Source of the DNA: an uncultured Solirubrobacteraceae bacterium
GTDB lineage: Bacteria; Actinomycetota; Thermoleophilia; Solirubrobacterales; Solirubrobacteraceae
Reading direction: 5' to 3'
DNA length: 45,411 bases
Assembly: GCA_902806175.1 (NCBI GenBank)
Contig: CADCVQ010000163.1
Coordinates: 1 to 45,411, forward strand
Part shown: positions 1-45,411 of the stretch, one piece after another
Layout: each line of letters opens with the position of its first letter
Position numbering within the stretch: position 1 is the stretch's first letter
Translations under genes and position numbers: made by a program
The notes under the pieces: generated by a model
What the model saw: the letters and a program-made list of their open reading frames with translations, nothing else
What the model was told of the DNA's origin: nothing
The model's database searches: none

Positions 1-2
1 GG

Positions 3-842
3 CCGCGGCGGCCAGGCGGTGCGCGGCGCGCCGACGCGCAGCGCGCGGCCGCGCTGCAACGCGCGGTCACGGTCGCTTGCGAGCAGCTCGATGCAGGTGC
101 TCTGTTCGCGTGCGTGGCGGCGGTGTCCGCGCTGGAGGACAGCCCCTTGTTCAACGGCGGATGCGGTTCGGTGCTGGCGCGCGACGGCAGCGTCTGGTGC
201 GACGCCGCCGTCATGGCAGGTGACGGGCGCGCGGGAGCCGTCGCCGCCGTGACGGGCGTGCTGAACCCGATCCGCGCCGCGCGCGCGATCCTCGACGACG
301 ACGAGACGCTGCTGTGGGCGGGTCATTCCGACGCGCTGATCGCGCGCTACGGACTGCAGGCCGCCGATCCCGCGCAGATGGTCACCGCGGCCGCCAGGGC
401 ACGCCTCGATGCGCACCTTGCGGGTCGCGCGCAGCCGCAGACGGGAACCGTCGGCGCCGTCTGCCTGGACGCGCGCGGAGGCCTCGCGGCCGCGACGAGC
501 ACCGGCGGCAAGGTCGGCAAGCACCCGTCGCGGGTGGGCGACAGCCCGCTCGTCGGCGCCGGAACGTGGGCCGACGCTCGGACGTGCGCGATCTCCGCGA
601 CGGGCGCCGGCGAGGCGTTCATCCGCGCCGTCTACGCGCACGAGGTCCACGCCCGCATGCTGCTGGCGGGTGAGTCCGCCGCCGACGCGTGCGCCGCGGC
701 GCTGGAGACGGTGCGGGCGGCCGGTGGTCTCGGCGGGGCGATCTGCGTGTCGCGCACGGGCGAGATCGCGATGCCGTGTACCGACGCCCACATGGCTCGC
801 GCGTGGCGCGTCGGCACCGGCCCGGTCCGCAGCGCCCTGTAG
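3..842 (+). CDS. isoaspartyl peptidase / plant-type L-asparaginase, 5' end outside window
   Basis: The open frame enters from the left edge and ends at TAG 840-842. It encodes the C-terminal ~279 residues of an Ntn-hydrolase of the isoaspartyl peptidase/L-asparaginase family, which cleaves beta-aspartyl peptides or asparagine and is made as a precursor that cuts itself. The marks seen are the 'ALEDSPLFNGGCGSV' segment near the start and the cleavage-site segment 'GTVGAVCLDARGG', whose Thr becomes the N-terminal nucleophile. They are followed by 'AATSTGG', 'RVGDSPLVGAG' and 'SATGAGEAFIR', all typical of the small subunit. The frame is open from base 3, so the true start lies upstream. The AlkB-like gene follows 41 bp later on the same strand and may be co-transcribed. 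Family assignment is firm; substrate is not determined. Confidence 0.88.
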   Translation, partial: PRRPGGARRADAQRAAALQRAVTVACEQLDAGALFACVAAVSALEDSPLFNGGCGSVLARDGSVWCDAAVMAGDGRAGAVAAVTGVLNPIRAARAILDDDETLLWAGHSDALIARYGLQAADPAQMVTAAARARLDAHLAGRAQPQTGTVGAVCLDARGGLAAATSTGGKVGKHPSRVGDSPLVGAGTWADARTCAISATGAGEAFIRAVYAHEVHARMLLAGESAADACAAALETVRAAGGLGGAICVSRTGEIAMPCTDAHMARAWRVGTGPVRSAL

Positions 843-883
843 TGGACGGGCGCGCGCTGCCACGAACGGGTATCGGCCTGCCG

Positions 884-1438
884 ATGCCAAGCGACGCCGA
901 GCTGCCGCAGGGACTCGTCTACGTCGAGCAGTTCGTCTCGCACGACGAGGAGCGCGCGCTGCTGGCGCTGCTCGAGGCGATGGAGTTCCGCGCGGTCACG
1001 ATGCGCGGGCAGACGGCGCGGCGCACCGTGCGCCACTTCGGCCTGGACTACGCCTACGAGAGCGGCGAGCTCGTCGCGACCGACCCGCTGCCGGCGCAGA
1101 TGACGTGGCTGCGCGACCGCTGCGCGGCGCTCATCGAGCGCGACCCCGACGACCTCGTCCAGGTGCTCGTCTCGCGCTATCCGGAGGGCGCCGGCATCGG
1201 CTGGCATCGCGACGCGCCGATGTTCGGGTCGCGGATCGCCGGTGTCTCGTTGTGCGCGCCATGCAGGATGCGCTTTCAGCGCACGCTGAAGGGCGTGCGC
1301 AGCGTCGCCGCGATCGAGCTCGCGCCGCGTTCGGCGTACGTGCTGTCAGGCAAGGCGCGGTGGTCGTGGCAGCACTCGATCCCGGCGACCAAACAGCTGC
1401 GCCACTCGGTCACGTTTCGGACGTTGCGGCGCGGGTGA
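884..1438 (+). CDS. AlkB-like 2OG-Fe(II) oxygenase
   Basis: 184-residue protein of the AlkB family, which uses 2-oxoglutarate, Fe(II) and O2 to demethylate damaged nucleic-acid bases. The Fe ligands are visible as H-R-D in 'GIGWHRDAPMFG' and a distal His in 'WSWQHSIP'; the closing 'RHSVTFRTLR' supplies the Arg that binds 2OG. The ATG at 884 was chosen because the family-like sequence 'LPQGLVYVEQFVSHDEERALL' begins just after it; upstream in-frame codons lie inside the preceding gene, and a GTG at 842 is a weaker alternative. It resembles the short AlkB forms of plants and bacteria rather than long E. coli AlkB. Cytosolic. It faces the mutase gene convergently across a long inverted repeat. 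Confidence 0.85.
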   Translation: MPSDAELPQGLVYVEQFVSHDEERALLALLEAMEFRAVTMRGQTARRTVRHFGLDYAYESGELVATDPLPAQMTWLRDRCAALIERDPDDLVQVLVSRYPEGAGIGWHRDAPMFGSRIAGVSLCAPCRMRFQRTLKGVRSVAAIELAPRSAYVLSGKARWSWQHSIPATKQLRHSVTFRTLRRG

Positions 1439-1463
1439 GTGCCGGAACTCGGCGGTTCAGGCG

Positions 1464-1633
1464 CTAGTACACGCGGCCGGAAGTTCCGCGTGGAATCCTG
1501 GGATGCCCGGCCGTGATCTGACAGTCGGCGGTGTCCCGCCTTCGTGCTGGTTGCACGGGGGCGGGCGCCGCAGACCGTCAGGCACGGATCGGGCGCCCGG
1601 GAAACGCGCGGAACTTGTGGCCGCGTGTACTAG
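1464..1633. repeat. 170-bp imperfect inverted repeat (giant hairpin) between convergent genes
   Basis: Arms 1464-1490 and 1607-1633 are 27 bp long and complementary at 25 positions (left arm starts CTAGTACACGCGGCC). The interior continues the symmetry less perfectly, so nearly the whole 170 bp can fold into one stem with a loop near 1545-1555. The right arm includes the TAG stop of the mutase gene on the minus strand (1630-1632). It could be a MITE-like element that supplied a stop codon or a large bidirectional terminator. No copy was seen elsewhere in the window and no flanking target duplication was obvious. Confidence 0.8.
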
Positions 1634-3678
1634 TGCGGCCGGGCATCCCGCAAAACCTCGCACAACTTGCGGTCGCGCCCCCTCGCCGCGACCCCGTTGC
1701 GCTCGGCGACGAGCGCGACGATGTCACGCATGATGCCGGTGAGGTCGAAGTCCTTCGGCGTGTAGACGGCCGCCACGCCGGCCGCCGTGAGCCGCGCCAC
1801 GTCGACCTCCGGGATGATCCCGCCGACGACGACCGGCGCCTCGACGCCGGCCTCGCGCAGATCCTCGACGATCGACGGGATCAGCTCGCGGTGCGATCCC
1901 GACAGGATCGAGAGGCCGATGACGTGGACGCCCTCCTGCAGCGCGGACGTCACGATCTGCGCCGGCGTCAGGCGGATCCCCTCGTAGACGACCTCCATGC
2001 CGACGTCGCGCGCGCGCACGGCGATCTGCTCGGCCCCGTTGGAGTGCCCGTCGAGGCCCGGCTTGCCGACCAGGATCTTGACGCGCCGGCCGAGTGCATC
2101 GCCGACGCGGGTTACCTCGTCGCGCAGCTCCTCGAGCTCGGCGCTCGCGGCGACGGGCCCGGCCGATGCCTCGCCGACGCCCGTCGGCGCGCGGTAGTCG
2201 CCGAAGCAGTCGCGCAGCGCCTGCGCCCATTCGCCGGTCGTCGCACCCGCGCGGGCGGCAGCGATCGTGGCGGGCATGATGTTCGCGCTGTCGTCGGCCG
2301 CGGCGGCGCGCAGCTCGTCGAGCGCCGCGTCGACCGCCGCCTCGTCGCGTGCCGCGCGCCACTGCTCAAGCGCCGCCCTGGCCTCGGCCTCGGTTCCCGG
2401 ATCGACGGTCATGATCCCGCCGTCCTCGCCCTCGGCAAGCGGCGACGGCTCGGTCGCGCGGTACTTGTTGTGGCCGACGACGATCAGATCGCCGGCCTCG
2501 ATGCGGCGGATCCGCTCACGATGGGACTCGACGAGGGCGGCCTTCATGTACGGCACCGCCTCGACCGCGCCGCCGTGCTCGTCGACGACCGCCATCTCCG
2601 CCCGCGCGCCCTCGGCGAGCTCGGCGACGAGCCCCTCCATGACCTTGGAGCCCTCGAAGATGTCGGGGTACTCGAGCAGGTCGGTCTCGAAGGCGAGGAT
2701 CTGCTGGATGCGCAGCGACCACTGCTGGTCCCACGGCCGCGGCAGCCCGAGCGCCTCGTTCCACGCCGGCAGCTGGATCGCCCGCGCGCGGGCGTCGCGG
2801 CCGAGCGTCACGGCGAGCGCCTCGAGCACGATGCGCTGGACGTTGTTCTCCGGCTGGGACTCGGTCAGGCCGAGCGAGTTGACCTGCACCCCGTAGCGAA
2901 AGCGCAGCTGCTTGGGATCCTGCACGCCATAGCGCTCGCGGCCGATCTGCTCCCACAGCTGCGACATCGCGCGCAGCTTGGCGTGCTCCTCGATGAAGCG
3001 CACGCCGGCATTGACGAAGAACGAGATGCGCGAGAAGACCCTGCCCATGAGCGCTTCGTCGACGCGCTCGCGGACCGCATCGAGCACCGCGACCGCGTTG
3101 CAGAGCGCGTAGGCGATCTCCTGTACCGGCGTCGCGCCCGCCTCCTGCAGGTGGTAGGAGCAGATGTTGATCGGGTTCCAGCGCGGGACCTCTGTCACCG
3201 CGTAGGAGATCATGTCGGCGGTCAGCCGCATCGACGGTGCGGGCGGGAACGCATAGGTGCCGCGCGCGAGGAACTCCTTGACGATGTCGTTCTGCGTCGT
3301 GCCCTGCAGGACCGCCTGGTCCACGCCGTGCTCCTCGGCGGTGACGATGTAGAGCGCCAGCAGCCAGGCCGCCGTCGCGTTGATCGTCATCGACGTGTTC
3401 ATCGTCTCCAGCGGGATGCCGTCCATCAGCTCCGCCATCGCTGCGCGGTGGCCGATCGGCACGCCGACCTTGCCGACCTCGCCGCGCGCGAGCTCGTGAT
3501 CGGCGTCGTAGCCCGTCTGGGTCGGCAGGTCGAAGGCGACCGACAGCCCCGTCTGGCCCTTCGCGAGGTTCGCGCGGTACAGGGCGTTTGACTTCTTCGC
3601 CGTCGAATGCCCTGCGTACGTGCGCATCATCCAGGGCCGATCGGGCTCGGGCAGGCGGTGGGCGGAGGTGTCGCTCAT
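1630..3678 (-). CDS. ecm: ethylmalonyl-CoA mutase (B12-dependent)
   Basis: 682-residue single-chain acyl-CoA mutase. The N-terminal ~500 residues form the substrate barrel ('RTYAGHSTAKKSNALYR', 'QTGLSVAFDLPTQTGYD', 'MNTSMTINATAAWLLALY', 'LQGTTQNDIVKEF'). The C-terminal cobalamin domain has the D-x-H-x-x-G motif in 'GLDGHSNG' at ~541-548. In the family this enzyme converts ethylmalonyl-CoA to methylsuccinyl-CoA in the ethylmalonyl-CoA acetate-assimilation pathway. The HSTAKKSNALYR and PAWNEALGLPRPWDQQW style fits the Ecm/MeaA clade better than methylmalonyl-CoA mutase; this is a judgement from memory of the families. Start ATG 3678 (MSDTSAH) is preferred over a GTG 75 bp upstream that would overlap the neighbouring promoter region. 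The crotonyl-CoA carboxylase/reductase at 35.4-36.6 kb supports the pathway. The stop codon lies in an inverted-repeat arm. Confidence 0.82.
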   Translation of the reverse strand: MSDTSAHRLPEPDRPWMMRTYAGHSTAKKSNALYRANLAKGQTGLSVAFDLPTQTGYDADHELARGEVGKVGVPIGHRAAMAELMDGIPLETMNTSMTINATAAWLLALYIVTAEEHGVDQAVLQGTTQNDIVKEFLARGTYAFPPAPSMRLTADMISYAVTEVPRWNPINICSYHLQEAGATPVQEIAYALCNAVAVLDAVRERVDEALMGRVFSRISFFVNAGVRFIEEHAKLRAMSQLWEQIGRERYGVQDPKQLRFRYGVQVNSLGLTESQPENNVQRIVLEALAVTLGRDARARAIQLPAWNEALGLPRPWDQQWSLRIQQILAFETDLLEYPDIFEGSKVMEGLVAELAEGARAEMAVVDEHGGAVEAVPYMKAALVESHRERIRRIEAGDLIVVGHNKYRATEPSPLAEGEDGGIMTVDPGTEAEARAALEQWRAARDEAAVDAALDELRAAAADDSANIMPATIAAARAGATTGEWAQALRDCFGDYRAPTGVGEASAGPVAASAELEELRDEVTRVGDALGRRVKILVGKPGLDGHSNGAEQIAVRARDVGMEVVYEGIRLTPAQIVTSALQEGVHVIGLSILSGSHRELIPSIVEDLREAGVEAPVVVGGIIPEVDVARLTAAGVAAVYTPKDFDLTGIMRDIVALVAERNGVAARGRDRKLCEVLRDARPH

Positions 3679-3774
3679 CGCCCCGGAATCGTACTCGCGG
3701 CCCAGCGCGTGCGCAGGTATGGTCCGCGCCGAACGGGGTAGGTGCCAGGGCACAGCGATTGCGGGAGGGAACGT

Positions 3775-4137
3775 ATGTCAGAGGAACATGTGAGCGACGA
3801 AGCTGTAGAGGGCTCGCTGAGCGAGGACGAGGTCAGCCCAGACGTCGCCGAAGAGATCAGCGAGGCGAAGGACGCCCACAAGGAGCAGGCCGCCGCTCCC
3901 GGCGCGACGGAGGGCCAGGGCGTCGAGTCCGAGGTCATGGGCCACGCTGAGCCCGACACCGGTATGGGCGAGGCCGCCGAGAGCGAGATCCCGGAAGGCG
4001 TCGACGCGCTCACCGACGAGCAGATCCAGGCTGCCGAGGAGCGCGGTGGCGGCGGGGACGAGGGCGACAGCGGAGCGCTGGACATGGCGGATATCGTCGC
4101 CGAAGCCGACGGCGACGACACCGGCGAAGAGACCTAG
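3775..4137 (+). CDS. small acidic, probably disordered protein
   Basis: 120-residue protein very rich in Glu, Asp and Ala ('MSEEHVSDEAVEGSLSEDE...'), with no hydrophobic segment, no Cys and a Gly-rich patch 'ERGGGGDEGDSG' near the C-terminus. Start ATG 3775 is set by a strong Shine-Dalgarno (GGAGGGA, 3764-3770); an in-frame GTG upstream has none. It is divergent from the mutase gene and followed by two hairpins. No family recognised. The composition suggests a soluble, intrinsically disordered cytosolic protein, but no function can be assigned. Confidence 0.7.
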   Translation: MSEEHVSDEAVEGSLSEDEVSPDVAEEISEAKDAHKEQAAAPGATEGQGVESEVMGHAEPDTGMGEAAESEIPEGVDALTDEQIQAAEERGGGGDEGDSGALDMADIVAEADGDDTGEET

Positions 4138-4169
4138 CTCACGCGCGCCGATTCGGGCGTCGTATTCGT

Positions 4170-4234
4170 TCGCCCGCCACGGGCGAGCGATGCAGCCCGC
4201 TGCGCCTCGCGCAGGGCAGCCGGAGCGCAGCGGG
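4170..4234. terminator. two hairpins after the acidic-protein gene
   Basis: A 7-bp perfect stem TCGCCCG/CGGGCGA with a CCA loop (4170-4186) is followed by a 10-bp perfect inverted repeat CCCGCTGCGC (4196-4205)/GCGCAGCGGG (4225-4234). There is no T tract, so this would be an L-shaped GC-rich terminator at best; it lies just before the next gene's start at 4250. Confidence 0.45.
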
Positions 4235-4249
4235 TAGCGTGAGACCTCG

Positions 4250-5092
4250 ATGCGCGCGATCGACGTCTGCCACCAGGGCCGCGAACATGTGATCTGCGCC
4301 TGGCAGGTCGACGACGTGATCGTCGATCCCGGGCCGGAGTCGAGCGTCGACGCGCTGCTGGATGCGATCGGCGACGAGCAGCCGCGCGCGCTGCTGCTGA
4401 CGCACATCCACTTCGACCACGCGGGCGCCGCCGGCGCGCTCGTGCGCGAATGGCCCGCCACCGAGGTCTGGGTGCACGAACGTGGCGCGCGCCATCTCGC
4501 CGACCCGACGCGCCTCGTGGCCTCCGCCAAGCGCCTGTACGGCGAGGACTTCGACCGGCTCTGGGGCGAGGTCGTCCCGATCCCGCAGCAGAACCTGCGC
4601 GTCCTGTGCGGCGGCGAGTCGATCGACGGCTGGGACGTCGCCTACACGCCGGGCCACGCCTCCCACCACGTCAGCTACCGCCATCGAGACAGCGGCTGGG
4701 TCTTCGCCGGCGACACGGCCGGCGTGCGTCTGCCGCCGGGCACGCTGCTGCTCGCGCCGACGCCGCCGCCCGACTTCGACCTGAACGCCTGGCGCGCGTC
4801 GATCGACACGATCGAGGCGTGGGACCCGCAGGCGCTGGCGATCACCCACTTCGGCGACTACGGCGACGTCGCGGAGCACCTCGACCGCCTGCGCGAGGCG
4901 CTCGCGCGCTTCAGTGAGCTCGCCAAGGACACCGACCGTCACGGCTACGCCGACGCTCTGCGCGCCGAGATGCGCGGCGCGCTCGACGACCGTACCGCGG
5001 CGTCCTATGCCCAGGCGATGCCGCCCGAGGATCAGTGGCTCGGGATCGATCGGTACTTCAGCCGCCTGCGAGAGGCTGGCGCATCGGGCTGA
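4250..5092 (+). CDS. MBL-fold metallohydrolase
   Basis: 280-residue metallo-beta-lactamase-fold hydrolase. The metal motif H-x-H-x-D-H is seen in 'LLTHIHFDHAGAAGAL' (~residues 45-60). Later ligands are in 'YTPGHASHHVSY' and 'FAGDTAGVRLP', and the final His is in 'LAITHFGDYGD'. The C-terminal ~80 residues are helical and carry no recognised domain, as in several glyoxalase II-like/RNase Z-like actinobacterial relatives. Substrate cannot be told from sequence. Cytosolic. The clpS gene follows after 23 bp in the same direction, suggesting a short operon. No clear Shine-Dalgarno precedes ATG 4250. Confidence 0.85.
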   Translation: MRAIDVCHQGREHVICAWQVDDVIVDPGPESSVDALLDAIGDEQPRALLLTHIHFDHAGAAGALVREWPATEVWVHERGARHLADPTRLVASAKRLYGEDFDRLWGEVVPIPQQNLRVLCGGESIDGWDVAYTPGHASHHVSYRHRDSGWVFAGDTAGVRLPPGTLLLAPTPPPDFDLNAWRASIDTIEAWDPQALAITHFGDYGDVAEHLDRLREALARFSELAKDTDRHGYADALRAEMRGALDDRTAASYAQAMPPEDQWLGIDRYFSRLREAGASG

Positions 5093-5115
5093 GCGCTCGT
5101 ATCCTGCAAGGTCGG

Positions 5116-5403
5116 ATGAGTCAGACGATCGAGAAGCCGCGTACCGATGGCCCCGGCAGCGGGCTGGGCGGCCACTGGCGCGTCATCGTCCGCAACGACG
5201 ACCACAACACGTTCGACCATGTCGCGAACACGCTCGCGCGCCACATCCCGGGCGTCAGCCTCGATGACGGCTACCGCATCGCCGACACGATCCACCGCAG
5301 CGGCCTGGCGATCGTGTGGACCGGCCACCGCGAGACGGCCGAGCTGTATTGGGATCAGTTGAGCGGCGCGGGCCTGACGATGGCCCCGCTCGAACAGGGC
5401 TGA
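5116..5403 (+). CDS. clpS: ATP-dependent Clp protease adaptor ClpS
   Basis: 95-residue adaptor that delivers N-degron substrates to ClpAP/ClpCP. The diagnostic segment 'WRVIVRNDDHNTFDHVANTL' (N-D-D-x-N-T/F) starts near residue 19. The conserved later part 'IHRSGLAIVWTGHRETAELYWDQLSGAGLTMAPLE' matches the family's final strand-helix-strand. Length fits ClpS. ATG 5116 preceded by AAGG is preferred; an upstream ATG at 5035 lies inside the MBL gene. It sits between an MBL hydrolase and a general-stress-type sigma factor; no clpC/clpA gene is within the window. Confidence 0.85.
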   Translation: MSQTIEKPRTDGPGSGLGGHWRVIVRNDDHNTFDHVANTLARHIPGVSLDDGYRIADTIHRSGLAIVWTGHRETAELYWDQLSGAGLTMAPLEQG

Positions 5404-5464
5404 GCCGGCTGGCGCGATCCGGGCAAGCACGACCTGGCGCCCGTATGCGAGGCTTATACGCAGG

Positions 5465-6241
5465 GTGAGCGAGGGGGGTGTCACCAATGTCGACCGGGCC
5501 GTCCGCGAGCGCGTGCTGTTGCGCGCCTATCACGAGGGCGGCGACACCCGCGCGCGCGACACGCTGGCCGAGGAGATGGTGCCGCTGGCGCGCGCGCTGG
5601 CCGGGCGCTACAGCGGCCGCGGCGAACCGATCGACGACCTCGTACAGGTCGCCTGCGTCGGGATCATGAAGGCGATCGAGGGCTTTGACCTGTCACGCGA
5701 CGTGCGCTTCTCCTCCTACGCGACGCCAACGGTGCTCGGCGAGATCAAGCGCCACTTCCGTGACAAGACGTGGGCGATGCGGGTGCCGCGCGGCATGCAG
5801 GAGCTGCAGATCGAGATCGCCAAGGTGCGCGACGAGCTGACAACCAAGCACGGGCGGTCGCCGACCGTGCAGGAGCTCGCCGACGCCGTCCAGCAGCCCT
5901 TCGAGGAGGTGCTCATGACGATCCAGAGCCAGGAGGCGCGCCGCACGCGCTCGCTCGACGAGCCGACCGGCGATGACATGACGCTCGCCGACTCGATCGG
6001 GGCGCGCGATCCCGACATCGGCCGCGCCGAGATGCGCGTCCTGCTCGACGACGCGTTCGAGGTGCTCTCCGAGCGCGACCGCGAGGTGCTGCGCCTGCGC
6101 TTTGCCGAGGACCTCACGCAGACGGAGATCTCGCGCGTCGTCGGCGTCTCGCAGATGCAGGTCTCGCGGATCATCCGCCAGGCGCTGGGCACCCTGCGCA
6201 CCGACATCGACCGCCAGGACGAGCGCAGCGACGCGGCCTGA
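5465..6241 (+). CDS. RNA polymerase sigma factor, SigB/SigF/SigG type
   Basis: 258-residue group 3 sigma-70 factor. Region 2 is 'DLVQVACVGIMKAIEGFDLSRDVRFSSYATPTVLGEIKRHFRDKTW', including the core-binding and -10-recognition helices. Region 3 covers 'VPRGMQELQ' to 'HGRSPTVQELAD', and region 4 is the C-terminal 'LSERDREVLRLRFAEDLTQTEIS...QMQVSRIIRQALGTLR' helix-turn-helix. This subfamily drives general-stress, envelope or sporulation regulons. The only in-frame start near the domain is GTG 5465; the Shine-Dalgarno is weak. No anti-sigma (RsbW-like) or anti-anti-sigma gene adjoins it, unlike the usual partner-switch arrangement. It ends 22 bp from a convergent gene. Confidence 0.88.
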   Translation: MSEGGVTNVDRAVRERVLLRAYHEGGDTRARDTLAEEMVPLARALAGRYSGRGEPIDDLVQVACVGIMKAIEGFDLSRDVRFSSYATPTVLGEIKRHFRDKTWAMRVPRGMQELQIEIAKVRDELTTKHGRSPTVQELADAVQQPFEEVLMTIQSQEARRTRSLDEPTGDDMTLADSIGARDPDIGRAEMRVLLDDAFEVLSERDREVLRLRFAEDLTQTEISRVVGVSQMQVSRIIRQALGTLRTDIDRQDERSDAA

Positions 6242-6263
6242 CCGGTCGGCCGGCGAGCCGCCG

Positions 6264-7403
6264 TCACGCGCCGATGCGCGCGATCAGGGACCGCAACGTC
6301 GCGTACGCGGGCTTCGCGCTGTAGTCGTCGCGCAGCAGGCCGTAGCCGTTCTCCAGGTGACCCGATGCCGACGTGCCGTCGCGCAGGGCAAACCAGTACA
6401 GATCGGTGACGCCGTACGTCGTCCTGGCCGCGTCAGCGGCGGCGGCGATCGCGCGGAGCACCCGGTCCTGTGTCGCCTGGGTGCGCCGCGCCGTCGTCGG
6501 ATAGCCGGTCTCGCCGATCGTGATCGCCGCCCTGGAAACCCCGGCCGCGACCATGTGCTTGCTGCGCATCGCGCGCAGCGTGCTGCGCATCGTCGCGCGG
6601 ATCTGCGTGGCGGTCGGCGCGCTCGTCGACCATGGCTGTGACCAGGTGCCGGGGTAGACGTTGACGGCGACGAACCCGACGGCCCGCGTGAACGGAGTGC
6701 CACCGGCCTGCCTGAGCCTGCGCCAGATCGGCTCGGTGGTGGCGGGGCGCGCGCCCGCGGCCCAGTTGAAGCCGATCAGGATGTCGCGCCGGCCTGCTGC
6801 CACGACGGCGTTGCGGGCGGCCGGGACGGCGGTCGCGATCGCCTCGATGACACCTGGATAGGACCCGTCGCCGGCAGCGCGCGCCATGTTCGTCGGCTCG
6901 TTTGCGATCTGGATGCTGACCGTCTGCGGCAGCGCGGCGAGGCGGCGCGCCTGCGCGCGCACCCACGCTCGGTACCCGCCCGCCGCGCGGCGGGACTCCG
7001 GCCGGTAGCGCAGGATCGCGGCGACCTGCAGCCCGTGTGACGCCCACCACGACGCGTCGCTCAGCAACCTGCCGGCGGAGGCGTCGGAGCCCCCGGTGTA
7101 GTCGCCGTACAGGTGCACGACGAACGCGCGGTCGCCCTTGAGCCGCTTGACGGCTGCCAGCGACCTGGCCGCGTCCTCCGCGACGGGCGGGGCGCAGCGC
7201 CGGGCGCACCCGGCAAGACCCGAGGGGTAGATGCCGAAGCGCAGGCGGGCGGGCGCGGGCGCCCGCGCGGCGGCGACGGAGGCAGCCGCGAGACTCGCCG
7301 GGCCACGCGCCGTGCGGCTTCCCTCGGAGGACGGCAGGGCGATGGCCGCAAGGCAGCAGGCCGCCGGCAGCGAGACGAGAACCATGCGCACCGGGGTGAT
7401 CAT
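6264..7403 (-). CDS. secreted glycoside-hydrolase-like TIM-barrel protein
   Basis: 379-residue exported protein starting at ATG 7403, with a hydrophobic N-terminal segment (~7-23, 'MVLVSLPAACCLAAIALPS'). The body looks like a clan GH-A (beta/alpha)8 glycosidase: 'FGIYPSG', 'IQIANEPTNMAR' (E169, likely acid/base) and 'AITIGETGYPTTAR' (E298, likely nucleophile), with 'LYWFALRDG' near the end. The family number cannot be fixed; GH5/GH39-like proteins and many uncharacterised actinobacterial relatives share these marks. No carbohydrate-binding module is seen. Start choice is uncertain because no clear Shine-Dalgarno is present and a second ATG lies 18 bp downstream. It is convergent with the sigma factor gene; a perfect hairpin lies about 160 bp upstream. 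Confidence 0.72.
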   Translation of the reverse strand: MITPVRMVLVSLPAACCLAAIALPSSEGSRTARGPASLAAASVAAARAPAPARLRFGIYPSGLAGCARRCAPPVAEDAARSLAAVKRLKGDRAFVVHLYGDYTGGSDASAGRLLSDASWWASHGLQVAAILRYRPESRRAAGGYRAWVRAQARRLAALPQTVSIQIANEPTNMARAAGDGSYPGVIEAIATAVPAARNAVVAAGRRDILIGFNWAAGARPATTEPIWRRLRQAGGTPFTRAVGFVAVNVYPGTWSQPWSTSAPTATQIRATMRSTLRAMRSKHMVAAGVSRAAITIGETGYPTTARRTQATQDRVLRAIAAAADAARTTYGVTDLYWFALRDGTSASGHLENGYGLLRDDYSAKPAYATLRSLIARIGA

Positions 7404-7499
7404 GCTGCATGGCGACCCGCGCTGTCGCTCGTGCAGGGCGAGAAAACGTCCCGATCTCGCGCGTGGCGGGTGTGCGAGCGCGACACCTGGGGTGCTCTG

Positions 7500-7560
7500 C
7501 GCCCGGCGCGCGTGACGGTGACCTTGAAGCGCAGGCGCTCGACGCCACGAACGCGTGGCG
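7500..7560 (-). pseudogene. C-terminal remnant of a secreted protein
   Basis: On the minus strand this reads 'RLRFKVTVTRAGR', and the DNA matches 13920-13975 in the tail of the RCC1-like gene (shared GCGTGACGGTG-RCCTTGMAGCGCAGGCGC). Nothing of the rest of such a gene is present upstream, so only a tail fragment remains. The perfect hairpin at 7561-7588 abuts it. Confidence 0.4.
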
Positions 7561-7588
7561 AAGACCCTTCCCAGCGGGAAGGGTCTTT
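7561..7588. terminator. bidirectional intrinsic terminator-like hairpin
   Basis: Perfect 12-bp stem AAGACCCTTCCC / GGGAAGGGTCTT with an AGC loop. On the plus strand it is followed by only three Ts; the minus strand also lacks a long U tract. It is the clearest stem-loop of the window's first 10 kb and separates the glycosidase-like gene from the degraded hydrolase. Confidence 0.6.
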
Positions 7589-7606
7589 GAGCGTCCGCTA
7601 AGCAGG

Positions 7607-8021
7607 CTACTTGCCTCCTTGAGCTCTGGTCGGGACGCCCGGCCGGTCTGTCAGCCAGTCGGCCGAGAGTTCGTGCAGGACGTCGCGTTGGCTTTCCCAG
7701 CTCATGAAGTGCGAGGCGCATGGCACCGTGAGGAGTTCCTTGTCGTTGGTGGCGAGGTCGTCGTAGAGCTGGGTCACGGTCGTAGGGGAGATGGTCGTGT
7801 CAAGGGCGCCGCGGATGATCAGCGTCGCTGCGGTGACCTGGGCGGCGGTCGTCGCGTTCCACCCCCACTGGGTCGTCGCCGGGAAGCGCATGACGCCGTC
7901 TTCAGGACCACGACGCGCCTACCGGATCGTTGTCAAGGACGCTTTGCCAGAGCGGGTCGCGGACGGCGGGGTCTACTTGGCCCTCGCAGCTGACGCCGGG
8001 CCAGTTGATTTGCGCGGATCT
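7607..8021 (-). pseudogene. alpha/beta hydrolase, 3' part, frameshifted and truncated
   Basis: Two overlapping minus-strand frames make one alpha/beta-hydrolase C-terminus. The first reads 'QINWPGVSCEGQVDPAVRDPLWQSVL' to 'GASWS-stop' (stop at 7902). The second reads 'GPEDGVMRFPATTQWGWN...VTAATLIIRGALDTTISP...ASHFMSW' to the stop at 7607. The 'LIIRGALDTTI' strand carries the charge-relay Asp and 'ASHFMSW' the catalytic His. A single indel near 7905-7910 separates the frames. The nucleophile-elbow half is missing and is replaced by an IS3-type fragment at ~8022. A hydrophobic leader on the far side of that fragment (8300-8381) may be the lost N-terminus. Confidence 0.65.
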
Positions 8022-8300
8022 TGTTTGAGGTCTCCCGGGTCCTGTAGAGGCTCCGAAGCCAGGTTTAGCCTGGCGGAGGGAGAACTCGAAGGGCATGCCT
8101 GCACGCAAGAAGTACCCCGACGAGCTGCGTGAGCGCGCGACGCGGCTGGTGATGGAGTCTAGTCGCCCGATCGCGCATGTCGCGCGGGATTTGGGCATCC
8201 ACAAGGAGGCGCTCAGGACCTGGGTGCGCCAGGCCGAGGCCGACGGTGGCAAGCGCCGTGACCGGTTGACCAGCGCCGAGCGCGAGGGGGTTGTTGACAT
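8022..8300 (+). mobile_element. IS3-family insertion remnant with truncated orfA
   Basis: ATG 8095 begins an OrfA-type transposase helix-turn-helix ('MPARKKYPDELRERATRLVM...IAHVARDLGIHKEALRTWVRQAE...RLTSAERE') that matches IS3-family OrfA until ~8289. It then breaks into unrelated sequence ('GVVDIEQGARSAACA', stop 8334), losing the usual leucine-zipper tail and all of orfB. The left boundary near 8022 is where homology of the hydrolase to an open coding frame ends; 'GGAGGGAGAACTCGAAGGGC' just before the ATG supplies a ribosome site. No second inverted repeat was recognised, so the element is dead and its right end deleted. Confidence 0.7.
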
Positions 8301-8420
8301 CGAGCAAGGAGCGCGTTCCGCGGCGTGTGCCTGATTGAGCACGACAGCCACGGCGACGACGATCAGGCAGGTCACCACCAACCTGCGCTGTCACAGCCGG
8401 CCCGGCGACCGTTGGTCATG
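8296..8420 (-). pseudogene. signal-peptide-like leader, possible N-terminus of the broken hydrolase
   Basis: The minus strand encodes 'RRLVVTCLIVVAVAVVLNQAHAAERAPC', a good signal-peptide core with an A-x-A-like end. An upstream ATG (MTNGRRAG) is out of frame with it, so the leader itself is frameshifted. The same frame runs open through the antisense of the IS3 orfA into the hydrolase fragment (8381 to 7902), which is probably chance. Linking it with the hydrolase is inference from orientation and position. Confidence 0.35.
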
Positions 8421-8970
8421 AGCGCTGCGTCGCGTCATGCGTCCAGCTCACCGCCTGCCTGAAAGCCGAAGCGACGCCGCCGGAACCTGGTCGCTGGGCC
8501 CGCGGTCGAGCTCTCGGCACCCGTCCGTCGGCTGAGATGCCGGCGATGATCGTGTCGCTCGAGCGGTCGTCCATCGCAGCGGCGGCCTGTCCGGGGGTAT
8601 TGATGAACGCTGCTTTGGCGGCCGTGCCCGAGCAACCTTCGCTGCCGGGCGCTGCTGCGCCTGCTGGCGATCTTGTACGAGCGGCCGGTGCGGATGCTCG
8701 TGACGTACGTGGTCTGTTCGTGCCCCGTATTGACTGGATTTGGAGCTTGTGACGAGCGTGATAGCGCCCGTCATCTGCGGAAGCCGGTAGTCATACGAAG
8801 TCGTCAAGAGATCCTCCCGCGAGGCGATCAGGTGGACGCGCCCGCGCGGCAGGACGCAGCGGAGTACGTCGTGTCCATCCCACGTGGCGTGCCTGACGAG
8901 CTTCACGCTGCGGGCGGGCGCCGGATCCTTGCCACGAAGGCGCCTGCACGTGCTTGCGCGCGGCCGATCC
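8421..8970. other. degraded region without a recognisable gene
   Basis: No full gene is supported here. On the minus strand, 8770-8930 has a protein-like stretch ('RHATWDGHDVLRCVLPRGRVHL', 'DLLTTSYDYRLPQMTGAITL') that I do not recognise. It is in frame with the LAL-leader remnant at 8971-9038. It may be part of a decayed gene. Confidence 0.4.
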
Positions 8971-9038
8971 GCTGATGGAATGGGCGTGACTTGGCCGCGC
9001 GCGGGCGCGTCACGTGCATCTGAGCTCTGTCTCATCAC
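8971..9038 (-). pseudogene. N-terminal leader remnant of a LAL regulator
   Basis: Minus-strand GTG/ATG at 9038/9035 starts 'MRQSSDARDAPARGQVTPI', nearly the same as the start of the LAL regulator at 24.99 kb ('MRQTSDARDAPARGQITPI'). The upstream CCTAGGGGA-CGTGATG junction is also shared. Differences fall mostly at silent or conservative positions, suggesting the leader was under protein-level selection before the copies diverged. Homology stops at about residue 22. Confidence 0.65.
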
Positions 9039-9316
9039 GTCCCCTAGGTGCCTTCGCCCCACACGTTGGCGGCGCCGGTTGCACCGTCATGCCGCAAGTG
9101 TCATGAGATCCGGTGGCACCGCACATCCCCTAGGAGGGTGGACGTGCCACCCTTCCTCGTGGGTCGGTTGCCGCCGCGACGCACCCCGTGACCACGACGA
9201 ACGCCGCGGGTCAGCCCGCACCTCGGCGTCCATCCCCGAGTAGCGTCGACGTCAGCTACTGGCCGCGCTTTCGCGCATCTGCCTTTACGTCGTGAGCTAC
9301 TAGCACCGACCAGCCT
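9039..9316. other. intergenic remnant, no gene seen
   Basis: It holds a CCCCTAGG motif at 9041-9048 and again near 9126-9133 (compare the LAL ribosome-site/stop junction at 25.0 kb) and a short inverted repeat GTGGCAC...GTGCCAC around it. No coding frame with a recognisable product was found. Confidence 0.4.
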
Positions 9317-9455
9317 TCAGCGCCCCAGCGCGACTCGTCGGTCGAGCCGTGTGCTGCGGCCGGCGTCGGTCGCGGCCGCACGCAGTTCAAGAGTGCCGCG
9401 GCGCAGGCGGCGCGTCGACGAGCCGCGGTGGAACAACCTCAGCGACCGGCTCGGC
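9317..9455 (-). pseudogene. remnant of trypsin-like protease C-terminus joined to a promoter copy
   Basis: Minus-strand tail 'LRRGTLELRAAATDAGRSTRLDRRVALGR' (stop 9317) is a close copy of the last residues of the protease at 25.7-27.3 kb ('LRRGTLKLRANVTDASRSTRLDQRVALRR'). A second short match upstream (9405-9450 with 26000-26035) shows that about 220 bp between them is deleted. Promoter copy A lies directly upstream, so a whole protease body is missing between promoter and tail. Confidence 0.72.
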
Positions 9456-9478
9456 TGTGGCTTGCCGCGCATGACCGC

Positions 9479-9535
9479 AGCATGCCGCCGCAGTTGGCGC
9501 TTCGCGTCAGGGAGTGCCCCGGGATTGCACCCTGA
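9479..9535 (-). promoter_or_regulatory. dispersed promoter module, copy A (degenerate)
   Basis: On the minus strand: octamer TCAGGGTG at 9535-9528, a decayed second octamer at 9522-9515, GACGCG, 18-bp spacer, CATGCT at 9484-9479. It points into the protease remnant. About 65 bp around it match copies E and G. Confidence 0.7.
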
Positions 9536-9631
9536 ACTTCGCGACTGCCCTCTCCGTCGTGCGGCGGCGGGCACGACCGCTTGACTCCTACCCGCCCAGC
9601 GAGTCGAGCGCGCCCGCAGCTCAGCTGCGGC

Positions 9632-9770
9632 TCAGAAGATGACCGTATAGCCGTCGCTTCCAGGGTCTCGGATTTGCCGTCAACGTCGCAAGATGATGCG
9701 GATGGCCGGTGCCTGCCCGCGGCCAAGCGCAGACGCGCCAGTGCGACCGGTGCGCGCGCTGGCGGGGGCC
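9632..9770 (-). pseudogene. C-terminal remnant of an RTX-like secreted protein
   Basis: The minus strand reads 'IRIILRR' then, after a one-base insertion, 'DGKSE...GSDGYTVIF-stop' (stop 9632). It matches the true end of the RTX gene at 14.9 kb ('IRITLRRDGKSDAVGSDGNKVIF'). DNA similarity of this block and the following ~170 bp to 14740-15050 is high. The GGxGxD repeat body is absent. A perfect palindrome CCGCAGCT-C-AGCTGCGG (9614-9630) follows the stop. Confidence 0.7.
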
Positions 9771-9994
9771 GCCGTCGTTGCGCTGCTGTCGCGTGGCCCG
9801 CGCCGGGGCGCGGGGCCGTGACGTGATGGTGACGAGCTTCGACGGCACGGGATCTTCGCGCACTTACGACGGCTCTGTTCGGCTCTGCATCCGACCCTGG
9901 ATCCGCGCTCAATGAGCACCGGAGCGTCAGCCGACCATCGGACGAGGTGGGCCAGTTCAAGCCGTCGCAGTGGGCCAGATGAGCCCGTCGGTCA

Positions 9995-10015
9995 TACCCT
10001 GAGATGACACCCTGA
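9995..10015 (-). promoter_or_regulatory. dispersed promoter module, copy B (octamers only)
   Basis: Minus strand TCAGGGTG (10015-10008) and TCAGGGTA (10002-9995), 13-bp period. No GAYGCG or conserved -10 hexamer follows at the expected place. It faces the RTX remnant and is divergent from copy C, 129 bp away. Confidence 0.6.
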
Positions 10016-10143
10016 AGGTTAGCGGCGCTTCGGTACGTCGGCGGGTCGCGTGCAGCGGTGGCGAACCACCACGCGGTCGCACAGTTCGCGCGGCCAGCTC
10101 GCTGCGCCAAGCGGCGCGACGTCCGCGATGGCGCTCTCGCAGT

Positions 10144-10200
10144 TCAGGGTGCGATCTCAGGGCGCCCCCCGATGCGAACGGGCGCCGGCGGGCCGATGAT
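10144..10200 (+). promoter_or_regulatory. dispersed promoter module, copy C
   Basis: TCAGGGTG (10144-10151), TCAGGGCG (10157-10164), CCCCCC, GATGCG (10171-10176), 18 bp, GATGAT (10195-10200); the start codon of the LURP-one-like gene follows at 10260. Sequence after the octamers is nearly identical to copy I for ~35 bp. Confidence 0.8.
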
Positions 10201-10259
10201 CGCCAGCACGAGCCGGCAGGATGGCGACCGCACCGCGACAGCGGGAGGCAGGTGGAGCA

Positions 10260-10910
10260 ATGACAACAGGACATACGCCATACCACGAGGAGCCCGCCGA
10301 GGCTGTTGACGCGAGGCCGGGGACCGACGTCCGGCCGCTGGCGAACCGGCCGAGCGCGCAGGCGGCGCCGGCAGCGTCCGCTCGGTCGGCCCCGTCGCAG
10401 GAGCCCCAGCAGCGGTACTGGCTCTCGAGGACATGGGAGCACGACGGACTGTTGAACCCCCGGGGATGGGTCGAGCCGACCAAGTTCCTGCTGCAGGACG
10501 AGGGCGGGCGCGTCGTCTATCGCATGGTCGCTCTGTCGGCGTGGTCGGAGCGGCGGATGGCGATCCACGACCGGGACGGGCTCCCCCTGGCGGTGTTGCA
10601 CAAGACGTGGAGACGAGGCTCCTTCGAGCTTCTGCGCGGGGGTCTGGTAGAAGCGGCCATCACCTACAAGGACCCCGTCTGGAGATGGCGAGACCGTTAC
10701 GTCGTCCAGGCTGCGGACGGCACGAAGATCGTGGTCCTCCCGACAAGCGTGGGGTCGCGGGTGTACGAGTTTCGCGAGGACGGGCGCACCCTCGCTCGCT
10801 ACACGCAACGCGGGTGGCTGGAGATAGGCGAGGGGGTTGATCTGGTGCTGGCTACAGCCACCGTGCTGAGCATCGTCCTTGGGCCCTGGTTCGGGTCCCT
10901 TGGTGACTGA
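10260..10910 (+). CDS. LURP-one-related / tubby-C-terminal-like domain protein
   Basis: 216-residue protein. The first ~60 residues are low-complexity and polar. Residues ~65-200 contain the hallmarks of the LOR/scramblase-like beta-barrel: 'VEPTKFLLQDEGGRVVYRM', 'WSERRMAIHDRDGLPLAVLHKTW', 'WRWRDRYVVQAADGTKIVVLPT' and 'YEFREDGRTLARY'. The C-terminus has a hydrophobic helix ('VDLVLATATVLSIVLGPWFG') that would sit at the barrel core or membrane. Function of bacterial members is unknown; scramblase-type members bind membranes. ATG 10260 follows GGAGGCAGGTGGAG. It has promoter copy C and no signal peptide, unlike most genes behind this promoter. It is one of the few intact genes in the decaying region. 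Confidence 0.72.
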   Translation: MTTGHTPYHEEPAEAVDARPGTDVRPLANRPSAQAAPAASARSAPSQEPQQRYWLSRTWEHDGLLNPRGWVEPTKFLLQDEGGRVVYRMVALSAWSERRMAIHDRDGLPLAVLHKTWRRGSFELLRGGLVEAAITYKDPVWRWRDRYVVQAADGTKIVVLPTSVGSRVYEFREDGRTLARYTQRGWLEIGEGVDLVLATATVLSIVLGPWFGSLGD

Positions 10911-11100
10911 GCGACTCGCGCTCGACCGCGCGTCGCGCGCTACGCCGCTCGGCTGCGCGGAGATCAGGCGGCTGATGACGATCCCCGCGGTTGACGTCAC
11001 GACGGCCGCGGCACCGTTGGCGACGATCAGCAACATCGACGCTTCGCATCACCACGACAGCTGGTTGGCTACCTCGGCCTTAACCCGCCGAGGAATCCGT

Positions 11101-11480
11101 CGCGCTCACCCATGGCAGGCGGCGCAGGACATCTCGCTGACCACACTGATCGAGATCCTTGTCGCACGCGGTGATCTCGCCGCCGCCGACCGCATCGTCA
11201 CAGAGCAGTCGTTCGACGGGGAGATCCAGGACCGCCTGACCTACAAGTTCCTGCTGCATGCGCGCGCGGCTCGCTCAGGCCCGGACCGCCCGAGGCGGTC
11301 GAGGACCTGCTCGAGTATCACCGCCGCGAGCACGACTGGTTCGGCGCCAACGCCGGGCTTTCGGCGTATCGCTCGCAGGCCGCACGCGCGCTGCAGGCGC
11401 TGGGCGAACATGAGCATGCGCGAAAACTCGCTGAGGAGGCACTCGAGCGGGCGCGTGCTTCAGTGGCCTGCTGGGCGCAA
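11101..11480 (+). pseudogene. fragment of a third LAL-type LuxR regulator
   Basis: Reads 'QAAQDISLTTLIEILVARGDLAAADRIV...LTYKFLLHARA', then, after frame changes near 11265-11285, 'GPPEAVEDLLEYHRREHDWFGANAGLSAYRSQAARALQALGEHEHARKLAEEAL'. This matches the TPR-like middle of the LAL regulator at 29.0 kb ('LREYARREHDWFGANPALSSYRSRAARALKALGD'). ATPase and HTH parts are missing, and both ends run into unrelated sequence. The 190 bp before it hold only a short minus-strand hydrophobic frame (MLLIVANGAAAVV from 11036) that I would not call a gene. Confidence 0.78.
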
Positions 11481-11647
11481 CGACGGCGCACCGAAGTCGG
11501 CTTCGGCTTCGCGCCGCGCGCCGCGATGGCGAGCCAGTCGCGCGTGGTGGTACAGCTGCGTTCGGCGTGGCGAACCCGATGTGCGACCGCGTTCTAGGCG
11601 ATCGTGTGCCGCCGCGGTCGCCGTCTCCCAACGAGCGCTCGCGAACC

Positions 11648-11717
11648 TCAGGGTGTGAGTTCAGGGTGTGAGTTCAGGGTGCTCCCCGACGCGAGCTTCG
11701 CCGCTCGCTGCGACGAT
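11648..11717 (+). promoter_or_regulatory. dispersed promoter module, copy D with three octamers
   Basis: Three exact TCAGGGTG units at 11648, 11661 and 11674, each 13 bp apart, then CTCCCC, GACGCG (11688-11693), 18 bp, GACGAT (11712-11717). The start codon at 11758 lies 40 bp after the -10-like hexamer, with GGAGG between. Confidence 0.82.
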
Positions 11718-11757
11718 CGCCACTCGATCTTCAATCGAGATCAGCGGAGGACCCAAC

Positions 11758-11883
11758 ATGACAGTGCACGTCGAGGACCAGCGAGCTCCGCGGCGCAGAG
11801 TTCGCCTGAGCGGCGCTCTTGCGGTACTGCGCACGGGTGCGCTGGTGCTCGACGTGTCCATTCTGTTCACGGACCACAGCTGA
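11758..11883 (+). CDS. 41-residue stump of a SmpA/BamE-like secreted protein
   Basis: ATG 11758 with GGAGG opens a 41-codon frame ending '...LVLDVSILFTDHS'. That tail matches the last residues of the 192-residue protein at 16.9-17.45 kb ('RVLDVIILFTDRG'). The start region, promoter and downstream lipoprotein gene are also arranged the same way, so this is most simply an internally deleted paralogue that kept its ribosome site and its stop. Its TGA overlaps the next ATG (TGATG), so it may survive as a translational leader for the lipoprotein. No function is likely for the peptide itself. Confidence 0.6.
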   Translation: MTVHVEDQRAPRRRVRLSGALAVLRTGALVLDVSILFTDHS

Positions 11884-12535
11884 TGAGAACGCGAGGCCCA
11901 TCGTTTCTGAGCGCGGCGCTGCTCTGCGTGGCGCTCGCGCCGGCGGGCTGCGGCGATAAGAAGACAGAGACCGAGGGAAACTCCCCGCCGCCGGGTGAGA
12001 CCTTCGCGGCCGATCACCTGCCTCGCTTTCTGCTGAAGCCGTCTGACCTGCCCTCCGGCTACAAGAGGCAGCGCCGCTCCGCTGGATCGCCCGCAGACCT
12101 CGTCGAGGCCGCCGAGACCGCCGAGGAACGGTCGTTTGACCAGTTGGCCCCGGGCCTGAAGAAGTACTCCTCTGTCACCTATCGCAAGCAGGAAGGAGAC
12201 AACAGCAACAGTCCGGCGTCGTTCGCTTTGCTGTACGAGACCCCGGCGGCGGCGGCGAACGCGCTGCCTGCAGTGAGGAGGCTCCTGGTCGACGAGTTCA
12301 GCATCACCGGCGCTTTTGAGGAGGAGCCGCCGCAGCGGCTGCGCCTAACCGGTCTCGGGGATGGAGCGGCAGCCGGCGTCAAGCTGCCGATCGGACCGTT
12401 CGCCTTCTTTCTGTATGTCTGGCGTGCCCGCAAAGTCGTCGTCACCGTCGGTGGCGCCGACACCGTCGGCGACATGAGCCGCAAGACAACTTCTCACGAT
12501 GGGCCAAGAAAATCGACTATCGAGCAACCCGCTGA
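11883..12535 (+). CDS. lipoprotein, paralogue of the 16.2-16.9 kb gene, 3' frameshift
   Basis: Starts at ATG 11883 with a lipoprotein signal peptide and lipobox ('LLCVALAPAGC', Cys near residue 23), so it is probably anchored outside the membrane. The body ('FLLKPSDLPSGYKRQ', 'YSSVTYRKQEGD', 'PFAFFLYVWRARKVVVTVGG') parallels the gene at 16.2 kb. The reading frame as given runs on out of phase to 12911. A shift of one base near 12488 gives 'FSRWAKKIDYRATR-stop' (TGA 12533-12535), matching the paralogue's ending 'IANRIDDRATRD'. So either a late frameshift or a sequencing error. No characterised family recognised; it resembles solirubrobacterial hypothetical lipoproteins. Confidence 0.68.
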
Positions 12536-12567
12536 GCGCCTGTGGCGACAGCGAGAAGGAGACCCAG

Positions 12568-13263
12568 ATGCGTTTGAAGATCGGCGCGAAGCTCTCGCGG
12601 CCATCACTCACGGCCGTGCTGGCGCTCGTCGCCTTGACCGTCGCCCTCAGCGGCACCGCGATCGGCGAGACCGCGGTGAGTGCTGCAACGAGGCTCATCA
12701 CCGGCAAGCAGATCAAGAAGGGGACACTCACAAGCGCTCACGTCAGGGACCGCTCGCTGCTGGCCCGCGACTTCAAACGCGGCCAGCTACGGGCGGGCCC
12801 CAAGGGCGACCGCGGCGCGAGCGGTGCGCCTGGGGCGCCGGGGGCGCCCGGGCCGCACGGCCAGCCAGGGCCTCCAGGCCCTCCAGGGCCGACGCATGCT
12901 GTCAGCGATGACATGAACTGGGCCGCGACGAGCGGCTTCTCGCAGACGGTGCACAACATCTCCGTCGACATGCCCCGCGCCGGGCGCCTGTTCGTCATCG
13001 GCAGCGTTGAGACGCTTGCTGCCTGCGAGGCCGCCTCAGCATGCCGCACGAGCGCTGCGATCTCTGTGGACGGAACGGTCGTCAAGCCGGCGACGCGCTC
13101 GCTCAGTGCCGGGCCGGGCCGCAGCCAAGCAGGCGATCTCACCGTCTACGGCGTGTCGGACGCGATCGCGGCAGGAACCCACAACGTCGTTCTCAAGATC
13201 TATCCCACTGCCGGCGCCGTGATCGGCGAGCGCCATCTGTCAGCGGTGGTTCTGGGCGCCTGA
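12568..13263 (+). CDS. secreted collagen-like protein
   Basis: 231-residue protein starting at ATG 12568 (AAGGAG in front). A signal-anchor-like segment ('SLTAVLALVALTVALSGTAIG') is followed by a short linker with 'TGKQIKKGTLTSAHVRDRSLLARDFKRGQL', a widespread repeat-like segment in these proteins. Next comes a collagen-type G-x-y stretch of about 14 triplets (~95-135) and a C-terminal beta-rich domain ('NWAATSGFSQTVHNISVDMP...HNVVLKIYPTAGAVIGERHLSAVVL'), with two Cys near 'LAACEAASACR' that could pair. Likely exported and trimeric. It is last in the copy-D transcription unit. The paralogue at 27.7 kb has the same N-terminal plan with a different C-domain. Confidence 0.78.
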   Translation: MRLKIGAKLSRPSLTAVLALVALTVALSGTAIGETAVSAATRLITGKQIKKGTLTSAHVRDRSLLARDFKRGQLRAGPKGDRGASGAPGAPGAPGPHGQPGPPGPPGPTHAVSDDMNWAATSGFSQTVHNISVDMPRAGRLFVIGSVETLAACEAASACRTSAAISVDGTVVKPATRSLSAGPGRSQAGDLTVYGVSDAIAAGTHNVVLKIYPTAGAVIGERHLSAVVLGA

Positions 13264-13304
13264 CGGCGCAACCACTCCTCCTAACAGAAGACCAATCCGA
13301 TTTG

Positions 13305-13480
13305 ACCCGCGGGCCGCGAACCTCATGTTCATGCTCGTCTCCAGACGCTACGAACATGCGTCGATGATCGTCACGTCCAACAAGCCCCTTCAGCGCCTGG
13401 CGCGAGATCTTCGGCGACGAGGTCACCGCCGCCGCGATGATCGACCAGGCTTGCCGGACCTGGACAACGACCCGGCAACG
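13305..13480 (+). mobile_element. IS21-family IstB fragment
   Basis: Plus-strand 'MLVSRRYEHASMIVTSNKP' then, after a frame change, 'SAWREIFGDEVTAAAMIDQACRTW'. This is the conserved C-terminal region of the IstB helper ATPase (sensor motif 'hIVTSNKP' and 'FGDEVTAAAMIDR'). The Walker A half and IstA are absent. It marks an old IS21-type insertion next to the collagen-like gene. Confidence 0.7.
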
Positions 13481-13899
13481 GCGTGGTACGCAGCGATCAA
13501 AGACACGGCGAACGGCCACGTCGGGACAGTGAAGCGTTCGTCGTTTGTGCATCGCCGTAGGTCGTCCGGACAGGTGCCCCGTATCGAGACCGGCCGGCCG
13601 CACGGCCGGCCGGCCTCATCACGGAGATCCAGGACGTGCGCCTGCGGCGCAGCCGCCTGAAGCGATGACGGCCAGCAGACCTGGACCGCTGATCGATCCT
13701 GGCCTACAACCTCGACACCGCTGACCATCCCACCGGCTGAGACACTCACCGCGCTCTCTCGCCAGAGCACCCAGCATCACCCGCCGACGGCCGCGCCCAC
13801 CAACGCGGCCGTCGCGCTTCGCGCGCAGCGTTATCCGCGGGACGTAGACCGGGCGTCCGCTGGGAGAAACTGGTCCGCGAGCTACCCTGTGGGGGCTTT
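13481..13899. other. intergenic stretch with a strong hairpin
   Basis: Contains a perfect 10-bp stem CCGGCCGGCC (13590-13599)/GGCCGGCCGG (13604-13613) with a GCAC loop, which could terminate transcription. A plus-strand coding-like scrap ('TEIQDVRLRRSRLKR', 'LAYNLDTADHP') may be further transposase debris but is not identifiable. Confidence 0.45.
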
Positions 13900-14586
13900 T
13901 CAGCGTGACGCTGGTGGTGAATGCGCGCCCAGCGAGCGTGACGGTGGCCTTGCAGCGCAGGCGCTTGACGCGCTTGATCGTGTTGAGGTTGGTCCGTGAG
14001 AGCCGGAACTTGAACGCGACTTTAGAGTTGCTCGGCGCGGTGAACGCCTTGGACTGAGCTTGAGCGTGCGCCTCTTCGCGCCGACCATGACCTTCTTCGT
14101 GCTCGTGAGCTTGATCGTGCCGCTGCTCAGCGGTGTCGCGACGAAGCGGTAGCTGAACCGCCCCGTCGAGCTGACGCGCAGGCTCTTGGGCGAGCCGGCG
14201 AACTCAGCAACCGGAGGCGGCGGAGGCGGCGGCGGAGGCGCCGCGATCGCCGGGAACGCGCCGGCGGGGACGCTTGTCTGCCCAGAGGTGTTGGAGCCCC
14301 AGCAGGCGACCGTCTGGTCGGTTCGGACTGCGCAGCTATGCGAGCCGCCGGCGCTGACGGAGCTGAAGCTGCCCGCCGGCGGCGCCGTCTGCCCAAAGCC
14401 GTTTTCGCCCCAGCAGACGATGGTCGCGTCGCTTCTGACTCCGCAGCTATGCAACCCGCCCGCGTGAACGATTGGGAACGCCGCGGCGCTCGCCGTCGGC
14501 GCACCCGCCATCGACATCGCCACCGCCACCGCCACCGCCAAAGCTACGGCGACACCGGCCATCCGCTTTCCGGCGTTCGTCCGCAC
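13900..14586 (-). CDS. secreted RCC1-like repeat protein with C-terminal frameshift
   Basis: From GTG 14586: signal peptide ('VAVALAVAVAVAMSMAGAPTASA'), then two RCC1/BLIP-II-type repeats 'HAGGLHSCGVRSDATIVCWGENGFGQT' and its near copy 'GGSHSCAVRTDQTVACWGSNTSGQT', a proline run, and a C-terminal beta domain. Intact relatives usually have 5-7 repeats, so this is a short form. In the frame as written the tail becomes Arg/Ser-rich after 'RTLKLS'. Shifting one base near 14050 restores 'KAFTAPSNSKVAFKFRLSRTNLNTIKRVKRLRCKATVTLAGR', the usual ending, so the C-terminus is frameshifted. An ATG at 14674 (MIRRSRSTIA), out of frame with this gene, repeats the start of the propeller gene, suggesting a fusion of promoter plus foreign start to this gene. 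Confidence 0.65.
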   Translation of the reverse strand: MRTNAGKRMAGVAVALAVAVAVAMSMAGAPTASAAAFPIVHAGGLHSCGVRSDATIVCWGENGFGQTAPPAGSFSSVSAGGSHSCAVRTDQTVACWGSNTSGQTSVPAGAFPAIAAPPPPPPPPPVAEFAGSPKSLRVSSTGRFSYRFVATPLSSGTIKLTSTKKVMVGAKRRTLKLSPRRSPRRATLKSRSSSGSHGPTSTRSSASSACAARPPSRSLGAHSPPASR

Positions 14587-14743
14587 GAGACGGAACCGGC
14601 GGCGAGTCGGCTATCAGCACCCCAGGCCGACGCCCAAGCCTGATCGCGATCGTCGAGCGGCTGCGTCTGATCATGTTCTACTCGGAGGTGACGTTCGGGA
14701 GAGCAAGAGAAACCTCGGGCTGCGGGGCTCCGCGCGTGACCGC

Positions 14744-14800
14744 AGCATGCCGCCGCGGTTGGCGCCTCGCGTCAGGGAGCACCCTGAGATCGCACCCTGA
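14744..14800 (-). promoter_or_regulatory. dispersed promoter module, copy E
   Basis: Minus strand TCAGGGTG at 14800-14793 and 14787-14780 (13-bp period), GACGCG (14773-14768), 18 bp, CATGCT (14749-14744). It points to the RCC1-like gene and the MIRRSRS start remnant at 14674. It lies in a block of over 300 bp duplicated at 9455-9770. Confidence 0.8.
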
Positions 14801-14897
14801 ACTTCGGCCACGGCCCTCTCCGTCGTGCCGCGCCGGGCACCACCGCTTGACTCCTGCCTGCCAGCGAGTCTCGCGCGCCGGCAGGCTCGGCTGCGGC

Positions 14898-16200
14898 TCA
14901 GAAGATGACCTTGTTGCCGTCGCTTCCCACGGCGTCGGATTTGCCGTCACGTCGCAAGGTGATGCGAATGGCGGGGTGCCTCCCGGTGCGAGCGCGCGCC
15001 GGCCGGCGCGTGTCAGGCGCAGGCGCGCCAGTCGCGCGGGCTGGTCGTCGAGCCGACCGGCGCGTCGCAGGCTGATCGGTCCGGAGGCGAGCAGCGTTCC
15101 GCGGCGCGCGTGGAAGACCCTGATGTCCAGCCGCCTGGCACCGAGGGTGGCGAGGCGAAGCTCCAGCCAGCGGCCGCCGACACGCCGCGGGCGTGCGACG
15201 ACGTTCAGCAGTCCGGTCGGTGCGACGAGCTCGCAGTCGCGCGGGATCAGCTGACGCGGGCGGGTGAGGCCGACGTGGTCGCGCCCGGCGCCGCAGGTGA
15301 ACCGCTTGGTGTCCTGGAAGACGTCGAGGACGTCGTCGCCGTCGCCGCCGTCTGCGACCTCGGAAGCGAGGTTGTCATCACCGCCGCGCCCGATCGCCGT
15401 GCTGCGCGGGCCCGACGCCCTCAGCGTGTTCGGTCCGTCGTCGCCGAGCAACCGATCGCCTGCGCCTGCGGAGTGGACGTTCTCGATCCCGGCGAGCAGG
15501 TCGTCGCGGGCGCCCGGCTGCCGGCCGGTGATCGTAAGATCCACCGTAAGAGGAGCGCTGTGGCCGGAGTAGCTTGCAGTGTCGTTCCCGGCACCTCCGT
15601 CGAGCGCGTCGGTCGCGGTGACGACAGGCGCGCCACCTGGAGACGCGTCTTCACCGATGAGATAGTCGTTGCCGGGTCCTCCAGAAAGCTCGTCGCTCTG
15701 GGTGCCGCCGACCAGGCTGTCATGTCCAGGCCCGCCGCTGAGCGAGTCGCGGCCGTCGCCGCCTTCGAGGGTGGCCCCGTTCACGGTCGTCGTAGACAGG
15801 CGGTCGCTTCCGCCGCCGCCGCGAACCCTGATCGTCCCGGCCGGTTGAAGATCCGCCAGTGCTGCGAAGTCATCGCCGTCGCCGAGCTCGGCGATCACGT
15901 CCGTCGGCGCTGTGCTCGGGAGCGGGCAGCTCGCGTGGGTGGCGTCGATCCTGATGCAGCCGGCCGCGACTGCCAGTGGCGCATCGCGGTCATGCACGGC
16001 GATGGCGGTGCTCGTGCGCTCGAGCGCCATGTCGTTGACCTCGCCGGGGCAGCCGCAAACGTCATGCTGTACCCGCCGCCGCCGGCCTTTGGCAACGGCT
16101 CGGAGTAGCTCATGCCGACGGTGGCGGCGTGCGCGGAGGCCGGCGAGACGGCCACCGCGCACGCGACCGTAAGGAGCACTCTGAGCCTCGGGATCGGCAC
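14898..16200 (-). pseudogene. RTX-like repeat protein gene with two frameshifts
   Basis: GTG 16200 starts a signal peptide ('RLRVLLTVACAVAVSPASAHA') and 'GMSYSEPLPKAGGGGYSMTFA'. Loss of one C in a C run near 16055 moves the frame to 'GEVNDMALERTSTAIAVHD...', continuing through nonapeptide GGxGxDxLxG calcium-binding repeats ('GGDGRDSLSGGPGHDSLVGG', 'GGPGNDYLIGED', 'GGAGNDTASYSG'). A second shift near 14950-14965 is needed to reach the natural tail 'IRITLRRDGKSDAVGSDGNKVIF-stop' at 14898. Without the shifts the frame reads on through copy E. The gene starts 8 bp after the lipoprotein gene, third in the copy-F unit. It would have been an exported Ca-binding protein. Confidence 0.72.
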
Positions 16201-16208
16201 GGGCTGGG

Positions 16209-16879
16209 CTAGTCGCGCGTCGCGCGATCGTCGATGCGATTGGCGATCTCGAGGGTCGCCTGCTTGTCCTGGCCGCCGACAAAGTCGGAGGATCCCATGG
16301 TTGCAACGACGTTGCCCGCGCGCCAGAAGTACAGATAGAACGCGAAACGTTCGTCCAAGAGCCCGCCGCGAACCGTTGCCCCACGGGCCGTTTCGTCGCC
16401 CAGTCCCGAGACCCCCATGCTGTGTCGCGAGATGATGCGAGCATCCCCGGTGGCACGAGCACTGGCGATGAGCGCTCTCCTGATCAGCGGCAGCGCCTCG
16501 GACGCGCTACCGGCGTCTCGAAAGCCAAAACTCCCAGAGAAGACCTCGTTGCGGAACGTGCCGTCGCCGTCGCGAACTTCGTTTCGATAGGTCGTACCAG
16601 TGCACGCCTGCAGTCCCAACGCACGCAGGCGCGAATCACGGTGGCTTCCTCGCCGGTCTGCGACGGCAGGCAGTCGTCCCCTGTGCCGGACGTGGATCTT
16701 GTCTTCTTGTAGTCGGCGGGCAGGTCCGCTCGCTTGATCGAAAAGCGCTTGAGCTCGTCCTTGGTGAAGTGCGTGTCCGCCTGCGGCGTGCCCGTGGACG
16801 CATCGTTGTCGTTGCCGCACCCGCCTCCAGCCAGGGCGAGGATGGCGATGACGATGACGGTGCCTCGCACGCGCGTCAT
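16209..16879 (-). CDS. lipoprotein, internally frameshifted
   Basis: ATG 16879 overlaps the previous stop (ATGA). Lipobox 'ILALAGGGC' with Cys near residue 21. The N-terminal frame carries 'ELKRFSIKRADLPADYKKTRS', matching 'RFLLKPSDLPSGYKRQ' of the paralogue. Near 16625-16640 ('CGCGCCTGCGTGCG') the frame must change to continue as 'LRALGLQACTGTTYRNEV...FAFYLYFWRAGNVVATMGSSDFVGG...IANRIDDRATRD' (stop 16209). The two halves line up end to end with the 11.9 kb lipoprotein, so the gene is one unit with a single indel. Function unknown; probably surface exposed and translationally coupled to the SmpA-like gene. Confidence 0.65.
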
Positions 16880-17454
16880 GCCCCGCGATCGGTGAACAGG
16901 ATGATGACGTCGAGTACGCGCGCCTTCTTGCGCGAGAAACGATCGACGAGGAACTGCGTCTCGACGGGTCGATTGAGATAGCGGCTGCGGATCACGTATC
17001 GTCGCTCGTCGATGACGCGGTCGTGTACGCGGCGCACACGGCGCCCGTAGTGGCGATACAGCCGATCGATCGCGCCTCGCGCGAAGATCGCGTTGCCGTC
17101 GCGCAGCTTCCAGCCGCGGCCACGAAAGCCGGCGAGGATGAACATCCGGACGCGCCCGGTGTCGCCGTACCGGTAGATGTCAAAGAGGCTCGTGGCCGAC
17201 TCGAGGTCGGGCTGGTAGGACATCACGCCGTTGGCGTTCTCTCGCACCGGCGCACCCAACTCGGCGATCACCTGATCGCGGCTCATGTCCAGGCGCGCGC
17301 CACCCGCGCCGCGCCCGACCGTGATCGTCCCCTGATCGATTGCTGCGAGGGCCGGCGGCGCGTGCCAAGCAACGAGCGCCAGCACGAGCGCGCATATGAC
17401 ACCGGCGATACGCCCGCGCGCCACAGGCGTGATCCTCAGGGTTTGCAGCAGCAT
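16876..17454 (-). CDS. secreted SmpA/BamE-like small protein
   Basis: 192-residue protein from ATG 17454 with a long signal peptide ending 'LALVAWHAPPALA' (~37). The mature start 'GRGAGGARLDMSRDQVIAELGAP' has the 'G-M-(S/T)-x-x-x-V-x-x-x-L-G-x-P' pattern of SmpA/BamE-like beta-lactamase-inhibitor-fold domains. It is followed by 'DIYRYGDTGRVRMFIL' and a basic C-terminal part ('RVHDRVIDERRYVIRSRYLNRP'). In a Gram-positive-type actinobacterium the role is not outer-membrane assembly; function unknown. It heads a three-gene unit behind promoter copy F, with 4-bp overlap to the lipoprotein gene. A deleted paralogue heads the copy-D unit. Confidence 0.7.
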   Translation of the reverse strand: MLLQTLRITPVARGRIAGVICALVLALVAWHAPPALAAIDQGTITVGRGAGGARLDMSRDQVIAELGAPVRENANGVMSYQPDLESATSLFDIYRYGDTGRVRMFILAGFRGRGWKLRDGNAIFARGAIDRLYRHYGRRVRRVHDRVIDERRYVIRSRYLNRPVETQFLVDRFSRKKARVLDVIILFTDRGA

Positions 17455-17501
17455 CGGCTGCCTACATCTCGTTGCCGTCGCCACATCCGTCTCACGTTTG
17501 G

Positions 17502-17558
17502 ATGGTCGCCCTGTGAGGGGGTCTTCGCATCGGGGAGCACCCTGAGATCGCACCCTGA
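17502..17558 (-). promoter_or_regulatory. dispersed promoter module, copy F
   Basis: Minus strand TCAGGGTG at 17558-17551 and 17545-17538, CTCCCC, GATGCG, 18 bp, GACCAT (17507-17502). The start codon at 17454 lies about 48 bp further on. Confidence 0.82.
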
Positions 17559-17581
17559 AACCGGGCCGCGAAAGTTGTGCG

Positions 17582-18055
17582 CTAACGTCGGCGCGCTTCC
17601 TCCTCCCTGCGCTCGATCTCGTAGAGCACGAAGTACAGGATCGTGAGGTCGTCGTCGTCGAGTGATGTGCCGGCGTCCGGCACGCCGACGCGCTTGGGTC
17701 GTGCTCCGAGACGGTCGTACTGCAGTGTCATCGGGCCGATCGTGCGCACGCGGGCGCCGAGCCGGTCATACGTCAGCTCATACGAACCGACGCGGCGCAG
17801 CCGCGAACCAAGCCGGTCGTATTCCAGGGCGATGTCCCCCAGCGCGCACGGCCGCGAGCCCAGGCGGTCGTAGTCGATCTCAACGCCGCCGATCGCTCGC
17901 AGGCGCGAGCCCATCACGTCGTACTCGAGCAGGTGCGGGCCGAGCCGGCATGGACGGCTGCCCATCCGGTCGTACTCGATGACGACGGTCCCGATGCTGC
18001 GCAGCCGGGATCCGAGGCGGTCGTACTCGAGCTCGATCTCAGCCACGTTGCACAC
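17582..18055 (-). CDS. protein of seven 17-residue 'YDRLGSRLRxIG' repeats
   Basis: 157-residue protein (GTG 18055, GGGGA in front; a second GTG lies three codons later). Residues ~10-128 are seven tandem 17-residue repeats with consensus (E/D)-Y-D-R-L-G-S-R-(L/P)-(R/C)-x-(I/L)-G-x-x-x-(L/I). The units differ at 4-8 positions each, so this is an old amplification. The C-terminal ~29 residues are acidic then basic ('SLDDDDLTILYFVLYEIERREEEARRR'), probably a helix. There is no signal peptide. The Y-D-x-x-G-R-like core recalls Rhs YD repeats but is shorter and without their spacing; each repeat could be a beta-hairpin of a small solenoid or barrel. It sits between two surface-protein units without promoter module of its own. 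Confidence 0.72.
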   Translation of the reverse strand: MCNVAEIELEYDRLGSRLRSIGTVVIEYDRMGSRPCRLGPHLLEYDVMGSRLRAIGGVEIDYDRLGSRPCALGDIALEYDRLGSRLRRVGSYELTYDRLGARVRTIGPMTLQYDRLGARPKRVGVPDAGTSLDDDDLTILYFVLYEIERREEEARRR

Positions 18056-18153
18056 GTTCCCCGCACGGTGCGCCCGGCGACGGTTTCCTGAGCAGGATCG
18101 GAGGCGTGCGCGCGCCGGTCATCGCAGCGGCCGACGCGCGCACGAGTTCGTGG

Positions 18154-19812
18154 TCAGCGACGCCGGATCTGAAAGCGCGTGCGTTCCGGTCGCGATCTGT
18201 TGCCGGCGGCGTCGGTCGCGGTCGACTGGAGGCGGTAGCGGCCGGGCGCGAGCTTGCGGTTGCGTAGGCGCCCGCTGAACTTGAAGCTGTTCTGTCCGCC
18301 GGCGCCGGGGTGCGTGAAGCTGCCGCGCAGCCTGCGGTAGCGGGTGCAGCGCCTGGCGCGGCGGTTCGAGCGCTTGGCCTTGACGCAGCGCCCGCCCGCG
18401 CGGCGACCGCTGTCGGCGCGCTGCACGGTGAACTTCACGACGCCCGGCTCAGACAACCTGTAGGAGACCCTGCTGCCGCCCCGGCGGACGATGCTCGCGC
18501 CCTTTCGGGCCGCGGCGAAGCGGCTGGGCGACAGCGACAGCGCGCTGAGCAGCGGCCTCGTCGTGTCCTTTGCCGGCGGCGGAGGCGGCGGAGGAGGCGG
18601 CGGCGGGCCGCTGCTCGGCTCGGGCTGCGGATCGAGCGCCACGACCTGGACCGTGAAGGTGTCTTCCGTCCAGGTGGCAAAGCCGCTGCCATCGGGCGCC
18701 ACCGCGATCTGCGGATCGTCGTAATCGCCATGCAGCGCCAGGTTCAGCACCGGGCCGTACGTGGCGCCGCCGTCGGTCGACCGGCGATAGCGCAGGCGAC
18801 TGTCGCCGAAGTGCGAGTCCCAGATGACATGGGGGCCAGAGCTGTCGACCGCGATGTCGGGATTGCTGACGTTGGCGACCGGCGGTGGTCCATCGATCGA
18901 GGGCGCCTCGAACACGTCGCGCTGCACGATGGTCTTCGGCACCTCGAACTGCTTGGTCGCCGGGTCGTAGCGCTGCGCGATGATCTGCTCCTGCTCGGGT
19001 GCTCCCACGGCAAAGCGCCGGAAGGTGAGGAAGACGCCCGCGCCGCCGGCGCCGAGTGAGGGGTCGGAGTAGGTCTCGCCGGGGGTCGTCGGCTGCGCGC
19101 CGCTCCAGGTGCCGGTGTTGATGCTCGCGGCGGTCAACGCTCCGGAGAACACGGAGAACGAGATCGAGTTAGAGCTGTTGACGGCGACGAGCTGGTTCTG
19201 GCCCGGCACGCGCACGACCGACGGAGAGTCCCCGCTTGGCAGCACCGTTCTGGAGGGGGTCGTCGGCGCGGTGGGGCCGGCGACGATGTTGCTGTTGTGT
19301 TCGTCGTTGCCGTTCCCCATTGCCACTGCGACGTCGCCGCTCTCGACGTAGGCGCCTGCCGTCATGTAGACGGTTTCTGCGATCTTCACCGGCGCCCCGA
19401 ACGACGCTCCGTTGTCCGTCGAGATCCAGCGAAAGATGGCGTTGGTATAGGCGCTGTAACCGCCGAGGATCACGACCTTGCCCGGCGCCGGTGCGAAGAC
19501 CTGCGGAGCGTGGCGGAATACGTCAATCTTGAGTTCACTCGGCGGAAAGTTCACGTGCGTGGTGCGATCACACGCCGTCGCGTTCCTCCGCACGCGGCAG
19601 TAGCCGACGCGGTCGTCGCTGCCGTCGCTGGGTGATTCGGACCACACGACGTGTCCCACGCCGTCGGCGCCGACGGCGACCTGCGGGCGCGCATCCTCGT
19701 TGCCGAAGCCGGCATCGAAGGGGATCGCCGCCGGCGCCGGCACGGCGAGGACGAGCGCGAGGACGGTTGCGCCCAGGCTCGTCGCAATCATCGAACGGCT
19801 GCGTCTGATCAT
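18154..19812 (-). CDS. secreted beta-propeller-like (sialidase-fold) protein with C-terminal beta domain
   Basis: 552 residues from ATG 19812. Signal peptide 'LGATVLALVLAVPAPAA' (cleavage ~29). Residues 30-390 hold repeated beta-propeller blades of the BNR/sialidase type: 'ARPQVAVGADGVGHVVWSES', 'FRWISTDNGASFGAPV', 'RYRRSTDGGATYGPVLNL' and 'DDPQIAVAPDGSGFATWTED' carry the S-x-D-x-G-x-x-(W/F/Y) Asp-box. A Pro run links to a ~130-residue C-domain with paired Cys ('AGGRCVKAKRSNRRARRCTRYRR' region) and 'GRLRNRKLAPGRYRLQSTATDAAGN', shared with the FG-GAP protein at 20-22 kb. Probably wall-associated; no sialidase active site was identified. Promoter copy G. Confidence 0.76.
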   Translation of the reverse strand: MIRRSRSMIATSLGATVLALVLAVPAPAAIPFDAGFGNEDARPQVAVGADGVGHVVWSESPSDGSDDRVGYCRVRRNATACDRTTHVNFPPSELKIDVFRHAPQVFAPAPGKVVILGGYSAYTNAIFRWISTDNGASFGAPVKIAETVYMTAGAYVESGDVAVAMGNGNDEHNSNIVAGPTAPTTPSRTVLPSGDSPSVVRVPGQNQLVAVNSSNSISFSVFSGALTAASINTGTWSGAQPTTPGETYSDPSLGAGGAGVFLTFRRFAVGAPEQEQIIAQRYDPATKQFEVPKTIVQRDVFEAPSIDGPPPVANVSNPDIAVDSSGPHVIWDSHFGDSRLRYRRSTDGGATYGPVLNLALHGDYDDPQIAVAPDGSGFATWTEDTFTVQVVALDPQPEPSSGPPPPPPPPPPPAKDTTRPLLSALSLSPSRFAAARKGASIVRRGGSRVSYRLSEPGVVKFTVQRADSGRRAGGRCVKAKRSNRRARRCTRYRRLRGSFTHPGAGGQNSFKFSGRLRNRKLAPGRYRLQSTATDAAGNRSRPERTRFQIRRR

Positions 19813-19873
19813 GTGCTACCTCGCGACGGGATGGTGGGAGGCTGAGGGATGCGCGGCCTGGCGCGTGGTTCGC

Positions 19874-19930
19874 AGCATGCCGCCGAGGTTGACGCCCCGC
19901 GTCGGGGAGCACCCTGAGATCGCACCCTGA
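19874..19930 (-). promoter_or_regulatory. dispersed promoter module, copy G
   Basis: Minus strand TCAGGGTG at 19930-19923 and 19917-19910, CTCCCC, GACGCG, 18 bp, CATGCT (19879-19874). Divergent partner of copy H, 146 bp apart. About 60 bp are shared with copies A and E. Confidence 0.82.
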
Positions 19931-20076
19931 ACTTCGCGACGGTCTTCGCTCGCGTGCTACGGCAAGCCCGATCATCGACGTGGCCAGCCCAGTTCGCTCG
20001 CTTGAACCGCCGGTCAGGCCCGAGGTCATCGTGTCCGCGGACGAACAGGACACGGGCGACGGCAACGGCGACAAGT

Positions 20077-20135
20077 TCAGGGTGCGAATCTCAGGGTGCT
20101 CCCCGATGCGGGATGCACGCTCCCGCGCCGATGAT
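20077..20135 (+). promoter_or_regulatory. dispersed promoter module, copy H
   Basis: TCAGGGTG at 20077-20084 and 20091-20098 (14-bp period, one extra A), CTCCCC-like link, GATGCG (20105-20110), 19 bp, GATGAT (20130-20135). The start codon is at 20171. Confidence 0.78.
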
Positions 20136-20170
20136 TCGCGAGTGGCTCACACGTGGCGACGGGAGACGAG

Positions 20171-21973
20171 ATGCAGACGAAGCTTCGCTGTTGCGCGGTT
20201 CAGGTGCGCATCGTGATCAGGCTAGGCGCCCGCCATCCCGCTCGCGTGCTGGTCATCGTCGCCGTGGCGGTGCTCGGCTTGGCGCTTCCCGCGCCCGCAT
20301 CCGCACTCGAGCAGAAGCTGACGGCTTCGGATGGCGCGCAGTTCGACGGACTCGGCGCCTCGGTTGCGATCGACGGCGACACAGCCGTCGTCGGCGCGCC
20401 GGGCGCGAACCGCAACATCGGCGCCGTCTACGTCTTCGCGCGTGCAGCTGACGCGTGGATCCAGACTGCCAGGTTGACCGCTTCAGACGGCGAGCCGTTG
20501 GACGAGCTCGGCTCTTCGGTCGCGATCGATGGTGACTGGATCGTCGCCGGTGCGCGCGGCGACGACGCCGGCTTCACCCGAGACGTCGGCTCGGTGTACG
20601 TGTTCGCGCGCACGGGAGCCGCGGCGCGCTCGGAGTCCTCCAAGCTGGGGGCTTCGGACGGCGCGCTGCTCGACGGGCTCGGCTCCTCGGTGGCGATCGA
20701 GGGAGACACGATCGTCTCCGGCGCACCCGGCGACGACGTCGGCACGAGTGCAGACGTGGGCTCCGCATACACGTTCTCGCGCGTGGGCGCCGCGCGCGGC
20801 TTCACGGGCCAGACGGCGAAGCTGACGGCGTCGGACGGCGCGCCGTTCGACGAGCTTGGCTTCTCGGTCGCGATCGACGGCGGCTGGATCGTCGCCGGCG
20901 CACCCGGCGACGACGTAGGCGCCAATCAAGCTGCGGGCTCTACCTCCATCTTTGCCGGCACGAGCGATGCGGCGCGTTCGGAGATCGCGAAGGTGACGGC
21001 ATCGGACGGCGTGCAGTACGACAGTCTCGGTTCGTCGGTCGCGATCGCGGGCGACATGAACGTCGCCGGCGCGGCCGGCGTCGCCGGCGCCGACGAACGC
21101 CCGGGCTCCGCCTACACGTTCTCGCGGGCGGGCGCCGTGCGCGGCTTCAGGAGGCTGACGGCGAAGCTGACGGCGTCGGACCGCGCACCCTTCGCCGAGT
21201 TCGGCTCGTCGGTCGCGATCGACGCAGACGTGATCGCCGTCGGCGCCCCCGACGGCGCCCGCTCCACGCCGGACGTGGGCTCCGTCTACACGTTCGCTAC
21301 GGGCGACGACGCGGCGCGCACCGAGACCGCGCGCCTGACTGCCGCTGACGGCACGACCGGCAACTGGTTCGGCTCGTCGGTCGCAATCAGCGGCGGCACG
21401 ATCCTCGCCGGCGCCCCCGGCGAGGACGTCGGCGCCAACCGAAACCAGGGGTCCGCCTCGATCTTCTTCACGCCGAGCCTCCTGCCGCCCGCCGCGCCGC
21501 CCGGTCCCGCGCCGGCGCCCGCCACGCCATCGTCGCCGACGCCCCCAATCCGATCAGCGATCTCCCGCCCGTCGATCAGCGGCTTTGATTTCTCACCCGA
21601 CGTGATCGCCGTCCCGAAGCAAAGGACGCGGATCTCCACGGGCGCCAAGGGTGGGCGCTTCAAGTACACCCTCAGCATCGACGCGCGGATCACGATCATG
21701 GTCGAGCGCAAGCTATCCGGCCGCCGCGCGGGGCGGCGCTGCGTCAGGCCAACACGCCGCCTCACACGCAAGTGCACCCGCTACCAGCGCCGCGGCGCGC
21801 TCGACCACTCGGGTAGAAGCGGGCCGAACACGGTCTTCTTCAGCGGCCGGATCGGGCGGCGGGCACTTGCGGCGGGCTCCTACCGCGCCACCATCACAGC
21901 GACGAACGCCGGCGGTGCCTCCACGCCCCGGGCGACGACGTTCAGGGTGGTGCGCGCGAAGCAGCGCCGATGA
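20171..21973 (+). CDS. secreted FG-GAP (integrin-like) repeat protein
   Basis: 600 residues from ATG 20171 (GGGAGA in front). Signal peptide around 'VLVIVAVAVLGLALPAPASA' (~25-45). Then about seven ~55-residue FG-GAP blades: 'LTASDGAQFDGLGASVAIDGDTAVVGAPGANR' and its repeats ('LGSSVAIDGDWIVAGARGDD', 'LGFSVAIDGGWIVAGAPGDD'), which would close a beta-propeller. After a Pro-rich linker (~440-465) comes the same ~110-residue C-terminal domain as the 18-19.8 kb protein, with 'RRAGRRCVRPTRRLTRKCTRY' and 'GRIGRRALAAGSYRATITATNAGG'. Likely an adhesive surface protein. It is convergent with the LAL regulator, 17 bp apart. Confidence 0.8.
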   Translation: MQTKLRCCAVQVRIVIRLGARHPARVLVIVAVAVLGLALPAPASALEQKLTASDGAQFDGLGASVAIDGDTAVVGAPGANRNIGAVYVFARAADAWIQTARLTASDGEPLDELGSSVAIDGDWIVAGARGDDAGFTRDVGSVYVFARTGAAARSESSKLGASDGALLDGLGSSVAIEGDTIVSGAPGDDVGTSADVGSAYTFSRVGAARGFTGQTAKLTASDGAPFDELGFSVAIDGGWIVAGAPGDDVGANQAAGSTSIFAGTSDAARSEIAKVTASDGVQYDSLGSSVAIAGDMNVAGAAGVAGADERPGSAYTFSRAGAVRGFRRLTAKLTASDRAPFAEFGSSVAIDADVIAVGAPDGARSTPDVGSVYTFATGDDAARTETARLTAADGTTGNWFGSSVAISGGTILAGAPGEDVGANRNQGSASIFFTPSLLPPAAPPGPAPAPATPSSPTPPIRSAISRPSISGFDFSPDVIAVPKQRTRISTGAKGGRFKYTLSIDARITIMVERKLSGRRAGRRCVRPTRRLTRKCTRYQRRGALDHSGRSGPNTVFFSGRIGRRALAAGSYRATITATNAGGASTPRATTFRVVRAKQRR

Positions 21974-21990
21974 GCGGTCCTCCTGACAGT

Positions 21991-24900
21991 TCACGCTGCG
22001 CCCGGCAGCGTCGTCTTGAGCTCGGCGCGCGAACGGATGTCCAGCTTTCGGTAGACGTGACCGAGGTGGGTCTCGACGGTCTTGAGGCTGACGAAGAGCG
22101 CCTGCGCGATCTGCGGGTTCGAGAGCCCGTCGGCGGCCATCTGAGCGACGTGGCTCTCCCTCGGCGTCAGCGCATCCGACCCGCCGGCGGCGACGCGGCG
22201 CGGCCGGTCGCCGATGGCGTCGAGCTCCTCGCGCGCCCGCTCGACAAGCGCGATCGCGCCGCAGCTGTCGGCGAGCTCGAGCCCTCTTCGCAGCGGCTCG
22301 CGGGCGTCTCTGCGGCGCCCCCGGCGTCGGGTGGCGGCGCCCAGGTCGACGAGCGCCCGCGCGTGCTCGAGTCGGGCGGAGGAACGCTCGAGCATCGAGA
22401 CCGCTTCTGCGAGAAGCGCAAGCTGTGCTTCGCCCTTCTCCAGGAGACCGTGCGCGCGCAGCGCGATACCGATCGCGCGAGGCGCACCGAAGGCACGCGC
22501 GAGCGCCAGCTCACGGGCGACGAGCCGGCGTGCCTCGCCGTGCTCGCCCAGCGCCGAGTGGGCGATGGCCGCGCGCGAGCGCCAGGCGCTGAAGGCGGGG
22601 TTGGACGCCCGCCAGTCTCGCTCCCTGCGGCCGTATTCGCGGAAGTCCGCGAGCGCCTCGCCGGTGCGACCCTGCGCGAGGCGCAGCGCGCCGCGACTCT
22701 CGAGCAGGTCGTTGAACGTGATGTCGTCGGGGATATGGCGTCCGTGCTCGTGCTGCTCCAACACCCGCTCGGCCTGCTCGATCTCGCCGAGCTCGATCAG
22801 CGCGTCGATGAGCTGCGCGAGCGCGTTCGCGGGCCCGAGCGCCCAACCATGACGACGTTGCAGATCGACCGCCGCCGCCGCCTGCGTCTGAGCCTCTCGT
22901 ACGTCGCCGCGTCGATAGGCCAGCGCGGAGCGCTGCACCGCGGCGGCCGCGTGGGTGATCGCAGATCCCGTTGCGCGCGCCTCGGCAACCGCCTGTCGAA
23001 GGTAGCTGTCGGCGGCGTCAAAGCGCTCGGCGCGCACCAGCAGGTAACTGGCCAGGAAGTACTGCGGCGCGCCACCGAGCCCACCCAGCACCCATCGCGG
23101 GGTCCGCAGCGCGCGCTCTGCGACGGTCGCCACCTCATCGGCGCGCGCTCCTTGGAGGGCATCGTGCCAGGCCACCTCGGCGAGCAGCCGCCGCTCTGCC
23201 GCCGTGTCGCCGGCGATGCTTGGGCGTAGCGACGTAAGCCGCGCGCGGGCCACCGCTGCGACGCCGGTGCCGCGCTTTGAGATCGCTGCGAGATCCGCTT
23301 CCAGCTCGAGCGAGAGTTCTCGGTCCTCGAGCGGGAGGGAGTTGATCGCATCGGTGAGCAGCGCGAGCGCGTCCCCGTGGCGGCCGGACATGCCAAGCAC
23401 CACGGCCAGCTCGCGCGCGACCAGGGCCCGACGCCGCGGATCGTCTGCCAGCTCGAACGCCTCGCGCAGATGATCAACGCCCGCACGCTCACCGAGGCAG
23501 TATCGAGCTGAGCCGAGCGCCACCAGGATGTCCACACGAAGCGCAGGATCGGGCGGCTCGTCAAGCGCCCGGCGCAGGAAGCGGATCGCGGCGTTCGTCT
23601 CACCTCGGCCGAGAGCCTCCTCGGCGGCGCTGCGCAGCTGCTGCACGACATGCTGGTCGCCTCCTGGCGAGGTCTCGAGCAGGTGGGCGGCGATCTGCTC
23701 GGGTGAGGCAGTTGTGGCGACCAGTTTCGCCGCACGTGCATGGCCGGCCGCCCGCTCCTGCGGCGGAAGGTCCGCATAGATCGCCCGGCGCACGATCGGA
23801 TGCACGAACTCGAGCTGTCGCGTTCGTCTGAGGATCGAGGCGCGAGTCAGCAGATCAGCCGCCTTCGTCGCCGCGTGTTCTTCGAGGCCGGCGAGCGCGG
23901 CGGCGTGGCGAAGGTCGGCGCCGTCACCGAGCAAGGCGACCGCTCGCGCGAGCGCGGCGCCGTGTGGCACCCTCGCGATTCTCATCCGCGTCGCGTGCCA
24001 AACGGTCGGCGGCCCGAGCGCGCGGACGTGGCGGGCGCCCGACTCGGTTGGAGCGATGCCGCGCGTCGCGACTTCCTGAAGGAGCGCGCCCAGCAAGAAT
24101 GGATTACCGGCCGTCGCCGCGTGGCATTCATCGGTGAATTCGGGCGCCGGCCCGCGGGCAAGGGTACGAACGACCAGTTCCGCCACCTGTCCGCGTGAGA
24201 GCGGGCGAGGGCGCAGCGCGATCGCTGACGAAGCCGACGCGATCTGGGCGACCAGCGGGCTCTCTGCGCTCTCTCCGTGGCCCAGCGCCACGAGCAAGAC
24301 CAACGGCAGCTCCTCCAGCCGTGACAGAAGCAAGACGAGGAAGCGAAGCGAGTGCGGGTCGGCCCAATGCACGTCGTCGACCGTGATCAGCAGCGGATCC
24401 CCGTCGGCGACATGTGAGAGCAACCGGTACAGAGCGTGCAGGACCGCGCACGATGCCGCGACCGCCGGCGCAGCGCCGGCGGGGTCGGTCTGAAACAGGG
24501 GCTGGGCACGCGCAGCCCCGCCTCGAAACAGCGCCTCCCACCTCTGCTCGCCCGCGTTGGCGACCGCGGGCTCGAGCAGCTGGCGCACGAGCCCGAAGGC
24601 GAACTCGCGCTCCAGCTCACTCGCACGCGCGGTGAGCGTCTTGAAGCCGCGCGCGCGGGCATCTTCGAGCGCGGCCTTGAGCAGCCAGGTCTTCCCGAGC
24701 CCAGCCGGCCCCTCCACGACCATGAGCTGCCCGCGGCCGGCGGCGGCCGCGCCGAGGGCAGCGGCGATCGCTGACGTCGCAGGATCGACGGGGGCCGGCG
24801 GTGGCGAAGGCTGATCAAGCCCTCGGGTGCCATCGGCGTGGCCGGCGCGCGACATGCAGCCTGAAGCCGCGGTGGTCCCCGGCTCAGGCAGGATGTGATC

Positions 24901-24993
24901 CGCCCGGACGCCAGCGCCCATGGCTGCTGCTGATCGAATGGGAGTGATCTGGCCGCGCGCTGGCGCGTCACGTGCATCTGAGGTCTGTCTCAT
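21991..24993 (-). CDS. LAL-type LuxR-family regulator (ATPase + TPR + HTH)
   Basis: 1000 residues. The first ~90 residues are an unusual polar leader ('MRQTSDARDAPARGQITPI...'). Then comes a MalT/STAND-type AAA ATPase with Walker A 'GPAGLGKT' (~95-102) and Walker B 'LLITVDDVHW'. A long TPR-like helical region follows, and a C-terminal LuxR HTH ('LTPRESHVAQMAADGLSNPQIA', 'SLKTVETHLGHVYRKLDIRSR'). LAL proteins are ATP- and ligand-gated activators binding direct repeats at promoters. ATG 24993 is preferred over GTG 24996 because GGGGGAA is better spaced. The stop of a 60-residue secreted peptide lies 10 bp upstream. No copy of the dispersed promoter precedes it. The usual start 'ERDAELA' of LAL ATPases is decayed here. 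Confidence 0.86.
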   Translation of the reverse strand: MRQTSDARDAPARGQITPIRSAAAMGAGVRADHILPEPGTTAASGCMSRAGHADGTRGLDQPSPPPAPVDPATSAIAAALGAAAAGRGQLMVVEGPAGLGKTWLLKAALEDARARGFKTLTARASELEREFAFGLVRQLLEPAVANAGEQRWEALFRGGAARAQPLFQTDPAGAAPAVAASCAVLHALYRLLSHVADGDPLLITVDDVHWADPHSLRFLVLLLSRLEELPLVLLVALGHGESAESPLVAQIASASSAIALRPRPLSRGQVAELVVRTLARGPAPEFTDECHAATAGNPFLLGALLQEVATRGIAPTESGARHVRALGPPTVWHATRMRIARVPHGAALARAVALLGDGADLRHAAALAGLEEHAATKAADLLTRASILRRTRQLEFVHPIVRRAIYADLPPQERAAGHARAAKLVATTASPEQIAAHLLETSPGGDQHVVQQLRSAAEEALGRGETNAAIRFLRRALDEPPDPALRVDILVALGSARYCLGERAGVDHLREAFELADDPRRRALVARELAVVLGMSGRHGDALALLTDAINSLPLEDRELSLELEADLAAISKRGTGVAAVARARLTSLRPSIAGDTAAERRLLAEVAWHDALQGARADEVATVAERALRTPRWVLGGLGGAPQYFLASYLLVRAERFDAADSYLRQAVAEARATGSAITHAAAAVQRSALAYRRGDVREAQTQAAAAVDLQRRHGWALGPANALAQLIDALIELGEIEQAERVLEQHEHGRHIPDDITFNDLLESRGALRLAQGRTGEALADFREYGRRERDWRASNPAFSAWRSRAAIAHSALGEHGEARRLVARELALARAFGAPRAIGIALRAHGLLEKGEAQLALLAEAVSMLERSSARLEHARALVDLGAATRRRGRRRDAREPLRRGLELADSCGAIALVERAREELDAIGDRPRRVAAGGSDALTPRESHVAQMAADGLSNPQIAQALFVSLKTVETHLGHVYRKLDIRSRAELKTTLPGAA

Positions 24994-25003
24994 CACGTTC
25001 CCC

Positions 25004-25186
25004 CTAGGAGGGGCCGGCGTTCGCCGAGTGATACGGCCCGCGATCGGAGCTGAGCGTGCTCTCGGTCGCCGCGGAGGCCGAGGTCGCCGTGGAAGCGGCC
25101 GCCACCACGGCCAGCGCTGCCACCAGGGCGAGCATCCAGACGCTGCGCAAGCGAGCGTACGTGCCCACGATGATCCCTCGCGTCAT
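25004..25186 (-). CDS. 60-residue secreted peptide upstream of the LAL regulator
   Basis: ATG 25186 with GGGGGAACAGC in front. Residues 1-39 are a textbook signal peptide (basic n-region, 'VWMLALVAALAVVAAAS' core, 'TSASA' cleavage). The mature peptide would be 21 residues, polar, ending in 'HSANAGPS'. No Cys and no family recognised. The TAG stop is embedded in CCTAGGGGGAA, which is also the ribosome site of the regulator gene, so the two are very likely co-transcribed and coupled. It could be a secreted signal read by the regulator or a leader peptide; neither is shown. Confidence 0.6.
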   Translation of the reverse strand: MTRGIIVGTYARLRSVWMLALVAALAVVAAASTATSASAATESTLSSDRGPYHSANAGPS

Positions 25187-25419
25187 GCTGTTCCCCCTCG
25201 TTGTGGTGGTGCTGCCATGAAGGCGATTCTCTGACTGCGGCCGACGTAACGCTCTGGTGCACACACCCAAGTCGCGCGTGGGCTTCTGCGAGATTCGCGT
25301 GTAGTGCCAACGCGACGGAAGCAGTAGGGGCAGGCGTGCTTCAACGGGCGGTGCCGCGACGTTTGAGGTGGTGCCAGCACCCGGTGCAAAGACGCCGCCG
25401 CTTACGGCACGACGAAATC

Positions 25420-25497
25420 CGTGAAGAGACGATCCTGATAGTTGACGACCACGCGACATTCCGCCGCAGCGCGCGTCTTTTGCTCGAGGCCGTCAGC
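25420..25497 (+). pseudogene. N-terminal stub of a NarL-type response regulator
   Basis: Plus-strand 'EETILIVDDHATFRRSARLLLEA' is the first strand and acidic pocket (V-D-D-H) of a NarL/FixJ receiver domain. After ~25 residues the frame loses similarity; the phosphorylated Asp, Lys and HTH parts are absent. There is no proper start codon in frame nearby. The surrounding 25187-25681 holds no other recognisable gene. Confidence 0.6.
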
Positions 25498-25681
25498 CGA
25501 GCACGAACGCGTCTTGCGAGCCTTCCGTACCCTGCAGCGCCCGGGTGAGCGGCAGCTTGCCTCCGGCGGCCTGTAGCGGCGTCGTATCCGCGCTCTGCGA
25601 GATGCACCCGCCGTGCCGGGCTTCTGCGTCAGCGTCCCGCCCAGGCGCCATCAAACACCGCCACCGCGGCACGACCAGCGT

Positions 25682-27265
25682 TCAGCGCCTCAGCGCGACT
25701 CGTTGGTCGAGCCGCGTGCTGCGGCTGGCGTCCGTCACGTTCGCGCGCAGCTTCAGAGTGCCGCGGCGCAGGCGGCGCAGCTGGCGCAGGCCGCTTCGCG
25801 TCAGCTTGACCGTCACCCGCACGGTTGCCGCTTGCGCGGTGCCCGCGTGGCCCGATCCCACCTGTGCGCGGGTCGAGGCCCGACTCCGGCGCGTGCGCCC
25901 GATGAGCTTCAGCGTGGCCCGGACGGAGCATGCGGAGAAGCACCTGACCCGGAAGCTGATGCGCCGATCGAGCAGGCTGCGGATGCGAACCCGGCGCGGC
26001 GCGCCGACGAGCTGCGGTGGCGCAACCTCAGCGACCCGCTGGGCGCCGGCCGCAGAAACCCTCACGACCTCGCGCGTCACCGCACGGTCACCGTCGGGAT
26101 ACACCGCCTGGACGCGGACCGGGTAGGTCCCCTGGCGCACCGACGAGATGCGTACCACCGGCCCGTCGCGATCGTCGAAGGCGCCATCGCCGTCGAGATC
26201 CCAGCTGTAGGACGCGCTGCCCGGCTGGCTCGGGGGCGCCGATGCCGCGGCCACGAGCTCAACCGTGTCGCCCGCCTGCGGCGCAGACGGCGACCCCGAC
26301 AACGTGACCGTCGGGATGCGCTCGCGTAGCCACTGATTGAGGGCGGGCGCACCGAGGCGCGTGAACAAGCCGGGATGTTCAGGCAGGTTGCACGCGGCAT
26401 CCCCGCCGGAGGTGGTCCCGACGAGCACGGGCTCCCCCAGCCGGTCCACCATCAACGGTCCTCCGGAATCGCCCTCACAGCCGCCCCTGTGCCCTTCGCC
26501 CGCGCACACCATGACCTCAGGCTTGAACAGGTTCGGCTCGAGCGAGCTGCACGCGGCGTCGTCGATGAGCGGGATCTTCACCTGACGCAGCTGCCGGACC
26601 CCGTCGCACCCGATGCAGGTGCGTCCCCATCCGACCAAGGTCGCGCTCGTCCCCGGCTTCCACAGCGCCGGCTCGCTCGGGGACACGAGCCGCAGCGGAT
26701 CCTGAGCGGCAGGCCGATCGAGGTGCAGCAGCGCGAGATCGTGGCTGGGCGCCATCCCCTCAGGCCACGCGAACAGCGCATGGCGGTCGACCGGGCGGTC
26801 GACGGTGTAGCGATCGGCGGCGGTGGCTTGATCGAGATCAGGCTTGCCCAGCGTCACGACAAACGTGCTCTGCGGGTCGACGCGTTCGCCCACGCAATGT
26901 CCGGCCGTCAGAAACCAGCGGCCGCTCACGAGCACCCCACCGCAGTCCGCCTTCGCGCGAAGCGTGTCGAGCGCGCCGGCCGCCGGCCACGCGGTCGTGG
27001 CGAGCTCACCGCCCGTGATCTGCCGCTCGTACGTCGGTGACCCGTTCAGGGCCACGGCCGCGGAGGGGAAGGCAAGCGCAGCCAGAGCAATGGCGAGGAA
27101 GAGCCGAGCGCGACAGCGCCCCAAAGCGGTAGCTCCGGATTCGACGCTCTCGTAGGTCTCACGGGATACGGCCGCCCTGACGCGCGCTGGTCCGGGCTGG
27201 CTCGAATCGTCGCTTGAGCAGTGATCCTTCAGCTTGTCGAAGGCCCCGGTGCTCCACAAAGTCAT
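25682..27265 (-). CDS. secreted trypsin-like serine protease with PKD-like and C-terminal beta domains
   Basis: 527 residues from ATG 27265. A ~50-residue N-terminal tail precedes a signal-anchor segment ('ARLFLAIALAALAFPSAAVA', ~53-72). The S1 domain starts at 'QITGGELATT', with the catalytic triad H123 ('FLTAGHC'), D176 ('SHDLALLHL') and S267 ('GGCEGDSGGPLM'). Residues ~340-410 are a PKD-like beta sandwich ('YSWDLDGDGAFDDRDG'). The C-domain contains 'SFRVRCFSACSVRATLKL' and 'VRVTVKLTRSGLRQLRRLRRGTLKLRA'. The propeptide cleavage motif fits family S1A. Promoter copy I lies 120 bp upstream; an alternative GTG start at 27340 would sit 45 bp from its -10. A truncated duplicate tail lies at 9.3 kb. 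Confidence 0.84.
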   Translation of the reverse strand: MTLWSTGAFDKLKDHCSSDDSSQPGPARVRAAVSRETYESVESGATALGRCRARLFLAIALAALAFPSAAVALNGSPTYERQITGGELATTAWPAAGALDTLRAKADCGGVLVSGRWFLTAGHCVGERVDPQSTFVVTLGKPDLDQATAADRYTVDRPVDRHALFAWPEGMAPSHDLALLHLDRPAAQDPLRLVSPSEPALWKPGTSATLVGWGRTCIGCDGVRQLRQVKIPLIDDAACSSLEPNLFKPEVMVCAGEGHRGGCEGDSGGPLMVDRLGEPVLVGTTSGGDAACNLPEHPGLFTRLGAPALNQWLRERIPTVTLSGSPSAPQAGDTVELVAAASAPPSQPGSASYSWDLDGDGAFDDRDGPVVRISSVRQGTYPVRVQAVYPDGDRAVTREVVRVSAAGAQRVAEVAPPQLVGAPRRVRIRSLLDRRISFRVRCFSACSVRATLKLIGRTRRSRASTRAQVGSGHAGTAQAATVRVTVKLTRSGLRQLRRLRRGTLKLRANVTDASRSTRLDQRVALRR

Positions 27266-27384
27266 GCTTGATGACCCCTTCGTGACATGTTGTCTGTAAA
27301 TACTGGCGATACTGAGCGGCTCCGGCGAGGGTGGTGGCACCCAACGCTGCTGCGGTGCCCCGGGACTCGCTCTTACCGCCGAGA

Positions 27385-27441
27385 ATCATCGACCCGCCGG
27401 CGCCCGTTCGCATCGGGGTGCGCCCTGAGATCGCACCCTGA
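27385..27441 (-). promoter_or_regulatory. dispersed promoter module, copy I
   Basis: Minus strand TCAGGGTG (27441-27434), TCAGGGCG (27428-27421), CACCCC, GATGCG, 18 bp, GATGAT (27390-27385). Divergent partner of copy J, 167 bp apart. Confidence 0.82.
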
Positions 27442-27608
27442 ACTTCGTGACCCGCGGCGCTCGCCGTTGACCGGTCTGAGCTGTGAGGTGTGGCGCTGCG
27501 CGGCACACGCGACCAGCGTGCGCCATACATTCTCGTCGGCACCCTTGAGCTCGCGCAGGTTCGCGGGACGCGCAGCGCACGGCGGGCGGAGCCGGCGGGG
27601 GCGAATGT

Positions 27609-27666
27609 TCAGGGTGCGATCTCAGGGTGTCCCCCGATGCGAGCGTCATGCGCGCCCGCGTATCTT
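27609..27666 (+). promoter_or_regulatory. dispersed promoter module, copy J
   Basis: TCAGGGTG at 27609-27616 and 27622-27629, TCCCCC, GATGCG (27636-27641), 19 bp, TATCTT (27661-27666), which is the copy closest to a standard -10. Confidence 0.83.
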
Positions 27667-27689
27667 CGCGCGGCCATTCGCTACTGGAG

Positions 27690-28334
27690 ATGGAGATAGC
27701 CTTGTTCAACCGGACCTTTCGCCGGCCGTCACCGGCCATGATCGTCGCGCTGGTCGCGCTGTTCGTCGCGCTCGGAGGCAGCGGCTACGCCGCAGTCGCG
27801 ATCAACGGCAAGAACATCAAGAACCGATCGATCGCGGCGATCAAGCTCAAGCGCGAGGTCCTGACGAGCCGTGAGGTCAAGAACGGTTCGCTGCTCGCAG
27901 CGGACCTCAAAGCAGGCCAGCTGCGCTCTGGTCCTCCCGGTCCCGCGGGTCCGCAGGGCGTTCCCGGGGCACCGGGCGTTCCCGCTCCACCGGGCGCTCC
28001 CGGTGCACAGGGGCCGGCGGGCGCTCCTGGTTCCCCTGGCGCGACGAACGTCACGCTGCGCAGGGGCACGCCCGCACAGGTTGCGGCCGGGTCTGTCCAG
28101 GACGCTAGCGCGCGATGCTTGGAGGGTGAGCGCGCGACTGGCGGCGCGAACATCACCGTTGACCAGGCGGGAGCGGGAAGCACGGGCTCCTTCGTGATCA
28201 ACAGCTCTCCGATCCTTGTCGGCGGAGAGGGGCCGGTGGCAGACGTCCCGGTTGGATGGAGGACGAGGGTCAAGAACACCGCCGCAACCGGTACCGACAC
28301 CCTGTTTGCCTTCGTCGTCTGCGCCCGCCCGTGA
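27690..28334 (+). CDS. secreted collagen-like protein
   Basis: 214 residues counted from ATG 27690; TTG 27702 (LFNRTF), with GGAG at a better distance, may be the real start. N-terminal 'RRPSPAMIVALVALFVALGGSGYAA' is the common solirubrobacterial signal-anchor. It is followed by 'INGKNIKNRSIAAIKLKREVLTSREVKNGSLLAADLKAGQL', then a G-x-y collagen stretch of ~15 triplets (~88-135) and a C-terminal ~75-residue beta domain ('CLEGERATGGANITVD...DTLFAFVVCARP') with two Cys. Likely forms exported trimers. It shares its N-terminal plan, not its C-domain, with the 12.6 kb protein. Promoter copy J. Confidence 0.8.
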   Translation: MEIALFNRTFRRPSPAMIVALVALFVALGGSGYAAVAINGKNIKNRSIAAIKLKREVLTSREVKNGSLLAADLKAGQLRSGPPGPAGPQGVPGAPGVPAPPGAPGAQGPAGAPGSPGATNVTLRRGTPAQVAAGSVQDASARCLEGERATGGANITVDQAGAGSTGSFVINSSPILVGGEGPVADVPVGWRTRVKNTAATGTDTLFAFVVCARP

Positions 28335-28397
28335 CGCTGGCAAAGCGGTCACGCCGCGTTCGTTCTGAAACGGCAGGCCCGTCGACGCGAGAAACAC

Positions 28398-28637
28398 TCA
28401 CTTGAGCAGCCTTCTACTCGAACTCGGCGGCTCCGAGTCTTCTGTCCGTTCGGTGACCGCTCGATCGGCGGAGGGCGGTCTCTGCGGCTCGCTCTCGATG
28501 AACGCCTCGAGCGTCGCTGCGAGTTCCATCCAGCCCTCGAACGCCCTGCGCTGCCCGTGCGGCTCGGCAAGCGAGCCCTTGATCGGCTCGCTGCCCGCCA
28601 CGAGCTCGAGCGCGAGGTGCACGGTTGCAGGTGTCAT
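28398..28637 (-). CDS. small conserved actinobacterial protein (unknown function)
   Basis: 79 residues. The first ~45 ('VHLALELVAGSEPIKGSLAEPHGQRRAFEGWMELAATLEAFI') fit a small family often seen in actinobacteria, with a pattern like 'L-E-L-x-x-G-S-x-P-I-x-G-x-L ... F-x-G-W-x-E-L-x-x-x-L-E'; function unknown. The C-terminal part is polar. The ATG directly follows the TGA of the upstream gene (TGAATG, no gap), so translation is probably coupled. Cytosolic. Confidence 0.68.
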   Translation of the reverse strand: MTPATVHLALELVAGSEPIKGSLAEPHGQRRAFEGWMELAATLEAFIESEPQRPPSADRAVTERTEDSEPPSSSRRLLK

Positions 28638-28844
28638 TCAAATCGTGCCTGCAACGCCCTCGCCGCGCTCGCGCTCGGGTGTCGCCGCGAACTGCCGCCT
28701 TGCCTTGTAGCCGCAGATCAGCGCTGCGATCGAACCGACGAGCGGAGCAATCGTGACGCCCGCTATGCCCGCTGCGAGCGAGGCGGTCGCCATGCCGTTG
28801 GTGGGCTGCGACTGTCGCATGTAAGGCGGGTGCCCCGCTGCCAT
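28638..28844 (-). CDS. DUF4190-like small membrane protein
   Basis: 68 residues from ATG 28844 (GGAGG in front). After a polar tail come two hydrophobic stretches in 'ATASLAAGIAGVTIAPLVGSIAALICGYKARRQ', the pattern of DUF4190 proteins (a small two-helix membrane unit ending in G-Y-x-A-(R/K)-R-Q-I). Function unknown; members are often found with secreted or surface genes. First gene of the copy-K unit, coupled to the following 79-residue protein. Confidence 0.7.
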   Translation of the reverse strand: MAAGHPPYMRQSQPTNGMATASLAAGIAGVTIAPLVGSIAALICGYKARRQFAATPERERGEGVAGTI

Positions 28845-28891
28845 CGCGTGTTGCCTCCGGTGCTGGAGATGAGACGTTTCCGAGACCACCG

Positions 28892-28948
28892 ATGATCGGC
28901 CCTCGGCGCGCCTCTCGCATCGGGGATCCCCCTGAGACTGCACCCTGA
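28892..28948 (-). promoter_or_regulatory. dispersed promoter module, copy K
   Basis: Minus strand TCAGGGTG (28948-28941) and TCAGGGGG (28935-28928), GATGCG, 18 bp, GATCAT (28897-28892). It is divergent from the LAL regulator gene that begins at 29038. Confidence 0.78.
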
Positions 28949-29037
28949 ACTTGCGCACTTCAGTTGGTCGCCCTTGCCTTGGCCCGATGCGCCGGGCTTG
29001 ATCTGCGAGCTTGATTGACGGACGATGAGCATGTTTT

Positions 29038-31899
29038 GTGACAGGTGTCCGCGCACCAACCCAACGGCTCTTGCTCGAACGCGATGGCGAGCTCGCGCAG
29101 ATCATGCTCGCCCTCGACGATGCCGCCAGCGGGAACGGGCGGCTCGTCGTGATGGAGGCGGCGGCCGGACTGGGAAAGAGCAGCCTGTTGCAAGCGGCGC
29201 TTGTGCGCGCGCGCGAACGCGGCTACGAGGCGCTGACTGCGTGTGGCTCGGAGCTTGAGCGCGAGTTCTCGTTCGGGATGGTGCGCCAGCTCTTCGAGCC
29301 CCGGATTGCGTCGGCGGGCGCGGAGGAGAGGGAGGCGTTGTTTGCCGGCGCGGCGGGATTGGCGAGGCCGCTGTGGGAGACCGATTCGGCTGATCCGCCC
29401 GCTGCGGATGCGACGTTTGCGACGCTGCATGGTTTGTATTGGCTGCTGTCGAACCTGGCGGAACGACGCCAGCTCGTCCTTGCTGTGGACGATCTGCACT
29501 GGGGCGACATTCCGTCTCTTCGCTTCCTCGCGTTTCTCTTGCCGCGCCTCGAGGAGATGTCGGTGGCGCTCCTGCTAGCGGCGCGCCCGGCCGAACCGGG
29601 CGCGCAGAGCGCGCCGGGCGCGGACATGCTCCTGTCGCACCTCGCGGCAACCGCGACCTCGATCACCGTCAGCCTGCGCCCGCTCTCGCGTGAGGCCACG
29701 GCGGCTCTTATCGCAACGCGGCTGGGCGAGGAACCGGAACCCGAATTCACAGACGCGTGTCATGCGGCCACCGTCGGCAACCCGTTCTTCATCGAGGCGC
29801 TTCTGCGGGAGATCGTCTTTCAGGGCATCGCGCCCACCATCGCTCAAGCGCCGCGCATACGCGCGCTCGGGCCACGGGCGGTGTCACGCGCTGTCGTCAT
29901 GCGGCTTGCGAAGGTGCCCGGTGGGGCTTCGCTCGCCAAAGCTGTCGCGGTGCTGGGGGAGCGAGCTGCGCTTGCGCACGCGGCGCAACTGGCCGAGATG
30001 CCCGAGGCGGCGGCCGCGCAGGCCGCGGACGCGCTTGTCCGGGCCGCGATCCTCAAGCGCGGCGCCGAGCTCGAGTTCCTGCATCCGGTCGTTCGCCAGG
30101 CGGTCTACACCGATCTGGCGCCTCACGAGCGCGCCGGACAGCACGCGCGCGCGGCGCGGATGCTCGCCGCGCACGGGGCCCATGCCGAGCGCGTCGCCGC
30201 ACAGCTTCTGCAAGCCGAGCCAGCCGGTGATGACTGGGTGGTCGAGCACCTCGCGCAGGCGGCGCACGAAGCCATGTCGAGGGGTGCGCCCGAGACGGCG
30301 GCACAGTACCTGCGACGTGCGCTTCTCGAGCGGCCGGTGCAGACCGATGGGCAGTTGCTGCAACGCCTCGGTGCCGCCGAGGCGCAGCTCGGGCACCCAG
30401 ACGCAGTGGTTCACCTCGAGCAGGCGATGCAGGCGGCGCAGGATCCGCGGACCCGTGCGCTGGCCGCGCACGACCTGGCGCTGCTGCGAGGCCTCGGCGG
30501 CGACGTGCCGCAGGCCGTGCGGCTCTTCGAAGAGGCGATTGAGTTGGTCATGGAGGACGACAGGGAGCTGGCGCTCGAGTTCGAGTCGGAGCTTGCCGCC
30601 GTGGCGATGTTCGAAGCTGCGTCTGCGCGCCACGTGGGTACGCGCGTACGTCGCCTGCAGAGCGAGGTGAGCGGTCACACCACCGCGGAGCGAGCGCTGT
30701 TCGGGCAGATCGCGCTCCTGCAGGCGATGGCATGCGCCCCGGTCGATGATGTCGCAGCGCTGGCGCAACGAGCGCTTGTCACCCCGCGGTGGCTCGTCGG
30801 GCGCGTTCCCGAGGCTCCCCAGTACTTCCACGCGCTCGCCGTTCTCGTGAGCTGCGATCGCTATGACATCGCGGCCGAGCACGTCGAGCAGGCGCTCGAC
30901 GCCGGCCGGAGCGCCGGTTCGCCGATGACGGTCGTCGTCGCCTCGTATCACCGCTCGCGCCTCGCCTATCATCGCGGCGCGCTGCGCGAAGCCGAGGCCG
31001 ACGCCGAGTATTCCGTGCAGCTCGGCAGCGGTCAGCCGTGGGGTGCGGCGAGGGCCGGTTCGCTGGCCTCGCTGCTCGAGGCGCTGGTCGACCGCGGCGC
31101 GCTCGCCGCCGCCCAGCACGCATTGACAGAGCGTGCGCTGGAGGGGCATATCCCCGACGGGCTGACCTTCAACCTCCTGCTGTACACGCGTGGCGCGCTT
31201 CGGCTCGCCCAGGGCCGTCCCGCCGAGGCCCTGGACGATCTGCGGGAGTACGCGCGCCGCGAGCACGACTGGTTTGGCGCCAACCCGGCGCTTTCGTCGT
31301 ATCGCTCGCGAGCCGCTCGCGCGCTCAAGGCGCTCGGCGACTGCGATCAGGCGCGCGCGCTCGCCGAGGAGGACCTCCGTCGCGCGCGTGCCTTCGGCGC
31401 ACCGCGTGCGATCGGGATCGCGCTGTGCACCTGCGGCGTCGTCCAAGCGGAGCGCGGGACCGATCTGCTCGAGGAGGCAGTCGCGGTGCTCGAGCACTCC
31501 GGTGCGCAATCCGAGCTGGCTCGCGCCCTGGTGGAGCACGGGACCTGGCTGCGGCGCGCCAACCGGCGCTCGGAGGCGAGAAAGCCCCTGAGCCGCGGCC
31601 ACGAGCTCGCGTGCAGCTGCGGGGCCGACGGGCTCGCGGAGCAGGCGGCGGCCGAGCTGCAGGCCGCCGGGGCGCGGCCACGGCGGCAGCTGTCCACAGG
31701 ACTTGACGCGCTCACCCCCAGCGAACGGCGGATCGCCGCGATGGCCTCCGAAGGACTGTCAAACCCGCAGATCGCGCAGTCGCTCTTTCTCAGCCTGAAG
31801 ACGGTCGAGACGCACCTGGGCAGCGCCTACCGCAAGCTCGACGTCCATTCGCGCTCTGAGCTACCGCGGTTCTTCGGGACCTCGCCGCCGGTGGTGTGA
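29038..31899 (+). CDS. LAL-type LuxR-family regulator (ATPase + TPR + HTH)
   Basis: 953 residues from GTG 29038. The STAND-type ATPase starts at once ('LLERDGELAQIMLALDDAASGNGRLVVMEAAAGLGKS', Walker A ~40-48) with Walker B 'LVLAVDDLHW'. TPR-like helices ('YLRRALLERP', 'AQYFHALAVL'-like repeats) run to ~870. The LuxR HTH is 'LTPSERRIAAMASEGLSNPQIAQ' and 'SLKTVETHLGSAYRKLDVHSR'. It is full length and intact, similar along its whole length to the regulator at 22-25 kb, and is the closest match to the broken copy at 11.1 kb. It is divergent from promoter copy K. A likely activator; ligand unknown. Confidence 0.87.
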   Translation: MTGVRAPTQRLLLERDGELAQIMLALDDAASGNGRLVVMEAAAGLGKSSLLQAALVRARERGYEALTACGSELEREFSFGMVRQLFEPRIASAGAEEREALFAGAAGLARPLWETDSADPPAADATFATLHGLYWLLSNLAERRQLVLAVDDLHWGDIPSLRFLAFLLPRLEEMSVALLLAARPAEPGAQSAPGADMLLSHLAATATSITVSLRPLSREATAALIATRLGEEPEPEFTDACHAATVGNPFFIEALLREIVFQGIAPTIAQAPRIRALGPRAVSRAVVMRLAKVPGGASLAKAVAVLGERAALAHAAQLAEMPEAAAAQAADALVRAAILKRGAELEFLHPVVRQAVYTDLAPHERAGQHARAARMLAAHGAHAERVAAQLLQAEPAGDDWVVEHLAQAAHEAMSRGAPETAAQYLRRALLERPVQTDGQLLQRLGAAEAQLGHPDAVVHLEQAMQAAQDPRTRALAAHDLALLRGLGGDVPQAVRLFEEAIELVMEDDRELALEFESELAAVAMFEAASARHVGTRVRRLQSEVSGHTTAERALFGQIALLQAMACAPVDDVAALAQRALVTPRWLVGRVPEAPQYFHALAVLVSCDRYDIAAEHVEQALDAGRSAGSPMTVVVASYHRSRLAYHRGALREAEADAEYSVQLGSGQPWGAARAGSLASLLEALVDRGALAAAQHALTERALEGHIPDGLTFNLLLYTRGALRLAQGRPAEALDDLREYARREHDWFGANPALSSYRSRAARALKALGDCDQARALAEEDLRRARAFGAPRAIGIALCTCGVVQAERGTDLLEEAVAVLEHSGAQSELARALVEHGTWLRRANRRSEARKPLSRGHELACSCGADGLAEQAAAELQAAGARPRRQLSTGLDALTPSERRIAAMASEGLSNPQIAQSLFLSLKTVETHLGSAYRKLDVHSRSELPRFFGTSPPVV

Positions 31900-31900
31900 C

Positions 31901-32011
31901 ATGTACTCACGCCCGCTGACGGGCATCCAGCCGCTCGCCGGCGCCCGTCACAACCTCTACCGTTGGGCGACCAGCGACCGTAACGTCGCCAATGCCGGCT
32001 TGGACGTGTAA
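31901..32011 (+). CDS. possible 36-residue peptide after the LAL gene
   Basis: ATG 31901 lies one base after the regulator's TGA and opens 36 codons to TAA 32009 ('MYSRPLTGIQPLAGARHNLY...'). There is no signal peptide and no separate ribosome site; it could be a coupled small peptide or the tail of a lost gene. An inverted repeat GACGGGC/GCCCGTC (31918-31949) inside it might act as a weak terminator for the regulator. Confidence 0.25.
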   Translation: MYSRPLTGIQPLAGARHNLYRWATSDRNVANAGLDV

Positions 32012-32021
32012 GCAGCGCCGC

Positions 32022-32591
32022 TCACCGCGCGGCGCGGCGGTCGAACCACTCGCCGAAGCTGCCGATCAGGTTCGCCGCGCCGTGGCCGATCCGGCCGGCG
32101 GCGCTCGGCACCGACGCCCGCACCGCAAGGTCGGGGTCGGCGGCGAGGGCGAGGACCGTGGCGCGCAGCGCCTGCTCCTGATCGCGCAACTGCGCCGCCC
32201 AGCCGGCGAGGAACGCCACGAGTTGCGGGTCGCGGTCGTGCTCGGCGACCTGCGCGAGGAACTCGAGCAGCGTCACGACGTGCACGACATCGAGCACCGC
32301 GAAGCGCAGGGCCTGATGGACCTCCAGCGCCGTGTCCAGCGCGCCGCTGTGCACGCGTGCCAGCTGGACGCCCAGGCCCTGCGCCGTCGGCCGCCCGAAG
32401 ATCCCTCGCTGGGCCGTCACATCGCTCAGCTCGGCGAGCAGCGCGCGGGCGAGCTGCGACCCGTCGCGCAGCAGCTGCGCCTGCTCGGGTGCGTCGGCGC
32501 CAAGTTGCGCCGCGAGGCGGCGCCAGTGGTCGCGCAGCTGCCGCGTCATCGCATACAGCTCGCGCAGGCCACGGTGCTCGACGGGATGCAT
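32022..32591 (-). CDS. hypothetical alpha-helical protein
   Basis: 189 residues from ATG 32591. Mostly long amphipathic helices rich in Leu, Ala, Gln and Arg ('LRELYAMTRQLRDHWRRLAAQLG', 'LDTALEVHQALRFAVLDVVHVVTLLEFLAQV'). A Gly/Ala linker near the C-terminus ('SAAGRIGHGAANLIGSFGEWF') follows. No membrane segment and no motif recognised. Another ATG 39 bp upstream (MDSRDERA) is possible. It is divergent from the peptidoglycan hydrolase gene, sharing a ~180-bp upstream region. Confidence 0.65.
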   Translation of the reverse strand: MHPVEHRGLRELYAMTRQLRDHWRRLAAQLGADAPEQAQLLRDGSQLARALLAELSDVTAQRGIFGRPTAQGLGVQLARVHSGALDTALEVHQALRFAVLDVVHVVTLLEFLAQVAEHDRDPQLVAFLAGWAAQLRDQEQALRATVLALAADPDLAVRASVPSAAGRIGHGAANLIGSFGEWFDRRAAR

Positions 32592-32770
32592 GCGAAGAGG
32601 GTAGATGGCACGTTCGTCGCGACTATCCATAACGCTCGATCGCAGCGTGAGAGAGGCCGTGCAGCGACCGGCTCCGCCGCGAAGTCCGGTAGCGTTCTCC
32701 GCTCGCGCTGGGGGTGGTCCTCGGCCTGTGACGCGATGCGAGGACCGCCGATGGAGGCCCAGACAACGCC

Positions 32771-35062
32771 ATGAGCAGCGAACGCCCCACGCGGCGCCTC
32801 GCCGCGGCCTTCGTGCTGGGTGCCGGCCTGATCGGCGGCCCGGCCGTTGTGCTCGCGCCGGCACAGGAACCGGCGCCGCCTGAGGCGACGACGACGCCGG
32901 CGCCCGATCCCGCGACGCCGGCGCCACCGCCCGCGCCACCTGCGCCGCCCGCCGCGCCGCCGCCCGCCGCTCCCTGGACCCCGCCGGTGGAGCCGCTGGA
33001 CTACCTCAACGACCACCTGGACGATCTCGACCTGCCCGCCGAGCGCCGCCGGCCACGCGCGGCCAAGCCCAAGCGTGAACGCAAGCCCGCGCGCGCCGAG
33101 ACCGCCCCGCAGCGCCGCGGCGAGACCGCCGCCGACGACGCGCCGGACCCCGCCGCTGGCGAGCGCAGCGGCGGCGAGCTCGGTGGGACGCTGGGCGCGG
33201 CGAGCCAGGCCGCCCAGATCCCGAACTTCTTCATCGGCCAGTTCCGGATCCCGCCGTTTCTGCTGTCGATCTACCAGGCCGCCGGCATCCAGTACGGCGT
33301 CCCGTGGGAGGTCCTGGCGGCGATCAACGAGATCGAGACCGACTACGGGCGCAACCTCAACGTCTCCTCGGCGGGCGCCCTGGGCTGGATGCAGTTCATG
33401 CCGTCGAGCTGGCAGGCCTACGGCGTCGACGCCAACGAGGACGGGCGCAAGGACCCCTACAACCCCGTCGACGCGATCTTCGCCGCGGCCCGCTACCTCA
33501 AGGCGGCCGGCGCCGAGGCCGACCTCTCGAAGGCGATCTTCGCCTACAACCACGCCGACTGGTACGTCGATTCCGTGCTGCGGCGCGCGCGCCTCGTCGC
33601 CGGGCTGCCGTCGGACCTCGTCGGCTCGCTGACCGGCCTTGCGCAGGGGCGCTCGCCGGTCGCCGGACGCGCGCGCTATGCCAAGCGCGCGCCGCGCTCC
33701 ACCGCGCGCCGCGGCCTGCGGATCCTCGCGCAGCCCGGCACGCCCGTCGTCGCCGTCCAGGACGGCGAGATCGTGCGCGTCGGCCACAGCCCGCGCCTGG
33801 GCCGCTTCGTGATGCTGCGCGATGCCTACGGCAACACGTATACGTACGGGCACCTCGCGAAGACGGCCAGGAGCGTGCTCGTGGCCAAGGAGCCGGCCGG
33901 CGCGCAGGCGCCCGCGCCGGGCGCCGTCGCCGACGGTCCGCTCGCGACGCCGCTGCCCGATCCGGCGCCGAGCGAGCCCGCGAGCGCGGGAACCAACCGC
34001 ACAGACGATCCGCCCGCGCCCGCGCCCGCCGCACGGGCCGCACCGGCCGCGGACCTCGCGAAGGAGCGCCTCTTCGCCAACCCCGCGCGGCCGCGCTCGC
34101 TGCCCTCCGGCGGGCGCCAGCAGATCCTCGACGCGACGTTCGCGCTGCCCGCCGCGGCGAGCCTGCGCTCGTACTTCGCCGGCGACGTCGGCCTCGAGCG
34201 CGGCCAGCTCGAGCTCAAGCGGCTGTTCCCCGGGCGCCGCGTGATCGCCGGCACGATCCTCGGGCGGATCGGCTCGGGCACGACGATCGCCGGCGCGCCG
34301 CACGTGCTCTTCGAGATCCGCCCGCCCGGCATCGACGTGCCGCGGATCGACCCTGAACCCTTCCTCGACGGTTGGCGCCTGCTCGAGTCGACCGCGATCT
34401 ACCGCGCCAAGGGGCCGGCGGCCGTCGCGAGCGGCTCGATCGGCCAGATCCTGCTCATGAGCAAGGACACGCTGTCGCGCCGCGTGCTGGGCGACCGCGC
34501 GATCGAGGTCTACGGCTGCGGCCGGCGCGACATCCAGGCAGGCGTCATCGACCGCCGCGTGCTGGCGACGCTCGCGTTCCTGTCGGCGAGCGGCCTGCGC
34601 CCGACGGTGTCATCGCTGCGCTGCGGGCACAGCACGCACACCTCCAGTGGCAACGTCTCGCAGCACACCTCCGGCAACGGGGTCGACATCTCGCAGATCA
34701 ACGGCAGGCCGATCCTCGGAAACCAGGGAGCGGGCTCGCTCGCCGACACGACGATCCGCCGCCTGCTGACCCTGCAGGGGACGATGGCGCCCGACCAGAT
34801 CATCAGCCTGATGAAGTATCCGGGCGTCGCGAACACGCTCGCGATGAGCGACCACGCCGACCACATCCACGTCGGCTTCCGCCCGACCGCCGGCGCCGGC
34901 CACGGGATGTTCCGCATCGGCCTGCGGCCGAAGCAGTGGCTGCGGCTCGTCGACCGCCTCGGCCGGATCGAGAATCCGGCCGTCCGTAAGTCCCCGTCGC
35001 CGCACGCGATCCGCGCGGCGCCGGTCAGGCCGTCTCTTCGCCCACGGCCGCCGGCTCCCTGA
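32771..35062 (+). CDS. multidomain peptidoglycan hydrolase (lytic transglycosylase + M23-like + M15/VanY-like)
   Basis: 763 residues. Signal-like N-terminus ('LAAAFVLGAGLIGGPAVVLAPAQ') then ~100 residues of Pro/Ala and charged linker. Residues ~160-265 form an MltB/SLT-type transglycosylase: 'AAINEIETDYGRN' (catalytic Glu likely E189), 'SAGALGWMQFMPSSW', 'DPYNPVDAIFAAARYL' and 'AIFAYNHADWYV'. Residues ~315-375 resemble a LysM-less M23 core ('GTPVVAVQDGEIVRVGH', 'YGNTYTYGHL') but lack the first metal-ligand motif, so this module may be inactive. A C-terminal domain has 'HTSGNGVDIS' and 'HADHIHVGF', the H-x(6)-D and H-x-H pattern of M15/VanY-like peptidases. It probably works in the cell wall. 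The 3' end overlaps the convergent gene by 38 bp. Confidence 0.8.
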   Translation: MSSERPTRRLAAAFVLGAGLIGGPAVVLAPAQEPAPPEATTTPAPDPATPAPPPAPPAPPAAPPPAAPWTPPVEPLDYLNDHLDDLDLPAERRRPRAAKPKRERKPARAETAPQRRGETAADDAPDPAAGERSGGELGGTLGAASQAAQIPNFFIGQFRIPPFLLSIYQAAGIQYGVPWEVLAAINEIETDYGRNLNVSSAGALGWMQFMPSSWQAYGVDANEDGRKDPYNPVDAIFAAARYLKAAGAEADLSKAIFAYNHADWYVDSVLRRARLVAGLPSDLVGSLTGLAQGRSPVAGRARYAKRAPRSTARRGLRILAQPGTPVVAVQDGEIVRVGHSPRLGRFVMLRDAYGNTYTYGHLAKTARSVLVAKEPAGAQAPAPGAVADGPLATPLPDPAPSEPASAGTNRTDDPPAPAPAARAAPAADLAKERLFANPARPRSLPSGGRQQILDATFALPAAASLRSYFAGDVGLERGQLELKRLFPGRRVIAGTILGRIGSGTTIAGAPHVLFEIRPPGIDVPRIDPEPFLDGWRLLESTAIYRAKGPAAVASGSIGQILLMSKDTLSRRVLGDRAIEVYGCGRRDIQAGVIDRRVLATLAFLSASGLRPTVSSLRCGHSTHTSSGNVSQHTSGNGVDISQINGRPILGNQGAGSLADTTIRRLLTLQGTMAPDQIISLMKYPGVANTLAMSDHADHIHVGFRPTAGAGHGMFRIGLRPKQWLRLVDRLGRIENPAVRKSPSPHAIRAAPVRPSLRPRPPAP

Positions 35063-35366
35063 CCTCGCCGAAGCTGATCAGGTCGGCCCAGGTGTAGAGC
35101 AAGGGAACCTGATACCAGCCGCTGCAGGCCGCGCGCATCTCGGTGAACTGCGCGCTGTACCAGAAGGAGTCCCAGCCGGCCTTGTCGGGGAACTCGATCG
35201 ACATGAGGAACTTGTAGCGGTCGTCGCGCGAGCGGAACACCATGAAGCGCGTCGCCCCGTGGCGCGACGACAGCGGCGCGAGCTGCTGCAGCGCGGCCTC
35301 GAGATCGTCCCCGCGAAAGCCGGTCGCGTACCACGGCAGCTGAACGACGCCGCCCGGGCCGGCCAT
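35025..35366 (-). CDS. hypothetical protein, ferredoxin-like alpha/beta-barrel
   Basis: 113 residues from ATG 35366, which overlaps the ccr stop (TGATG). The pattern strand-helix-strand-strand-helix-strand ('LPWYATGFRGDDLEAALQQLAP', 'RFMVFRSRDDRYKFLMSIEFPD', 'FWYSAQFTEMRAACSGWY') suggests a dimeric alpha/beta-barrel of the EthD/antibiotic-monooxygenase type; no catalytic residue can be named. Coupling to ccr suggests a role near it, but this is only context. The last 38 bp are antisense to the peptidoglycan hydrolase gene. Confidence 0.62.
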   Translation of the reverse strand: MAGPGGVVQLPWYATGFRGDDLEAALQQLAPLSSRHGATRFMVFRSRDDRYKFLMSIEFPDKAGWDSFWYSAQFTEMRAACSGWYQVPLLYTWADLISFGEVREPAAVGEETA

Positions 35367-36616
35367 CAGTTGCCGGCCTCGGCGGTGATCGCGCCGGGGC
35401 CCTCCGCCGTCTTGCCCTGGCCGGTCTGCGTCGCGCCGACGAGGATCGCGATCTTGCCTGAGTGCTTGTTCTCGTACATGAGCTGGTGGGCCTCCGCGAC
35501 GCCCTCGAAGGGCATCGTCTTCCAAAGGACGGGACGGATCTTCGACTCCCGGATCAGATCGTTGGCCTTCGTGCACTCGTACGCGTTGGCGAAGTGCGAG
35601 CCAAGGATCTGCTTCTGGCGCATCCACAGGTAGCGCACGTCGAAGTCGAGGTCAAAGCCGGAGGTCGCGCCGCAGATGACGACCTTGCCGAAGGGCTTGA
35701 CGACGAAGACGCTCGTCGGGAACGTCGCCTTGCCGACGTGCTCGAAGACGATGTCGGGCGCGTCGCCGAGGATCTCCTTGACGCGCTTGCCGAAGCGGCG
35801 CGACTCCGCGAAGCGCGCCTTCTCCTCGTCGGGCGTCTCACCGCCCTTGCGCATCATCCCCGCGAACTCGTTGCGGTTGATGAAGCCCTTGGCGCCGAGC
35901 TGTGAGACGAGCGCGCCCTTGTCGTCGCTGGAGACGACGCCGACGCAGTCCGCGCCGGTCAGCGCGCAGAGCTGGGTCGCGAACACGCCCAGGCCGCCGG
36001 CGGCGCCCCAGATGAGGACCTTGTGGCCGGCCTGCAGCTGCACCTGGTCGATGAGCATCCGGTACGCGGTGAAGTACGTCAGGCCGTAGGACGCCGCCTC
36101 CTCCCACGTCAGGTGCTCGGGCTTTGCGAGCAGCTGCTGGGCCTGGACCTTGCAGAACTGGGCAAACGAGCCCCAGCTCGTCTCATAGCCCCAGATCTTC
36201 TGGCTCGGCGCCGCGAGCGGGTCGAGGCCGTGCACCTCGACGTCCTCGTAGGAGGCCTGGTTGCAGTGGACGACGACCTCGTCGCCGACCTTCCAGCGCG
36301 TGACGCCCTCGCCGACCTTCCAGACGGTCCCCGAGGCGTCCGAGCCGCCGACGTGGTGGTCCTCGTCGGGGTGGTAGCGAAAGACGGAGACCGGCTTGCC
36401 GAGCGCCGCCCAGACGTTGTTGAAGTTCACGCCCGCGGCCATGACGCGCACCACGACCTCGAACGCCTGGGGTTCGGGGACCTCGATCTCCTCGACCTGG
36501 AAGGCGTCGTTGGGCTCGCCCTCGCGCTCCTGGCGGATGACCCATGCAGCCATCGTCGCCGGCAACTCGCCCGGCTGCGTTTCGACGGTTGCGACTTGGC
36601 TGAGATCGACGGCCAC
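35366..36616 (-). CDS. ccr: crotonyl-CoA carboxylase/reductase
   Basis: 416-residue medium-chain reductase. The sequence style 'VNFNNVWAALGKPVSVF', 'HVGGSDASGTVWKVGEGV', 'VVHCNQ', 'IWGYETSWGSFAQF', NADPH-binding 'WGAAGGLGVFATQL' (~203-215) and 'GSHFANAYE' match CCR rather than plain quinone reductase. In CCRs the His in 'SHFAN' and nearby Asn/Glu hold CO2. The enzyme makes ethylmalonyl-CoA from crotonyl-CoA, CO2 and NADPH, the key step of the ethylmalonyl-CoA pathway; the next-but-one enzyme, the mutase, is at 1.6-3.7 kb. It lies 45 bp after an MFS gene in the same direction. Confidence 0.88.
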   Translation of the reverse strand: MAVDLSQVATVETQPGELPATMAAWVIRQEREGEPNDAFQVEEIEVPEPQAFEVVVRVMAAGVNFNNVWAALGKPVSVFRYHPDEDHHVGGSDASGTVWKVGEGVTRWKVGDEVVVHCNQASYEDVEVHGLDPLAAPSQKIWGYETSWGSFAQFCKVQAQQLLAKPEHLTWEEAASYGLTYFTAYRMLIDQVQLQAGHKVLIWGAAGGLGVFATQLCALTGADCVGVVSSDDKGALVSQLGAKGFINRNEFAGMMRKGGETPDEEKARFAESRRFGKRVKEILGDAPDIVFEHVGKATFPTSVFVVKPFGKVVICGATSGFDLDFDVRYLWMRQKQILGSHFANAYECTKANDLIRESKIRPVLWKTMPFEGVAEAHQLMYENKHSGKIAILVGATQTGQGKTAEGPGAITAEAGN

Positions 36617-36661
36617 GGCGGTTGCTACCCCTCGGTTCGCGGTGCTGAGTCGGCGTGGATC

Positions 36662-38125
36662 CTACGCGCCGACGGTCTCGCGCGCGGGCTCGGCCGATGG
36701 CGGGACGGCCTCGCCGGTGGCCGGCGCCTGGCGCACGGCACCGCCCGCGAGCTCCGGCGAGATCAGCAGCCAGGAGACGACCGCGCCGGCGGCGGCGACG
36801 AACGCGCCGATGAGCAGCCCTTCGCCGAGCGCGTCGACGAAGGCGGCCTGCGTGGTGGCGTGGCCGATGAACGCGCCCAGCACGGCAATGCCGAGGGTGC
36901 CGCCGATCATGCGGCTCATCGAGAGGATCCCCGACGCGACGCCCGCCTTCGTCTGGTCGACGGCGTTCATCGCGGCCGTGCTCATCGGCGACATCACGAG
37001 GGAGATCCCGATGCCCATGAGCACGAAGCCGGGCAGCAGGAAGCCAAAGCCGCTGTCGGCACTGAGGAAGGACTGCCAGAACAGCGACGTCGCGATGAGC
37101 GCAAGCCCCGCCGTGATGAGCGGCCGCGGCCCGATGCGGTCCGTCAGGCGCCCGGCGATCGGCGCGACGAGGATCACCATGAGCGTCGTCGGCAAGAAGC
37201 GCACGCCGGCCTCCAGCGGCGAGTAGCGCAGGACGTTCTGCATGTAGAGCGTCAGGAAGAAGAACATCGCGAGCATCGCGAACGAGACGATGAAGGCGAC
37301 GATGTTTGCCCCCAGGAACGTGCGCGAGCCGAAGAAGCTGAAGTCGACCATCGGCACGCGAACGTGCCGCTCGACGAGCGCGAACGCGACGAGGCCGCCG
37401 ACGGCGAACGCCAGCAGCGCGATGATCCGCAGCGAGCCCCAGCCCCACGAGTTGGCCTCGACGAGCGCGAGCGTCAGCGCCGTCAGGCCGCCGGTGATCG
37501 CGGCGATGCCGGCGACGTCGACCTTCGGCAGGACCGATTCGTCGCGCGACTCGCGCGTCGCAAACAGCGTCACGGCGATCGCGCCGGCGGCGACCGGCAG
37601 GTTGATGAAGAAGATCGACTGCCACGACACGTGCTCGACGAGCAGGCCGCCGAGGACAGGCCCGATCGCGAGCGCCAGCGCCGAGACGCCGGCCCATGTG
37701 CCGATCGCCTTGCCGCGCTCGTGCGGCGGGAAGGCGTTCGTGATGATCGAGAGGGTCGCCGGCATCATCAGCGCCGACCCGACGCCCTGGATCGCACGCC
37801 CCGTGATCAGCCAGGCGGAGGACTGCGAGAAGCCGATGAACAGGCTCGCGGCGGCGAACAGCACGACGCCGATGAGAAAGACGCGGCGCCGGCCGAAGAT
37901 GTCGCCCAGACGGCCGCCGGTGACGAGCAGGACGCCGAAGACCAGCGTGTAGGCGTTGACCGTCCACTCCAGGCCCGCGAGCGAGCTGTGCAGGTCACGC
38001 TGGATCGACGGCAGCGCGACGTTGACGACCGTGTTGTCGAGCATGACCATGAACAGCGCGAAGCACATCGCCGCGAGCGTCCACCAGCGGCGGTTTGCCT
38101 CGTTGAGGCGCATCCGGTCGCTCAT
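36662..38125 (-). CDS. MFS drug-efflux transporter, DHA2 (14-TM) type
   Basis: 487 residues, about 14 hydrophobic helices. Motif A 'GGRLGDIFGRRRVFLIG', motif C 'AIGPVLGGLLVEHVSWQSIFFINLPV' and N-terminal 'MLDNTVVNVALPSIQRDL' are diagnostic of the EmrB/QacA group of proton-coupled exporters. ATG 38125 follows AAGGAGCAGAC and overlaps the MarR stop (ATGA). Probably exports a toxic or lipophilic compound under MarR control. Confidence 0.88.
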   Translation of the reverse strand: MSDRMRLNEANRRWWTLAAMCFALFMVMLDNTVVNVALPSIQRDLHSSLAGLEWTVNAYTLVFGVLLVTGGRLGDIFGRRRVFLIGVVLFAAASLFIGFSQSSAWLITGRAIQGVGSALMMPATLSIITNAFPPHERGKAIGTWAGVSALALAIGPVLGGLLVEHVSWQSIFFINLPVAAGAIAVTLFATRESRDESVLPKVDVAGIAAITGGLTALTLALVEANSWGWGSLRIIALLAFAVGGLVAFALVERHVRVPMVDFSFFGSRTFLGANIVAFIVSFAMLAMFFFLTLYMQNVLRYSPLEAGVRFLPTTLMVILVAPIAGRLTDRIGPRPLITAGLALIATSLFWQSFLSADSGFGFLLPGFVLMGIGISLVMSPMSTAAMNAVDQTKAGVASGILSMSRMIGGTLGIAVLGAFIGHATTQAAFVDALGEGLLIGAFVAAAGAVVSWLLISPELAGGAVRQAPATGEAVPPSAEPARETVGA

Positions 38126-38613
38126 GTCTGCTCCTTGCTGCCCGGCAGTCCCGCGAGGATCGGGCGCAGCGCCGCGGACAGGCGCTTGGCCTGCGCTGCG
38201 GGCAGCTTGGCGGTGAACTGCTCGAGGCCGGCGAGCCGCGCCTCGTCGAGGCGCTGCAGCGACGCGCGGCCCGCGCCGGTGCAGCGCAGGCGCTTCATGC
38301 GGCGATCGGCGCTGTCCTCGCGGCGTGCGATCAGGTCGCGGTCGACCAGCGCGTCGACGGCGCGGCTGGCGCCGGGGAGGGAGAGGCCGAGCCGCTCGGC
38401 AAGCTGCTTGACGGTCAGCTCGTCGCTCGACAGCGCCGTGAGCGCCTTGACCTGCGTGAGCGTGAGGTCGAGCTCCTCGAAGACCGCGTAGGCGCCGGCG
38501 CTGTTGCTGCTCAGGACGCTGCGCCAGAGCGCCAGCAGCTGGCCGGCGAGCTCCGCGGCGGGCGCGTCGGGCGCTTGCGGGGCGGATGACGGCGATCGAT
38601 AAGATGCTTGCAC
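38122..38613 (-). CDS. MarR-family regulator
   Basis: 163 residues if GTG 38613 is the start; the long upstream frame is not coding-like. Winged-helix 'LTLTQVKALTALSSDELTVKQLAERLGLSLPGASRAVDALVDRDLIARREDSADRRMKRLRCT' is typical of MarR, with the D-x-R-(R/x) wing. A 16-bp palindrome overlaps the start codon, fitting autorepression, and the stop overlaps the MFS start, fitting a regulator-pump operon. Confidence 0.85.
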   Translation of the reverse strand: MQASYRSPSSAPQAPDAPAAELAGQLLALWRSVLSSNSAGAYAVFEELDLTLTQVKALTALSSDELTVKQLAERLGLSLPGASRAVDALVDRDLIARREDSADRRMKRLRCTGAGRASLQRLDEARLAGLEQFTAKLPAAQAKRLSAALRPILAGLPGSKEQT

Positions 38614-38622
38614 GCACGCAAG
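38607..38622 (-). promoter_or_regulatory. candidate MarR operator palindrome
   Basis: CTTGC-GTGCGT-GCAAG on the minus strand overlaps the MarR GTG start; the sequence TTGCAATACTTGC upstream and ATCTTAT downstream are the AT-richest part of the region. Site size and symmetry suit a MarR dimer. Binding is inferred. Confidence 0.5.
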
Positions 38623-38702
38623 TATTGCAAAGACGCACTGGTTGGGTGCGTGCTCGGCGCGCGCCGCCCCCCGCGCCACCTGCGGGCCGTCGCGCGTCGT
38701 CC

Positions 38703-38750
38703 GAGGGGGTGTGTCGAGTAACCGTCTCCCTGCGCCGGTCATTCGACACA
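38703..38750. repeat. repeat copy 1: GTGTCGA inverted-repeat element
   Basis: GAGGGGGTGTGTCGAGTAACCGTC followed after 17 bases by ATTCGACAC. Arms GTGTCGAGT/ATTCGACAC pair with one G-T wobble. The same element is at 43712-43758. Its minus strand reads 'SNDRRRETVTRHTPSDD' after GTG. Confidence 0.65.
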
Positions 38751-38810
38751 TCCCGGTGACGAGCGACCGTCAGCGCCCGCTATCCGCGGGCGAACGCCCG
38801 CCAAAGAGCC

Positions 38811-39341
38811 TCAGCTCGGCCCGTCCACCTCGTCGGTCCTGCGCAGTCGCAGCGTCTCCTTGCCCGCGCTCCACACGTACACCCGCCGCACGATCTTCGC
38901 CGGGCAGCAGATGTCGTCGCCCTCGCGGAAGCGCGGCGTGCGGACGATCAGCGTCGCGTCGGCGACCTCGGCGTCGGCGCGGTACAGGCGCTGAGAGCGG
39001 TAGACGGCGCGCAGGTCGCTCTCCTCGGCCGCGCCGTGCGTCGAGAAGACGTAGAGCGCGACCGCGCCCGCGACGCCGCGCGTGTCGACGAGGACCACCG
39101 CGTCGGAGCGCCCGTCGCCGGTGAGGTCGGCGAACGTGATGTCCGGCGCGACGATCCCGCCGCGCTCGCGCAGCAACTCCTTGACCGCTGCCGTCGTCTT
39201 GTCGTCGGCGAGCAGCGTCTTCTTGAAGAGCGCCTGGGACTTCGTCGGCGCGGCGCTCGATCCGCCGCTCGTCAGCAGCGCCACGACGAGACCCAGCGCC
39301 AGCGCCGCGACGACGCAGAAGACGGTGCGAGAGCGGCGCAT
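38811..39341 (-). CDS. secreted hypothetical protein with FG-GAP/VCBS-like motif
   Basis: 176 residues from ATG 39341 (an ATG 9 bp upstream is also possible). Signal peptide 'RTVFCVVAALALGLVVALLTS' (~5-24). The mature part contains 'PDITFADLTGDGRSDAVVLVDTRG', the D-x-(T/N)-G-D-G-x-x-D calcium-loop of VCBS/FG-GAP repeats, once only. Two adjacent Cys lie in 'DDICCPAKIV'. No known enzyme. Second of two secreted-protein genes on this strand, 24 bp after its neighbour. Confidence 0.65.
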   Translation of the reverse strand: MRRSRTVFCVVAALALGLVVALLTSGGSSAAPTKSQALFKKTLLADDKTTAAVKELLRERGGIVAPDITFADLTGDGRSDAVVLVDTRGVAGAVALYVFSTHGAAEESDLRAVYRSQRLYRADAEVADATLIVRTPRFREGDDICCPAKIVRRVYVWSAGKETLRLRRTDEVDGPS

Positions 39342-39374
39342 CGGGCACATTGTCGCAACCGCACCGCCGCTGCG

Positions 39375-39824
39375 CTACGGCTGCAACAGCTGATCCTGCG
39401 CGCTGCGCCGCCGCGGGCCGACGCGGATCGTCGCCGGCGCGATCGCCCGTGAGCCCGTCGTCACGCGGTAGGTGCCCTGCGCGAGGTCGGCTGTCAACGA
39501 TGCGGTGTCGCCCGGGTTGATCGGCCCGGTGCGCTGCTCGAGCGGCGCGACGCCGCCGGACAGCGCACGGCTTCTGAGCGTGAGTCGCTGCGACGTCGAC
39601 GTGAGGTTGCTCGCGATGAGCTCGATCGTCCCGGCGCCCAGGCGCGAGGGCGAGACCGTCACGTCCGTGCGCGTGATCGACGCGCTCAGCGTGAGCGGAG
39701 CGGGGGAGCGCTCCTCGTTGGCGAACTCGTCGTCTGCACCGCACCCGCCGCCTCCGCACGCCACGGCGACGGCGACCCCGGCGGCGGTCCATGGCGTCCT
39801 GCGCAGCGCGTACGGCGGTCTCAC
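39375..39824 (-). CDS. putative lipoprotein with cupredoxin-like beta sandwich
   Basis: 149 residues; start at GTG 39824 or the adjoining TTG. The N-terminus ends in 'GVAVAVACGGGGCGADD', with a Cys that could be lipidated although the lipobox is poor. The body 'TRTDVTVSPSRLGAGTIELIASNLTSTSQRLTLRS...GPINPGDTASLTADLAQGTYRVTT' looks like a cupredoxin-like domain without visible copper ligands. Extracytoplasmic, function unknown. Confidence 0.62.
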   Translation of the reverse strand: MRPPYALRRTPWTAAGVAVAVACGGGGCGADDEFANEERSPAPLTLSASITRTDVTVSPSRLGAGTIELIASNLTSTSQRLTLRSRALSGGVAPLEQRTGPINPGDTASLTADLAQGTYRVTTGSRAIAPATIRVGPRRRSAQDQLLQP

Positions 39825-39878
39825 CAACCGGTGAAACCTAACCGAGCCGGTTTGGTGCGCTGGCGGCGATCGTTCCCG

Positions 39879-40091
39879 TCAGTGGCCTGCGGGCAGCGCG
39901 AGCTCGGCGCGCTCGATCTCGACCTCGCGCAGCGTCGCCTGCAACTGGTCCCACGCCGCCGACTCGGCGTCGTCGTAGGCGCGACCGGCGAGGCTCGAGA
40001 GCTCGTCGCGGTAGGACGTCCAGGCGACCCGCGTGCGCGCGTCGAGCTCGCTGCGGCGGCGCTCGGTATCGGGCGTCGCGAAGGTCGTCAT
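39879..40091 (-). CDS. small helical hypothetical protein
   Basis: 70 residues from ATG 40091, clear GGAGGAG 5 bp upstream. Composition is charged and helical ('RRRSELDARTRVAWTSYRDELSSLAGRAYDDAESAAWDQLQATLREVEIERAEL'). No family recognised with confidence; small proteins of this style recur in solirubrobacteria. First gene of a minus-strand run of three small genes. Confidence 0.65.
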   Translation of the reverse strand: MTTFATPDTERRRSELDARTRVAWTSYRDELSSLAGRAYDDAESAAWDQLQATLREVEIERAELALPAGH

Positions 40092-40205
40092 CGCACTCCT
40101 CCGTCAGCGTATGCGTCCATGGGGCGAGCAGGCTACATCGCGCACCGGTCGGCGATGTGCAACCGCACCTGCATGGCGTCATGTGCGCGCGAGAGGATTG
40201 TGCGG

Positions 40206-41906
40206 ATGAACCTGCTCCAACAGCGGCTCGCGACGACCGAGTTCCTCGTCGTCGACACCGAGACCAACGGCAAAGCCGGCGAGCAGTGCGAGCTGACGGA
40301 GGTCGGCGCGGTGCTCGTCGGCGGCGGCGAGCTGCACGATCGCTGGGAGACGCTCGTCGGCGGGGCCGCTCCGCTGTCGCGCGCGATCCAACGCTTCACG
40401 AGCATCACGCAGGGGATGGTCGACGAGGCGCCCGCGGCCGACGCCGTCCTGCCCGACCTGGCCGAGCTGATCGGCAGCCCGCCCGTGCGCGTGCTCGTCG
40501 CCCACAACGCGGCCTTCGATCGCCGCGTGCTGCGCCAGGCGTTTGCGCGCGCGGGCCTGGAGTGGCCCGACCCGCCGACGCTGTGCACCGTCGCGCTCGC
40601 GCGGCGCTTCGCCCCGCTCGTGCGCCAGCGGCGTCTTGCCGCACTGGCCGATGCGCTCGGCGTCGAGGTCCACACGACGCACCGCGCGCTCGCCGACGCG
40701 GAGACCTGCGCGCGCGTCTTCTGCGCGCTCTTCGGTCGCCTGTGCGCGCACGCGCCGACGGTCGCCGACGCGCTCGACGCGCTGCACCCCGCGCGGCGCC
40801 GGCCGCGCAGGGCGCGCGCGGGACGCACGACCGGCCCGATCGGCGCGATCAAGCGTCACAAGCCGGACACGGCTGCGCTGCCCGACGAGCCAGGCGTGTA
40901 CATCTTTCGCAACTCCGCCGGGCAGGTGCTCTACGTCGGCAAGTCGGTCGCGCTGCGCACGCGCGCGCGATCGCACTTCGCGTCGTCGGCGCCGGCCGAG
41001 GGCTGGACCGAGCAGGCGGCGCTCGTCGATCATCAGACGACGAACTCCGAGCTCGGCGCGCTCGTGCTCGAGCACCGCCTGATCAAGCAGCTGCGCCCGC
41101 CGGGCAACGTCGTCCACAAGCACGACGACGCGTTCGTCTACCTGCGCTGTCGGCTGGACATCGCCTATCCGGTGCTCGAGGTGGCGCGCGAGCCCGCGGC
41201 CGGTCGCGCGGTGACGATCGGGCCGCTGCGCAGCCGCGCCGCCGCGGTCGAGCTCAAAGAGCAGCTGGACTCCCTGTTCGGGCTGCGCCACTGCGGGCGC
41301 AAGCTGCGCCTGCGCCCCTGGCCGTCGGCCTACGGCCAGATGGGGCGCTGCATGTCGCCCTGCCTCAACGACCTCGACCCCAACCTCTACCGCCGCAAGC
41401 TCGACGAGGCGCTCGCGCTGTTCACCGGCGACGGCGACGGCGGCGGGGCGCTGCTCGCGCACCTCGACGGGCAGATGCGCGCCGCCGCCGCCGACGAGCG
41501 CTTCGAGCGCGCCGCCTGGCTGCGCCGCCGGCGCGAGCGGATCGCCGCCCTCGTGGGGGCGCTGGACGGCGCGTTGACGGCGACGCACGCGCGGCCGCAG
41601 CTCGTGCTGGCGCCGCATCCGCGCGCGCGGCGGTTTGACGCGTTCTGGCTCGTCGGCGGTGGCGTCGCGGACTGGGACGTGCTCGAGCAGGCCGGCGACA
41701 TGCACGAGCGCACGCTCGCGGCGCTGCGGCGCGCCGGCGTGCACGGGTCGGTCGCGCAGCTCGCCGGTGACGGCATCGGCGAGGCGCGCATCGTGCAGAC
41801 GTGGCTTGCCGCACGGCCGGGCGTACCGGCGCTCGAGCTCGCGCCCGCACCGGCGGCGGCGCAGCTCGCGGGCTTCGTCGCCGCCGCGACGGGCGGCGCG
41901 CGCTGA
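40206..41906 (+). CDS. DEDDh exonuclease fused to UvrC-like GIY-YIG nuclease
   Basis: 566 residues from ATG 40206. Residues ~11-180 are a DnaQ-type exonuclease ('FLVVDTETNG' D17/E19, 'VLVAHNAAFDRRVL', 'HTTHRALADAET' H159/D164). Residues ~228-310 are a GIY-YIG nuclease ('PGVYIFRNSAGQVLYVGKSVALRTR', then 'ALVLEHRLIKQLRP'). The rest resembles the middle of UvrC/Cho without the UvrC RNase H-like half. Hybrids like this are known in actinobacteria and are thought to act in DNA repair. The start is weakly supported by GAGAGGA upstream. Convergent with ygfZ. Confidence 0.86.
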   Translation: MNLLQQRLATTEFLVVDTETNGKAGEQCELTEVGAVLVGGGELHDRWETLVGGAAPLSRAIQRFTSITQGMVDEAPAADAVLPDLAELIGSPPVRVLVAHNAAFDRRVLRQAFARAGLEWPDPPTLCTVALARRFAPLVRQRRLAALADALGVEVHTTHRALADAETCARVFCALFGRLCAHAPTVADALDALHPARRRPRRARAGRTTGPIGAIKRHKPDTAALPDEPGVYIFRNSAGQVLYVGKSVALRTRARSHFASSAPAEGWTEQAALVDHQTTNSELGALVLEHRLIKQLRPPGNVVHKHDDAFVYLRCRLDIAYPVLEVAREPAAGRAVTIGPLRSRAAAVELKEQLDSLFGLRHCGRKLRLRPWPSAYGQMGRCMSPCLNDLDPNLYRRKLDEALALFTGDGDGGGALLAHLDGQMRAAAADERFERAAWLRRRRERIAALVGALDGALTATHARPQLVLAPHPRARRFDAFWLVGGGVADWDVLEQAGDMHERTLAALRRAGVHGSVAQLAGDGIGEARIVQTWLAARPGVPALELAPAPAAAQLAGFVAAATGGAR

Positions 41907-41943
41907 TCGACCGGTGCGCGAGCCGGCGCGCCGCCTGCGGCAG

Positions 41944-42909
41944 TCAGTCGAAGGGCAGCGCGACGACCTCTGCAGTGCCGGCGCCGGCGACCTCGACGGT
42001 GTCGCCCGGGACGGCCTCGCGACGCACGAGCGCAAGCGCGATCGGGCCGTGAACGGGGGACACGACCGACGTCGCGACCCTGCCGACGACGCGCTCCCCG
42101 AGGCGCAGCTCGGCGCCGGTCGCCGTTGGCTGCGAGAGCTTCAGCCCGCGCAGGTGGCGGTTGGGCTTGCCGCGGTAGAACAACCGCGCGACGGTCTCCT
42201 GGCCGACGTAGCAGCCCTTCGTGAAGCTCACCGCACGGTCGTTGAGGCCGGCCTCCTGCGGGATCGTCGAGTCGTCGAGCTCGAACCCGTAGCGGGGGCG
42301 GCCGCGTTCGACGCGCAGGATCTCCGCGGCCTGCTCGGAGACCGCCGCCGCGCCGGCGCCGAGCAGCGCGCCGCGGACCGCGTCGGTGTCCTCGGCCGCG
42401 CAGAGCACGTCGATGCCGACGTCGGTGACGATCAGGCGCACGCGACGTCCCGCGACCTCGCCCGCGCGGTGGGCGTGCTCCTCCTGCGCCAGATCCTCAG
42501 CGCCAGCGACGGAGCGCGCGGCGGGGCCGACGAGCGACAGCAGGCTGCGCTGCACGGTGCGCTTGTGCAGCTCGACGTCGTAGCCGATCTTGAAGCGCCG
42601 GACCATGTCGAAGAGCGCCTGCAGCGTCGCGCGCTCGGTGTCGAGCAGCAGCTCGAGCTCGGCGCCCTCGTCCTCGGCGGCGAGCACGCGCAGGTCGCCG
42701 AGCATCTTGCCCTTGTGCGTCAGAAACGCGGCGTAGCACCCGCGGCCGGCCTCCAGGCGCTCGATGTCGTTGGTGACCTGCCCGGCGAGAAAGGACTTGC
42801 GCTCGGTGCCCGTCAGCGCGAGCTTGCCGCGCTCGGAGCGATCGACCAGGCCGCAGCCGTCGGTCAGCAGCCGGTACTCGCTGGCGAGGTCCTCGGTCAG
42901 CGTCGCCAT
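41944..42909 (-). CDS. ygfZ: YgfZ/GcvT-like folate-binding Fe-S assembly protein
   Basis: 321 residues from ATG 42909 (an ATG 12 bp upstream is possible). The signature 'KGCYVGQE' in 'VSFTKGCYVGQETVARLFYRGK' and the N-terminal 'GLVDRSERGKLALTGTERKSFLAGQVTNDI' define the YgfZ/COG0354 family, which supports tetrahydrofolate-dependent Fe-S cluster maintenance in MiaB-type enzymes. It is full length. The 42956 gene diverges from it across a 46-bp gap. Confidence 0.85.
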   Translation of the reverse strand: MATLTEDLASEYRLLTDGCGLVDRSERGKLALTGTERKSFLAGQVTNDIERLEAGRGCYAAFLTHKGKMLGDLRVLAAEDEGAELELLLDTERATLQALFDMVRRFKIGYDVELHKRTVQRSLLSLVGPAARSVAGAEDLAQEEHAHRAGEVAGRRVRLIVTDVGIDVLCAAEDTDAVRGALLGAGAAAVSEQAAEILRVERGRPRYGFELDDSTIPQEAGLNDRAVSFTKGCYVGQETVARLFYRGKPNRHLRGLKLSQPTATGAELRLGERVVGRVATSVVSPVHGPIALALVRREAVPGDTVEVAGAGTAEVVALPFD

Positions 42910-42955
42910 GCGGTTCAGCATAGACCGCGGCCGAGTTCGTCTAGATTGCGTGGTG

Positions 42956-43318
42956 ATGGGGCTCGCCGATACCTTTCAGCAGATCGTCGACTCGCTGCCC
43001 GACGACTGGACCGACATGGAGCTCGACCTGCGGATCGCCGACGAGCAGCGCTACATCGACGCCGCGACATACCTCGTGACGTGCAACGCGCAGCCCTACT
43101 CCCAGCACGATTGGCACTGGCGTGTGCTCGTCGCCCACCGCTTCGGCCACGCCGCGGCCGCGCCTGCGGTGCACGGGACGCTGAAGCTGCTCGACAACGC
43201 GGGCATCGAAGGGGAGCTCGCGCTGCGCGAGCTGCGCTCCGGCCGCGTCGAGGTCCGGCAGATGTGGGGTCGCCCGCAGTCCGTGCGCGAGGAGTTCAAG
43301 CGCATCAGGGCGCAGTAG
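42956..43318 (+). CDS. conserved hypothetical protein
   Basis: 120 residues (ATG 42956; GTG 42953 also possible). 'MGLADTFQQIVDSLPDDWTDMELDLRIADEQRYIDAATYLVTCNAQPY' and 'VEVRQMWGRPQSVREEFKRI' show a mixed alpha/beta small protein, typical of actinobacterial conserved hypotheticals often next to ygfZ; function unknown. Two bp before the next gene. Confidence 0.65.
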   Translation: MGLADTFQQIVDSLPDDWTDMELDLRIADEQRYIDAATYLVTCNAQPYSQHDWHWRVLVAHRFGHAAAAPAVHGTLKLLDNAGIEGELALRELRSGRVEVRQMWGRPQSVREEFKRIRAQ

Positions 43319-43320
43319 CG

Positions 43321-43674
43321 ATGGCCCGCGTCGTCGCGCTCCTGCCGGACCTGCTGTTCGGCTCCAAGGTCCAGGGGATGTTGGCTGCGGCCGGCCACGA
43401 GGTGACGGTCGTCGCTTCGCCCGAGGCTGCGCTCGAGCAGGCCGACCGCAGCGACCTGCTCGTCGTGGATCTGTGCGAGGACGCCGAGCGGCGCACCGCC
43501 GTGCTCGCCGCGGCGGTCGCGAACACGAAGACGCTCGCCTTCTACCTGCACACCGACGTCGACACGCGCACGCGCGCGCTCGCGGCCGGGATGGACCTCG
43601 TCGTGCCGCGCTCGCGGATGGCGCGCGAGGGCGGGAGGCTCGTCGACGGCCTGCTGGCTGCGGCGCGGACATAG
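43321..43674 (+). CDS. receiver-like domain protein, probably not phosphorylated
   Basis: 117 residues with CheY-like topology ('RVVALLPDLLFGSKVQGMLAAAGHEVTVVASPEAALEQADRSDLLVVDL'). Asp10 and Asp50 fall at the places of an acidic pocket residue and the phosphoacceptor. The second acidic residue and the conserved Lys are missing, so it may be a pseudo-receiver. No output domain. Two bp after the previous gene, so the pair is co-transcribed. Confidence 0.62.
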   Translation: MARVVALLPDLLFGSKVQGMLAAAGHEVTVVASPEAALEQADRSDLLVVDLCEDAERRTAVLAAAVANTKTLAFYLHTDVDTRTRALAAGMDLVVPRSRMAREGGRLVDGLLAAART

Positions 43675-43711
43675 CGAGGACGGTCGCCGGCGTAGGATCC
43701 GGTCTTCGCCG

Positions 43712-43758
43712 GAGGGGGTGTGTCGAATAACCGTCGCTGGACGACGCTCATTCGACAC
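43712..43758. repeat. repeat copy 2: GTGTCGA inverted-repeat element
   Basis: GAGGGGGTGTGTCGAATAACCGTC with a perfect 9-bp inverted pair GTGTCGAAT/ATTCGACAC. The minus strand reads 'SNERRPATVIRHTPSGE' after GTG, similar to copy 1. It lies between the receiver-like gene and the RTX gene. Confidence 0.65.
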
Positions 43759-43832
43759 GCCGTGGCGCCGCTGCGCTCGGACATCCGCCGACGCGCATCG
43801 TGCCCGGTGACCGAACTGACGAAGAACAGAAG

Positions 43833-45411
43833 ATGAGCCCTCATCGTGCTGTCCTGCTCGCGTTCGTCGCGCTCCTCGCGTTGGCGCTCTCGACGGCCGC
43901 CGCGGTCGCCATGACCAAGCGCGGCGGCTCCGGGCCCGACCGGATCAGCGGCACCGCGAACGCCGACCGCCTCTACGGCGGCGGCGGCAAGGACACGCTG
44001 CGCGGGCTGCGCGGGCGCGATCGCCTCGACGGCGGCAAGGCCGCCGACCGCCTGTCCGGCGGCGCGGGCGACGACCGCCTGTTCGGCGGCAAGGGCAACG
44101 ACCGGCTGACCGGCGACTCCGGCAACGACACGGGCGACGGCGGCGGCGGGTCAGACCGGATCATCGGCGCCGGCGGAAGCGACATGCTCTACGGCGGCAC
44201 GAACGGCGACCGGCTCGACGGCGGCGCCGGCATCGACGGCCTCGACGGCGCAAGCGGCGACGACACGCTGACCGGCGGCGCCGACAACGACAGCATGCGC
44301 GGCGGCAGCGGCCTGGACACGATCGCCGGCGGCCCCGGCGACGACATCGCCAGCGGCGGCTTCGGCGGCGACACGATCGACGGCGGCGACGGCAGCGACA
44401 CGATCGAGAGCGACTCGGCCGACGACAACGTGGCGGGCGCCGCCGGCAGCGACGACCTCGACGGCGGCACGGGCAACGACCGCGTCGACGGCGGCGAGGG
44501 CGACGACCGGATCGACGGCGGCGACGGCGACGACACGCTGCTCGGCGCGGGCGGCAACGACTTCATCGTCGAGTCGCGCTTCGGCAACGAGATCCTCGTC
44601 GACGGCGGCCCCGGCGACGACTACATCCACACCAACCGCGGCCGCGACAGGATCGTCCGCGGCGGCGAGGGCAACGACGTGATCCTCGGCGGCTCCGCGC
44701 CGGACGGGACGCTGAACTCCGACGGGTCCGCGGCAAGCGACGCCGTCCTCGACGGCGGGCCCGGCGACGACATCATCCTCGGCGGCGGCTCGCAGGACCG
44801 GATGAGCGGCGGCGACGGAAACGACGTCCTGTACGGCGGCGCGAGCGCCAACACGACCGACCTGTACGACTGCGGGCCCGGCGTCGACACCGTCTACATC
44901 GACTCGGCCGAGCTGCTCGCGCTGCCGACGCTCGTGCGCGTCGTGACCGGCGCCGGCGGTTGCGAGCGCGCGCTGCTGTCGGACCCGTCGGTCGACGACC
45001 CGCGCTTCGACGGCCTGCGCGGCGCGCCGCACCTCGGCAAGCTCGCCGGTGGCGCGGCCGGCCTCGCGATCCTCGAGGCGGTCGCGGTACAGTCCGAGAA
45101 CGAGACCGTCAACGGCAGCGCGGCGAACGACACGCTCGTCGGCGGCCTGCTCGCGGACTCGATCAACGGCCAGGACGGCAACGACATCCTGCGCGGCGGC
45201 GAGGGCAACGACGACATCCGCGGCGACGACGGCAACGACACCCTGTACGGCGACGGCGGCAACGACCTGCTCGACGGCGACGACGGCGACGACCGTCTCG
45301 ACGGCGGACCGGGGAACGACCAGGTGGTCGAGCTGCGCTTTGGCGATGACCACCTCGCCGGCGGCGAGGGCGACGACTTCGTGTCCGGCGGGCGCGGGGA
45401 GGACACGGTGT
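43833..45411 (+). CDS. RTX-type calcium-binding repeat protein, 3' end outside window
   Basis: ATG 43833 starts a signal peptide ('LLAFVALLALALSTAAAVA'). The frame is open for 526 codons to the window end. From residue ~33 it is almost wholly RTX nonapeptides ('GGAGDDRLFGG', 'GGPGDDIASGG', 'GEGNDDIRGDDGNDTL'), the Ca-binding parallel beta-roll. An insert without repeats (~345-425, 'CGPGVDTVYIDSAELL...GAGGCERALL') breaks the array and holds the only two Cys. No toxin, protease or type I secretion domain is seen so far. Likely exported and folded by extracellular calcium. Confidence 0.85.
   Translation, partial: MSPHRAVLLAFVALLALALSTAAAVAMTKRGGSGPDRISGTANADRLYGGGGKDTLRGLRGRDRLDGGKAADRLSGGAGDDRLFGGKGNDRLTGDSGNDTGDGGGGSDRIIGAGGSDMLYGGTNGDRLDGGAGIDGLDGASGDDTLTGGADNDSMRGGSGLDTIAGGPGDDIASGGFGGDTIDGGDGSDTIESDSADDNVAGAAGSDDLDGGTGNDRVDGGEGDDRIDGGDGDDTLLGAGGNDFIVESRFGNEILVDGGPGDDYIHTNRGRDRIVRGGEGNDVILGGSAPDGTLNSDGSAASDAVLDGGPGDDIILGGGSQDRMSGGDGNDVLYGGASANTTDLYDCGPGVDTVYIDSAELLALPTLVRVVTGAGGCERALLSDPSVDDPRFDGLRGAPHLGKLAGGAAGLAILEAVAVQSENETVNGSAANDTLVGGLLADSINGQDGNDILRGGEGNDDIRGDDGNDTLYGDGGNDLLDGDDGDDRLDGGPGNDQVVELRFGDDHLAGGEGDDFVSGGRGEDTV

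Follow-up and report, generated by a model that had tools for sequence, protein, structure and literature searches.

The window, meaning the whole stretch of DNA analyzed (45,411 nucleotides, positions 1 to 45411 of contig C163), belongs to a 4.12-Mb draft genome of 183 contigs and contains two full-length genes for LAL regulators. LAL1 (21991-24996, minus strand) lies in an open frame that spans 21991-25062 and encodes an AAA_16 domain (E = 1.8e-19), a TPR_12 region, and a C-terminal GerE domain (2.8e-17) in a Pfam scan. Because the AAA domain begins at residue 96 of this frame, the true start is probably downstream of 25062, at about 24.8 to 25.0 kb. LAL2 (29038-31899, plus strand) likewise encodes AAA_16 (1.2e-14) and GerE (3e-15). 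Both domains exceed the cut-off in both proteins, which are about 50% identical to each other and have the same recognition helix, SLKTVETHL. The two intact LAL genes listed in the initial annotation are confirmed.

Two smaller pieces that had been described as a TPR fragment and a leader fragment are, by their DNA identity to LAL2 and LAL1, decayed duplicates. The LAL2-like TPR remnant (11102-11458, plus strand) is 73% identical to 31028-31391 and is frameshifted and broken over two frames. The LAL1-leader remnant (8971-9048, minus strand) derives from an 80-nt block 5' of LAL1 (24929-25008) that it preserves at 90% identity. It is followed by a remnant of a trypsin gene (9307-9413, 88% identical to the C-terminal part of that gene at 25672-25778) and by a copied promoter region (9465-9700, 87% identical to 14730-14966), which completes a mosaic extending from 8.97 to 9.70 kb. 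Palindromes of the CCCCTAGG type occur at the edge of the 80-nt block, which is a possible control region of LAL1. Third-position GC is about 0.70 to 0.88 across an island from roughly 7,900 to 31,900, against mostly 0.85 to 0.95 outside it, and the island holds many decayed duplicates, which suggests a fast-changing or acquired region.

The LAL genes stand among genes that mostly encode exported proteins and are almost all preceded by a module, in an array of 11 octamer modules in the window, with five more on contig C17. The module at 28892-28948 (minus strand; octamer 1, inverted repeat at 28920-28935, and -10 element GATCAT) serves an operon that comprises a DUF4190 gene (28638-28853, minus strand) followed by the gene for an unnamed small protein of 79 amino acids (28401-28637, minus strand), and this operon is divergent from LAL2. 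The statement that neither LAL gene has a module of its own is literally true, although the one at 28948 (minus strand) is separated from the 5' end of LAL2 by some 100 nt and points toward the operon on the other side. The module at 27609-27666 (plus strand), with its -10 one base beyond the usual position, precedes a collagen-like gene (27648/27627-28334), and the one at 27385-27441 (minus strand; -10 GATGAT) precedes a secreted trypsin/PKD gene (25682-27265). At 20077-20135 (plus strand) the octamer period is 14 bp and the -10 again lies one base further, ahead of an FG-GAP repeat gene (20171-21973). Genes for secreted proteins follow the modules at 19874-19930 (minus strand; CATGCT; gene 18154-19812), 17502-17558 (minus strand; GACCAT; gene 16876-17454), and 14744-14800 (minus strand; CATGCT; RCC1-repeat gene 13900-14562). 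The module at 11648-11717 (plus strand; GACGAT) contains three direct octamers at a 13-bp period and stands before a 41-amino-acid open reading frame and a lipoprotein-like gene (11883-12911), while that at 10144-10200 (plus strand; GATGAT) precedes a gene at 10221-10910. Of the two imperfect members, that at 9479-9535 (minus strand) has a degenerate octamer 2 and an intact -10 (CATGCT) and precedes a gene remnant, and that at 9995-10015 (minus strand), whose octamers lack a well-formed inverted arm and which has neither a -10 nor a clear gene, is probably decayed.

Most module genes start 36 to 240 nt downstream of octamer 1, and most encode proteins with signal sequences apparent by eye (RCC1, FG-GAP, trypsin/PKD, collagen-like, and lipoprotein). 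The second cluster, at 39814-43662 of contig C17 (9815-13663 of locus L016), precedes collagen-like, trypsin-like, and small-protein genes and has no LAL adjacent to it.

Two CACCCTGA octamers spaced by 13 bp were matched 10 times in the window when up to three mismatches were allowed, against 0.35 expected and a maximum of 2 in 100 shuffles of the window. Across the genome the pattern gave 15 matches, all on C163 and C17, and its reversed control gave none. The 16 aligned sites share the sense-strand consensus AAGTTCAGGGTG-CGATC-TCAGGGTGCTCCCCGATGCGA, which has sharp edges and little conservation just beyond them. Octamer 2 and the 8 nt after it form a 16-bp inverted repeat, TCRGGG-N4-CCCYGA, so that the module consists of three half-sites, two in the same orientation and then one inverted. 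The first octamer is the extra upstream half-site, TCAGGG, 13 bp before the inverted repeat. Of the 16 copies of this palindrome in the genome, 13 are modules.

These modules have the geometry of promoters. A NANNNT hexamer starts exactly 42 nt after the start of the GATCTCAGGG frame in 12 of the 16 sites and at 43 nt in 3 more, while any other offset accounts for 0 to 2 sites. If this hexamer is taken as the -10 element, with an assumed position of -12 to -7, the inverted repeat is centered at about -42.5 with its 3' end at about -34.5. On the same assumption the octamers start at about -63 and -50 and the inverted arm CCCYGA overlaps the -35 region. LuxR-type proteins usually target 20-bp palindromes centered at -42.5 (PMC4471428). 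The initial annotation had seen MalT-type direct repeats near -35, and this part did not hold, as it is the inverted arm that overlaps -35 and the octamers lie further upstream. A reading as direct repeats only, of the MalT or SARP kind, was dropped after the inverted arm and the fixed -10 had been found.

The small protein encoded behind the module next to LAL2 belongs to a family that we searched for separately in 146 genomes and found in 31; a deeper profile also placed it in two further families of the order. This genome has two copies (28401-28637 and, in locus L016, 13217-13399 on the minus strand). The protein matched nothing in Pfam or NCBIfam. It is predicted to adopt a β-β-β-α fold, with high confidence over residues 1 to 50, a fold search against the PDB gave no match with E below 0.9, and no plasmid match was found. 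In the relatives, this genome excluded, 40 of 51 small-protein genes have a LAL gene at a distance of 1 kb or less, and 36 of 51 have one within 250 nt. The 40 pairs are arranged divergently in 19 cases, in tandem with the LAL first in 13, in tandem with the small protein first in 4, and convergently in 4. Several of the unlinked genes are near contig ends.

The promoters of these genes resemble the module. Gibbs sampling of 53 small-protein upstream regions, carried out blind to the module, recovered the inverted-repeat half of the module with a log-likelihood of 528, compared with at most 362 in 12 shuffled sets. NANNNT stood at the equivalent offset in 35 of 50 regions, a count that leaves out this genome and the module site of genome G031, and at other offsets in 0 to 5. 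GGG-N5-CCC was present in 24 of the 53 regions against 6.7 expected, and the N4 and N6 forms were also enriched. A copy of the half-site 11 to 13 bp upstream was found in 12 of 44 small-protein promoters, including both of those in this genome, so the direct-repeat part is an option that recurs and is not peculiar to this genome.

The module proper has a narrower distribution. The initial annotation had proposed correlating the LAL orthologues with the module across genomes; such a correlation holds for the whole unit of small protein, LAL, and inverted-repeat promoter, whereas the octamer module in its exact TCAGGG form is all but limited to this genome, a few relatives having one site each. 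A pattern search of the 146 genomes of the family found many sites in this genome only, and the exact pattern gave two unrelated matches in about 85,000 species, in a scan that may omit near genomes. When relatives were searched with a sequence model of the module, an independent match (8.4e-7) came from G031, whose site was not among the sequences used to build the model. It lies 22 nt past the end of the best LAL2 homolog (590 bits) among eight relatives searched and has the 13-bp half-site period, the inverted repeat, and the -10 spacing of the module. Directly after it comes a small-protein gene homologous to 28401-28637 and to the C17 gene, both of which are behind modules. Other matches next to LAL genes are a site 64 nt upstream of the gene in G062, itself included in the model, and a site in G008 that precedes its LAL gene by about 0.7 kb. 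Among the matches listed, the TCAGGG-type sites of G134 and G135 and one in G137 had no LAL close by. Six congeners contain neither the module nor the small protein, and their readable LAL helices have VEMHL, VEVHL, or VEWHL, none having VETHL.

This last point is part of a wider relation between the recognition helix and the operator. In the paired LALs, residue x of K-T-V-E-x-H-L is T with TCAGGG or TCGGGG, N with TGAGGG, Y or F with CTGGG, and L with CTAGG or TCTCGG. In two cases (L202 and L230) a helix with R in place of K goes with TGG in place of GGG; L193 is an exception. The set comprises about 30 pairs filtered by motif score, with five operator registers set by hand; operators were framed by the -10 anchor, a rigid finder of inverted repeats with a 4-nt spacer having misplaced many sites. 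Of the 54 helix-turn-helix (HTH) columns scanned, the x column ranked first in mutual information with operator bases, both by its best single co-variation (z = 6.0) and by the mean of its three best values. In a partial Mantel test with the rest of the GerE domain removed, r was 0.42, above all 5000 permutations. Column M26 was nearly equal in the Mantel scan (0.41), and part of the co-variation is shared ancestry. A literature search for published NarL contact residues found none. Of about 50 GerE domains read in this genome, none but those of LAL1 and LAL2 have SLKTVETHL; the near helices are KTVETHV, in two response regulators on contig C62, and ATVETHL, in one LAL fragment.

Since the recognition helix co-varies with the switch sequence in the relatives, the LALs are very probably the activators of the switch, and we consider it likely that the modules are promoters dependent on a LAL activator. 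The GerE domains of a LAL dimer would occupy the 16-bp TCRGGG-N4-CCCYGA, a class II position centered at about -42.5 and overlapping -35, and the third half-site, TCAGGG, 13 bp upstream, may aid this binding. On a putative activating signal the bound LAL would recruit RNA polymerase to the weak (G/C)ANNNT -10 element and would activate rather than repress transcription from the predicted start site. LAL2, the prime candidate, would activate the module promoters, being divergent from the module of the small-protein operon and thus part of the conserved LAL, promoter, and small-protein unit. LAL1 is a paralog that does not differ in its recognition helix; it should recognize these sites as well and probably activates them too. 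The earlier proposal that the LALs activate the array is therefore well supported by promoter geometry, by LAL/small-protein linkage, and by helix co-variation, although unequally for the two: LAL2 has both a module and the conserved small protein as partners, while LAL1 is linked to the array only through its identical helix and its location. In this genome the same promoter would have been copied before roughly a dozen other genes, most of which encode exported proteins, to give an expanded regulon at two loci.

On balance, we lean toward a broader reading in which a LAL and its partner of about 65 to 80 amino acids with the β-β-β-α fold, whose promoter is the operator of the LAL, form a conserved unit in this family, the small protein also occurring in two further families of the order. 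Operator and helix of the unit would diverge together and so provide a specificity code that can be read, and in this genome its promoter would have been copied before more than 10 genes, most of them for exported proteins. The small protein may be under the control of the LAL and modulate it in turn. MalT of Escherichia coli is restrained by inhibitory partner proteins (PMC10427625), which is a precedent for such a role, not evidence of it.

The five modules on C17 that have no neighboring LAL count against assigning the array to the LALs, as do the sites of G134, G135, and G137 named above. The modules might instead be bound by a NarL-type response regulator, with the LALs as neighbors by chance. 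The helix KTVETHV of the two C62 response regulators would suit such a reader, as would the looser TCAGGGT repeats, with a 10- to 11-bp period, that occur in G021, G023, and G030 (L142 at about 8370, L144 at about 10085, and L143 at about 8970), where they precede PspC-like genes or immediately follow a GerE-type response regulator; an operator similar to that of the module may be used there by another GerE regulator. We nevertheless regard a NarL-type reader of the modules as unlikely, because a LAL is the conserved partner of the inverted-repeat promoters (the 40 of 51 above), the co-variation is with the LAL's own helix, and it is the helix of LAL1/LAL2 that comes nearest to that of the G031 LAL. 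Another question is whether the two LALs divide their roles, so that one truly activates the array and its paralog is redundant, silent, or responsive to a different signal. Here the balance is about even: the small protein is paired with LAL2 only, and in Actinoplanes one LAL deletion lowers most genes and the other has only slight effects (PMC7567727), while LAL1 and LAL2 have identical recognition helices and intact domains.

Many decayed duplicates, common flanks of adjacent copies, and low third-position GC throughout the island would all be expected if the modules were debris of repeated segmental duplication with no maintained regulon; this is improbable given that the flanks diverge while module and -10 stay conserved up to sharply defined borders, that different gene families stand behind the modules, and that the same promoter is kept in other genera. 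It is very improbable that the inverted repeat acts as an RNA hairpin, in an attenuator or leader, instead of a DNA operator. Its arms do vary together between genomes, as those of a hairpin would, but there is a -10-like element 30 bp further downstream, and in many cases the small-protein gene starts about 8 nt after this -10, so the repeat would be upstream of the transcript. Moreover, the extra half-site is in direct orientation, and the arms track the LAL helix.

The nearest characterized system to LAL-dependent activation of the array is the MalT region of Actinoplanes sp. SE50/110, where two LALs lie within a 51-gene region, a palindrome over -35 is found at 17 start sites, 34.4 nt separating its 3' end from +1, and deletion of one LAL lowers 42 of the 51 genes while deletion of the other has slight effects (PMC7567727). 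The array resembles this MRLGR kind in having a hexamer palindrome overlapping -35 at many promoters of a LAL-holding region, to judge by the fixed -10 spacing in 15 of 16 modules, the inverted repeat at about -42.5, and the LALs inside. The 3' end of the operator would be about 34.5 nt from the predicted start site, close to the value in Actinoplanes, whereas the operator there is TCATCC-N5-GGATGA, the gene content differs, and the accessible part of that report mentions neither a third upstream half-site nor a small-protein partner (PMC7567727).

Other GerE-type systems share single features with the module. The PimM-type PAS-LuxR regulators read CTVGGGAWWTCCCBAG, likewise a 16-bp palindrome with a GGG-N4-CCC core in the -35 region and a GerE-type HTH reader, but they have a PAS domain and no AAA or TPR, and their operator has other outer bases and no third half-site (PMC9774167). 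The Pfam scan found no PAS domain in LAL1 or LAL2, which places them outside that family. ComA of Bacillus subtilis, a response regulator, reads one hexamer with its GerE-type HTH in two arrangements, as an inverted repeat with a 4-nt spacer and, downstream of this, as a direct repeat with a 5-nt spacer (PMC4797271). The inverted-repeat spacer of 4 here fits the ComA-type dual operator and the direct-repeat spacer of 7 does not, and the extra half-site is upstream, with one arm common to the inverted repeat; in some relatives' small-protein promoters the direct-repeat spacer is about 5 to 7. The LALs share with E. coli MalT the LAL/STAND architecture and C-terminal GerE domain, and MalT activates from sites at -35. 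The MalT box, GGGGAKGAGG in direct or inverted repeats at -35, is nonetheless a different sequence from TCRGGG-N4-CCCYGA plus TCAGGG, and against the NCBIfam MalT equivalog (cut-off, 537 bits) LAL1 scored 47 bits and LAL2 26 bits, over the HTH only. SARPs use heptamer direct repeats in place of an inverted repeat and a half-site, and the Pfam scan found no BTAD or winged-helix match in LAL1 or LAL2 that would place them among the SARPs or SARP-LALs.

LAL/STAND activators are numerous in Actinobacteria, and to our knowledge few of them have a known operator. What is new here, as read from the sequences, is the small-protein partner, the upstream half-site, and the putative helix/operator code. 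The natural pairs of regulator and promoter in about 30 genomes would expose which helix residue reads which bases, and the targets of uncharacterized LALs could therefore be predicted. As a conserved partner, the unnamed small protein hints at a further step in how LALs are controlled, and the array offers an example of regulon growth through promoter copying.

Some further sites deserve mention. In G008, which belongs to another genus, a module-like site (L072, 5973, plus strand) stands directly before a gene for a secreted Big_13/RTX protein. At locus L107 (G066, contig C82, 42551-42606), two TCGGGGTGCACCCTGA palindromes point apart across a short spacer. Finally, a long array of 27-bp repeats of the GGxGxD, RTX-like type occupies 43800-45410 (plus strand) in an open frame that runs off the end of the window.
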